Part shown: positions 1-64,000 of the stretch, piece by piece
Numbering within the stretch: position 1 is the first letter of the stretch
Layout of the letters: each line of letters begins with the position of its first letter
Source of the DNA: Apostichopus japonicus
Taxonomy: Eukaryota > Echinodermata > Holothuroidea > Aspidochirotida > Stichopodidae
DNA: 64,000 nt
Direction: 5' to 3'
Assembly (NCBI RefSeq): GCF_037975245.1
Contig: NC_092561.1
Location: forward strand, 16,747,001-16,811,000
Notes under the pieces: generated by a model
Told to the model about the DNA's origin: nothing
The model's database searches: none
What the model saw: the letters and a program-made list of their open reading frames with translations, nothing else
Translations under genes and position numbers: made by a program

Positions 1-105
1 AACACGCATGCTATTGTTCCAGACTAATTAGCTAGAAAGGTGCAGAAGTTGACAGTGGCGAAAAATGAACGTCAGTCTTACTAAAGAGCGGATTTTCATA
101 TGTGG
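1..105 (-). repeat. Dispersed repeat R1, partial at window start
   Basis: Right-hand part of the repeat described at 5615-5863, cut by the window edge. Confidence 0.75.
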
Positions 106-221
106 CTATGTCGCGATCATCGCAAGTGAAACTATTGAGTGTTTGTGTGTGGTGGGGGAGGACTTAGAGGTTATTTATCGTTATTGTTGGATTTATTATG
201 GATTATTATGGATTCTAATAC

Positions 222-967
222 CTGTCTTGTCTCCTTACACCGTACAAACCTAGCAGAACCCTACGGTCATCATCGCAGGAATTGCTCAAGGAGAAGAGAA
301 CAAGATGCAAGACCGGCGACAGAGCCTTCTCAGTCAGCGCTCCCAGAATGCCTATACCGAACTCTGTGAGTGTATGCATTTCTCTTACCACTTTTAAAAA
401 CTGCTTTGAAAGCATATTATGTTAGACTCGCTTTTACTGTGTGATTGACTGTGTTTTAACTGTTATTGTGCATAGATACTACGTTTGGAACTAGTTACTT
501 AATTCTGAACATTTTATTTTTTTTAATATTTATCTTTCATTTATTTAGTACGTTTAGACTCTATTTTGTATCGTTCAGTATTGGGTATTTGATCTGTTTT
601 AGGATTTTGTAATAATTCTCTTACTGTAATGTTTTTTTTTTTTTTTTAATTTAAAAATTTTCATTTATTTACTACGTTTAGGGCTCTATTTTGTATCGTT
701 TAGTATTTAGGCTTTTACAATAATTCTCTTACTGTACTATAGTTCCTCATACTTATATATATTTAAACCTGGACTATGATTGAATCTATTTACATGCTTC
801 TTAAATTGTTTTGGACTATATGCGTTTTAGTATCGTTTAGTACGGGTGTGTTTTTTTTTTTTTTATATATTGTTGCCTTTGGCTTTTACTTCTTTTTTTT
901 TTCTTTTTTTGGCGCAGCTTTGCTGATTATGCGCTATATAAATATCACTTATTAATATTATTATTAT
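222..967 (+). mobile_element. 5'-truncated non-LTR retrotransposon (CR1/L2-type LINE), unit 1
   Basis: Bases 222-425 read in one frame as the end of a LINE reverse-transcriptase ORF. It contains LLTPYKPSRTLRSSSQELL, GDRAFSVSAPRM and SVCISLTTFKNCF, then a TAG stop at 423-425. The usual LWN after APR is altered. A 540 bp AT-rich 3' UTR ends in GCGCTATATAAAT followed by an ATT microsatellite (to 967), the common tail of such LINEs in marine invertebrates. It is dead on arrival, with no 5' portion. Clade assignment (CR1/L2/Rex1) is from motif memory. Confidence 0.85.
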
Positions 968-1122
968 CGATAAACGGGCCCCAGAACGTGATCAACTACA
1001 CGGTCAATGGCTTGAGAGTAACAGGTATATATGATACAATGTTAGATTACTTAAAATAAGAGACAACGAAACTGCATGTTTGAGGAGGGGGAGATAAGTC
1101 TGCCGTTTCTGGAATATAGGAT

Positions 1123-1138
1123 GGCCCTTAAAAGAGCC
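1123..1138 (-). terminator. Histone 3' stem-loop (H2B, unit 1)
   Basis: Minus strand reads GGCTCTTTTAAGGGCC, the 6-bp stem with a TTTT-type loop bound by SLBP. It forms the 3' end of non-polyadenylated histone mRNA, 35 bp past the stop. Confidence 0.97.
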
Positions 1139-1173
1139 GTTGGATGTCGAGCCTTCTACACGAGAAGAACAAT

Positions 1174-1545
1174 CTACTTGGAGGTGGTGTACTTGGTGAC
1201 AGCCTTGGTACCCTCTGAGACGGCATGCTTGGCGAGCTCACCAGGCAGCAACAGTCTGACGGCGGTCTGGACCTCCCGACTGGTGATGGTGGACTTCCTG
1301 TTGTAGTGGGCCAAACGGGAAGCTTCGGCGGCGATACGCTCGAAGATGTCGTTCACGAAGCTGTTCATGATAGACATAGCACGGCTAGAGATACCGGTGT
1401 CTGGGTGGACCTGCTTCATGACTTTGTAGATGTAGATACTGTAAGTCTCACGCCTGGTCCTTCGCCTCTTCTTGTCTCCTGGGTTGCGAGGTGCCTTGGA
1501 CTTGGCGGCCTTCTTTGCTCCCTTTCCTGCAGCTTTTGGTGCCAT
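1174..1545 (-). CDS. H2B: Histone H2B
   Basis: Core histone that pairs with H2A in the nucleosome. It has 123 residues: a basic Lys/Ala-rich tail (about residues 1-33), then the histone fold from about [20 protein letters not shown] to the C-terminal helix. The C-terminus AVTKYTTSK keeps the lysine that is monoubiquitinated in other animals. The length is usual and the tail lacks the SPKK-type repeats of sperm H2B, so it is a somatic, replication-dependent type. It is intronless, divergent to H2A with 364 bp between start codons, and followed by a histone stem-loop at 1123-1138. Confidence 0.98.
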
Positions 1546-1909
1546 TTTGGACGTGAAGTTTTCGTTGCGATACGGTAAGTAAAGCGATGAGTGAATGAGT
1601 GTCCTCCACGCTGCGAAATGTATTTATGACAGATTTGATATCACTTCAGCGAAGCAGAAAAACTTCCCATATTGACAAAGCACGTGCTATGCATTGCACA
1701 GCACACACGAGCTGGCCAATCACAATGCGGAAGCTTTTCTTAATTCTTTCACGCATTGTACGATCAGGGCAAAGGGTGGCAAAGAATCCCCTCATAAGGG
1801 CACTGTGCTGTAGCTTTAGAGTCCGGACTACTTGAATGAGAGCTTTCCGGCAGGCAAATCATTTCTTTGATTCGTTTCAAGTCGAAAACATACCCAAATT
1901 TACTTCATC
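1546..1909. promoter_or_regulatory. Bidirectional H2B/H2A promoter, unit 1
   Basis: This is the 364 bp between divergent start codons. For H2B the minus strand has a TATA-like CATAAATAC (around 1620-1628) and, 20-30 bases nearer the gene, an ACTCATTCAC resembling the histone cap motif (1591-1600). CCAAT is at 1716-1720 with ATGCATTGC just upstream, possibly a degenerate octamer. The H2A side is weaker: CATAAGG near 1793 and a TCATTT cap-like site near 1859. Start sites are inferred. Confidence 0.8.
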
Positions 1910-2290
1910 ATGACTGGCAGGGGCAAAGGTGGTAAGGCCAGGGCAAAGGCCAAGAGTCGATCTGCAAGAGCAGGGCTTCAATTCCCAGTAGGTCGTGTAC
2001 ACAGGTTCCTGCGAAGAGGAAATTACGCCCAGAGGATCGGCGCTGGCGCACCCGTCTACCTGGCTGCCGTACTAGAATACCTCGCCGCCGAGATCTTGGA
2101 ATTGGCCGGTAACGCTGCACGTGACAACAAGAAGACCAGGATCATCCCCCGTCATCTCCAACTCGCCATCCGAAACGACGAGGAGTTGAACAAACTCTTG
2201 AGCGGAGTCACCATCGCCCAGGGAGGTGTTCTTCCAAACATCCAGGCTGTCCTTCTACCCAAGAAGACATCCGGAGGCAAGAAGGCTTAA
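1910..2290 (+). CDS. H2A: Histone H2A
   Basis: Core histone with 126 residues. It carries the N-terminal GRGKGGKA tail, the H2A signature [20 protein letters not shown], and the acidic-patch residues in [10 protein letters not shown] and NDEEL. The C-terminus [12 protein letters not shown] has no SQ(E/D) phospho-motif, so this is not H2A.X, and the docking region is canonical rather than H2A.Z-like. The second residue is Thr rather than the usual Ser. It is intronless, divergent to H2B, and has a 3' stem-loop at 2329-2344 followed by an AGAAAGA purine element typical of the U7-binding histone downstream element. Confidence 0.98.
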
Positions 2291-2328
2291 AGGGGAGGTT
2301 GCATTGCAATCGCCCATCGATTACCAAC

Positions 2329-2344
2329 GGCTCTTTTAAGGGCC
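2329..2344 (+). terminator. Histone 3' stem-loop (H2A, unit 1)
   Basis: GGCTCTTTTAAGGGCC, 38 bp after the stop. An AGAAAGA downstream element follows. Confidence 0.97.
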
Positions 2345-3430
2345 ATCAAATCACCCAGAAAGACATACTCATTCCTCTCCTCAAACATGCTTGCGTCAGT
2401 GTCTTATTTCTCCTTTTAAGTTAGATGTATCAGCTAGCTGCAACCCTAATAATCGTGGGGCTTCGGACCCTCAGCCAAAAACCAAAGGTCAGAAACCCCA
2501 AGATTTGAGTGAAAACTCCTGCTGGACAGAAATCTAACATCCCATAAAATAAAAAAAATTAAAAAACTATATATAATGTATGTAGGGAACTTTTCACATG
2601 ATTTTGGCCGCAGGTTTTATGAATTAAGTATTTAGCAAGAGATCTTGGATTAGGGGATAAAGGGAACTTATTATTATTATTATTATTTATTAATAATTTT
2701 TGTAACTTTTGGGGTTTGAAATAAAAATAGATATTGAGTTTTGCTGCTTCAATGAGCTTACTGGTAGCAATGCATCTGGGGTGTTAAGTCAGATCCTAAG
2801 GGCTTTATTATTAATAGTCTTAGAAATTTGAAACTTGTAACAACTAACGAGGCATATACTACCGCAAGTATTAATCGTTTCGCACCTTTCAATGTTATTA
2901 AGTCTGGAAATTTTAGTCGGTGTGTTACGTAATCAATTCGCAAAGCCAAGCCGAGGGAACGAGCATCAGCTCAAATTTTCCCCCGATCTACTGCGAGAGC
3001 CTATTGAAATGCCCGAGGCAGGTAAACTGTTATGGCAGTGGTATTAAATTTAAGATCTTCCGTGCTTTGAACGATAGAGATATTACTACGTTTTTAAGAT
3101 TTACTTCTCTTGTATTGGAGATCGTTAACATACACGCTGATGTGTGTCAACCCATGTTAACACGCTTATAATACCAAGGCGATTAGGATAGAGTGTGTGT
3201 GTGTGTGGATTAGGGGTTATGATTATGAGTTAGGGATAAGCTCACTTTGATTATTGATTAGTGAATTGCATCATGCACGAAGGGAATCACCAACCACCCA
3301 GCATAGAAGTAATAATTACAATAATAATGATAATCATTAAAAAAAAAAAAAAAAAAAAAAAAATAATAATGAGACGACAAGTTGCATGTTCGGAGGGAGA
3401 GAAAAATCTGCTTTAACTGGTAGATATGAT
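2345..3430. other. H2A-H3 spacer, unit 1
   Basis: Converging spacer between the H2A and H3 3' ends. It holds an ATT run near 2671-2690, a diverged copy of repeat R1 (2916-3052), a short TG run near 3192 and an A tract of about 24 bases near 3339-3363. No reading frame is supported. Confidence 0.7.
2916..3052 (+). repeat. Dispersed repeat R1, diverged copy, unit 1
   Basis: Shares GTGTTACGTAATC, AATGCCCGAGGCA and TGGCAGTGGTATT in order with the PATL1-intron copy at 40066-40310, same orientation. The middle is diverged. Confidence 0.65.
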
Positions 3431-3446
3431 GGCCCTTAAAAGAGCC
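3431..3446 (-). terminator. Histone 3' stem-loop (H3, unit 1)
   Basis: Same 16-mer on the minus strand, 36 bp after the H3 stop. Downstream sequence has a purine stretch suited to U7 pairing. Confidence 0.97.
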
Positions 3447-3482
3447 GTTGGTTTTCGAGAATCCGTCGGAGACAGATACGAT

Positions 3483-4953
<1,471 letters not shown>

Positions 4954-4992
4954 ATGCATCTTTCCTGTCACGAAGACGAATCGAAATCCAAC

Positions 4993-5008
4993 GGCTCTTT
5001 TAAGGGCC
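4993..5008 (+). terminator. Histone 3' stem-loop (H4, unit 1)
   Basis: Same 16-mer, 39 bp after the H4 stop, followed by CCAGAGAGAG as the likely downstream element. Confidence 0.97.
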
Positions 5009-5614
5009 ATCAAATATCCCCAGAGAGAGTTACTCATTCCTCTCCCTCGAAACATGCAATTCGTCGTCTTAATTCTTTTCTTTGTGTGAGTGAATGTATG
5101 TGTGTGTGTATGTATACGCCAGCATCGGGCAAAATAAGTTATATGCATAGGCAATTTTGCTAGAAATTTCAAAACACCGTAATTGAAATCCACCCCCTCC
5201 CTCAAGTGAAGTCCCCCCCCCCTTTAGTAATCCCTACCTAATTGGCTCTTCAGTTCCGACCTCCTGTTTGTTTATATAGACAACTTTCCCTAGGAAAAAA
5301 AAAGAAGTGTCTATTCTACAAAACTTCAATATTATCCCCCGTAGGACCTCTTGCGAAGGTCGAGCAGGGGTAAACTCCTTTTATTTATACTCAAGTGAAG
5401 TCGGTTATTATACGTAATAAAATTCTGCAACAACCCCCAGTTCACCAATACAGCAAACCAGTGAAGTTCTAAGACATACGACCCAAGAAGCAAGACAATA
5501 CGAACTTCCCCCACCCCTCCACCCCCCTCCCGAATCGCTACTTGTCCATTGAACACAATGCATGCACGACTGTACCGTTACACGATTAGTCCCAAATGCG
5601 AGACAACATATCAT
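5009..5614. other. Spacer after H4, unit 1
   Basis: Contains a TG-rich stretch (around 5085-5115) and C-rich runs, including a run of Cs near 5211-5222. No gene is visible. Confidence 0.6.
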
Positions 5615-5863
5615 TTGAAAATGCGCCCTTTTTTTACCACTGCCAGAACAGTTTCCCTTGCCTCGGGCATTTTATTTGGCTCACGCGGTAGATCACTGGT
5701 AATGTGAGCCGAGGAAGTTACTTTTCCAAGCTCGCTAGGCTTGGCGAGTCGATTACGTAACACGCATGCTATTGTTCCAGACTAATTAGCTAGAAAGGTG
5801 CAGAAGTTGACAGTGGCGAAAAATGAACGTCAGTCTTACTAAAGAGCGGATTTTCATATGTGG
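5615..5863 (-). repeat. Dispersed repeat R1, unit 1/2 junction
   Basis: About 249 bp matching the reverse complement of 40066-40310 almost throughout, for example ATTACGTAACACGCATGC and TGCCTCGGGCATTTTATTTG. Inverted relative to the diverged copy at 2916-3052. Class unknown: no clear terminal inverted repeats and only weak resemblance to tRNA promoter boxes. Confidence 0.8.
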
Positions 5864-5979
5864 CTATGTCGCGATCATCGCAAGTGAAACTATTGAGTGT
5901 TTGTGTGTGGTGGGGGAGGACTTAGAGGTTATTTATCGTTATTGTTGGATTTATTATGGATTATTATGGATTCTAATAC

Positions 5980-6725
5980 CTGTCTTGTCTCCTTACACCG
6001 TACAAACCTAGCAGAACCCTACGGTCATCATCGCAGGAATTGCTCAAGGAGAAGAGAACAAGATGCAAGACCGGCGACAGAGCCTTCTCAGTCAGCGCTC
6101 CCAGAATGCCTATACCGAACTCTGTGAGTGTATGCATTTCTCTTACCACTTTTAAAAACTGCTTTGAAAGCATATTATGTTAGACTCGCTTTTACTGTGT
6201 GATTGACTGTGTTTTAACTGTTATTGTGCATAGATACTACGTTTGGAACTAGTTACTTAATTCTGAACATTTTATTTTTTTTAATATTTATCTTTCATTT
6301 ATTTAGTACGTTTAGACTCTATTTTGTATCGTTCAGTATTGGGTATTTGATCTGTTTTAGGATTTTGTAATAATTCTCTTACTGTAATGTTTTTTTTTTT
6401 TTTTTAATTTAAAAATTTTCATTTATTTACTACGTTTAGGGCTCTATTTTGTATCGTTTAGTATTTAGGCTTTTACAATAATTCTCTTACTGTACTATAG
6501 TTCCTCATACTTATATATATTTAAACCTGGACTATGATTGAATCTATTTACATGCTTCTTAAATTGTTTTGGACTATATGCGTTTTAGTATCGTTTAGTA
6601 CGGGTGTGTTTTTTTTTTTTTTTTATATTGTTGCCTTTGGCTTTTACTTCTTTTTTTTTTCTTTTTTTGGCGCAGCTTTGCTGATTATGCGCTATATAAA
6701 TATCACTTATTAATATTATTATTAT
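5980..6725 (+). mobile_element. LINE tail, unit 2 copy
   Basis: Same fragment as 222-967, carried along by array duplication rather than a new insertion. It differs by one T for A in the poly-T run (6623). Confidence 0.85.
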
Positions 6726-6880
6726 CGATAAACGGGCCCCAGAACGTGATCAACTACACGGTCAATGGCTTGAGAGTAACAGGTATATATGATACAATGT
6801 TAGATTACTTAAAATAAGAGACAACGAAACTGCATGTTTGAGGAGGGGGAGATAAGTCTGCCGTTTCTGGAATATAGGAT

Positions 6881-6896
6881 GGCCCTTAAAAGAGCC
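6881..6896 (-). terminator. Histone 3' stem-loop (H2B, unit 2)
   Basis: Identical copy of the 1123-1138 element. Confidence 0.97.
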
Positions 6897-6931
6897 GTTG
6901 GATGTCGAGCCTTCTACACGAGAAGAACAAT

Positions 6932-7303
6932 CTACTTGGAGGTGGTGTACTTGGTGACAGCCTTGGTACCCTCTGAGACGGCATGCTTGGCGAGCTCACC
7001 AGGCAGCAACAGTCTGACGGCGGTCTGGACCTCCCGACTGGTGATGGTGGACTTCCTGTTGTAGTGGGCCAAACGGGAAGCTTCGGCGGCGATACGCTCG
7101 AAGATGTCGTTCACGAAGCTGTTCATGATAGACATAGCACGGCTAGAGATACCGGTGTCTGGGTGGACCTGCTTCATGACTTTGTAGATGTAGATACTGT
7201 AAGTCTCACGCCTGGTCCTTCGCCTCTTCTTGTCTCCTGGGTTGCGAGGTGCCTTGGACTTGGCGGCCTTCTTTGCTCCCTTTCCTGCAGCTTTTGGTGC
7301 CAT
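6932..7303 (-). CDS. H2B: Histone H2B, unit 2
   Basis: Second-unit copy. The 123-residue protein is identical to the one at 1174-1545, and promoter and stem-loop sit at the same offsets. Confidence 0.98.
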
Positions 7304-7667
7304 TTTGGACGTGAAGTTTTCGTTGCGATACGGTAAGTAAAGCGATGAGTGAATGAGTGTCCTCCACGCTGCGAAATGTATTTATGACAGATTTGATATC
7401 ACTTCAGCGAAGCAGAAAAACTTCCCATATTGACAAAGCACGTGCTATGCATTGCACAGCACACACGAGCTGGCCAATCACAATGCGGAAGCTTTTCTTA
7501 ATTCTTTCACGCATTGTACGATCAGGGCAAAGGGTGGCAAAGAATCCCCTCATAAGGGCACTGTGCTGTAGCTTTAGAGTCCGGACTACTTGAATGAGAG
7601 CTTTCCGGCAGGCAAATCATTTCTTTGATTCGTTTCAAGTCGAAAACATACCCAAATTTACTTCATC
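7304..7667. promoter_or_regulatory. Bidirectional H2B/H2A promoter, unit 2
   Basis: Copy of 1546-1909. H2B TATA-like motif at 7378-7386, CCAAT at 7474-7478. Confidence 0.8.
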
Positions 7668-8048
7668 ATGACTGGCAGGGGCAAAGGTGGTAAGGCCAGG
7701 GCAAAGGCCAAGAGTCGATCTGCAAGAGCAGGGCTTCAATTCCCAGTAGGTCGTGTACACAGGTTCCTGCGAAGAGGAAATTACGCCCAGAGGATCGGCG
7801 CTGGCGCACCCGTCTACCTGGCTGCCGTACTAGAATACCTCGCCGCCGAGATCTTGGAATTGGCCGGTAACGCTGCACGTGACAACAAGAAGACCAGGAT
7901 CATCCCCCGTCATCTCCAACTCGCCATCCGAAACGACGAGGAGTTGAACAAACTCTTGAGCGGAGTCACCATCGCCCAGGGAGGTGTTCTTCCAAACATC
8001 CAGGCTGTCCTTCTACCCAAGAAGACATCCGGAGGCAAGAAGGCTTAA
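7668..8048 (+). CDS. H2A: Histone H2A, unit 2
   Basis: Second-unit copy, identical 126-residue protein to 1910-2290. It is the last H2A of the array, because unit 3 breaks before its H2A. Confidence 0.98.
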
Positions 8049-8086
8049 AGGGGAGGTTGCATTGCAATCGCCCATCGATTACCAAC

Positions 8087-8102
8087 GGCTCTTTTAAGGG
8101 CC
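8087..8102 (+). terminator. Histone 3' stem-loop (H2A, unit 2)
   Basis: Identical copy of the 2329-2344 element. Confidence 0.97.
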
Positions 8103-8673
8103 ATCAAATCACCCAGAAAGACATACTCATTCCTCTCCTCAAACATGCTTGCGTCAGTGTCTTATTTCTCCTTTTAAGTTAGATGTATCAGCTAGCTGCA
8201 ACCCTAATAATCGTGGGGCTTCGGACCCTCAGCCAAAAACCAAAGGTCAGAAACCCCAAGATTTGAGTGAAAACTCCTGCTGGACAGAAATCTAACATCC
8301 CATAAAATAAAAAAAATTAAAAAACTATATATAATGTATGTAGGGAACTTTTCACATGATTTTGGCCGCAGGTTTTATGAATTAAGTATTTAGCAAGAGA
8401 TCTTGGATTAGGGGATAAAGGGAACTTATTATTATTATTATTATTTATTAATAATTTTTGTAACTTTTGGGGTTTGAAATAAAAATAGATATTGAGTTTT
8501 GCTGCTTCAATGAGCTTACTGGTAGCAATGCATCTGGGGTGTTAAGTCAGATCCTAAGGGCTTTATTATTAATAGTCTTAGAAATTTGAAACTTGTAACA
8601 ACTAACGAGGCATATACTACCGCAAGTATTAATCGTTTCGCACCTTTCAATGTTATTAAGTCTGGAAATTTTA

Positions 8674-8810
8674 GTCGGTGTGTTACGTAATCAATTCGCA
8701 AAGCCAAGCCGAGGGAACGAGCATCAGCTCAAATTTTCCCCCGATCTACTGCGAGAGCCTATTGAAATGCCCGAGGCAGGTAAACTGTTATGGCAGTGGT
8801 ATTAAATTTA
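8674..8810 (+). repeat. Dispersed repeat R1, diverged copy, unit 2
   Basis: Array copy of 2916-3052. Confidence 0.65.
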
Positions 8811-9188
8811 AGATCTTCCGTGCTTTGAACGATAGAGATATTACTACGTTTTTAAGATTTACTTCTCTTGTATTGGAGATCGTTAACATACACGCTGATG
8901 TGTGTCAACCCATGTTAACACGCTTATAATACCAAGGCGATTAGGATAGAGTGTGTGTGTGTGTGGATTAGGGGTTATGATTATGAGTTAGGGATAAGCT
9001 CACTTTGATTATTGATTAGTGAATTGCATCATGCACGAAGGGAATCACCAACCACCCAGCATAGAAGTAATAATTACAATAATAATGATAATCATTAAAA
9101 AAAAAAAAAAAAAAAAAAAAATAATAATGAGACGACAAGTTGCATGTTCGGAGGGAGAGAAAAATCTGCTTTAACTGGTAGATATGAT

Positions 9189-9204
9189 GGCCCTTAAAAG
9201 AGCC
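9189..9204 (-). terminator. Histone 3' stem-loop (H3, unit 2)
   Basis: Identical copy of the 3431-3446 element. Confidence 0.97.
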
Positions 9205-9240
9205 GTTGGTTTTCGAGAATCCGTCGGAGACAGATACGAT

Positions 9241-10711
<1,471 letters not shown>

Positions 10712-10750
10712 ATGCATCTTTCCTGTCACGAAGACGAATCGAAATCCAAC

Positions 10751-10766
10751 GGCTCTTTTAAGGGCC
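10751..10766 (+). terminator. Histone 3' stem-loop (H4, unit 2)
   Basis: Identical copy of the 4993-5008 element. Confidence 0.97.
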
Positions 10767-11372
10767 ATCAAATATCCCCAGAGAGAGTTACTCATTCCTC
10801 TCCCTCGAAACATGCAATTCGTCGTCTTAATTCTTTTCTTTGTGTGAGTGAATGTATGTGTGTGTGTATGTATACGCCAGCATCGGGCAAAATAAGTTAT
10901 ATGCATAGGCAATTTTGCTAGAAATTTCAAAACACCGTAATTGAAATCCACCCCCTCCCTCAAGTGAAGTCCCCCCCCCCTTTAGTAATCCCTACCTAAT
11001 TGGCTCTTCAGTTCCGACCTCCTGTTTGTTTATATAGACAACTTTCCCTAGGAAAAAAAAAGAAGTGTCTATTCTACAAAACTTCAATATTATCCCCCGT
11101 AGGACCTCTTGCGAAGGTCGAGCAGGGGTAAACTCCTTTTATTTATACTCAAGTGAAGTCGGTTATTATACGTAATAAAATTCTGCAACAACCCCCAGTT
11201 CACCAATACAGCAAACCAGTGAAGTTCTAAGACATACGACCCAAGAAGCAAGACAATACGAACTTCCCCCACCCCTCCACCCCCCTCCCGAATCGCTACT
11301 TGTCCATTGAACACAATGCATGCACGACTGTACCGTTACACGATTAGTCCCAAATGCGAGACAACATATCAT

Positions 11373-11621
11373 TTGAAAATGCGCCCTTTTTTTACCACTG
11401 CCAGAACAGTTTCCCTTGCCTCGGGCATTTTATTTGGCTCACGCGGTAGATCACTGGTAATGTGAGCCGAGGAAGTTACTTTTCCAAGCTCGCTAGGCTT
11501 GGCGAGTCGATTACGTAACACGCATGCTATTGTTCCAGACTAATTAGCTAGAAAGGTGCAGAAGTTGACAGTGGCGAAAAATGAACGTCAGTCTTACTAA
11601 AGAGCGGATTTTCATATGTGG
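11373..11621 (-). repeat. Dispersed repeat R1, unit 2/3 junction
   Basis: Array copy of 5615-5863. Confidence 0.8.
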
Positions 11622-11737
11622 CTATGTCGCGATCATCGCAAGTGAAACTATTGAGTGTTTGTGTGTGGTGGGGGAGGACTTAGAGGTTATTTATCGTTAT
11701 TGTTGGATTTATTATGGATTATTATGGATTCTAATAC

Positions 11738-12483
11738 CTGTCTTGTCTCCTTACACCGTACAAACCTAGCAGAACCCTACGGTCATCATCGCAGGAATTG
11801 CTCAAGGAGAAGAGAACAAGATGCAAGACCGGCGACAGAGCCTTCTCAGTCAGCGCTCCCAGAATGCCTATACCGAACTCTGTGAGTGTATGCATTTCTC
11901 TTACCACTTTTAAAAACTGCTTTGAAAGCATATTATGTTAGACTCGCTTTTACTGTGTGATTGACTGTGTTTTAACTGTTATTGTGCATAGATACTACGT
12001 TTGGAACTAGTTACTTAATTCTGAACATTTTATTTTTTTTAATATTTATCTTTCATTTATTTAGTACGTTTAGACTCTATTTTGTATCGTTCAGTATTGG
12101 GTATTTGATCTGTTTTAGGATTTTGTAATAATTCTCTTACTGTAATGTTTTTTTTTTTTTTTTAATTTAAAAATTTTCATTTATTTACTACGTTTAGGGC
12201 TCTATTTTGTATCGTTTAGTATTTAGGCTTTTACAATAATTCTCTTACTGTACTATAGTTCCTCATACTTATATATATTTAAACCTGGACTATGATTGAA
12301 TCTATTTACATGCTTCTTAAATTGTTTTGGACTATATGCGTTTTAGTATCGTTTAGTACGGGTGTGTTTTTTTTTTTTTTTTATATTGTTGCCTTTGGCT
12401 TTTACTTCTTTTTTTTTTCTTTTTTTGGCGCAGCTTTGCTGATTATGCGCTATATAAATATCACTTATTAATATTATTATTAT
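11738..12483 (+). mobile_element. LINE tail, unit 3 copy
   Basis: Same fragment. It shares the T-run variant with unit 2. Confidence 0.85.
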
Positions 12484-12638
12484 CGATAAACGGGCCCCAG
12501 AACGTGATCAACTACACGGTCAATGGCTTGAGAGTAACAGGTATATATGATACAATGTTAGATTACTTAAAATAAGAGACAACGAAACTGCATGTTTGAG
12601 GAGGGGGAGATAAGTCTGCCGTTTCTGGAATATAGGAT

Positions 12639-12654
12639 GGCCCTTAAAAGAGCC
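12639..12654 (-). terminator. Histone 3' stem-loop (H2B, unit 3)
   Basis: Identical copy. The orphan H2B keeps its full 3'-processing signal. Confidence 0.97.
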
Positions 12655-12689
12655 GTTGGATGTCGAGCCTTCTACACGAGAAGAACAAT

Positions 12690-13061
12690 CTACTTGGAGG
12701 TGGTGTACTTGGTGACAGCCTTGGTACCCTCTGAGACGGCATGCTTGGCGAGCTCACCAGGCAGCAACAGTCTGACGGCGGTCTGGACCTCCCGACTGGT
12801 GATGGTGGACTTCCTGTTGTAGTGGGCCAAACGGGAAGCTTCGGCGGCGATACGCTCGAAGATGTCGTTCACGAAGCTGTTCATGATAGACATAGCACGG
12901 CTAGAGATACCGGTGTCTGGGTGGACCTGCTTCATGACTTTGTAGATGTAGATACTGTAAGTCTCACGCCTGGTCCTTCGCCTCTTCTTGTCTCCTGGGT
13001 TGCGAGGTGCCTTGGACTTGGCGGCCTTCTTTGCTCCCTTTCCTGCAGCTTTTGGTGCCAT
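12690..13061 (-). CDS. H2B: Histone H2B, unit 3 (orphan at array edge)
   Basis: Third H2B, protein identical to the other two. About 300 bp of its upstream region survive, including the TATA-like (13136-13144) and CCAAT (13232-13236) motifs, before the array stops at 13359. It therefore looks intact and expressible although its divergent H2A partner is gone. The stem-loop is at 12639-12654. Confidence 0.97.
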
Positions 13062-13359
13062 TTTGGACGTGAAGTTTTCGTTGCGATACGGTAAGTAAAG
13101 CGATGAGTGAATGAGTGTCCTCCACGCTGCGAAATGTATTTATGACAGATTTGATATCACTTCAGCGAAGCAGAAAAACTTCCCATATTGACAAAGCACG
13201 TGCTATGCATTGCACAGCACACACGAGCTGGCCAATCACAATGCGGAAGCTTTTCTTAATTCTTTCACGCATTGTACGATCAGGGCAAAGGGTGGCAAAG
13301 AATCCCCTCATAAGGGCACTGTGCTGTAGCTTTAGAGTCCGGACTACTTGAATGAGAGC
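13062..13359 (-). promoter_or_regulatory. Truncated H2B/H2A promoter, unit 3
   Basis: The first 298 of the 364 promoter bases are present, keeping all visible H2B motifs. The H2A-proximal 66 bases, with the H2A cap and leader, are missing. Confidence 0.75.
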
Positions 13360-13640
13360 GGAGCTAAGAGGGAATGTTGTCAACTCAGAAAATGCGACAC
13401 GGATTTCGCGGCGTCGGCGCCGTGGCGCCAGACGCCGCGAACCTAGGCAGCAAAATGTAGCCGGGCAAAGCCCGGCCAGGAGGTTACCCCCGGCATAACT
13501 CGGCCGGGACCAGCCAGGCCACGGCCGGGCTTAGAAGGCACTGCTATGGAGACCACGCCCATTCGTGACGTAACCACCAAACACTCACCAGGCGACGTTA
13601 CTGCCTGGTTTACCTTCAAGCCCAATTCACTGTATCTGAT
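13360..13640. other. GC-rich hairpin-bearing segment at the array edge
   Basis: Sequence changes abruptly from the histone unit at 13360 to a GC-rich block. 13407-13439 folds as CGCGGCGTC/GACGCCGCG arms with nested GGCGCC pairing. 13460-13476 is a perfect GCCGGGC-AAA-GCCCGGC hairpin. Further GGCCGGG motifs follow to about 13530. No convincing ORF. It could be a transposon end or a junction filler. Confidence 0.6.
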
Positions 13641-15840
13641 GTCATATCAGAACAGTGAAAGTAAAACCGCGTGCCAAAAAGAGTTACGCCGAAGGTAGAC
13701 TTTCCGCACACACAACTAAAGAACGTTGTGTTTTACTTCAACCTGGGTAAATTTGTTTCTTTAAACACCAACTTAATCAAAACTCAATCAACAATTTCTA
13801 GGCAAATGTACGACTTCTATTCACAAACAGGTTAAGTGAATCATGGTGTAAATCAAAGACTTTTCAGAAAAGACGACAATCGAATAGGTCATTTCGTTGG
13901 CATATATTTTAAGTGGACAATTAACTTATCAATATTCATGTCACATCTTCTAAAGATATTCATACGTATCATTCACTCGTTTCTGGCGCCGATAACGTGA
14001 AGTCAATCTATTCTCAATTCTCGAAAATCCTATCATCAATCTTCATCATCGTCTATGTCCTTCTGAACTCCAAACAGGTTCTCGGTGAGTTATTCTTCTT
14101 TTATTTCATCATATTCCATTTGCCAACTCTTTCAATGACAAAGTAAGCCATTGTCGGTAAGGGCTTTTGCCGCCAAGACCATCAACAATTAACGAACATG
14201 TACCAATACATAGCCTAACTATACACTCTATACACGTAAACACCAATATCAAAATAACTATAACAAAGCTGAAAGGAAGACATTCCGAAGGTAGTAAGAT
14301 TAATAAAAGGGCAATACCACTGTCAATAATCAGATCCCCTCTTTATGTCAATTCGAATTGTTCCTTTCCATTCCTAAGCATATACTTTCCTGCAGCTTCA
14401 TTGATTGGAATTCAAACATTATCATTGTCAATGTTGACAGTTTTAGCACAATATGTAACTAAAAAAGGATTTATCTCTTTATATCCTTAATATGCAAACA
14501 AGATTGGTACAACAAAGGAACACTTTACACTGTGGAAGGTACAATAGATACAGCAAAGTTGAAAAATTAAGTAACCTTGTAATAAAGCACAATCAAAACA
14601 TTTTAGCATCTCAAAAACTTATACAAGTTGTCAAAAGACTTATCAGCCAAACAGATAATATGGACTAAGATATGTTGCATACATTTCAAAATCATACTCC
14701 ATAATATCTATTGTTTAATTCATATTTTCAAAATAATACTAATAATAATTATACAGAACATTGACAAAGTCAGACAACGAAAATATTCATTGATATAATT
14801 GCAAGTCAATCCGATTAACTTCCAGCAACAATATTCCACATGTCTAAAAAAAAAATGTATAACAAATAATCATAATTCATCAGGATCACATATCATTTAT
14901 TTAATCCCAAGAGACATCACTTCTTCTATTACTAGATGCATATAAACAACTGGAATAGTGTACTGAACATCCATGGGGCAAGTTTCATCCACAACGGAAA
15001 CGAACTGGCATCCCAGCAGGATGCAGTTACAAAAAAAAAAAAGAACTATGGTAAGTAAATAAGTACATTCAATGAAAACTTAAGACATCCGTACATCCAT
15101 AAAATCGGAAAAACATCCACCTTATTGGTTACTCTGACTTGTCAGCTACAAACACACGATATGGTTACACAATATCTGTATACAGGTTAAAGGCACCCAT
15201 CTACATGAAACCCACATACATACAAACAAAATACAGGCAACACACCTACATATAACACACCTACAGTGCATGATGCAACTCACCTACAGTACATGCAACA
15301 CACAATGGTCACCAGGTTTATGCACAAATTTAACACACAGTTAACATTTCCGAAGTTTTCAAAATAACTTTGATGGAGGTTCCTAATTAGTCTATGACAT
15401 ACTGTAGAGGTAAGTAAAATTTAATTTCAATTACATGCATTTTTAGATATTTCACTTTAAAATGGGCAGAAACTGTCCAATGCTCCATTGGTGATAAGCT
15501 GGCAATGACATCAATGCATGAATACATGTTATGCTAAATTTATGCACTGTACTTATTTCATAATTACATGTTGTTTAACTTAATACAAACAACAGAAATA
15601 TGGATAACTAAACTATCAAACCAATTTGGCCTGGACAAACTTGCAATGCACTTTCAAATAGATTTGGAGATAATATATAATAAGGGTTTCACTGTATTTC
15701 ATACTCCATCTAAGGAACTGAACAAACAGTCTGTGTTACACTCATCACCCTCGGATGTATTTTTAAGGGTCATTACTCTAAATTCAACTTTATAAAACAT
15801 ATCTTATTTCATTCTTTACAAGCGAAATGAGGTGTATACA
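13641..15840. other. Intergenic, AT-rich
   Basis: No gene recognised. The longest frame (14167-14490, 107 codons) has unremarkable composition and no family match. A CACCTACA-rich simple stretch lies near 15190-15300. Confidence 0.5.
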
Positions 15841-15850
15841 TGTGACACAG

Positions 15851-15880
15851 TAGGTAGGTGGGTGGGTGGGTGGGTGGGTG
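15851..15880. repeat. GGTG microsatellite
   Basis: Short run of GGTG units, followed by GA-rich simple sequence to about 15912. Confidence 0.9.
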
Positions 15881-15942
15881 CATACAATACATGCAGAGAG
15901 GGAGAGAGCAAGCGAGCTAGCTAACTAACAAAACCATGCAAC

Positions 15943-17275
15943 CAGCCTGCCTGACTGATTGACTGACTGAATCACTGACTGACTGACTGACTGAATCACT
16001 GACTAGCTGCCTGCCTGACTGGGCTGCCAGACAGACTGTCTGACTGACACAATGACTGACTGATTGACTCACTCACTCACTGCCAGACTGGGCTGCCAGA
16101 CTGACTGCCTGCCTGATTGACTGAATCACTGACTGCCAGAATGACTGACTGACTGCCTGCCTGCCTGACTCACTGCCAGACTGGGCTGCCAGACAGACTG
16201 ACTGCCTGACTGACTCACACACACAATCACTCACTGACTGACTGAATGACTGACTCACACACACACTGACTGACTGCCAGACTAGGCTGTCAGACAGACT
16301 GACAGCCTGACTGACTGGGTTGCCAGACAGACTGCCTGGCTGACTGACACATTGACTCACTCACTGCCAGAGTGGGCTGCCAGACTGGGCTACCAGACTG
16401 GGCTACCAGAGTGACTGACTGACTGACTGACTGCCTGCCTGATTGACTGATTCACTGACTGACTGTCTGTCTGACTCACTGGGCTGCCTGACTCACACAC
16501 TGACTGACTGACTGACTGACTGACTCACACACTGACTGACTCACACACTGACTGACTGCCTCACTAAATGCCTGCCAGACTGACTGGGCTGCCAGACTGA
16601 CATGACTTACTGATTGATTGACTGACTGACTCACTGGGCTGCCAGGCTGACTGACTCACTGGGCTGCCAGACAAACTGCCTGCCTGACTCACACACTGAC
16701 TGACTGACTGACTGACTCACACACTGACTGACTGGGATGCCAGACAGACTGACTGACTGCCTGCCTCACTAAATGCCTGCCAGACTGACATAATGACTGA
16801 CTGATTGATTGATTGACTGACTGACTCACTGACTGATTGGGCTGCCAGACTGACATAATGACTGATTGATTGATTGACTCACTGACTGACTCACTGGGCT
16901 GCCAGACAGACTGCCTGCCTGACTCACACACTGACTGACTGACTCACACACTCACTGACTGACTGCCTGCCTCACTAAATGCCTGCCAGACTGACTGGGC
17001 TGCCAGACTGACATAATGACAGACAGACTGCCTGCCTGACTCACACACTGACTGACTGACTGACTGACACACTGACTGACTGGGCTGCCAGACAGACTGA
17101 CTGACTGACTGCCTCACTAAATGCCTGCCAGACTGACATAATGACTGACTGATTGATTGACTGACTCACTGGGCTGCCAGACTGACATAATTACTGACTG
17201 ATTGATTGACTCACTGATTGACTGACCGACTGACTGCCAGACTGGGCTGCCACTCTGACTGACAGACAGACAGAG
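15943..17275. repeat. CTGA/GACT tetranucleotide satellite with higher-order units
   Basis: About 1.3 kb of degenerate CTGA tetramers interspersed with recurring longer blocks such as CTGGGCTGCCAGACTGACTG and CTCACACACTGACTGACTG. The minus strand yields frames of Ser-Val-Ser-Gln type (SQSVSQSV) of up to 95 codons. These follow from the tetramer repeat being read in three phases and are not genes. Confidence 0.95.
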
Positions 17276-17432
17276 GGACATACAGACAAACCAATTGAAA
17301 AACAAAAACTTATAACTAGCATGAAACAGAAAATTAACCAGAGCGCAAAAAGGCATTGTGGTTTTGACGATGTAACATGAGCAGTTTTCTGCATGAATCT
17401 CACATAATGTATAGTGAGGGTGTACATGTTTA

Positions 17433-17870
17433 CAAGGGTTTCACGATTTGACCTCTAATGACCCCAATGAACTTTGTTCTTCAACAAAAAAATAGGCTTC
17501 TTTCACTCAATGTGGTACTTCTACACACTAAATTAGAGGCCTTACCAAAGTTTCCAGTGTTGAGATATTGTGATTACAAGGATTTCACAATTTCACCAAT
17601 GGTGACCCCAAATGACCTTTGCCATCCACCAAATACAACAGACTTCTTTTACAGAATGTGGTACTCCTACAAATATGAGGTCTGCCCATGATTCTGTTCT
17701 TGTGATCTTGTATTTAGCAGGTTTCACAATTGACCCCTGGTGACCACAAATGACCTTTCACATCCATCCAAAAAGATAGGCTTCTTGTACTCAATGTGGT
17801 ACATCTACACATTAAGTATGAAATTGGTCTGACCTTCCCTTCTGGAGATATCGTGTTTACAAGATGGGCA
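17433..17870 (+). repeat. Tandem repeat of about 140 bp, three diverged copies
   Basis: Three successive monomers share GGTTTCACAATTTGACC, AATGACCTTT, ATAGGCTTCTT and CTCAATGTGGTACATCTAC. The anchor AATGTGG falls at 17509, 17655 and 17793. Copies differ by roughly 20%, so the array is old. I recall similar monomers in other marine invertebrate genomes but could not check. Confidence 0.85.
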
Positions 17871-18520
17871 TTACAAATGAATGCAAAGGTTATGATTATC
17901 ATCGAAACCAAAAAGTACTCAAACAATGTCAGGAATTTTGCACATCAATGAAGCTTTCATTCTTGTCCACAATGTGAATATATTTATTTATTGCAGCTTA
18001 AGATTTCAATACTTTAATCTATGTCGTAAAAGCTTTAATAAGGTCAGAGTTCAGAACAGCAGCATTCACACCTATAGGCATGCATCCATGCATGCAGGAC
18101 ATACATCCCATGTAGACAAAAGGAGGTCTATATTATACATCTTCATTTCATAATGTCAATTTGTCTTGCATTTACATATAACATTAGCTGACATTTTATT
18201 CACTCATATTGGAAAGTTTTGTGCTTCTTCCATGGCATGGCAAATGTGTTCTTATACTTCATGTGTTTATAATAAGTTAAAAATAATAGATACATCTTGC
18301 TCTGAGGTTAATGCATATATCAGTCTCACTTTGGCATTGTATATTCTCGTATATAAATAACAAAACTCAGTTATCTTACACAAAATCATTGACATTTGTT
18401 CTTATGGATAGAGTATTCAAGGTTTTTAAGGATTCAATGATCTTTTGGGCATAAAATGAATCTCATATTGATACTTATAGCAATGACTGCCTCTGGTTTA
18501 GGGAACTTTCAATAAGAACA

Positions 18521-18583
18521 GGAGAGGGAGGGGCAGATGGAGGGAGGGAGGGAGGGACAGAGGGAGGGAGGGAGGGAGGGAGG
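18521..18583 (+). repeat. GGGA microsatellite
   Basis: Imperfect GGGA/GAGG tetramer run. Confidence 0.95.
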
Positions 18584-20689
18584 TGTACCTGCATCTATAG
18601 ATACCAGGTTCATACAGTAGATGGTCAGTTATCAACAGCTTCATTTTGGAACTTTATAAGTCTACTTCATACAATGCCGATTATGTCAGCTCCAAAATAG
18701 TTGTACAAGCATATCAGTTGGGAATCAGTAATGTTTGTGGATCTTAAATAAATTTCAAACACTGATTGACAAATTTATGGAGAATGGAAAGACAGTCAAC
18801 CATTGTTTAAATGTGGCACAAACAAATTACCTTTTGTAAATAGGGGATTTACATTAACACCATATCAGTAATACTTGAATCTTGCCCTGGTAAGGCTATT
18901 GGTAGGTAGGTCTGAAGAAAGAGGAACATATTTTAAGCATAAGGGTGAATGTTTCATTCAGTTTTTCTGTTATGATTTTAATTCAGCAATATTACATGTT
19001 GATACACTGTTTTGGCAAAAAAATACAGAAATAACCAAAAATAGAGCTTAAACATATAATAGTGGTCGAAAGCAGCAATGTTTTGTGCTTACAAACAGAA
19101 TGGGTTTTTAAGCAGAAACATAAAGATATCAAAGTGAGCCAAACGTCATTCTTTCACAATTCACACAGCTTCATGTTGTGTAACTATAGCTTCTCACCAT
19201 CCTAAGAACCATACAAGATAGGTATTACTCATTTTAAACCATTCTGGTACATTCTATTAGAGCCATACTATGATATATGCAAGATCTATACAGCTGAGGA
19301 GCCTACGTTTCATAAGATTTGGGGCTCAAGTTATTCACATTATTGTTTAACCGTTCGAGAAGTCATTGGCTTTAGTCCGTCATGACATCTATACAAACAA
19401 GTTACTTCTTTTCTAGGGACGGGAGGGGTCATGGAGGTTATCGACTGCCAGGGTGAGAAGTCTACGATGAGCAGTGTAATTGGAAAGGAGAAGTTGGTAC
19501 ACAGTAAGGGTGCTAAATATTAAATGGTGTGATCTTTTGCGATTTACCATGTCAATTCCTTTTCAAGACATTACAATATCTATGAAGACATGCAAACATT
19601 CTTCAATGTCTGTTGAAATCTCATGCTTACAAAGTTGCTTTAACACATCTCATTCATTATGTAGCATGCACATTGTCATGATGGAAACCTGGAGGTGGTT
19701 ATGGATGTTGGGGAGGTGTAGAATTCTGATATAATTATTAGCACATGCCAACAGCTTGGCACAGGATAGGTAAATAAGTTGAGACAGAAGATAGGCCTAC
19801 ACTGAGTAAGTATATATGTTGCTCATTAATAACCAACCAGATAGGAATTTTTTTGCACATGTATATAACTTGCATGCTTACTTTGCCATTTTAAATTCAC
19901 TAAAGTTCTAACAAAGTTTTCATTTGTGTTTTGGTTTTAAATGGGTCCAGGGGGGGGGGGGGGAGTGGCTTGGTGGCTGTAACATCTCAAACAACTAAGG
20001 ATGCATTCATGTATTTGAAATTCTTTATTATTTTCATGTTATAACTTAATAACTGCATTCAGCATATCAGTATTTTATTTCAGTATTCTTCAGTATTTTG
20101 GCACATGTGCTCTGCCTAGCCTTATACTGAAGTTTAAAACAAAGCTAGATCAAGTATCACTTCATTTCTACTTGCAAAAATGGCACTAAAGATAGCTAGG
20201 CATAGTGAGTGATGACAAACATTGATCAGTATGCTTATACTCATAAGCGAAATAGAAGCATATTAGTGTGTTGGTACAAGGTCTTCAGTGTAAAGAACTG
20301 TCAACTTACCCATTATAATATTGTATGACTTTGGAGATAACCTAACAATTATGTGCAACATCAGTTTCTAAACATTACCACTTCATCATAAAGGCTTACC
20401 TTCATTAAACTTTTAGGTTTCATATCCAAATCCACTTTGCCGCAATGAGTTCAAACTAACCATACTCCATGTTTACAACACACGATCAGTACAGCCTACA
20501 GCCTGGTACCATTCCAACGTTACAGTACCAAGCAACAACGCATTATTTAAAAAATAAATAAATCACGATACTAACATAACTATAACAAATTATTCAACGC
20601 ACACTGGCACTGCTAAGCAAACTTCAAAACATCACTGACATGAAAAAAGAATATCTTGGGAAGAACTTTCATGTTTAATACCGAACGTG
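18584..20689. other. Intergenic, AT-rich
   Basis: No gene recognised. A G run lies near 19951-19965. Short frames (for example 19480-19734, 84 codons) match nothing known. Confidence 0.5.
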
Positions 20690-21016
20690 TTAAAGAGGTT
20701 ATGAAATGAAAAAAAAATTCTTTATCATCGTATTCTGTACACTCGTAGCTTTCCAATGATACCCAATTTGTGTCAAACGAAGCTTGCATTCTCGAGGAAT
20801 AAACGATCAAAAATTCGAGGGTAATAAAAACTTCCTAAAAATTGTTGTATTTACGGTAACGAGGCGTGACGTCAGTCGAGGAACTCAGCTCACTTCCGAG
20901 ACGCTATGTTTACATTCTTAAACGTCTGAGAACACACACCATTACACTGTTGCATTGCTCCGTAGTAATTGAGATTTGGTGTTTGGAGTTTGTTTTTACG
21001 TAAATTTATCTCGTAA

Positions 21017-21205
21017 ATGTTAAAAATGCCGAGCCGATATGTGGTATCAGGTTGCTCCACCACAAGTAGAGACGGATTTCTACTGCAAGCTTTTCCAAAA
21101 GATGACAAAATCGAAGAATTTGAACACGACTCGCTCAAAACACTACACATACACAACGTTACGAGTGCCTGTAGGCCTATACTGTTGCCAAATTACTTGT
21201 TATGA
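21017..21205 (+). pseudogene. THAP-like zinc-finger domain remnant
   Basis: The frame begins MLKMPSRYVVSGCSTTSRDG and continues FLLQAFPKDDK, the N-terminal half of a THAP (C2CH) domain. The second Cys is present, but the first is Tyr (RYVV for the usual RCVV). The later Trp and C-x2-H ligands are not found in this frame, which stops after 62 codons. The adjacent frame (21039-21311) continues differently, so a frameshift is likely. It is probably what remains of the transposase-type gene of the surrounding element. Confidence 0.55.
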
Positions 21206-21622
21206 CCATAGCCTAGGCCTCCTTGATACAGCAAATGACGATTTTTTTTATGGTTACCTAATATTTCGCACAAATTTTAAAGCCAGTTGGTTTAAGAACA
21301 ATCAATACTAGATCTGCAAGTTTTCTTTTGTGGTAAAACTGGCGTTGTGTTGTGATTTTACGTAACAGTTGGATGATACAATTACACTGGCTAGCCTGTT
21401 ATACAACGTCTATTAGTTAGGTCTAGACCCCATGTTACCACTACTAGTACTATAGGGTTGCAATGTACAGAATGTCACATTTTCCTTGCACTGTAAGACA
21501 CAAAATTCTAGAAGCTTCGCTACGAAGTTAAGTAGCAGGATCATCGACATTCGAGATAATTTAAATCATATGATGGTCTTAATAACGGTGGTTTTGTTTA
21601 TGCTCAACCGACCAGTTTCGGT

Positions 21623-21860
21623 TCAGGGTCGTCCAAACGTTCTGCTCGGGGACTTCGATCGGCAGCGACGCGTCTCGGCCACCGGGATCGTTTTACAATT
21701 CTTCTGCAAGGGGCTCAATTGATAGGGAAAAACACCGATATTATCTTCATCACCCTCGAAAACTATTTCCTCCTCTTCTTCCTCAAGAAAATAATTTTCG
21801 TCAAAGCTTACGAATGTCCTGAGAGATTTCCTCTGAATCGGAAGATTCGGGAGAAGACAT
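21623..21860 (-). pseudogene. Degenerate acidic coding remnant
   Basis: The minus strand from an ATG at 21858-21860 reads MSSPESSDSEEISQDIRKL then stops. The next frame continues with SFDENYFLEEEEEEIVFEGD and, after a further single-base shift, a PYQ-EPLAEE-like motif. At least two frameshifts are needed to read through. The Ser/acidic start followed by a PYxFEP-type motif recalls P2X7-like ballast-domain proteins of marine invertebrates. That link is from memory and weak. Confidence 0.35.
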
Positions 21861-22159
21861 TTTCAATTGATGAGAAGAGTGTTGTGGTTACATGTAGTAA
21901 ACTGTGTAACGCCGTATCGGTAAACAGCGGGGAGTCGGCTTTGGCTGAAATGGTTCCTTTGATGACGTCAGATGAACTGCGGTGGGCAGCTTTGCTTTTT
22001 TTTACGAGTGGCAGCTCGAGAGGTCTCTGGGGAATACTTTGACAGCGAATTTCTGGCGTTTGAAGCCGTATTTACGGAAAGTTGTGCATGGATGGTGTTG
22101 TAGTAATGTAGATAAACCATTCTAAGACATGAAAATTTTTCATTTCATAACCTCTTTAA

Positions 22160-23264
22160 CGTTTTCCTTACCTCCATCCATCAAACAAACCAAGCAAGTG
22201 ATGTATTCTAAAATTCGCGGATTTGATACGCGTCAGAAAGTGGAATGTCACAGAAAATGTTCGGTACTACCGTCTACTTCGTCGCTTCATTCAAAGAGCG
22301 ATGCTTCGCCGAATGACATGGTCTGAAACAGATCCTTAATAACTTCAAATGAACAAGTGGCTGAACAAAAACAAACAACATGGATGATGACTACGAATGT
22401 GGTACTTCAATGGTAATATGACATAAACTGTTTTGGCCTTCCGTAAGAAGTAAGAAAATAATCGTCTCCGATTCGGACAAGAAAACGCACCCTCACTTAG
22501 CATACATTGTAGGCCTATCGTTACGCTTTACCACAGTTAGCCTAGCCCAATTGAAATACTCTCTTACTTCTTAGCCTAACTTAGGACTACGATACGTAAA
22601 ACGTACATGTCACTGACTAATTAGATTCTTGCACATGGTAATGTAACAACGATAACTTCACCAATGTTCAAGGTGGTCCATTATAACTACAGACAGGAAT
22701 AATTACCGTTGGAACTCACCATACAAATTCATACGCAGAACCAGGAAAAGCTGTGAAGTACCCAGTTTGGAAATTCGTTACCCATTTTCGGTTACACATT
22801 TATGCAAATAAATTACAGGGATGCAAATTGACAATTGTAGACCTTGACAGATAAACCAGTTCATTGCTGAAACAGATGGTTCTTTACAGTATTATCATAT
22901 ACGTGACATCTTTGTCAACAATGGTCTTCTACATATAAACCAGCCTTGGGATTCATCAAAGGTGACACGACTCAGCCTCAGAAGTACAAAACCGAAACAG
23001 TAAAGCTAAATCACCTTCACTTGTTTCACATTAGGCCATATATTAGTGTGTACACTAACACAGATACTATCACTATTCCATTCATACAATCAACTCAGTC
23101 AGGACATAAGGCTTCACTGAAAGCATCATCAATCAGAATAATAATCTCGGTATAGTACACTGTTAGATAATAATTTAAAATGGATACTCTCTAGGTTTGC
23201 AGTTCCTAACACAAATGTCATTGCGCTAATAAATTCCTTTGAGGCATTTTTCGGATCTGCAGTG
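22160..23264. other. Possible PATL1 upstream region
   Basis: Apart from the candidate exon at 22380-22412, no gene or clear promoter motif is recognised. Confidence 0.4.
22380..22412 (+). CDS. PATL1: Candidate PATL1 coding exon 1
   Basis: ATG in a good context (A at -3, G at +4) opens 11 codons, MDDDYECGTSM, ending exactly in phase 0 at a GTAATA donor. The first certain exon (27817) starts in phase 0 with PLDE. The vertebrate exon 1 is likewise about ten codons ending just before PLDE. No other evidence supports it, and the intron would be 5.4 kb. The TTAA element ends 225 bp upstream. Confidence 0.35.
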
Positions 23265-23270
23265 AGGCAG

Positions 23271-23735
23271 CCAAGGGCGGCGGAAGCACTTTTAATCTGG
23301 GGGGCACCGACATCAAAGGGCACTTTGCAGAAATTCAATTTGACTGATGTAGTCTTATATTTAGTAACCTTTATAACTCTTATTGTATTATCTTTTTCGC
23401 GTATACAAATCACTCCATCAACGCCCACCCCCCCCCCCCCCACCCCACTTTCATGGAAAAAATGCATACTAGCACTGCAATATCCAAAGTTGTATGCACG
23501 ACATTCTGAGCGGAGCGCCACCATCGGTTGGCGCGGAGCGTACAAGAAATTTTTTGGTTTTACAAACCCCTCGGATGGCCGGAAACGGCCCTTCCCGAGT
23601 GTTCATTCTGGTTCCCTGGCCTCTTGCTAACTTGAGACACCTCAATTTTTATGTAGAAAAAGGGCACATTTTTAACCCTGAGGAAAAGTGGGGGGGCACG
23701 TGCCCCCTGTGCCCCCCCGGTTCCGCCGCCCTTGG
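23271..23735. mobile_element. 465 bp MITE with 15 bp inverted ends
   Basis: Ends CCAAGGGCGGCGGAA (23271-23285) and its exact complement (23721-23735). Both are flanked by AGGCAG (23265-23270 and 23736-23741), a plausible 6 bp target duplication. Inside the right end is a GGGGGGCACGTGCCCCC block; a C run lies at about 23429-23440. The 122-codon frame across it is incidental. Confidence 0.75.
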
Positions 23736-23741
23736 AGGCAG

Positions 23742-24472
23742 CTCTGTCATATACTCATTATAAATTCATTCACAATGTATATTGTCACTGTTCAATCACT
23801 CATGCATTCCTGACAATATGTCATTGGTATATACAGTACCACAGACTCAACTTCTTAAGAGATTAAAAGGTTAAACTGCTCTCCCATGTTTGGCACCTAC
23901 AATAGCCAGGGTACAATTCAACGTGTTCGAATAGAGGCTGTCCAACCAATGTCAAAATACAGAAAAAGAAATTCAACAAGACATCCAAGTATAAGCTTAA
24001 TAATAGAAATTTAATTCATCAAAGTTTCTTCTTTCTTTAATCAAGAATTATAGTTCAAAATTATCAATACCTTGGGTTATATTATTCCCCTGCTACGGAG
24101 CGTATAGTTGAGGTACTACACAAAGTCGAAACCATTTACACGATATTAAGACATTTTTGATGTTTCCGCAAACATCTCTTTTTTCCAAAATGTATGACAT
24201 ACTCAATACAAAAGTGGTTTGATTAACACAGAAAAAAAAGAGGAATAATTCCTACTTGGATAACTATATGATATTACCTGTAGGTGAGAACAAGTTTACT
24301 TGTGAACACAATATTTAAAGTTCAATGATGTTCTAGTGTCAAACACTTCTCAGTATATTTCAGTTATCGTAACTACAGATGTTACAACAGTCAGTTTGGA
24401 TTGATTACCTCAGTACGAGGAAAGTCACTGGCACTGTATTAAACTTGGCACTGTTTTAGAAGTGGCAATGTA
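23742..24472. other. Noncoding, AT-rich
   Basis: No gene seen. The right end (from about 24425) begins a CACTGTATTAAAC minisatellite that resumes after the hAT-like element. Confidence 0.5.
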
Positions 24473-24480
24473 TTAAACGT

Positions 24481-25358
24481 TAGTGTTTGCACAGGTATAC
24501 GGGTACCCGCCCCGCCGCAATACTACCCGGTTCATAATTTATTAACCGAATCGTAGGCAAATTGTAATTTTTTGGGGGCAAACCGATTGTTAGGCAAGAC
24601 TTTCCCATTGAATTGGTGTGGTATTAGGCTACCATGTGGTCGAAGATAACAGCAATAATGAAAGTGTTCCATTGAATATCTTATAACTGCGTCACAATTT
24701 CAGCGAATAAACAGATGGTTAGGCTAGATTCCCCATTAAAATTAGTGTCGTGTTAGGCTACAATGTAAAAAAGTTAAGGAATTCTCACAATTATTATTGA
24801 TTCATTTGTTTATTTCATACAAGGTAAGACTGACAAGGAATTTTACAAGATGTTACTTATGGATTATAGACAGGATAACTAAACAAAAATAATCGCAAGT
24901 GGATTTTTTCGAAACATTTATTCCAAATGCGATAAAATCGCGCAAATCGAGCAATCTCGCGGCTAACGAGAACCCTATTGCCTGCATAACAGATAGTAAT
25001 AACTAAAAACTGTTTGAGACATCAATTGGATATTTATAGATGTGGAGTGCAAACAAAAGCAGCGGCGGCATTGCGATGTTACTAGTGAAGTTAAATACAA
25101 GTTAATGAAAGAAAAAAAAACAAATTTAAATTATTGAGGAAGGTTTTATACCTAAGTATCTTACACATACATATTTTAATGTATGAAAACAATGTCAGTG
25201 GAGAATATTTAATTCATTTATTATAGCATCAAATTTGTTATTTATTGAAAATCGCTATACACTAGGGTAAACAATTTTTTCGGGTAAATGGATACCAAAC
25301 ATGTAACGGCTCTCGGGTACCGGGTTCCCGATTTTTGGACCTACAGGTGTAAACACTA
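24481..25358. mobile_element. hAT-like element, copy A (878 bp)
   Basis: Ends TAGTGTTTGCAC and GTGTAAACACTA form near-perfect 12 bp inverted repeats. The flanking 8-mers TTAAACGT (24473-24480) and TTAAATGT (25359-25366) match at seven positions. Eight-base duplications are typical of hAT. Subterminal CCCGGTTC/GGGTACC motifs recur in all three copies. No transposase frame, so it is non-autonomous. Confidence 0.8.
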
Positions 25359-25440
25359 TTAAATGTGCCACTGTATTAAACGTGCCACTGTATTTAAAGT
25401 AGCAATGTACTAAATGTGGCACTGTATTAAACAAAAAGAA

Positions 25441-26910
25441 ATAACACAAACATTGAAATATTTTGAATCAAAGTTCACAATGCCATAATAAATGATCGCA
25501 TTTTAACCAATTTGTTGATGATTTTCAGATTTCAACATTTCATAATTGATTGTGTCAAATTAATGACATGTGGAAAGATATCGCAGCCAAGAAATTCATT
25601 GACACATAGAAATCGTATGACTCGGACAGCAAGATGCTCAGCTGAGAGTGAGGTGTTTGCTCCAAAATAGACTTCATGAATTGGCTAATCCATTGTAAAT
25701 AAAATATATGGCAGCGATTAGCACAGATTGTCAAGAAAATATGTTGTATCTAAATAGCTCAGGTACAGTAGGAGGATCACCTGCATGCAAAAAAACTGTG
25801 TAGCTGGCTAAGTACAGTATACTTTAGAGAGAATTGTATTGAAACAATAGATTTAACAGAAAGTCTCATATATAACTGAAGAGTCTAATATGTGAAATAT
25901 TATTATGAATATTGAAAAGGTTATTCTTACATGGGAAGGAGGGCATTGATAGTATGGAGTCCAGTTTTATGAAAAATAAAGGAATGATTTGACTTACAGT
26001 TTGGTTGCTCACCGGTGGCCACTTTCCATTCATTCACACACACAAACAAATCCTTGATATACAGTAATATAAAATACAAATCCATTGGGTCGACAGAAAG
26101 GAAATTGGTTGTTCTACAGACTGTCAAGATAGAGTAGTAGCCAAGCAAGATAGAGAAGAATATAGGCAGATAGAGTAGTGTCCAGGCAAGATAGAGTAGA
26201 ATTCAAGCTATACTGTACTTCCTACAAAGTTCAGAATTTGAAATCCATCCAATAGATTTGTGAAATTAAGTAAAGTTCCAAACAGACAACAATGGCGGGC
26301 AATATATAAAGGCAAAGTAAAGTTAGTGTCCTCCAATCAGAATAGTAATAAATCTTCCCATGTTATGACAATGGAGATTGAATTTATTTCAAGTAGGGTT
26401 CATGAGTTCCTGTAATATCCGACAGCTAGGCTTCTGTGGAGACTACAATGGTGATTAGTATCAGGAAGTGCCAAGATTAACAATCAATTTATATTTTTAC
26501 AGTTATATTTGGCTTCTTCACTTTAATTGGAATTGCACAGGAAGAGATTCAGGTAGATGATATAAAAGTTTTAACTTAGGATCTAATTCTCCTGCAATGT
26601 CACTAAATCTATGTCCTCATGGCTTGGGGGGTTAAGGTGCTCTGCAGCCACATGGCATACCCAGTAATTACTTTGTCTAACTAAAGGGGAGGGGCCAAAT
26701 TGGAGTAAGGATACAGTACCCAATCAGGAAAGTAACTTTCTCTAACCAGTCCTTTAGAGATCTCCTGATTGGAGTTGCTACCAGAAAACTCTGACCACAG
26801 CAATGGTGATGCCACTATTCTGAGAATAGGGGAGTTCTGTAGTAAAGAGGCAACCTGCTAATGGACACCAAATGTATATACAAAAACTGCAGAAGAGACA
26901 ATGATCTTCT
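25441..26910. other. Noncoding, probable PATL1 intron or upstream
   Basis: No gene seen. An imperfect GATAGAGTAG tandem stretch lies at about 26125-26210. Confidence 0.5.
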
Positions 26911-27551
26911 GTTCTGATGCAGTGTCTTCAATAAATAGATAAACTGTGAAGCCAGCAGCTTCTTGACTATAAACAGGAAATGGAGCCAATTTACAAATAC
27001 ACAAAAGCTTGTTCACTCATTCAAAAGATAACCAGGCTTACTATCACCAATAGCAAATTTTTTTATTTGCACAAAGACTGCAATATTTGTTTTATGACAT
27101 CATTCTGGTTGTGAAATTTTGGGTTTACAAAAGTAAGGTTAAAAATGAGAAACCGTCCTTTAGCTATGGTAATATTGATTTAAAGAATTTTTATTTCAAA
27201 GAAAAGTTTAGGTATAAAACTAATTGTAAGCAACATGCTTTTTATATCAGATGGCATAACTGGAAATCTTTATTTGAAGTTTAATGATTTATTTGTGGTT
27301 GTGGATAATATTGACTAATGGTCATAATATATGTTATTATGAATTGTACATTGTTTGGACTCTTGATGGGTGATAATAAAAAAAATAATTATAAAAAAAA
27401 AAGGTTCTGATGCAATATCTTAAATAGATAAACTGTGAAGCCAGCAGCTTCTTGACTATAAAGAGGAAATGAAGCCTATTAAAAAAACAAAAAAAACAAG
27501 AGCTTGTTCACTCATTCAAAAGATGACCAGGCTTACTATCACCAATAGCAA
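26911..27551 (+). repeat. 147 bp direct duplication flanking a LINE fragment
   Basis: 26911-27057 (GTTCTGATGCA ... CACCAATAGCAAA) recurs at 27404-27551 at roughly 90% identity. The 346 bp between is foreign, LINE-like sequence. Confidence 0.85.
27058..27403 (+). mobile_element. LINE reverse-transcriptase C-terminal fragment (Tx1/L1-like)
   Basis: An in-frame stretch to the stop at 27282-27284 reads DIILVVKFWVYKSKVKNEKP ... RWHNWKSLFEV. This resembles the C-terminal segment after the reverse-transcriptase domain of Tx1/L1-like LINEs (a Lys-rich helix, then a W-x2-WKSLFE end). A short 3' UTR with A-rich tail follows (to 27403). Family call is from pattern memory. Confidence 0.5.
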
Positions 27552-27816
27552 AATACACTGTCCTACATCTGCTAGATAATGTAACAATGTTTCATACTTT
27601 GCCATTGCAAGGGTTTTATTTAGTTTTGCTCATTAGGAGACAGCACTATGCATCAATATGACAATGATATGCAATCTATCAGAGAGATATCAGAGAAGGA
27701 ATAAGGCTTAATAAATTTAAATGAAGCAATGACAAGACTGTTGATATATATGCTCTTCTATATTAAATGTATATGGTACACTCAGTTCACGATTTGTGCA
27801 TCTTTTCTTTCGGCAG

Positions 27817-27919
27817 CCTCTTGATGAAGGGCCGGAGGATGTCAATGTATTCAAAGGCAAAGATTACAATGACTTGAATGATGAAACATTTGGCTTGGAG
27901 GATGAAGACTTTGGAGATG
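27817..27919 (+). CDS. PATL1: PATL1 exon 2 (first certain exon)
   Basis: Follows TTTTCTTTCGGCAG. Reads [20 protein letters not shown] then [18 protein letters not shown] is the DDX6/Dhh1-binding motif. Ends phase 1 before GTAACA. Confidence 0.9.
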
Positions 27920-30900
27920 GTAACAAGTTCAGCTTTTATTACCCGTATCAATGAAACTTCAGCTACAGTACAAGGTTTCATGTGCAGAGATGTGCCCAGA
28001 ATTTCCTGAGTGCCGGGTATACTGATCGCTGTCCTGGGGGGAGGGGTCTAATGGGGAGAAAGTGCCCCCTCCCTTTTCAGAAATTTTCGATTTTTGAAGG
28101 TGCTCAGATGCCAAATGCTGGCACTTGTGTAGCTTTTGAAGCACATACGCAAGTACCGGTACTAGTTTTGCTAACAATATACATTTTTTAATTTATGTTG
28201 AATATATTGTTAGCAATGTTGGGATTTTAAACCTCATTTAAAGATAATTTTAAGGCTGTTCTTTGGACCACCTAGCATTCATATTACGTTGTCCGATGCA
28301 TTTTTGGGTTGTACAATGAAAGCACGAATAATTAATACTGGAGCTGACCGACGTGGTGCATCGCTAAAATAATGTGCACTAAGAGTTCATAATTTAATGC
28401 CCAGTGGCTATTATCATAGTTACTCACTTTACAATGGCCCACCCATAAGTAATACTATAATGTATCGATTTTGCCTTGTAGGTGAGTACCGTAACGTTAT
28501 GTAGGAAAATAGTCTATCTGCCTGAGTCTTAAAGTCTTACTCTTATAGTGACTAGTCTTACGGAGCTTGACTTTGCAAAAATCTTTGACAGAGCGGTTGT
28601 GTAGAGTTATGGACATTTTATGTGGTGTACATCACTTCATGATTAATCATGTTGGGTTGCGGGGATTATCTGGTAGTGACAAATTAATTACATAATCGTT
28701 TCCGATCACTTCCAGGGACAGAGGGTAAGCCCAGTGTATAGCGTCTACATTGCAGTGACACAAACCAGCATGCTGTATGCGCACATGCACAGTATAGTAC
28801 TGCATATGTAAAAATTGTATTGCAGCTACCTTGTGATACATCATGTGGCCGTGAGGTAGAAAGCAAGCGTGGTTGTGGCCACCAGAGTCTTTAGTATGAA
28901 GTATACGATACTTTAAGTAACCATTACTGCATATGTACAGTATGCACATTCTGTCTTAACTAATAAGAAATATAGCTGACGGCAAATTTGTGATGCGAAT
29001 AAGCTAGTTGTCCGTCAGACAACCTAAGCAGGGTTTTGGTTTCCAGCATCATTTTGGGTCTTCTCGGAAGATCGGACTCGTCGTGACTGTTAATTTGAGC
29101 CCTGTGATGTGATATAGGGTTACATGCTAACACTTGATGGTCTGTTGCATGAGATATGATTATCAATACTGTCAATCAAAGAGTACATATCACATATATA
29201 GTCTCAGGGATTTTTTTTTCCTTTTATAATCTGTTCTATAGAAGCATGGGAACTCACTCATGAGAAGTTGGCATTCAACTTTGACCAACAGATGGGTCGG
29301 CCAGAAGAGGACCAGGGGGTTACCTCAAAGTTGATGATGGAAGGAGATCCTTCGGATACAGATAAAGGACCATTAGAAGAGGTAAACCAAACTTGTCATA
29401 ATTTGGACTGCAAGAATCGGGCTGGCCGAGGTCTCATTGCGGAGAGCTGTCATATACTCTCAAATTGGCATGATCGTTACTAAATTTACAGATCTCTGAA
29501 TCAAAGAAACACGATATGGTGTCAGTACTAGCACATGCGAATGCATCAGAAGAACTTACATACAGATGGGATGCATGATCGACTAGTTCATGGTTCCACT
29601 GGTGCAGATTCGCAAAATGCAAAGGACTAAATCACAACTTGAATGAAAAAGTTACTCGGACTTGAAACTGCAGAGGTATATTTTAAAGGATCTAATTGTC
29701 AAAACTATGTAAGACCTTTCATGTTCTATTACATTGAGAGATAAACAAGCAAATTCTATCCCTACATGCACAGTGTCATAGTGCCAGAAGTAGTGCATTT
29801 CATCAAACTATAGTAACAAGGAAGCCATAGTGAGGGGGAACAGGATATATTAATGTTGCCAATATTGAAAAATTGGATGTTTAACATGTGCAACATTCCA
29901 GCAGCAGCAAGTTTGTTTCACTTCACAAACCAACTGATCTCATTTCTCTTTGGTGTCATGTTACTCAGCAGAGAAGCTTATTTACGATCTGACTTCATTT
30001 AATTTCATTATATTTATACTTTTATTGTCACTTTCTATTTCATTAAAATTTCATAGGATTTGGAGAAGAGCATTACCCAGTTGGTTCTAGATGATGAAGA
30101 TGATGATGAAATGTTTGATATTCCAACAAAGAGTACATCTTCTCAGCCAATCAAAATTCAGGTATTGCTTCCCGACATGTATACATCCATAACAGGCGTT
30201 ACTTTGTTAACAAAATAAGATTACATAGAATTATAAGAAGATATACATGTAGAAGAATTATAAATAAAATAAAACTGTTAGCAAACTGCTTATCCACTAG
30301 AGAGCCTGTGTAATAGAATGTGTAAAAGTAAGTTGGCCTGACGTTTCGATCCTAGCAGGATCTTCTTCGGAGGCTAAATGACAAGTCACTTCTCATTTAG
30401 CCTCCGAAGAAGATCCTGCTATGATCGAAACGTCAGGCAAACTTACTTTTACACATATAGAAGAATTGTCAGTATAGCGAATATTTCCTGTGACAATTTA
30501 ATACATTGTACCTGCTGTAAATACTAGCTTCATCAGCCAGTTGACATACAGCTGTATCTATCAGTTACAATGGGGGTTGTAGTAATGCTACTGTTACATC
30601 TATTGACAAAAACAATTTGGAGATGTAATGGGATCCAATTCACAGTCGGCTACTAATAAGCAGTAGCTATGAGATTCCACTGAAAATGGCCTGTCATGGT
30701 GTACTTCATGTGATATCATTCGGTCCTATCACAGTTACTTATCTGGTTAATCAGCAACATATAACTTTAGCACGAATTGTCTCAAGAATACACATGATGT
30801 GTCACAATGTCTAAATCAAGTTAGTCATATTGTAGGAGGGTTCAAGAAGAAAACATGTAGGATTTCGGACTGAATCGGATTCATATACTTGATTGCAAAC

Positions 30901-33900
30901 GGCATGGTATTTTTTCCATATACTGCAAATAAACTCTAGTGTTCCATATACAAATAGAATAGATTTTCAATGTGATACGAATAGACTCTATTGAGCCTTA
31001 TGATAAAAATACAATCGATTTTCAATGTGATACAAATAGATTTTCCATGTGATACAAATATACTCTATGGAGCCATATGATACAAATTAAGTCTATTGTT
31101 TTAACTTTCTGTTGTAGTTTGCAGATTCCAACCTGACAAATCTCTTTGGACCGGGATCACCTCCGAGTCTGTATGATCCTAACCTCATGTCCCAAAGTGC
31201 CAAGGAGAACATATGGGGTGCAGCTCATGTTGAAAAGGCCAAGACAAAGTCAGCTGAGGATAGTCTCAAGGCGCTACTACACATTGGAGGAGGGCAAGGC
31301 AAAACAGGCGGAGATAGTGCTTGGACGGTAATGTATTGTCTACTTAAAGGTTCAACATTTTATCGTTGAATTTAACATTACAAACTACTATCAGGTATTC
31401 ACACCACCTAGTTTGTTTCGTTGTCTCCATCTGAAACAATGCTGCACCCAATATCAGTTATACAGGGATGTCATGCTGGGCGGCCCCGCCAAGCACTAAA
31501 AATTACCGCCCAGCACCGTCTTAAAAATCGTTTATCCCGCCAAGCATTATTTTCATCACTTCTAACAATATATTCAACATACATTGGGCCTAGTCTATGC
31601 CAAAATCATACAGACTAATAATGCATCAGTTACGCATGCGGGAAACATTGCTTACGGCTCTCAGTCGGTCCCTTCTAAAATCTCTTTCAAACAAACTAAT
31701 AACTTTTACCAGGTAAGTAATATATTTTACTAAAAAAAAAGAAAAAAAAAAAAAAAAAAAAATGCAAATTTTTAGCAAAACTAGTAATTGTGTATGTGCT
31801 GAAAAAGCTACACAAGTGCCAGCATTTGGCATCTGAGCACCTTCCCCCAGGACGGCGATCAGTATACCCGGCACTCAGGAAATCCTGGGCACATCCCTGG
31901 TTATATAACATCAAATACATGTCAATTCACATAAATTAGAATTCATTGAAGGGAATGGATCCTTCCAGGTTCAGCCTCCTTCACAATTTACCGAAATAAA
32001 AAATATGTTGGGAACTATTTTCTTGCAAATCACTACAAGGATTATGAGATGCTGTTTCGCCAGTTTCTTACAAGACTACAGTCATCACTGTCGTTGTCAA
32101 TCAGTTTGAGACAGGGAAGTTTGGGAGATCTGGGAAGACTGCATTGCTATAGTGGCAAGCCAGGCTAACCACTGGTATGGATTTTTAAACAGGATCAATA
32201 AAAATAGATAACAAACTCGCCAGAAATGAAGAAAATGACGGTTTTTGGCCTACTATGGCAGACGGGGGCAATGATTTGATCCAAAAAGGTGTGGCTTTAC
32301 AACACTATGGTGATGTTTGTGCGTTTCAATGATGTTGTGGTACACACAGTTGAGTAGGCTTGTGTATGCTTGGGTGGACTGGAAAGGGATACATGTATGA
32401 TGAAATTTGTATTGTTAACACGGATGAAGTAAGTGTGTTGTTACCATGGGGACAATATGACAGTGGATTAAAGAGGGATAAAGCAGGTTGCAAACTATGA
32501 GGTTCAACCAGGCCCAACAGGAAATCTTTCAACTGTCTCGGAATAATTGTCAAATATTGGATTAATTTTAACTACCATGCTACAGGATTTGGCCGTGTTG
32601 ACCTTTTCTACATTAATTTCTTATTCCACCACAATTACAATGGTTGTATGAGGCAACTAATTCCATGCTGATATGGCAGCCATTGTAGCAGGCATGAAAG
32701 ATCAACAGGCTTGCCAAGCTAACAACAATATCGGGGAGTGTTAGCTCAGTGGTTAACGCTGGTGCCTTCAAATCATAAGGTCCCTGGTTTGAGTCACTCC
32801 AAGATTAATGTATGTCGTCCAGTTACAGACTTGTTGACAATTCATAATCATGGACGTGAAATATGAATCTAAGAGACTGACTTCAGTCAGCTTGCGGCTT
32901 TGATAAGCCAATGAGGCTTCTTTGCGAGTTCCTGCTTGCAGGGCGATCTAAAATAAATACATACATACATACATATTATGAAGAAACTGGCATATTCGCA
33001 CCATACATTCAGTGGCTGGTTTGGTGGTATATAAGTCAGCATTGCTGAAGTCAATCATTGCTGCAATGCACATTTAAGTTTTAAAAAGTCTATCAAGGGA
33101 AATTAGTTTCCACTGGTTACAGAAGAACATAGCAAGTGATGTAAAAGGAATTCCTGTCACGGTAATATCCTGTCTGTACTGGTAATGAAACTGCTCTGTC
33201 TAACACATGGTTTTCTGGGATCAAAGTTAAATAATTATTAAACTTTTTCCAACATGCAGGATCCTTCCATTCTTCAAGCTGTCCCTGGACCAGGACACAT
33301 GCCAGCAAAAGTGATGACCTTAGAAGAAATAGAGCAAGGAGTGAATCACGAAGCTACATCCAACTCTGCAGCACAACCACAACCCATTGGTACTCCACCG
33401 CGAGGGCAGAATATCTCGATGGGTACCCCACAAAGAGGAATGGTCAGTTTCAATATTATTTACTTATGAGATGTTAAGTCTTTTGTAGAGGGGGTAGCAT
33501 GACTGATAATTGGTGAAGATAGGTGTAGCAGACTGGGGCATCAATGAGTCTAGGTTGTTATTATTATAATTCAATGGAAAACATTACAAAATTATTTAGT
33601 CAACTGTGTGTACAAAATATTATACTCGCACGGATTCATGGCTTTTAGACATATTGTAGCCGGGGGTGCAATGCTTTTAAACTGGTGCTCTTTGGAATGA
33701 AGAAAAAAGACAAACTCATCAAAAGCAAATGGCATAGATTCAACTGCACAACATTTACGAATTCTTCATATATGGAACAAAGCTGTAATATTGATTGAAC
33801 ATTATTATCTAAATGATGTTATATGCGATACTCAACAGAAAAGATCCTTGCATTGATAAGAGGGGGTAAAGCAAACAGCAAGTTACTAATCAGGGGGTGA

Positions 33901-36900
33901 TGTATTAATCTAGCAGACACTTAACAGCGGAAAACATTGCACAAGTTACCAAGCCACTTTGAGGAATTATATATCTTGCCAAACATTATCCATGGTGTTC
34001 AACTGAACTTAATTCCTTAACTGTGTGTAGGGCTGTTGCAATGCATACAATAGCTGGTTTCTATATTCCAGGTAATGAAATATAGTTTAGTAAATGTTTA
34101 TGAATCACATTGGAGATGAGTACTTATGTATTGCACCAAATTTAAATATCACTGGTTAATATTATCATAGCAGAACCAGATGCCTGGTGGTGTCCCTGAG
34201 ATGGTTCGGTACTGGACTCAGAAGCTACACCAGATCATGGGAGGACGGGTATCACCGACAGAAATCAGCAAGTTAATAGTTCACATGCACCAGACGAGCG
34301 GAAGAATATCTCCAGATTATCTACATCAGGTGCTCATCAAACGTAAGTGGTTTATCTATTCAGTAGAATACCAATCTGTTCAGAAGGGTTACAAAGCTGA
34401 CATCAATAGATATCTGAGGTATCATCGACTGTGTCAGGCACACTCTTGTACAAAGCCGGTTCGTGTAACGAGTGCTCCATGCTGACTGGGTTAGTTGGAG
34501 TGCTCCATGCTGACTGGGTTAGTTGGAGTGCTCCATGCTGACTGGGTTAGTTGGAGTGCTCCATGCTGACTGGGTTAGTTGGAGTGCTCCATGCTGACTG
34601 GGTTAGTTGGAGTGCTCCATGCTGACTGGGCTAGTTGATGTGCTCCATGCTGACTGGGCTAGTTGATGTGCTCCATGCTGACTGGGTTAGTTCCAGTGAT
34701 CAATGCTGACTGGGTTAGTTGGAGTGCTCCATGCTGACTGGGTTAGTTCCAGTGCTCCATGCTGACTGGGTTAGTTACAGTGCTCCATGCTGACTGGGTT
34801 AGTTACAGTGCTCCATGCTGACTGGGTTAGTTAGAGTGCTCCATGCTGACTGGGTTAGTTGGAGTGCTCCATGCTGACTGGGTTAGTTTCAGTGCTCCAT
34901 GCTGACTGGGTTAGTTTCAGTGCTCCATGCTGACTGGGTTAGTTTCAGTGCTCCATCCTGACTGGGTTAGTTTCAGTGCTCCATGCTGACTGGTTAAGTT
35001 CCAGTGCTCCATGCTGACTGGGTTAGTTACAGTGCTCCATACTGAATGGGTTTTTTCCAGTGCTCCATGCTGACTGGGTTAGTTCCAGTGATCCATGCTG
35101 ACTGGGTTAGTTTCAGTGCTCCATGCTGAATGGGTTAGTTGGGGTGCTCCATGCTGACTGGGTTAGTTGGGGTGCTACGTGCTGAGCGGGTTAGTTACAG
35201 TGATCCATGCTGGCTGGGTTAGTTACAGTGATCCATGCTGACTGGGTTAGTTGGATTGCTCCATGCTGACTGGGTTAGTTGGAGTGCTCCATGCTGACTG
35301 GGTTAGTTCCAGTGCTCCATACTGACTGGGTTAGTTGGAGTGATCCATGCTGACTGGGTTAGTTGGAGTGCTCCATGATGACTGGGTTAGTTCCATTGCT
35401 CCATGCTGACTGGGTTAGTTCCATTGCTCCATGCTGATTGGGTTAGTTCCCGGAATTACCATGGTAGTACCATACATAATATAATTATTATGTTATAATG
35501 AAAGAAAGCTCAGAACAAAGAACATCATTGGCATTCACCGGTCTTGGTCCACAACAAAGATATAGCAAAGCTGAATGTTGTAAATGATCTATACTGGTCA
35601 TTCCCAGCATCAAAATAAATATAACCTGACAGTCTTGGTTTAACTGTGGCGTAGTTAAATGGGTCTGCTCTGATGGTGTGTTACTCCACCGCCACCCACA
35701 CCTACCGAAACAATTACTATGGTAAGATTGACTTGACAAACTTTCAACCAAAATAACGATAATTTGGATGTGATTGCTTGAGTGAACTTGTAACAACAGT
35801 TTAACAAAGACTCTCAGATTGAAATTATACTCAAATAAGAGAGGCTGTTCTCTCCAATTTTGTGGTTATGAAATAAGTAAGTGTTCTCTTGAATGGTTTA
35901 TTAGATGATAGACATATGAAGACTCATCTCTTCTCACAACTTGTAATGTAACTTATTGTTTCAGTTTCTTTCACATTGCATACAAAACATCACCATCTAT
36001 TTTCGGTTCAGGTGCCTCAGTGCGATCACCGATGGTAAATTCCCCAAATTTTGCTCCTGGCACAAGACCGAATATGATGCCTAGATCACCATTCATGCCC
36101 ATGCCATATCCCAACCAGGGGAGAGTACCAACACATCCTCACCAGGGGTCTCCTATGGGCAGAGGTCACGCAATGGGTATTAGTCCCATGGGAAGAGGCT
36201 ACCCTGGAACACCACATCCAAGCTTTGGTTTAACCCCTATGCATCCAAGGATTCCACCCGTTCGGCCATCGACGGACCCTGGTCCTGCAAGGAGGCAGTG
36301 GATTAGAACACCACAACGGTAAATCATATTTCTTATGCAGACACTAATCCCCATAAGAGACAGATGATATTTGCAATCTAAGAGTGACCTGTCGTCCCTC
36401 AATTTGGCAATGTATCACAAAACCGTTTAGGGAGAGCTGCCTTTTGTGCCTGGTTATACATTAGTGTTTGCACAGGTTATCCAGGGAACCTGCCCGACGA
36501 GATACTACCCGGTTCCTAATTTATTACCCGAATCCTACGCAAAGTGTGATTTAAAAAAAAAAAAAAATTGGCAAACCGACGGTAAGGCAGATTTCCCATT
36601 GACTTAGTGTCGTGTTAGGCTAATGAAAGAAACAAAAGCAAATAGAAATTATTGAGGAAGGTTTTATACCTTATCTTGCATGTACGTATTTGAACATGAA
36701 AACATTGTCAGTACAGAATATAATTCATTTATTATAGCATCCAATATGTAATTTCTTGAAATTTGTGATACACGAGGGTAAACAATTTTTTACCCGGTCC
36801 CGATTTTTGCACCCGTGTAAACACTATTATACATACAGACTATGCTTCCAATCAGAATTTCACAGATTCTGGATCTAATGAGCTACGGTTGATACTATCA

Positions 36901-39900
36901 AAGTTACTGTTAATACTAACACAATTATAGGCAATCTTTCTTGTAGAGTGTGATTTATTTGAAAAAATAATTAGAGGTAGAACATCCGATAATCATGAAT
37001 AAAATCAGATTAAAACAACAAAATAAGATGAAACACTAATTCAGACTTGAGTTTTGGTGTTTTACTTTTAGGGGCAGACCAGATGGCAGGTATCCACGAC
37101 CGGGAAGAGATCAATGCCAACCACCGGGGGATGAATATGCAAATTTAATGACACAGAGAGAGAAGGATTGGGTGATCCGTATACAGATGCTTCAATTGCA
37201 AACAGAGAACCCGATGATCTCAGATTATTACTATCAGGTAATTCATTAGGAATATTAAAGTAGATCTTGCATCACAAGAAAATGGCATTAACCCACAGTA
37301 GATACTCTTTCTGTAGAGAACCCAATGATCTCAGATTATTACTATCAGGTAATTCATTATCAATAGTAAAGTAGATCTTGCATCACAAGAAAACGGCAGT
37401 AACCCACAGTAGATACTCTTTCTGCAGAGAACCCAATGATCTCAGATTATTACTATCAGGTAATTCATTAGGAATATTCAAGTAGATCTTGCATCACATG
37501 AAATGGCAGTAACCCACAGTAGATACTCTTTCTGCAGAGAACCCAATGAGCTCAGATTATTACTATCAGGTAATTCATTAGGAATATTAAAGTAGATCTT
37601 GCGTCACATGAAATGGCAGTAACCCACACTACATACTCTTTGTTGCATTACTATCACAAGTAGTCTTTTTTTGCACTGGGTATCCAGGTACCTGCCCGAC
37701 GCAATACTACCCGGTTCCTAATTTATAACCCGAATCATATGCAAAGTGGGATTTTTTTCGGGGGCAGACCGATGGTTAGGCAGATTTCCCGTTGACTTAG
37801 TGTGGAATTAGGCTACCAGGTGGTCAAAGATAACAGCTATTTTGAAGTATTACATGGATATCTTATAACTGCGTCACAATTTCAGCGAATAAACATGGTT
37901 AGGCTTAGCTAGATTTCTCATTGACTTAGTGTGATGTTAGGCTACCATGTGGAAAAAATTGAAAAATTTCTCACAATTATTTTTTATTCATTCGTTTAGA
38001 AAATAGAAGGAAAGGCTGACAAGGAATTTTACGAGATGTTAATGAATTATAGATGGGATAACAAAACAAACTAATCGCAAGTGGCTTTTTACTAATCATT
38101 TATTCCAAATGCGATCAAATTGCGCAAATCACGCAGTCTCGTGGCTAATGTGAACCCTGGGCCTGCATAATAGATAGTAGTTAGTAACAACTGTTTAAGA
38201 GCTAAATTGGATATTTATATGGTCTGATCCAATAGAGGTGGAGAGCACACATAAGCAGTGGCGGCAGTGCGATGTTAGTAGTAATGTTAATTATATGAAG
38301 TTATTGACAAGTTAATGAAAGAATTAAAAGCAAATAGAAACTATTGAGGAAGGTTTCATACCTTATCTTACCCCTACGTACTTGAACATGAAAACATTGT
38401 CAGTAGAGAATATAATTCATTTACTATAGCATCCAATATGTAAATTCTGGAAAATCGTGATACACAAGGGTAAACAAAGTTTTTCCGGGTACCAAGATAC
38501 CCGACGGGTAGCAGCTCTCGGGTGCCCGGTTCCCAATTTTTGGAACCGTGTAAACACTTATTTTGATTTGCTTTGATTGCAGATAATGTTACAGAGAAGA
38601 CAAACTAAGCTGAAAGAAGGAGACAAGGGATCCGATGAGAAGAAGTCTTTAGGAGACGAGAAATTTGGCAGAGGAGATGCGGACGAAAGACGTGGAAAGA
38701 GAGATGGAGAAGATAAAAAGAATAAACTGGAACCAAGAGTTTACAAACCAGGTAGGTACATGATGGGGCAGTAGACTTGGAAGAGTGGGAACATAGCAGG
38801 AAAGTGGGGGTGAGGTGGGGTACATTAGGATGAGTACATTAGTCTTATTGTTGGTAGTGGAGTCCTACAGTCATTTCATATCAATTAAGATGGGACGAAA
38901 CGTAATCAAAAAGGGGGCGTTTATCGCATCTGTATGCTATTATGCATAACTGGTTAACATGCAGTTCTTGCAGCAGGTCTAGCAAAGACTAACCTTTTGT
39001 TATGATCATTTAATTTATGGTAAAGATAATGTGGTGGCACCATGTTACTGGTCCATCATTTTAGGACAACCACGATTTAACATGTGAACAACCGAATTTC
39101 TTTGAGAGGTTGTCTGGGATCAAACAGAAGTAATGTTGGCAAATTTACTTTTGCTATAGAGATAGATAGATAGATATTTATTCAGCCAATCATATAAAAA
39201 TACAATGGAAATTGGTTGATAACAAGAGCTCAAAACATTAAAAATTGTAAACAACAAATAAGACGTATCATAATATACATAGATATGAAAACGTTCCAAT
39301 AAAATAAAAAGATGAACAAAATATAAATGTAACTACAAAATATTAAAGCGAATAAAAATATATAAATGCCCTCATATCCAATATAAAGTCTACAAAGTAT
39401 AAAATTGTTGTATTTGAGTTGTATTTATAATGGTGTTGTATGAGTCTGACAATGACATATTTATTTATCACTGGAAATCCATCCCTCCTCTCATCAAACT
39501 ACCAGAAATCTGTGCCTTTAGTTCTGTTCTATCCAATAAAGACAAGTGGTTGTTCCGACGTCAGTTAATGTCCTGTTTTATGTCCAAACCGCGTGCCGCG
39601 CTCTGAAAAAGTTAACTTTCTGTTGCTTGCAAGTGAAGTTTTCTTCTTGTCGCTAAAAAATGCAGACAGTAATGAAACGTGATACCTTGTTGTCTTTATC
39701 TACACCTAGGATGTCCACCGCTGCTATGTACACTGTGTTGTGGGTATTGTGGGTAGCTGTATGTATTGACTGTACACTAGTGTCTAATTACCGAGGGTAG
39801 CAAGCTGTGTGTATATTTTCTGGGATCGATGGTGGTGTCTGACACTTCTGTTACACCTCATTCGAAACTAGGTCAGATAACCGGCATGAGACGTTTCTTT

Positions 39901-42900
39901 GTGCGCGAGTCTTCACACCCTTTAATGTTAGTATGATCCATTTCTCTTCATCAGCTCAATTTGAAGGTGCCTTAGGTCGGGTAACTTCATCCAGCGTCAA
40001 CAATCCCAGACAACTGATTGATGTCCACAGTATCAGACATGAGGAAGAAGAGGATGTGAGTATAACATTTGGAAATCCGCTCTTTAGTAAGAATGTCGTT
40101 CATTTTTCGCCACTGTCAACTTCTGCACCTTTCTAGCTAATTAGTCTGGAACAATAGCATGCGTGTTACGTAATCGACTCGCCAAGCCTAGCGAGCTTGG
40201 AAAAGTAACTTCCTCGGCTCACATTACCAGTGATCTACCGCGTGAGCCAAATAAAATGCCCGAGGCAAGGGAAACTGTTCTGGCAGTGGTATTTAAGGGC
40301 GAATTTTCAATTGTAGAACCATCAAGTTCCAGCTACATTTATATAGTCTTGTAGTCAATCCAACCGTACATACAAACATAGAACCATCAACCTTTAGCTA
40401 CATTTATATGACTTGTAGTCAATCCAACCATACATACAAACATAGAACCATCAACTTTTAGCTACGTTTATATGACTTGTAGTAAATCCAACCATACATA
40501 CAAACATAGAACCATCAACTTTTAGCTACATTTATATGACTTGTAGTCAATCCAACCATACATACAAACATAGAACCATCAACTTTCAGCGACATTTATA
40601 TATTCTTGTAGTCAATCCAACCATACATACAAACATAGAACCATCAACTTTCAGCAGCATTAATATATTCTGCTAGTCAATCCAACTATACCAACAAGAG
40701 CACTTGTGTTGTTAGTATGAAGATATACTGTTGAGAAAAATGAATATACCACATGGCTTCAGAATGATTATTCTTAGAGTGTTTTTATTTCAATCAATTA
40801 AGGTTTCAGTTTGCAATCTCTTGAGATATTCACATAACAGGAGAGAGTAACACTGGGTGGTTTGGTACATTACAGTTATTTCGTGATGAACTGATTGTAA
40901 ATGTATGTTCTTTCAGGCAAGCAAGGCCAAGGACCATGGTAAGAAGAGGAAGATTCTTCTGTCCATTGAACGAATGTATGATGTTTTCTTGAAAGCTGAC
41001 GATGTAGCAATTCAACTTAACGGCCTCCCAGAATCAGACACTGGTGCCCTCTTGGAAAAACGACAGCAGCTGTTGAATGACTTGTATAAGTCTTTGCAAC
41101 TGGAAGAAGAACCAACAGAAGAGTGAGTAGCATGAAATAAACAATATGGCAGTATAAATAATAATGTTTATGTTTGTATGTATATTAGATCCCCCTGCAA
41201 GCAGGTACTCGCGAAGAAGCCTCATTGGCTTATCCAAAGCCGCAAGCTGACCAAAGTCAGTCTCTTACATTCATATTTAACGTCCATGATTATGAATTGT
41301 TAATTGTCAACAACTCTGTAACTGGACGACATACATTAATCTGGGAGTGACTCGAACCGGGGACCTTATGATTGAAAGGCATCAGCATTTACCACTGAGT
41401 TAACACTCCAAGTGTCTGCAAATGTCTGCAGGAAACTCGAGTTACTTTACAAGAAATCATTATTGAAATGATTGCTTCAATTAGCCAAATCGTTCCCTGA
41501 AGTGTATGAATACAGATAAAGTACATTGTTAGTGGTAGGATCTTTCTCAAATGCAGCTCAAGAATTTGAGGAGGTGTTTGAGGCAGTTGTTTGACAACTT
41601 CTTCAGCATATGATAAAGATGACATTTGGGTTAGTGTCTCCCTTTAAGAGTCAGGCTCCTGTAATAAACATGGAGAAGCAAGGATGGATGGAGCTATTGA
41701 AGGAGGAAAGAAATGATTAACTACCAACGTCAACTACCGTTCACAGCACCTATGAGCGGGTATTGGCTGTCCATTGAAAGCAGCATTGCAATAAATTTGT
41801 ATCAGAAAGTTATTGAAAATACCTAGTATGTGTAGTCTTAGCTTTGTGTCGTGAATTGCCACTGTCAGCTTTTAACTGGTTATGGTGTCATTGAAATGTC
41901 TGCAAACATTAACATGATTGACATACATTGTTAGTTGGTTGCTATTGGTAACATCACAACAAAGTATCTTATTTTTCACATCTTTATCAATTAATGTTAC
42001 ATTAACAATTATCTGTGTATACAATACTTTAATGCAGTTTCAGAAACCATTTAATAATTAATTGTCTATGGTTATCTCATCAATTAGTTGCAGCAGCCAT
42101 GAAGTGCTATTACAGATCCTATCGGTCAGGAAAGGCAGGAAGTTGCTAGCAAGATTACTGCCTCTGCTCTCACATCAACAGGGAAGTCTTATCGTCGACG
42201 TGGTAGCTCTTCATCTGCTCACAGTATTGAAACGAGAGTCAGCAGATATCAAGAAAGGTGCCTCTGAAGGAGTCCCTCAAGAAGAGGTAAGTCTAACAGA
42301 AACCACACCCCTGATCCCCTTATCCTTTAGGCTCTCATATTCTACTCAGGGTCTCACCTAGTCACAGACCTGTCTGGAATAAGTTCAAATATAACAACTT
42401 CACAGACTATTGTAGGTTGTGTTACCGAATGGGTAAAAATAAGACACAGACATGTCTGCAGGGAATCATTTATGTATGTATGTATGTATTGTATGTATGT
42501 ATTGTATGTTTGTATGTATTGAATGTACTATATGTATTGTATGTATTTTAGATCCTCCTGTAAGCAGGAACTCGCGAAGAAGCCTCATTGGCTTATCAAA
42601 GCCGCAAGCTGACCGAAGTCAGTCTTTACATTCATATTTAACGTCCATGATTATGAATTGTCAATTGTCAACAACTCTATAACTGGACGACATACATTAA
42701 TCTTGGAGTATGGCAGTATCCAGTATGGTAGTGCAAAATGCTTTACCAACTGGTTAAGATGCTTTACAATTACAAATATGTATAGCAGTGTTGCTGCATA
42801 GGAACTATAGTATTCAATTAGAGAAATAATTAGTTCCTTGGATATTGCTACACAAAATTTGATTGCTCAATCATACCCGGGTATGCGTTGAATGAGATTT

Positions 42901-45900
42901 TCATAACAACTCGCTAGCGTTGTGCGGGATCTCGGTAGTCAAGTGAATCCCAGTATCCCAATCTTGGTATTGACTAACCCCGATCACAAAGTAATGTGTT
43001 AATACTACTGGTAGTGGGAAAACAACATGTTATTACATTCGTTTCGGTATCATTCCCGGGAATCTGGGACATAATAAAAAATATCTACGTGGTACTATTT
43101 GAAATAAAGAAAACAAATCTTTATTTCTGGTTTCTGTGTTCTTAGTTTTAATAATATCGGATCAATTTACGTCCTGGCCTAGACCTATATATTAACGAAT
43201 GGACTGTTCACGTAGTAATTTGGACCTAGGCTACACCAACGTTACTTCGGCTCAGCATGTTGCAGGACCTCAAAGTTATTCTGAAATTTTCGTTATTTAT
43301 TCTTCCTTCAAACGATGATTGTGAAAGTTCCCACGTACAAAATGTTTTCCTTATGTATTTCACCTGATTTTTGTATAATAATTATACAATTTAACAAATT
43401 TTAAGCCAAACCCGCAGGGAGTAAATCCAGTTTAAATCCATCTTCGCCTGGGACTGTATATTATTATAGCCTAGGGTACGGTACTGCTACACACAGTGCA
43501 GTACGGTACTTGAAATTTGATGCTGTAATGGAATGGATTCGTTTATTAATGCAGGGGTTCCACAATGTCATTTATAGTTATCTTTGGCTACTTTTTTAAT
43601 TTGAAGGACTTTTGTACAATAGATGGATATTTTACTAATTGAAAGCATATTTTGTGGAGAAAACAGCAGCCAATTAACGATATAAATACATCTGTACTAT
43701 TCTCATATATATAGGTTATAATCCTGTATTTACGTAGCCCCTATGTTACTTTCTTCTTGTCTGAAAGTTCCAAACACGTGGTGACTTGTTGATAGTTGAA
43801 AACTTTTCATTGTGAACTTTTAAACTTGAAGGGTTGCCCTATTCCTATATCATGGTAAAGTGGGGAACCCCCAATTTCTGTTTGTGTACGGATTACAAGT
43901 TTAAGCCACGTGTGAATGTGTTAATCTAATATCGTACGTCGAGTATGAATGAAGGATGGTGTGAGTTGCTTTTTCCCCAAGGTTTGTGCTTTTCTTTTTG
44001 AAAGTGTATGTTAAAAAACAAAGGCCCTAATGTAGCGTGTTATTTTTGGGGGGAGGGGGGGTTTTATAACCCTGCGTGTAAGAGTGTGTACATAGCCTAG
44101 GCTATGCATATTGAATGTATGACATTGACAGTCTCGTAACTAAGTGCTTTCAACCGTAGATGAAAGTTGAGGAAAATCCCGGTTGTAGTTACGATACCCG
44201 GATTCATGTTGCAACACTACAGGTTGTGTGAAATTTGCACTACCGCACAACGCTACAACCCACACAGATTGATTATGCTCTCTGAGGTTTGACAATACTG
44301 AGAATTGTGTAACTGCTGCCATTGTTTATAGTGCTTGTCAACTGACCTAGTTTGGACTGAAACAATCAAAGAACACATCAAGATTGGTTCATTTTTAATT
44401 TTTTTCAAATCATAGTATCTACTGTATTCAGTTAGGGGTAAAGTGATCAGCAGTTATAATGGGGATAATCTATCATCTACAATTTCAAATTTCAAATATA
44501 ATTATGATGAAGATGAAAATGAATGAGAGCATTTTAGGACTTATAGTCACAATCATTTTGTGTTCATATGACTTGAAGGCAGTGTTACAATTATAATAAG
44601 AAGACAACCTGGGTGTGTTATATTTAAAAATTCTAGGAAAAGGATTAGTGTGGACTGATTAGTAGTACTAGGAGGACAGATCGGTAGGGTTAGGGTAGTA
44701 GTAGTAGTTTTACATTTATTTGGAGTAACATTCATGTAGCTACTGATCTAATGTTGTTCATCGATAAGCCACACCAAAGAGCAAAAAGATGTTTACAAGG
44801 TTAACATGTCCGCTGTGGTTTCAGAGCAATAACGATTATTGTTAATGCTTAGTAATTTTACTGTAACAAACATCAGTCAGTAATTATACTGTAACAAACA
44901 TAAAGAACATGTTGGCTGTGGTTTCAAAGCAATAAAGATTATTGTTAATGCTTAGTAATTATACTGTAACAAACATACACTCTTAGTCATTGTATTGTTT
45001 TATTGTTTTCAGACATTGCCAATTCTCTTTCAATCAATAGCTAACATCATCAATTGTTTGTATTCTTTCATTGTTTCAGACATTACCAATTCTTTTTCAA
45101 TCAATGGCTAACATCATCAATTGTAAGACTATGGCTGAGGTGCTCGGTTTGGCCAAGAACATGACAGAGAACACTCCACTGCCCCAACAAGGGCTACCAA
45201 ATGTCACTGGTGCTATTCAACACAAAGTAAGTCAATGTTTGTTACAGTGATACCATAATTCTTCTGAAACTGCATTAAGTTTGTTAAGTCAGTGTGGTGA
45301 CTCCGGTATGAGAGAACCACAAGAAAATACAATAACACTGAGGTAGCTGGTTTAAGCACACGTCTATTCAATAGGATAACTGTAAGGCAAGTGGTGAGAT
45401 ATATACCAGGGTTTTCGTTAGTAGCCGGGACCTGGGTCAAATGACCCGCTTACTGCACGTACATGACCCGGCTACTTTGCGACGCTCAGTAAAAAAAAAA
45501 AAAAAAAAAAAAAATTAAATTAAAAAAAAAAAAAAATTTAAATTTAAAAAAAAAAAAAAATGAAAAAAATCGAGAGGAATAAATACCCACAACCAGGTCA
45601 GGTGTGATTGAAACTGTCACAGCAGTTAACTGTTGGTAAAAACTACAGGAAGTTGAACATTAGTAGTATGGTCGAGGAAATGAGGCCGAGGGGTGGGTAA
45701 GAGTAGAGGTAGGCGAAGGGCTTCTCTTGACATACAAATTGTTGCTCAACAGAGATAAAAGCTGAATAAAAAACAGAAGGTTCTATCACAGACCCAGTTG
45801 GGTATTTTTGGCAGTAAAATCCTACTCACTTTGTAGGTACCGTAGACCTATTATCATTTTGTTATGATCGCACTTCATTTAATGCAGCAAGTGCGTCACA

Positions 45901-48900
45901 CCCTTGCTAAGTTCGGTTCAGTGGCATAGCTACCTCCCTAGGCTCCATGACCCGAGTGTTAATAAAAAAATTCAGGAGAAAAAAAGAAAAATAGGAAAGA
46001 AGAAAGGGGTGATTGGGAAGGGGCAATATCATTAACCAAACAACTGTATATTGCACCATTTTGCATCTAGAGACTTTTTAAATTGCAATTTTCCGGCAAA
46101 GGGGAGGGGGGACACCCTCCCCTTAGACCCCTCCCTCATGTCCGCGTACAGACAGTCCCGCCTACTTTTCAACTTGACCCACCTACTTCATTTCTTAACA
46201 AAAACCCTGTATACAAGAATGGATGAAGCCTGGTGACGTATATCAACATAGCGTAGGCTGGGGAGTCAGCCGTTTGGTGTGATGACAAACAATTAATATG
46301 AAACTATAATCTACTACAGTAAGGCAGTAGGCTGTTTCATATGTATGTTGAGAAGGGGAAGGGGAAGCAGTGAACATGGTGGGGGTGATGGGAGTGGGGA
46401 GGAGTTGGGTGGGGAACATAGAAAACAAACTTGAAGGGGTGGCAAGATACAACTTATGTTGGAATTGTTGCAAGAGTGTGGCCTTAATGAAATAATTTCT
46501 TATGGTCTGGTATGTTACAGTTAGTCTGTTAAGAGACAACTGTCACAATGTTCTATAGACAGAAACTCACTAGTTAGGTTTCCTAACACATGAACTGAGT
46601 CTCTAACCTATGCACTAGAGTTTGTCTTATACAGTAACTCACTAAAAGAGAGCTTCCTAATACCTATCAACTGAGTCTCTGACCTATGCACTAGTTTGTC
46701 CTATAAACAGTTCCTCACTATTTAGGTTTCCATTACACACGAACTGAGTCTCTGACCTATGCACTAGAGTTTGTCCTAAACATAAACGCAATAAAAGAGA
46801 GGTTTCTAATACCCTTGAACTGAGTCTATACACTAGAGTACTATACTGGCTATATATTTCTCAATCTCTGTCCATCACACTTGATGTTACTTCTTTTGTG
46901 GAGAATTTGTATCAAGAAATATCTGATCATAGAATTTAAGACTGCTGTGAACAATTAATTAAAAAGTTATTCATAAAGACAGCAAGTCTAACAAATGTTT
47001 GGCAAGCGTGCCAAAAAATTACATGTTTGGACAATTGTTGACAGGACCCTACCCAACACCGCTAAGTGGAGGTCAGCTTGTAGGAGTCACTCTAAGATAA
47101 GGGTGAACAGTTGATGAGGGAATTCAGCATACTAGGTTGAGGAAGACGGAAGTTATTTTTGGAAATGTTCAAGTTCTTGAGATGTTCAGGGATATTTCCT
47201 CAATGAATTGCGGCTAATGAAGTCCATGTGATGTTGTATTTTGGTGACTATTTGGGTCGTTGTTTCTTACAGTTTGGACTCTCTGTTATCCTGTGTGCCC
47301 TCAGCCGTGCTGAGGCACTTTTCTCAAGTACAACTGCCAAAGACTTGGACCCAGCTATTATACAAGAATGGTAAGTACAAGCTGCCAATTTAATACTCAA
47401 GAGGATTACTAGTTATGTTATGTTATCTCAATATCATCATTTATCATCGGTGAATTCTTCTTACAAATCAACTACATCCTCTGAAAGTAGTTGAAATATA
47501 TAATGATGGAGACAAGATGGGCTCTGTGGTTCCCATTTTCAGAAATGCTTTCTCTAGGTTCATACCATGATATGATTTTAAATTAGAGGTGACAGAATCA
47601 ACAGACATGGATGTAACATCAAAATGTGCACTGACTTTATTGTGCATGACTTTGTATGTGGATATACTAACATGTGCTTATAACGAAGGACTTGGTTATG
47701 TATGTACACTAGCACCATATGTACCCACACTGCATGTGAACACTGACTACATGCATACACTAAGTTTGTGTCTACTATGACTCTGTTATATATGTACAAT
47801 AGCACCATATGTACCCAAACTTCATATGAACACTGACTACATGCATACACTAAGTTTGTGTCTACTATGACTCTGTTATATATGTACACTAGCACCATAT
47901 GTACCAAAACTTCATATGAACACTGACTACATGCATACACTAAGTTTGTGTCTACTATGACTCTGTTATATATGTACACTAGCACCATATGTACCAAAAC
48001 TTCATATGAACACTGACTACATGCATACACTAAGTTTGTGTCTACTATGACTCTGTTATATATGTACACTAGCACCATATGTACCAAAACTTCATATGAA
48101 CACTGACTACATGCATACACTAAGTTTGTGTCTACTCTGACTTTGTCTTGTATGTACACTAGCACCATATGTACCCAAACTTCATATGAACACTGACTAC
48201 ATGCATACACTAAGTTTGTGTCTACTATGACTCTGTTATATATGTACACTAGCACCATATGTACCAAAACTTCATATGAACACTGACTACATGCATACAC
48301 TAAGTTTGTGTCTACTCTGACTTTGTTATGTATGTACACTAGCACCATATGTACCAAAACTTCATATGAACACTGACTACATGCATACACTAAGTTTGTG
48401 TCTACTATGACTCTGTTATATATGTACACTAGCACCATATGTACCAAAACTTCATATGAACACTGACTACATGCATACACTAAGTTTGTGTCTACTCTGA
48501 CTTTGTTATGTATGTACACTAGCACCATATGTAACCCAACTTCATATGAACACTGACTACATGCATACACTAAGTTTGTGTCTACTATGACTCTGTTATA
48601 TATGTACACTAGCACCATATGTACCAAAACTTCATATGAACACTGACTACATGCATACACTAAGTTTGTGTCTACTATGACTTTGTTATGTATGTACACT
48701 AGCACCATATGTACCAAAACTTCATATGAACACTGACTACATGCATACACTAAGTTTGTGTCTACTATGACTCTGTTATATATGTACACTAGCACCATAT
48801 GTAACCCAACTTCATAAGAACACTGACTACATGCATTCACTAAGTTTGTGTCTACTATGACTTTGTTATGTATGTACACCAGCACCATTTGATCCCCAAC

Positions 48901-51500
48901 TTGATAACAACACAGACTGCAGGCATACACTGTGTTTGCTTGTTTCATGTCAACACCTTCTTCATGTGTTCACAGACTTCATGTGTACTCTGAAGACATG
49001 TGTATTGAAATTACATGCACATCCCGAGTTATGTCTTCTGTGTGTGCAGGGCCAATAGTCCCTAAACTTTGTGTACAATGATTGAATTTTTGCAACAACT
49101 TTGTTCATTGCGTTTGTGTGCGAAGATTGCTTTGTGTGCAAAGACATTTGTGTGTTCATGATATGATTGAGTAGTTCAGTATGTCTTGATTCTCTTAAAG
49201 GTGATTGACTTGCATGGGATCATGGTACATGTTCATATAAATCACAAACTACATACTGTAAAGCAGACAAGTATGATTGATTTTGATGGAATCATGTGAC
49301 ATGTTCATATATATCACAAACTACATACTGTAAAGCTGACAAGTCTGGTTGACTTTGATGGGTTCATGGGACATGTTCAAATAAATCACAAAGTAGACAA
49401 GTTTGGTTCGATTAGAGTTAATCAAAGTTCTGTCAGCTCCTTCTCTTCATTATTTTGACATAAGTTCTGCTGGTGTAAGACAGACTGTCATTACTTAGAT
49501 GAGAAGAAACCATCATATATGGTAAATGGATCTGCTATCTATAGTAGTGGCCCCTCTTCATTTACCTTGATCTTTTCTTTCTTGTTATTTCCTCTCAGGG
49601 CTCAGTGTGTAGATGTGTTCGCTAACGCCATTTGTGAGATGCCGAACACGAGCATTGCAGAGCCTCTTCTCAAGTTTCCACAATCTCTGGAACATTTCAA
49701 ACACTTTGTTAGCAAGCAATCATTTACAGTGCTAGAGGGTAAATTAAGGTAAGGATTTATCTTTCTTTCAATATTTTCAGGGGGAAGTAAAATCTGCTTT
49801 TACAATAGTGTACTTGTTATTGTTGTAGTTATTGATTTTCACTGCCAGTACATGTATGTTAAGGTGAAAGTATTCGATTTCACACTGCAACACACTCAAG
49901 GGAATATAACAAGTTTTTATGGGCTTCTAATATTGACAGGATAGTTAGGATTTGTCCCACAATGGTAATATTGGATTGTTTTATGTTTGTTGTGGTTCTG
50001 GTCACACATTGCCATGTTGCCACCTTATCAGTGTATCATTGAAGGAGATGAATTAGACTGTGACACGCCCAGTGTATTTGTTTGCAAATTATTCAGAGAA
50101 AGTGAGTAAATTCAATTTATAATGAAAATCTTATTGATGTTTTTGGGAATATTGTTTGGCTAAAGGATATTGGAGAGCAAAGAGCTGAGAAATAGTGAAA
50201 ATTCAGACTTACTGGATCAAAGTTAGAAGGCTAGATTAGATTTGCCTTTGTAATGAGAGGGCTGCAACCTCCGACTGAACTACTCTGTGTAAAACCAACA
50301 CATCTCTAGTTAGTAAACTATGAACAGGTTAATGAAATAAATGATCCTTTTTTTGGATGCAGGTTAACTTTTCTAATTGTTTGCTTTCACAATGTGTATA
50401 TGTTATATTGTTTGCTTTCACAGTCTATGTATGTGATACAAAGACAATATCATCTCCATACTAAATAACTCTCTTAGTTGTTTACTTGTACAATATAAAA
50501 TGAATATGTGAAAACTTGTTTCATACAATGTGACTTCATTGACAAACAGACTGTTGAATTACCTAATATAAAAGGATTCAGTCAGAATATGACTTGGTCA
50601 TCACTATTCACCATTAAGGTAGCATACGCCCATTAAAAGCCCCATTGACTTACACACTAAATCACAAAAGTAATGTGGTCTTTAATTCTAGATAGAAGTT
50701 TTCACTAGCTAAACGTTACCCATCACCGGATAGCTGACAAGTTGGCCTTTCATGGCACCATCAATTTTCCATATCATGACCATGTAGATTTTTTGCTATC
50801 CGAGCCGGAAGTTTTCGTCACTTGTAAACAAACCTCTTCACTCAGTAGTAAACAATTTTTCTATGCTGCTCCTGGGAGGCCTAAAGGGGTCTAAAATTGC
50901 CTCAATTGACCAAATTTTCTCAACACATGTACTTCCATTCATGCTCTTCAACATGCAAGCCACAAAAAAATAGACCATGATTGATAACAGGTCAACAAAG
51001 ATGTTCTCCTGCTGCTTTTTTGAACTTTTCCTGAAGGAGAACAATCGAGTCGATGGATATAGACTCTAATAGGAGTATGCCACCTTAAAGGTAACTCTAT
51101 AAGGCCTCCTGAATAGGCTAGATCGACAAGAAATGGTCAGCTATGATCGATGTACCAGCCTTGCTCTTCAGACTACTGCTTCTGTGAGTAAGCATTGAGC
51201 CAGAGATTTCATGACTGCATTAATTCACACAACTGAGGAAGATAAGCATCAGTGAAAATTTTTTAGAATGATGGAATCATTCAACATTTCAACTGATAAT
51301 AAATATTTTGTCACCAAATGCTGCAGAAATCAATGAATAAAAAATTATAAGTAGTTTGTGTGCAAGGCCCCCTACATGTACTTAAGGTTTTTCATATGTT
51401 CATTTTGATGTGTGTGTTTACTGGATCAAACCCTAACATTTATGTCTTTTCTGTTCTTTCAACCAGACCAATAACAGAAGAAGAAGAGAGACCGAGTTAA
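27817..51500 (+). CDS. PATL1: PATL1 (Pat1) orthologue, decapping activator, 16 certain coding exons
   Basis: Scaffold of cytoplasmic mRNA decay. Pat1 proteins bind DDX6/Dhh1 through an N-terminal DETF motif, and LSm1-7 and Dcp2 through a C-terminal alpha-helical domain, and act in P-bodies. Sixteen exons splice in phase with GT/AG borders, about 828 codons including the stop (vertebrate PATL1 about 770). Order: acidic N-terminus with DETF (27880-27891), a Pro/Met/Gly-rich middle, the hallmark [13 protein letters not shown], then [20 protein letters not shown] and the helical C-domain ([30 protein letters not shown]). The C-terminus ends at TAA (51498-51500). No frame breaks. Paralogue PATL2 is not distinguished but is vertebrate-restricted as far as I know. 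Introns are large and repeat-filled. Confidence 0.95.
27985..28190 (+). repeat. Dispersed repeat R2, copy 1
   Basis: Shares GTGCCCAG-ATTTCCTGAGTG, CCGGGTATACTGATCG and GATGCCAAATGCTGGCACTT with the complement of 31785-31899. The CAGAGATG start corresponds to the CAGGGATG end of that element. The far end is not recognised. Confidence 0.75.
28168..28216. repeat. Perfect 14 bp inverted repeat
   Basis: TTGCTAACAATATA (28168-28181) and its complement (28203-28216) around a 21-base AT-rich loop, at the end of the R2 copy. Confidence 0.85.
29242..29381 (+). CDS. PATL1: PATL1 exon 3
   Basis: Joins as ...[20 protein letters not shown], matching the DDDWQEAHERLAELEEK region of vertebrate PATL1. Phase 1 to 0, donor GTAAAC. 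Confidence 0.9.
30057..30161 (+). CDS. PATL1: PATL1 exon 4
   Basis: [20 protein letters not shown], 35 codons, phase 0 to 0, after TTTCATAG and before GTATTG. Acidic region. Confidence 0.85.
30319..30455. repeat. Foldback repeat, 63 bp arms, with hammerhead-like core
   Basis: Arms 30319-30381 and 30393-30455 are complementary at 61 of 63 positions around an 11-base spacer. The minus strand of the left arm contains CCGAAGA, a GATCC-TGCTA-GGATC stem, then GAAACGTC. This order resembles the hammerhead core (CUGANGA, stem II, GAAA) with one mismatch. Penelope-like elements are known to carry hammerheads in their terminal repeats. The right arm has stem II weakened by one change. Confidence 0.8.
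30960..31110. repeat. Degenerate short tandem repeat
   Basis: Several imperfect units of GATTTTCAATGTGATACAAATAGA type just before exon 5. Confidence 0.6.
31118..31327 (+). CDS. PATL1: PATL1 exon 5
   Basis: 70 codons after [27 protein letters not shown] then [20 protein letters not shown]. The DPNLM-SQ segment corresponds to DPAIMRAVQ in vertebrates. Phase 0 to 0. Confidence 0.9.
31463..31899. mobile_element. 437 bp element with CAGGGATGT ends (R2 family)
   Basis: CAGGGATGT at 31463-31471 and its complement ending at 31899, flanked by GTTATA on both sides (31457-31462, 31900-31905), a probable target duplication. The right half is repeat R2 (31785-31899), inverted relative to 27985-28190. 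A long A tract sits at about 31732-31762. Confidence 0.7.
32733..32976 (+). mobile_element. tRNA-derived SINE, copy S1 (full length)
   Basis: The head GGGAGTGTTAGCTCAGTGG...GGTTTGAGTCACTCC carries A box (32740-32752), B box (32786-32796) and a GGAGTG/CACTCC acceptor-like pairing. An unrelated body of about 140 bp and a CATA tail follow. Copies S2 and S3 share body and tail. Confidence 0.9.
33260..33442 (+). CDS. PATL1: PATL1 exon 6
   Basis: 61 codons after ACATGCAG, phase 0 to 0, donor GTCAGT. Contains [11 protein letters not shown] and PIGTPPRGQ; the latter matches PIGTPPKQ in vertebrates. Confidence 0.9.
34171..34342 (+). CDS. PATL1: PATL1 exon 7
   Basis: Reads [20 protein letters not shown] then [20 protein letters not shown], ending phase 1 at AAAC|GTAAGT. 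The CAGCAG-type start leaves two possible acceptors one codon apart (34171 or 34174). Confidence 0.8.
34469..35449 (+). repeat. 28 bp minisatellite in PATL1 intron
   Basis: About 35 units of GTGCTCCATGCTGACTGGGT plus TAGTTGGA/TAGTTCCA/TAGTTACA. The central block is conserved, and variation is concentrated in the last four bases, falling into GGAG, CCAG, ACAG and TCAG classes. Confidence 0.97.
36012..36318 (+). CDS. PATL1: PATL1 exon 8
   Basis: Phase 1 to 2, 307 bp. Low-complexity Pro/Met/Gly/Arg region ([40 protein letters not shown]), as expected for the disordered middle of Pat1. Ends ACACCACAACG|GTAAAT. Confidence 0.9.
36462..36826. mobile_element. hAT-like element, copy B (365 bp, internal deletion)
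   Basis: Same TAGTGTTTGCAC / GTGTAAACACTA ends as copy A. Flanked by a perfect 8 bp duplication TTATACAT (36454-36461, 36827-36834). The middle of the family sequence is missing. Confidence 0.9.
37072..37237 (+). CDS. PATL1: PATL1 exon 9
   Basis: Phase 2 to 0. Contains the family hallmark [20 protein letters not shown], near-identical to YANLMLQREKDWVSKIQMMQ of vertebrates, then [11 protein letters not shown] before GTAATT. Its last 32 bases are repeated three times downstream with flanking intron. Confidence 0.95.
37206..37645 (+). repeat. Four 110 bp tandem copies spanning exon 9 end and donor
   Basis: Units begin at 37206, 37317, 37428 and 37538. Each carries AGAACCC(A/G)ATGA..TATTACTATCAG, the GTAATT donor, about 70 bp of intron, and ends CTCTTTCTG(T/C)AG, a good acceptor. 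The last is truncated and reads GAGCTC for GATCTC. Confidence 0.95.
37661..38559. mobile_element. hAT-like element, copy C (about 899 bp)
   Basis: Interior aligns with copy A along its length (CCCGACGCAATACTACCCGG, GGCTACCAGGTGGTCAAAGA). The left end is altered (TAGTCTTTTTTTGCAC) and no target duplication is seen. Its right end lies 24 bp before the start of exon 10. Confidence 0.8.
38583..38751 (+). CDS. PATL1: PATL1 exon 10
   Basis: Charged linker [20 protein letters not shown] ... LEPRVYKP, matching the KLEHAYKP segment of vertebrates. Phase 0 to 1, donor GTAGGT. Confidence 0.9.
39159..39430 (-). mobile_element. Probable LINE 3' end with TATC tail
   Basis: The minus strand reads ATTGTATTTTTATATGATTGGCTGAATAAATATCTATCTATC, a 3' UTR-like end with a tetranucleotide tail, typical of truncated non-LTR elements. 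No coding part recognised; the 5' limit is approximate. Confidence 0.45.
39955..40055 (+). CDS. PATL1: PATL1 exon 11
   Basis: Joins as [29 protein letters not shown], matching [22 protein letters not shown]. Phase 1 to 0, donor GTGAGT. Confidence 0.95.
40066..40310 (+). repeat. Dispersed repeat R1, PATL1 intron copy
   Basis: Near-identical to the complement of histone spacer 5615-5863. Starts only 10 bases after the exon 11 border. Confidence 0.9.
40315..40690 (+). repeat. Tandem repeat of about 64 bp, six copies
   Basis: Units begin AGAACCATCAACTTTTAGCTAC and include AGTCAATCCAACCATACATAC. Adjoins the R1 copy. Confidence 0.95.
40917..41122 (+). CDS. PATL1: PATL1 exon 12
   Basis: [29 protein letters not shown], matching KRRKTLVIIEKTYSLLLDVED. 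Start of the helical C-terminal half. Phase 0 to 2, donor GTGAGT. Confidence 0.95.
41167..41411 (-). mobile_element. tRNA-derived SINE, copy S2
   Basis: Complement of S1 in full: GGAGTGTTAACTCAGTGG head with B box GGTTCGAGTCAC, body and a TATG/CATA tail at its 3' side (41167-41190). Confidence 0.9.
42094..42286 (+). CDS. PATL1: PATL1 exon 13
   Basis: Using the AG at 42092-42093 gives [21 protein letters not shown], matching DDHFVQIMCIRKGKRMVAR. Phase 2 to 0, donor GTAAGT. The second AG three bases on would drop one codon. Confidence 0.93.
42472..42709 (-). mobile_element. tRNA-derived SINE, copy S3, head missing
   Basis: Has the long TATG tail (42472-42547) and the body, but stops at the base after the B box region of S1/S2. 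The tRNA-like promoter head is therefore absent, a 5' truncation of the usual kind. Confidence 0.88.
45013..45057 (+). pseudogene. PATL1: Duplicated start of PATL1 exon 14 (decoy)
   Basis: TTGTTTTCAG acceptor followed by ACATTGCCAATTCTCTTTCA, a 67 bp-offset copy of the true exon 14 start (45080). If used, the frame would run into the second copy out of phase and stop at GGC TAA. Five or so substitutions separate the two. Confidence 0.85.
45080..45226 (+). CDS. PATL1: PATL1 exon 14
   Basis: 49 codons: [20 protein letters not shown] ... [11 protein letters not shown], matching the LLRQLMNLP ... HLTAVLQNK part of the C-domain. Phase 0 to 0, donor GTAAGT. Confidence 0.93.
45407..46209. mobile_element. 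803 bp element with CAGGGTTTT-GTTA ends
   Basis: CAGGGTTTTCGTTAG at the left; the complement of the right end reads CAGGGTTTTTGTTAAG. Flanked by TATAC on both sides (45402-45406, 46210-46214), a possible 5 bp duplication. Contains large A tracts (45490-45560). No transposase frame. Confidence 0.65.
46551..46840 (+). repeat. Tandem repeat of about 75 bp, four copies
   Basis: The anchor AACTGAGTCT recurs at about 46592, 46668, 46741 and 46817, with CTCTGACCTATGCACTAGAG between. Confidence 0.9.
47273..47370 (+). CDS. PATL1: PATL1 exon 15
   Basis: [20 protein letters not shown], matching FGLSLLLILLSRGEDLQSSD of vertebrates. Phase 0 to 2, donor GTAAGT. Confidence 0.95.
47760..48950. repeat. 90 bp minisatellite in PATL1 intron 15
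   Basis: About 13 units of 90 bp (for example TTCATATGAACACTGACTAC at 48001, 48091, 48181) with few substitutions. Because the period is a multiple of three, one minus-strand frame stays open for 456 codons (47578-48948). Confidence 0.97.
49202..49403 (+). repeat. 72 bp tandem repeat, three copies
   Basis: Units start at 49202, 49274 and 49346 and share ACATGTTCATATAAATCACA. The last is shortened. Confidence 0.93.
49599..49748 (+). CDS. PATL1: PATL1 exon 16
   Basis: Joins as [21 protein letters not shown] ... [20 protein letters not shown], matching the FSRYVDRQKLNLLETKL end of the vertebrate protein. Phase 2 to 2, donor GTAAGG. Confidence 0.94.
50618..51084. mobile_element. 467 bp TTAA-flanked MITE
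   Basis: Ends GGTAGCATACGCCCATTA and (complement of right end) GGTGGCATACTCCTATTA, 15 of 18 identical. TTAA lies at 50614-50617 and 51085-51088. TTAA duplication fits piggyBac or Kolobok. Its ends differ from the element at 20694-22155, so it is a separate family. Confidence 0.8.
51467..51500 (+). CDS. PATL1: PATL1 exon 17, C-terminus
   Basis: After TTCTTTCAACCAG reads [11 protein letters not shown] then TAA. A short acidic tail instead of the vertebrate QLVQGIR end. Acceptor and phase (2) fit exactly. Confidence 0.85.
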
Positions 51501-52470
51501 GAATCCTAAAAGAGGTTGACGAAAGGAAGAAAGTCCTACTTAATATGTTTAAGATTTGTATTATTTATTCTATCAAAATAACTGACAAGTTTGTACAACT
51601 AATTTGTTTATATTAATTACTCTTCAATGAAACAAACTGCAGTTTGTTAAAGCAACTATCTTACATATTTGACCTTGACTCTTGCTAGTCAGATGCAAGC
51701 AATGCTTCCAAACGTCTTGTTAAACAAGTCATAGATTTAATCATCTGCAGTGATTTGTGTGTGTTGATCAGATTATATAATCTAAGCAACATTTAATTTT
51801 TTAATGTCCCTTCGGAGGTTTTCATATTGTACCTCACAGTTACTGAGAATCTTATAGTCGCTGCTGAATTATTGCCTGTTCAGGGAGTGTGCCTCTTTGT
51901 CATCAAGATCCTGTCTTTGATATTGTGAGGCATTCTGACAAATTACAGTTTCTTTCATAGTTCATTTTAAGATCTCTGCTCTTTGACAAGATCGAGCGCA
52001 ATTTTAGTTTGAAAAAAGGCATCCCACGAGATTGTTGGCACCTTCTAAACAAGTTAGTGTACATGTTGCCAGAAACAATGCAGGATTATGTCAATTCAGT
52101 ATACATTTACAACAGCAACAAACTTGTTCAATGAAAAACAACCTAAGATGAGATAGAACATAAACCCTTACAAAAGAGTTATTTTCAGTTATCAAGTGAC
52201 AACATGTCAGTTTTGACAATGATTTCTGCATTTTCAGGCATATGTAATGTTACTCAAAGCAAGATTAAACATTGATCAAGCTAAGGCAACCTGAAAGATA
52301 TGTTCACCAAATGAAGGATCGTTAATGGTCAAAGATTTAATTATATCTGATCTAGAAAGCTTTGTTGCTATAGTAGTATTAATTACATCGAAAACAGCAA
52401 TTTGGAAAAATTCTTCATTTTGCATGTTTCTTTCATTATTTCAAATAAACCTTGGCTAATTTAGCTAATA
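51501..52470 (+). other. Probable PATL1 3' UTR
   Basis: AT-rich, no competing frame. The first canonical AATAAA I see after the stop is at 52444-52449, giving a 3' UTR of roughly 950-970 bases. The exact end is inferred. Confidence 0.5.
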
Positions 52471-52815
52471 TCAGCTAGTGTAGCTAATAACAGCTACAGT
52501 AGCTAATAAGGACTAGTGTAGATTCTAACAGCTAGTGAAGCTAATAACGACTAGTATAGGTAAAAATGGCCAGTGTAGCTACTAACAACTAGTATAGTTA
52601 GTAATGGCCAGTGTAGCTACTAACAGCTAGTGTAGCTAATAACGGCTAGTGTATCTAATAACTACTAGTGTATAATAGCTAGTGTGAAATAATGACTAGT
52701 GTAGCTAATAATGGCTACAGTAGCTAGTATAGTCAATAACAGCTAGGGCAGCTAATAACGGCTAGTGTAGCTATAACAGCTAGTGTAGCTAAAAATGGCT
52801 AGTTTAGCTACTAAT
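52455..52815 (+). repeat. Degenerate tandem repeat, CTAGTGTAGCTAATAACGG-type
   Basis: About 20 imperfect units of 17-20 bp with many AGCT/CTAG/TTAGCTAA palindromic steps, starting almost at the predicted poly(A) signal. Confidence 0.85.
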
Positions 52816-53474
52816 TTGTTAGTATATGTCATATGTTATCAAATAAGGTCAACAAAATTCAGCTCTGAATACAGTTGTGGAGCTGTGATTAAGTACTGTG
52901 GTCAGTGTGTGGGATGTTTATGCATAGAAAGGATTTGTACATGTAATGCCTTAAACTTAGTATCTATGTGATGCCTGTTATAGTTAGTACTCTATAACTA
53001 CACACGCCTTGAAACGTTTACTATGACTAGTATGGGATGATGCCTTGACTTACACCATGCATTCAGTTTCTTATGGGATGATGCCTTTACTTACACCATG
53101 CACTAAAGTCTCCTTGTCAGTACAGTATGACGCTACATGGAGTACCTCTTTGCACAAGAAATGTTGTGATCTGTACAGTTTGTGCATTATACAGTGAAAA
53201 GCACACAGTAAACACACTACAAGCAGCCACAGGCTTTCATCCGCACAACAGTAGCTGTTGGAAATGTCAGATTTGGTATCGCCTCAAAGTGTGGACACTA
53301 CGAACAGGCAAAGGTAGAATTACTGACCAAATATAAGGGTACCTGTCCCTGTCTATAAGTCACATTGCTTGCTTAGGCTAACTCTGTGCTTAATACTGCA
53401 AACATTGCAAACAGCAAGAGAGCCTGTCAACATCACTGTTCATTCTCTGTTTAAGGCCTTCCAATTTTCAGTAT

Positions 53475-53513
<39 letters not shown>

Positions 53514-56500
53514 TTCCAGCACAATCACAGTCACATAATTATCTGTGACAATATAATATTTTGTCTGGCTGTGTTCTTTGTTCATTTTTTTCGCCCTGTT
53601 GATGGAAGGAAAAACTGCCACGCTATGTGGCCAAGTGGGTACACATTGGCTACTGTTTCAGATGAGACTACTGTATTTGGGTGAATTATGATAGCTGGGC
53701 CTTTAAACATGAAAACAGTTGATTTGTGTAAAAGGTTTTCATAATTTCAAAGGGGATGAAACTGAAAATTTTGCAAATAACGTCAGGGTGTCTGCCTGCT
53801 CCAAGCAATTGTTGTAAAGTCTATGTGACCCAGATGAAAGATTAAACATGCAATGAACTGTTTGTTCTTTACTAATGCTTTGAAAGAGGCTTGCTTACCA
53901 CTTGGATTCTTCACAACAGTTTTATCTTCGCCTTACACATTGCTAGCAAGGTCATAAGTTGGTATTTTGGGCGAAAAATTTAAAAGGTAGAAGCACTCAT
54001 GTTTTTATTTCTTATCAGACATTTATTTTACACAAACTGCTTTATAGGATCAAGAAAACCATGGAAGTAAGTATCCTCTGTTCAAGTACATTTGTGTCTA
54101 GAATATAACTTGCATCTGGTGTTAATAACAACAGTAATTCAGTATTTTCATGTAATCTTTGAGAAAGCAAAAGCAAAAAGAAAGAATACCTTGCACATTT
54201 CACAAGAAATCTGAAATTGAAATATTAATGTATTTGTTACCTAATGTTATAACAAGTAGATCAGGATAGATTTGTTTTGTGATAGAATTCATATAAAATA
54301 TCACTGTAGTTTGTGAAACCATAATGAACATGGAAGAAAACGTGTAACATCATTGGCTGGTAGGGTTCAGAATAAATGCAGCCACTCATTATGTTGTAGT
54401 ACTCCAGATTTGTAAACGTAATGTGTGATAATATTATACATGTCGCAATTAAGCTTCAGGGTATGGAAGCTTAACTTTCATTTACTATAGAAAATGAACA
54501 AGAGAGTCAGTTATTATTATTTACATAGCAGTTATTAAAAAGTAGTGAATGCTGGTGGTAATTATGTTTATGTCACATTAGGTTGTCCTTATCATTATTA
54601 TTATTTTTACTATTATTGTTATTATATCTATAAGCAAAGCTGTTCATTCTGATAACGGTTTACAGAAAAAACTTGAAGTTCTGATTAGTTGGTTGTTTGA
54701 CCTCGACTTTTGGGAGTTGCCTTCATTTTTTTAATATATCTGATCCTTTAATTTACTAAAATGAGAGAGAAAACGTTATGGATTTATTTTTTGTCATTTG
54801 AAGTAACTAATCTGATGACTTAGTTTGGACATTTTGAGGACAGTGTGCTCACACATGATGCTAAAAAAAGTTTTTTTTTGTTTTGTTATTATTCTTTTAT
54901 AGAAAAAAAATACAGTTTTTTTTATATTCGTAGATAAAGGAAGAGTTTGGTCTGAGTTATGACTGAGCAGGTCAGGTTGAATAAAATGCAAAGATAAGGT
55001 TACAACTTTTTGTTTATCTTTTGTGTTCCGGATAAAGCCCATATGCAAGGTCAAAATAAAGCTTTAGCTTATTGGAGGGAAACAAACTGTTTATCCAGAG
55101 AGTGTAAAACAATATGAGAAGCTTGTGGTTTGTAACTCCAAACTTGATAACAATTTTTCTGCAGTTAAGGCAAAATGCTTTCTTGGGGGCCTACCATGAG
55201 GTTATGTGCATTTCCAATTTCCATAATTTTCTGTAACTCGCAAAATGCCTCATAGCCAGAAAGAAGGCATAGGAATTACGGTTAAAAGTGGCCTATTTGT
55301 GGCAGTTCCTCGTCTGTGAGGGAACTCACTACAGCATGGGAAAACGCCATACTGTAGGGGTACAAATATCTTTTAATCGAGAGATTATGTGGTACATGAA
55401 ATAATAAGTTGATCATCTGGTTTCGTGGGCATGCGCAATGCAAATGGATCAAGGTGTAGCCTACGATTTAGCAGTGCCGTTAACCTTTGTAAGAAAAATC
55501 CACCCCCCCCCCCTCTAATTTAATAAAGAAGAAGGTGAGCAACCGCCCCTATGGCAAGCTGTTTTAACATTTAACTCTGTGCTTTATTTAAGTAGAATTG
55601 ATTCCACTTAAGGAAATTCAATTTAAGCTTCATTATTAAACAGTTGTATTTAGCTTTAGATATTTTACACTTTCAGTTATTCATTCTTCTTAAGGGAAAT
55701 TATATTTCTAGTAGACCTGGTATGGAGATAGAGAGTTGACAACACATTTTTAGGATAAGATAGTTCAAGAGCACTTTTTCAAAGTACGAGGTTCGAAGCA
55801 ATATGGAATAGCGGAATATTAATAAGTTAATTAATAAGAACAATTTAAGTAATCTACTTTTTCCACTGAAGGCTGTACAAAGGTTAAGAGATTAAAGAAA
55901 ACTTAAAGCAGTCCAATATATATTTTAAGGGACGGAACACTTCAAGGATGACCGTTGTGCACTGAGCAATTTTGCTCACGCGTGTGTGTTTATTATTACG
56001 AGGGAGGGGTGATCGTGCTAACGTTAGTCTTCTCTGAAGAAAATAAAAAACAACATGTGTAGGGAGCAGCGATGCGAGGAGCAATGAAGTGATATTTTAG
56101 GTACCCTTAACGTTTGTGACAAAGTAACGAATATATTGACATAGAAAAAGGTAGCATTATCCCATAATACATACTTTATTACCAATTACTTGCCAACTGG
56201 TAAAGTTTTGAATAATCGAGACTCGACAAAGATGATCTAGTTATGAGTTTCGAAGGAAATAATAACTACTTGCAGACAACAACCTCATTGCCTTATGACT
56301 GGCATATGTCCAAAAACTGATTACCGCCTCTTTTAAGTTACTGTATCTCGTATGATGGACATCAGGTGTATGTATTTCCCTTCACAACTGTCGACAGTTG
56401 AAACGCAAAAAGTCGATTCAAAGACCACCTCGGGGTTGATTGAAGTCTCAAGCCATTCTGAAGAACCACACTGCAGCCAGTATCTATTGCAGTTCTTAAG

Positions 56501-59500
56501 TCTTCATCGTTTTCAGTTGACTGAACTTCAAATTAATAACACCGCTATATTATTAATGGTAATTCCAGTTTCCGATTTATCTGATTCTGTCAAGGTTTCT
56601 AAAGCAAGATGAAACAGCTCAAGATGGAAAGATTTTCCCTCGAGAGACAGGTGTTAAATGACATAAGCAGACCTTTCAGTTATATTACCATATAGCAACG
56701 GAGTGACGATGGACGATTTGACTCAACAAAGTTTAAAGTGTAAATATGTCATTAAACTACCGTGACCATGGTGGTTTTTATAGCAGGTATGGTTGAGAGG
56801 TGCTGCTTAGATGGCTGTTGGTATGCTACCACGTTTCTACATCGGGATGGTTTAAAATTGCTTTTGATTCCATGTTTAGTTAATTAATTAATTATAATCA
56901 TGTGTCGGGTTGTGCAAATATGTGATAAATTAATTTAAGCAAATCATGTCATCGGTAAATCAGGGTCTGATTTACCACTTGGCCAAATGGCCCTTGCCCA
57001 GGGTTCCCGACGTAGCGGTCACCCAATTAGAACTCCCAAAGTAACAGGAGATAAAGGGGGGGGGGGAGAGATACTTGTTATAATAATATATTATAATATG
57101 TGTTGAAGCAAAATAGGAATTGTTGGTGTGGGTTACCGCAAAGAATTATTTTCCAACTTAACGTTCCTATTCTATGAAGCAGTTCGACTCTTATTTCAAT
57201 GTCAAAAGTTGAGAATGTGTCAATTTCATTGTCAATTTATTAAAGAAAGTACATCTATCTCATTAGTTTTCCAAATGACAAGAACATTTAATACCTCAAC
57301 TGTTATTATATTGGGGCTGAGTCAAGTTTCCAGACTTAGAAGCAAATAAAAGCTATGGAAATGTTTTTCTATAATGATATAACCTGACAAAATTAGATAG
57401 ATGCGAATAATCAGTCTTTGGTAATGCGACCGGGTTCATTTCTGCAAGTCTGTGCATGACAGTTGCTGCGTCAACTCAACTAGTGATAACTGTCAACAAG
57501 TTTTGGATTCATGGAAGCCGTAAAGCTGGATGGTCGATTCAGTACTGTTGCTCAAGAAAAAGTAATATCAGCAACCGAAGTGTTACGACTTCAACTCATA
57601 ACGGTATCCTGACCGAACACTTTACGATGAAATAATACAATATAGTTCGATACAATACAATAAATTGCAATATACAAGACAAAATGTACGCTGTTAACAC
57701 ACTCAAGTTAATACTTGAATCAATCACTTAATATCGTACTGGCCGTATCAAGAGATACCTCTTCACGCAATAACAAGGCTACAATATTGATTTTAGGTAA
57801 TTCAGCAACACAGTCATTCATTTTCCGTTAATTCGTATTAACTTGTAAAGATTACATGATCAATTCTAAACCAGTACGGTTGAGTAACCCTTAGATCCTA
57901 TATGATTTGTTTATTTATATTCACCGAAGTAAAGATAACATGTATGTAAATGTATGACATAACTTATCCATATACGACTAATGTGAACTCATTCAATAAG
58001 GTCATTGAACAAATGCAATGGGTTCGAGGCGTCAAGTTTGACATGATATTTTTTTGGCAGAAAAGATGATTTACTACAGGATCTGGTTTCAACATTTATA
58101 TGCTATGTAAGGCGTTTGACTTTTCAACTTTTCCGGTTTAAATCTAGAACTATGCCATGCAGCTTCTAGCGCACATCCATTCTAGCATCTTAGCGCCGTG
58201 TATTCTACCTAATATTAATCACAAAGGATTTGAAATTCTGGCTATCCCCGTGGTAGTATAGATGCTTGTTTGTTCATCTTTAGCATAACGGTAACCTACT
58301 TAATCCTCTACATAAACATAGTTTGCAACTTCCCCGAGGTAGTCGCTGGAACCTTTGCAGTGGTTTCCCTTAAAACACAGTTCAGAATTCTTATTCCCAT
58401 TAGTACAAATTCTACATCTCATGTGAGATACAGGCTACGATTGTCGATACTATTCTTTAGGCAACTTTCATATTCAGAAACCTTGAGTGTCCAACAAGTC
58501 GTTTCAATATAACGTCCAGTGCCTATAAGCCAACATCATGAGACACGAGACGATTATACTTTCTAGCTATATATAATGGTGACTCTTGTCAAAATTTTCA
58601 GCATATTTTTTTTAATGCATACATTCAAATGTTGCAGACTAATTTTGTTATTATTACTCGTACATGAAATCAGTTAAGCTTCATGAAATTAAATTGAGCA
58701 AACCTTAACTCGTCTTGAAGGAAACCTACGTCTCTTTAACAGTATGCAAGTGAACTCTGCAACAAAATCAATGTCTTTGGTAAGACTCGCAGGCCTTCGG
58801 GGATAGGTCACGAACCGACTTACCCCTAGAGCTATATCTTGGACGAGAAATCAAGCGGAAGATTCTCATCTGAAAGAAAAACATCTCAGCTTCATTTGAT
58901 CGATATTGAAGTATATTGCAGTAATGTTTCATGTTGCTGAGTGCAAGCCAAGCACAATAAAGGGGCCTCAATATCGCAATACAAGAAATGAAATATCTTC
59001 AATATGAATGAAGCCTGCGTAAGAAAGATGGCTTCCGAGATAAAATGTAATACAGGAACGAAAGAACAGACTAATGGAAGGGTATGATTGGAAGGGTATA
59101 ATTGGAAACAAATATTAATAATTATGTAAAGAAATAATGTTCATTATCATGTCTGTTGTATTAAGATACATTAATAGGGTCACAATACTGATACAAATAT
59201 ATTCACCACACAGTATGGACAGTTTGTTGTGAACTTCTCTTTTATTATGCTATTTTGACACAGATAACTCAAATAAGAGATGTTTAATCAGAAAGTGTTT
59301 TAGTAGGGTTGGGGAGGAGGCACAAATTTCGAAGGGCACTGGGACATGTGAGACTCATCTGTTCTCCAAAACTAGCTAAAAACGTCCCAACAAAATGGAG
59401 GCTTTGTGCAATTCGTAACAAAATCTAGTACAGTATTTCAATTTTTTTCTCAACAATTTCTAATTCATGTTTCACTTTAATTTTGTAGAAGGCACTTTGT

Positions 59501-60996
59501 ACTCTGCACTTTGTACAGCGAGTTTTCTTAATTGTTTTACAAAGGGAACAACTTTAATACCATTACAAAAAACGGACAAAGAGTTTGTTTAATAAACAAA
59601 ACGGGAACTTCTGATTAATTAAAAAGGGCACTATGAGGTTTTTCAAAAAACGAGGGGGTGGGTGGGGAAGTGTCTCCCGGTCCCACGGCTCCGCTTCCCT
59701 CTTCTCAAATATTCAAAGGAATGAGCAAGAAATTCGGTATTTTCTTATCTCCAATAATTCATTCTGTACTGGTGATGAAACTCTGCGATCCGTGTTGTTA
59801 ACAATCACATTTCAATACACGTCAAATGAGTAAACTCTGCCAAGTAGCACGTCTCGGACATATTTCATCTCTTGTACAATTAAGATTCGTATTATGTTGT
59901 GTTTTTCTGCTGTAGTAAAATTGTTTGGTAGTGTCAAGCGCCTCAATGCCCTTGGCACTCAACTATTAACAACAGCTGCATTCGCTTCATCACTCTTAAA
60001 AATAAATGCAAAAACTTAATATTTCTATTCTACTATACTGTCCATTACTATGCGGTTAAGGAACTTTCAGCTTGCCGCTACATAAAGTGTTCTGTTTGAG
60101 TACCAGTGCAGTATTCATCGGCTCATTGCATCATCTTAATGAGTTTAATATCACTGATGTTCAAATCCAAGTTTAACAATCCGTATACAAGGCAGTCAAA
60201 AGATATCGTGACTCGGTGGGTTATGACTTACCATCAACCGGTGCTTGTAAAGTTTGTCCAAATCTCGTTATTAGAAATATGCCTACAACGTCAGCAGAGT
60301 ATACCGCTGGGAATTCAGAATCATCAATCCTTATAACTGAAGTTGCTGCAGGACAAACCAGTAAACGTCACAAACACAGCATAGCTAGGGTGGTTAAAAC
60401 TAGTCGGAAAACGTGGGCATAAATGATATCTGGAATTAAAAGCATTTGTAATAAATATCAGTACAAAACGACAAAGAAATTGATAACTGTACCAGTTAAG
60501 TGCAATGTGCTAAGAGAGTGAAATAGACAGCTAGCAATCTAGGGCATCATTAATAATTTGGATAACCTGTTAATACATGTTTATCTGTGCTGATTTTCGA
60601 GTAGCCGGTTCTTTCATATATAATGTTAAAATTGTCGGCGGGTTCTGACGGCAGAGATCTGGTTGTACATTGGAGTACATCGATTTTGTTTTTGTTAATC
60701 ACGGGAGTTGGAGTTGAGGATATATGGGTAGGAAATGGTGGATACAGTATTAGAATGTAGTTTTGAAATTGTGTTATGAGAGGGTCGCTCTTATAGTGTA
60801 CTGTATATTGTAACTGCATGGTGATTCAATATGATCATGTTAGCAGTTTGCCAGGCTGCGATTAGTTATAACTTACACGGTAATTGAGTTCATATGCAAA
60901 TGGTAAGATTACAAATTAGTTCCTTCAGAGAGAAATATAATGTTTGTTTTTTTACTTTTCATTTTTATGTACCTATAGTTATATATATATATATAA

Positions 60997-61028
<32 letters not shown>

Positions 61029-64000
61029 GAAAGATATACAACATGGCTCCTATCATTAATAATAGTGAAACAGATTAGCATATGTGAGATGTGTTACCTG
61101 AAGATTCCTGCTCATGATACATGATGTCAATGCATTTAACACACGTTTTAATCATGTTTTACACGACAACTGATTATAGACTCTTTGGAAAACTTCCAAA
61201 AAGGAAGGCAGGTGAACATGATGACCTTGGAACAGAATTTAGATTCAGATATTGAATTTCGAAATAGACAAACCCTTTTAAATTCGTTAATGGGGAATAT
61301 TGTGGACGCTGGCATAAATAGTAATGCTCTCTCTCTCTCTTTGACAGTTTTATTGTCAAATAATTTGAAACAGTGAAAGATATATAAGTCGGATTTACAG
61401 GAGACATTAAGTACAGCAATAACTTGAGATATTCATCAAAAGTAAGAGACCCCGCAAAAAATTCGAAATATCATCGAAAATAAGTCACAGAGATGTGTTT
61501 TTTGAAGAGTTGACATATTGACATTTTACTGCATCGTGAAACTAACTGTCATATAAAGAATATTGCTTTATGGAACATGCGTATTTTGGGAAAAAAGAAA
61601 GAAAAAAGGAAATGTCTTTTCTTCACGAAGTTTCGCTTTGTGTTGTGAGTGAAAGTCATTAAGTAAAACAAGAGCTCTAAATTTGTGATACAATTTGATA
61701 CACTATAATTTATTGGATCGGAAATATTAACTTTAAGTTGGATACTTTATTCGCTACAAGCAAGTGCCGTCTTAAAATGCATGCATGTAAGATAGCAATG
61801 TATTAACAATAAATCAGGATTCATTAATCAACATCAGCAACAAGCTTCAACGATGCTATACAATGTATTTGATAGCAATGTTCAGACAGTCCTATTTATT
61901 TTAGTTTGTAATGTAAAGGACTTTCGTAGGATAAGTGATACTTATTTTTATGACACACGTTAAAAATGACAGTTTTAATGAAAAGAAATTAACAGGCCGT
62001 GACACGATTGACTCTTTTTTATTTTAATTCTAAATTGCACTTTCCAAAGTGGATTACGTTCAACATACTCTTCTAAAATATCATCAGTATTGATTTTCGA
62101 ACAACGTCTTGTTTTTACAAAGCTGAACATGCACATAGTGACATGACCTTTAACTCTGCCACTACCAAGTTATAAACTTAAACTAAAATTATTAAAAATC
62201 GTCACATACATACCGTAGCTATACCATTCATTGGTTAAACGACACTATATCAAATATCCCTGCATGCATACAAATAAGACAACATTTCCTATTGTGAGAA
62301 AAAAAACCTGACATAAATATATAGGCATTACTGCTTCTTTCCAAAAACGTATTTTCTTAATGTGCGTTGCGATTGTATGCAAACAATCAAATATATATAA
62401 ATATATGTATATATATAAACAATAATATATATAAATAATTTAAACATAAAGTAAACGTGCATATGGAGCATCACATGAAGATCAAAAATATTAAATCAAA
62501 AGACTACAGAATGGCACCCGGTTTATATACTTAGTTCAAACGGAGTATAGGTACCGTAAGCTATGATATCATATATGTAACACGTAATATCATAGATGAA
62601 ATCTTTAATATCATACAGTTAACCTGTCATATTATACCAAGGGAAATTGTGATATCATGAGTAATCAGTTGAGTTCCATTCCTGTCTGCCCTAATATTTC
62701 ATTCTTGTAAGAATAGGTTCACTGATCCATTCCTTGTTAGCCATGTTGCATGCAATGAAACGGCAAAGAAACAAGTTGACATATGGATTGGTGTACAATT
62801 GGATTTATGAAAATAGAGTATTAAGAATATACCTGTTATAATGAAAAACTTATACCAATCAAAGGAATACATGGCTCATGGCAATCACAATTTAATTTTT
62901 TGAATTTATTCAATAGTCCCGACAATTTCTTTTTTTGTTTTTGGTCTATTTGCATGGTAACTATCTTCACACTTGAAAATATCAGTCAAGAAAAGTATTT
63001 TATTAATTCACTAAACATGTAGAGCAATTTCAGATAACGAAAAGTACAATTTATACAATGCAGAAGTAAAACGTTTAAGTTGTATTTACATCTCTACAGT
63101 ACGTTAAAAATCCCTTTCGTATCCAAATAATGTAATTAATAAACTGATTACGAAAACTGGCCGAGCAATATCACTTTCATTTGATACAGACTATCTTTTT
63201 CAGTTCCCTGCTTCTACAAATTGTGTCGATGAAGCTTTGTGTCATGAAGAAACAGCTATAAGCCTCTTCGATTTAAACAAGAAGCGAGACGAAAACAGCC
63301 AATAACCTGGGACGCAAAATCTCTTCTGTTTACACATCCTTCAAGTAGAACACATTGTAAAGTGAGTGCAGTGAACTTACAATATCCAATACACATCTTT
63401 TGTGCAGACAAAATGGGCATAAAAGTAAAAAGAACATCCTAGTGGGAATAGAGTAAACCTTCTGGATAACTTTCATTGTTATATATATTGTTATATATCT
63501 ATTGAAGCAACATTGCCGTTCACCAGCCAAGAACATCGACAGTTTCAATATTTATTTTGTGATGACACGCACGTCCGGCACACACTACGTAAGTATAACA
63601 TGCTTCATGACATTCATATGGATTTCTGTAGGCCCCATTATTGTCGTTGAACAATCTAACGAGACAGATCAGCCCATAGCCAGACCGGGGTATTGTCTCG
63701 TGCAGACTACTGTGCATTCCCACCCATTTTGACACTAGTATTGTGCCCTGCTTAAATTGTTTGTCCTTCCACAAGCTGCTGGTGCCCATCCAACTGTGAA
63801 TTCTTCGGGTATATTATGAGGCTTTCATAAAACTCAGTTTGTTATGTATTAGATATGAAAATAAGAATGAATGAATTGTCAATGAAGCAGGTAATTAACA
63901 AGTCATTATGGTATATGATTGAAACAATAGCAGTGTTGCCATTGGTTACTTTATGTTGTTGAGTAAATCAATATTGCACCAGAATCAATTCCTCTTTCAA
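52816..64000. other. Intergenic region without supportable gene
   Basis: Frames reach at most about 89 codons and none resembles a known family. Visible pieces: a TA run (53479-53511), a C run near 55502-55514, a G run near 57055-57066, TATATA stretches near 60978-61028 and 62390-62430, and transposon-like GC-rich bits at 56960-57015 and 59640-59700 without clear ends. Introns or exons of a neighbouring gene too small to recognise cannot be excluded. Confidence 0.45.
53479..53511. repeat. TA dinucleotide microsatellite
   Basis: Uninterrupted AT repeat. Confidence 0.98.

Follow-up and report, generated by a model that had tools for sequence, protein, structure and literature searches.

We report that the PATL1 gene of the holothurian Apostichopus japonicus carries, across the end of one of its exons, a tandem array of four head-to-tail units, each of which contains a copy of the donor of that exon. 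The array lies in a window of 64,000 nucleotides (the whole stretch of DNA that was analysed) and recurs elsewhere on the same contig in a second genomic copy, in which features that could have given the additional units a function have decayed. Most likely, the array is a near-neutral minisatellite of the type termed 'mirage', laid over an exon edge and normally spliced out.

Anatomy of the PATL1 gene and its boundary arrays

The array-bearing gene belongs to the PAT1 family and is PATL1, as had been proposed in a preliminary description of this DNA. The 11 mapped exons (33260–49748, forward strand) give a single uninterrupted reading frame of 629 codons when joined, a partial map in that the first and last exons of the gene lie outside it. 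The translation matches PF09770 (PAT1) with E=3.1e-21 (75.9 bits, cut-off 25) and the C-terminal structure of human PATL1, 2xeq, with E=1.4e-22. A Pfam search with the array-bearing exon alone returned no family; on the whole window, Rfam gave no matches and ARAGORN no genes. That exon had been labelled exon 9, a designation that is not established: it is the fourth of the 11 mapped exons, and its junctions with its neighbours are open in the 629-codon frame in both genomic copies.

The array spans positions 37203–37644, in units of 111, 111, 110 and 110 bases. TRF reports 4.0 units of 111 bases (37203–37641, score 766) with 93% matches, and a match of this order in four copies is not due to chance. 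Each unit combines 35 nt from the exon side, the last bases of the exon, with 76 nt from the intron side. Because the donor that follows the exon end at 37237 falls within the array, the tandem repeat spans the exon–intron boundary of a protein-coding gene. The authentic boundary lies at the edge of the array: unit 1 is continuous with the exon, and units 2–4, which we denote extra modules, lie inside the 1,345-nt intron (37238–38582). The motif TATCAG/GTAATT is found in 4/4 units of the window, with the GT at 37238, 37349, 37460 and 37570. At every unit–unit join an acceptor-like site, CTTTCTGYAG/AG, is created, in the form CTTTCTGTAG/AG before unit 2 and CTTTCTGCAG/AG before units 3 and 4; the 3′ end of unit 4 passes into the single-copy intron sequence CTCTTTGTTGCATTAC, which contains no acceptor. 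Coordinates and TRF agree on this anatomy, confirming the array and its modules as earlier described at this exon end.

The same description held that each module offers two acceptor readings, and their products are borne out by translation. Splicing at the first AG would give a 32-base exon that shifts the frame and reads QRTQ* (3/3 modules of the window); splicing at the second AG would give 30 bases in frame and add ten residues per module. When the two genomic copies are taken together, the in-frame reading is open in 6/6 extra modules, the first AG is present in 6/6 and the GT in 8/8 units, and the QRTQ* stop is found in 5/6, module 3 of the second copy being the exception. The copied decapeptide represents residues 266–275 of the 629-residue model and falls within the PAT1 profile match (residues 244–591).

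Table 1. Positions of PATL1 exons, array units and other features of the window
Feature	Positions	Strand	Remarks
Histone-like genes	1-13359		tandem units of 5,758 bases
CTGA array	15947-17244		degenerate, ~1.3 kb
PATL1 exon	33260-33442	+	mapped 1st
PATL1 exon	34174-34342	+	mapped 2nd
PATL1 exon	36012-36318	+	mapped 3rd
PATL1 exon e6	37072-37237	+	mapped 4th; 166 nt, ends in phase 0; acceptor ttttacttttag, donor CAG/gtaatt
Unit 1	37203-37313	+	end of the real exon (CAGAG AACCCG...), its donor at 37238 and the 76 nt of intron that follow
Unit 2, extra module	37314-37424	+	exon-like 32 nt 37317-37348; in-frame 30 nt 37319-37348; donor 37349
Unit 3, extra module	37425-37534	+	exon-like 32 nt 37428-37459; in-frame 30 nt 37430-37459; donor 37460
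Unit 4, extra module	37535-37644	+	exon-like 32 nt 37538-37569; in-frame 30 nt 37540-37569; donor 37570
PATL1 exon e7	38583-38751	+	mapped 5th; begins IMLQRRQ in phase 0
PATL1 exon	39955-40055	+	mapped 6th
PATL1 exon	40917-41122	+	mapped 7th
PATL1 exon	42094-42286	+	mapped 8th
Second PATL1 boundary array	44990-45124	+	TRF; two 67-nt units over acceptor and first bases of e11
PATL1 exon e11	45080-45226	+	mapped 9th; acceptor inside second array
PATL1 exon	47273-47370	+	mapped 10th
Minisatellite	47695-48938		90-bp unit, 13.8 units
PATL1 exon	49599-49748	+	mapped 11th

We compared the splice signals of the modules with those of the gene itself. On a scale built from donor frequencies, the module donor CAG/GTAATT, to which the true donor of the window is identical, scores 4.77, no worse than 5/10 other mapped donors (range 2.31–7.87), and the true donor of the second copy, GTAAGT, scores 8.79. 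The first AG is preceded by 10/16 pyrimidines, compared with 8–14 at ten real acceptors, a range from which the acceptor of e5, the third mapped exon, is excluded, and with a background in which 182/450 intronic YAGs reach 9 pyrimidines. A branch-like TAAC motif is located 25 nt before the first AG in 6/6 mini-introns, and two further AGs (CACAG and TAG) stand between the two. The second AG stands in a GAG context, 2 bases after a CAG or TAG. The mini-introns between modules would be 78–79 nt long, compared with 731–2793 nt for the ten mapped introns. Introns this short, exons of 30–32 nt and the unfavourable context (GAG) of the in-frame acceptor all speak against use of the modules; since the module donors are no worse than half of the real ones, low-level inclusion may occur.

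PATL1 contains another boundary array, at the acceptor of exon e11, which is also present in the second genomic copy. It places a copied acceptor before 45013, 67 bases upstream of the real exon start, and use of this site would lead to a frameshift and a stop. Tandem arrays form 11 rows in mapped PATL1 and occupy 3,865 of its 16,489 bases (23%), and 2/22 exon edges fall within them. Random placement of seed units reached at least two edges in 15.7% of 20,000 simulations, in which the edge of the third mapped exon (36012) was set 10 bases low; two boundary arrays thus need no special cause, and we rejected the idea that arrays gather preferentially at splice sites. The 90-bp minisatellite downstream leaves the minus strand open for 463 codons; its unit length is a multiple of three, which by itself keeps the frame open, so that the frame does not point to a gene.

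A second genomic copy and probable drift among the modules

The exon and array recur at C1:21071562-21072204, 4.29 Mb away on the same contig, with 96% identity. Compared by BLAST with 70 kb around this second copy, the window is colinear over nearly its whole length, in long pieces that are mostly 90–99.9% identical, and each side has insertions of kilobase size; a probe taken at 17.000 Mb finds its match at 21.300 Mb with 99% identity, and a histone repeat with units of 5.76 kb stands at the start of both genomic copies. Identity between the two forms a patchwork, in which stretches of 98.98% (4,503 bases) and 99.9% (1,116 bases) within C1:21034001-21104000 stand in a 90–97% background. The degenerate CTGA array of the window differs in structure between the copies. 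The histone-like genes at the start of the window are, judged by eye, presumably H2A, H2B and H3, and probes at 16.3, 16.5, 16.6 and 16.65 Mb of the contig fall in the same repeat at 99.67–100%. In another part of the assembly, contig C29 holds pieces of mitochondrial DNA in several places, 98.6–99.6% identical to the mitochondrial contig C35 (which carries COX1); these are either nuclear copies or a mis-assembled mitochondrial contig. Translation of the C35 COX1 recovers the expected residues only under code 9, the echinoderm code (11 AAA codons and 7 AGA or AGG codons), and the genes run cox1-nad4L-cox2-atp8; on the ground of this code, a lancelet and a sponge were rejected as hosts.

Judged from these comparisons, the second copy is probably a haplotype that was left uncollapsed and put into the same scaffold, the alternative being a true segmental duplication. 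Passages of the paper on the published A. japonicus assembly report PacBio HiFi reads and the use of Hifiasm, and the terms 'purge' and 'heterozyg' are absent from its main text (PMC10344927). Both copies look functional, because over 629 codons they differ by a dN of 0.0034 against a dS of 0.041, with no stop in either. The second copy also holds four array units, which indicates that the array had formed before the copies diverged.

The two arrays have nevertheless changed in detail. The true donor is GTAAGT in the second copy as against GTAATT in the window, the exon end being otherwise unchanged, and the donor is GTAATT in all six extra modules of the two copies. CCG in both true exons (units 1) corresponds to CCA in the six extra modules, and the last units of both copies have CACACTACATAC in common, in place of the CACAGTAGATAC of the other six units; these shared forms bear on the homogenisation of edge units, at sites too few for a tree. 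Within the second copy, TGT replaces TGA in module 3, so that the reading from the first AG becomes QRTQC, and AGAA replaces AGAG in module 4, with loss of the second, in-frame AG.

The pattern of change gives little sign of selection on the modules. Variable columns among the six extra modules number 4/35 in the exon-like part and 12/72 in the intron-like part (Fisher P=0.57). Between paired modules, 10/211 intron-like sites differ, as do 4/105 acceptor-plus-exon sites, where 1.2 would be expected at the real-exon rate (P=0.036); across their 90 coding bases, replacements number 2 (in the copied 10-mers, I to S and I to F) and silent changes 0, where 0.26 replacements would be expected at the gene's dN (P=0.029), in tests that are weak because changes are few and because units are assumed to pair by position. 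We rejected a coding-type constraint on the modules. Small as the numbers are, the changes lean to drift rather than to the keeping of either product.

Origin of the modules and competing explanations

We propose that tandem duplication of a stretch of about 111 bases straddling the donor of the PATL1 exon, followed by amplification, produced the four units. The acceptor-like site of each extra module would be a by-product of the unit join, to which the intron would contribute a pyrimidine stretch (CTCTTTGTTGCA in the single-copy flank) and the exon CAGAG, their fusion giving CTCTTTCTGCAG/AG at a putative point of junction. The single-copy flank CTCTTTGTTGCATTAC lacks an AG, the exon reads TTGCAAACAGAGAACCC and the joins read CTCTTTCTGCAGAGAACCC, a comparison that points to the duplication itself as the most likely source of the acceptor; the observed joins would follow if the copies met through the shared CA and GTTG was slightly altered to CTG. 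We infer that splicing normally runs from the first donor (37238) to the distant acceptor at 38582 and leaves the modules in the 1.3-kb intron, with little consequence for fitness. Where a module is used on occasion, the first AG would mostly be chosen, and the frameshift would result in an unproductive mRNA.

This account has to be weighed against two functions suggested in the preliminary description. One was a built-in nonsense switch; on this reading, regulated inclusion of a 32-base module would put a stop in PATL1 mRNA and lower its level via nonsense-mediated decay. The stop is indeed met from the first AG in 3/3 window modules, this AG is the better-placed acceptor, and the donor and pyrimidine scores are inside the range of real sites; however, any frameshifting insertion would do as much, so the stop is not specific evidence, and it is lost in 1/3 second-copy modules, where TGT has taken the place of TGA. 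With exon-like and intron-like parts equally variable and with flanking introns of 78–79 nt where the ten mapped introns are at least 731 nt, such a switch appears quite unlikely. Poison cassette exons are known from SR-protein genes, and the PATL1 modules would resemble them as short optional exons with a stop; they differ in that they carry no sign of conservation and in that one second-copy module has lost the stop. The other suggestion, a repeat of a conserved Pat1 segment, holds in so far as the copied decapeptide lies inside the PAT1 match, but is not supported as a designed repeat. For one to three in-frame microexons of 30 bases to add copies of this segment to the conserved Pat1 region, splicing would have to use the second AG, in its GAG context two bases after a CAG or TAG, and that AG is lost in 1/3 second-copy modules. 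The 10-mers differ by replacements only, and although their frame is open in 6/6 extra modules, this is to be expected of any 30-base copy of coding sequence, which leaves a cassette for protein diversity very unlikely. Together, the TGA and the in-frame AG lost from modules of the second copy, and the restriction of codon changes between paired modules to replacements, argue against both proposed functions.

Fainter again is the likelihood that the array is kept as a backup or decoy, its extra donor and pyrimidine copies recruiting splicing factors to a weak exon edge. The true donor of the window is the weaker GTAATT, and in the second copy GTAAGT is confined to the true donor, which would suit such a role; yet the second copy, with its strong donor, keeps the array too, and no constraint is detectable beyond neutral drift. 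That the array or its unit number is an artefact of assembly or sequencing seems barely credible, even though mis-assembly of short tandem arrays does occur and the region is present twice in the assembly: the same four units stand at two places, each with different point changes, and PacBio HiFi reads, as reported for the published A. japonicus assembly (PMC10344927), easily span 440 bases. Unlikely, though with a real chance of being right, is the idea of a nursery of exons and introns. A single donor-straddling duplication would here have built complete splice modules, with branch-like motif, pyrimidine tract, AG, open 30-base exon and GT, whose low-level use in vivo would yield +30, +60, +90 and +32 PATL1 products that differ between haplotypes. 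On this reading, and if such arrays prove widespread in the genome, as their occurrence twice within PATL1 suggests, echinoderms no less than lancelets would draw a steady supply of nascent exons from tandem duplication.

Relation to known boundary repeats

Passages of PMC3087553 describe amphioxus 'mirages' as tandem repeats across exon–intron boundaries, in Adh3 and in two globin genes, BflGb6 and BflGb9; many of the units bear AG/GT signals, and RT-PCR suggests undisturbed splicing; in the model put forward there, mirage units become exons or introns. In lancelet PGBD5, repeats of 2 × 60 bp and 3 × 108 bp lie at splice sites, Adh and troponin C being cited alongside, and the repeat modules were once annotated as exons by gene prediction, according to passages of PMC3902484. 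The PATL1 units resemble mirages, whose reported units range from tens to about 160 bases, in that they straddle a splice site and carry AG/GT; the donor-side array is like those reported for BflGb9 and for the 3 × 108 bp repeat of PGBD5, and the acceptor-side array like that of BflGb6. Resistance of edge units to homogenisation is reported for mirages; at PATL1 the sites that bear on it are too few for a tree. In contrast to the lancelet mirages, the PATL1 arrays are found in an echinoderm, with donor and acceptor arrays in one gene. BflGb6 haplotypes are reported with 6 and 3 units, whereas the PATL1 array has 4 and 4 in its two copies; length instability between haplotypes, as reported for BflGb6 and Adh3, is thus not seen at PATL1, and because it is reported for some mirage loci only, we do not count it as required.

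The array also recalls intron gain by tandem duplication, as in ATP2A1 (Hellsten 2011) and potato RdRp (PMC4974935), in that it provides new GT/AG signals and a potential 78–79-nt intron. Duplication of an exonic AGGT segment, however, involves an exonic unit and an unchanged peptide. The PATL1 unit, with 35 nt of exon and 76 nt of intron, straddles an existing exon edge, and its use would alter the protein, by ten additional residues or a frameshift. Among the literature matches listed (for example, the best 20 of 80 and the best 20 of 319), none reports a boundary-spanning minisatellite in an echinoderm, which is weak evidence of absence.

The PATL1 array is a known kind of structure, of ordinary origin, in a new branch of animals. 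Passages of PMC3087553 present mirages as peculiar to lancelets and as a source from which new introns and exons may be made; two boundary arrays in one echinoderm gene suggest that the process is not confined to cephalochordates. The locus offers a natural test bed, as the same array occurs in two copies with differing donor strength (GTAATT and GTAAGT) and differing module mutations, so that splicing could be compared between the two. It also calls for caution in gene prediction, in which such modules could be annotated as exons.
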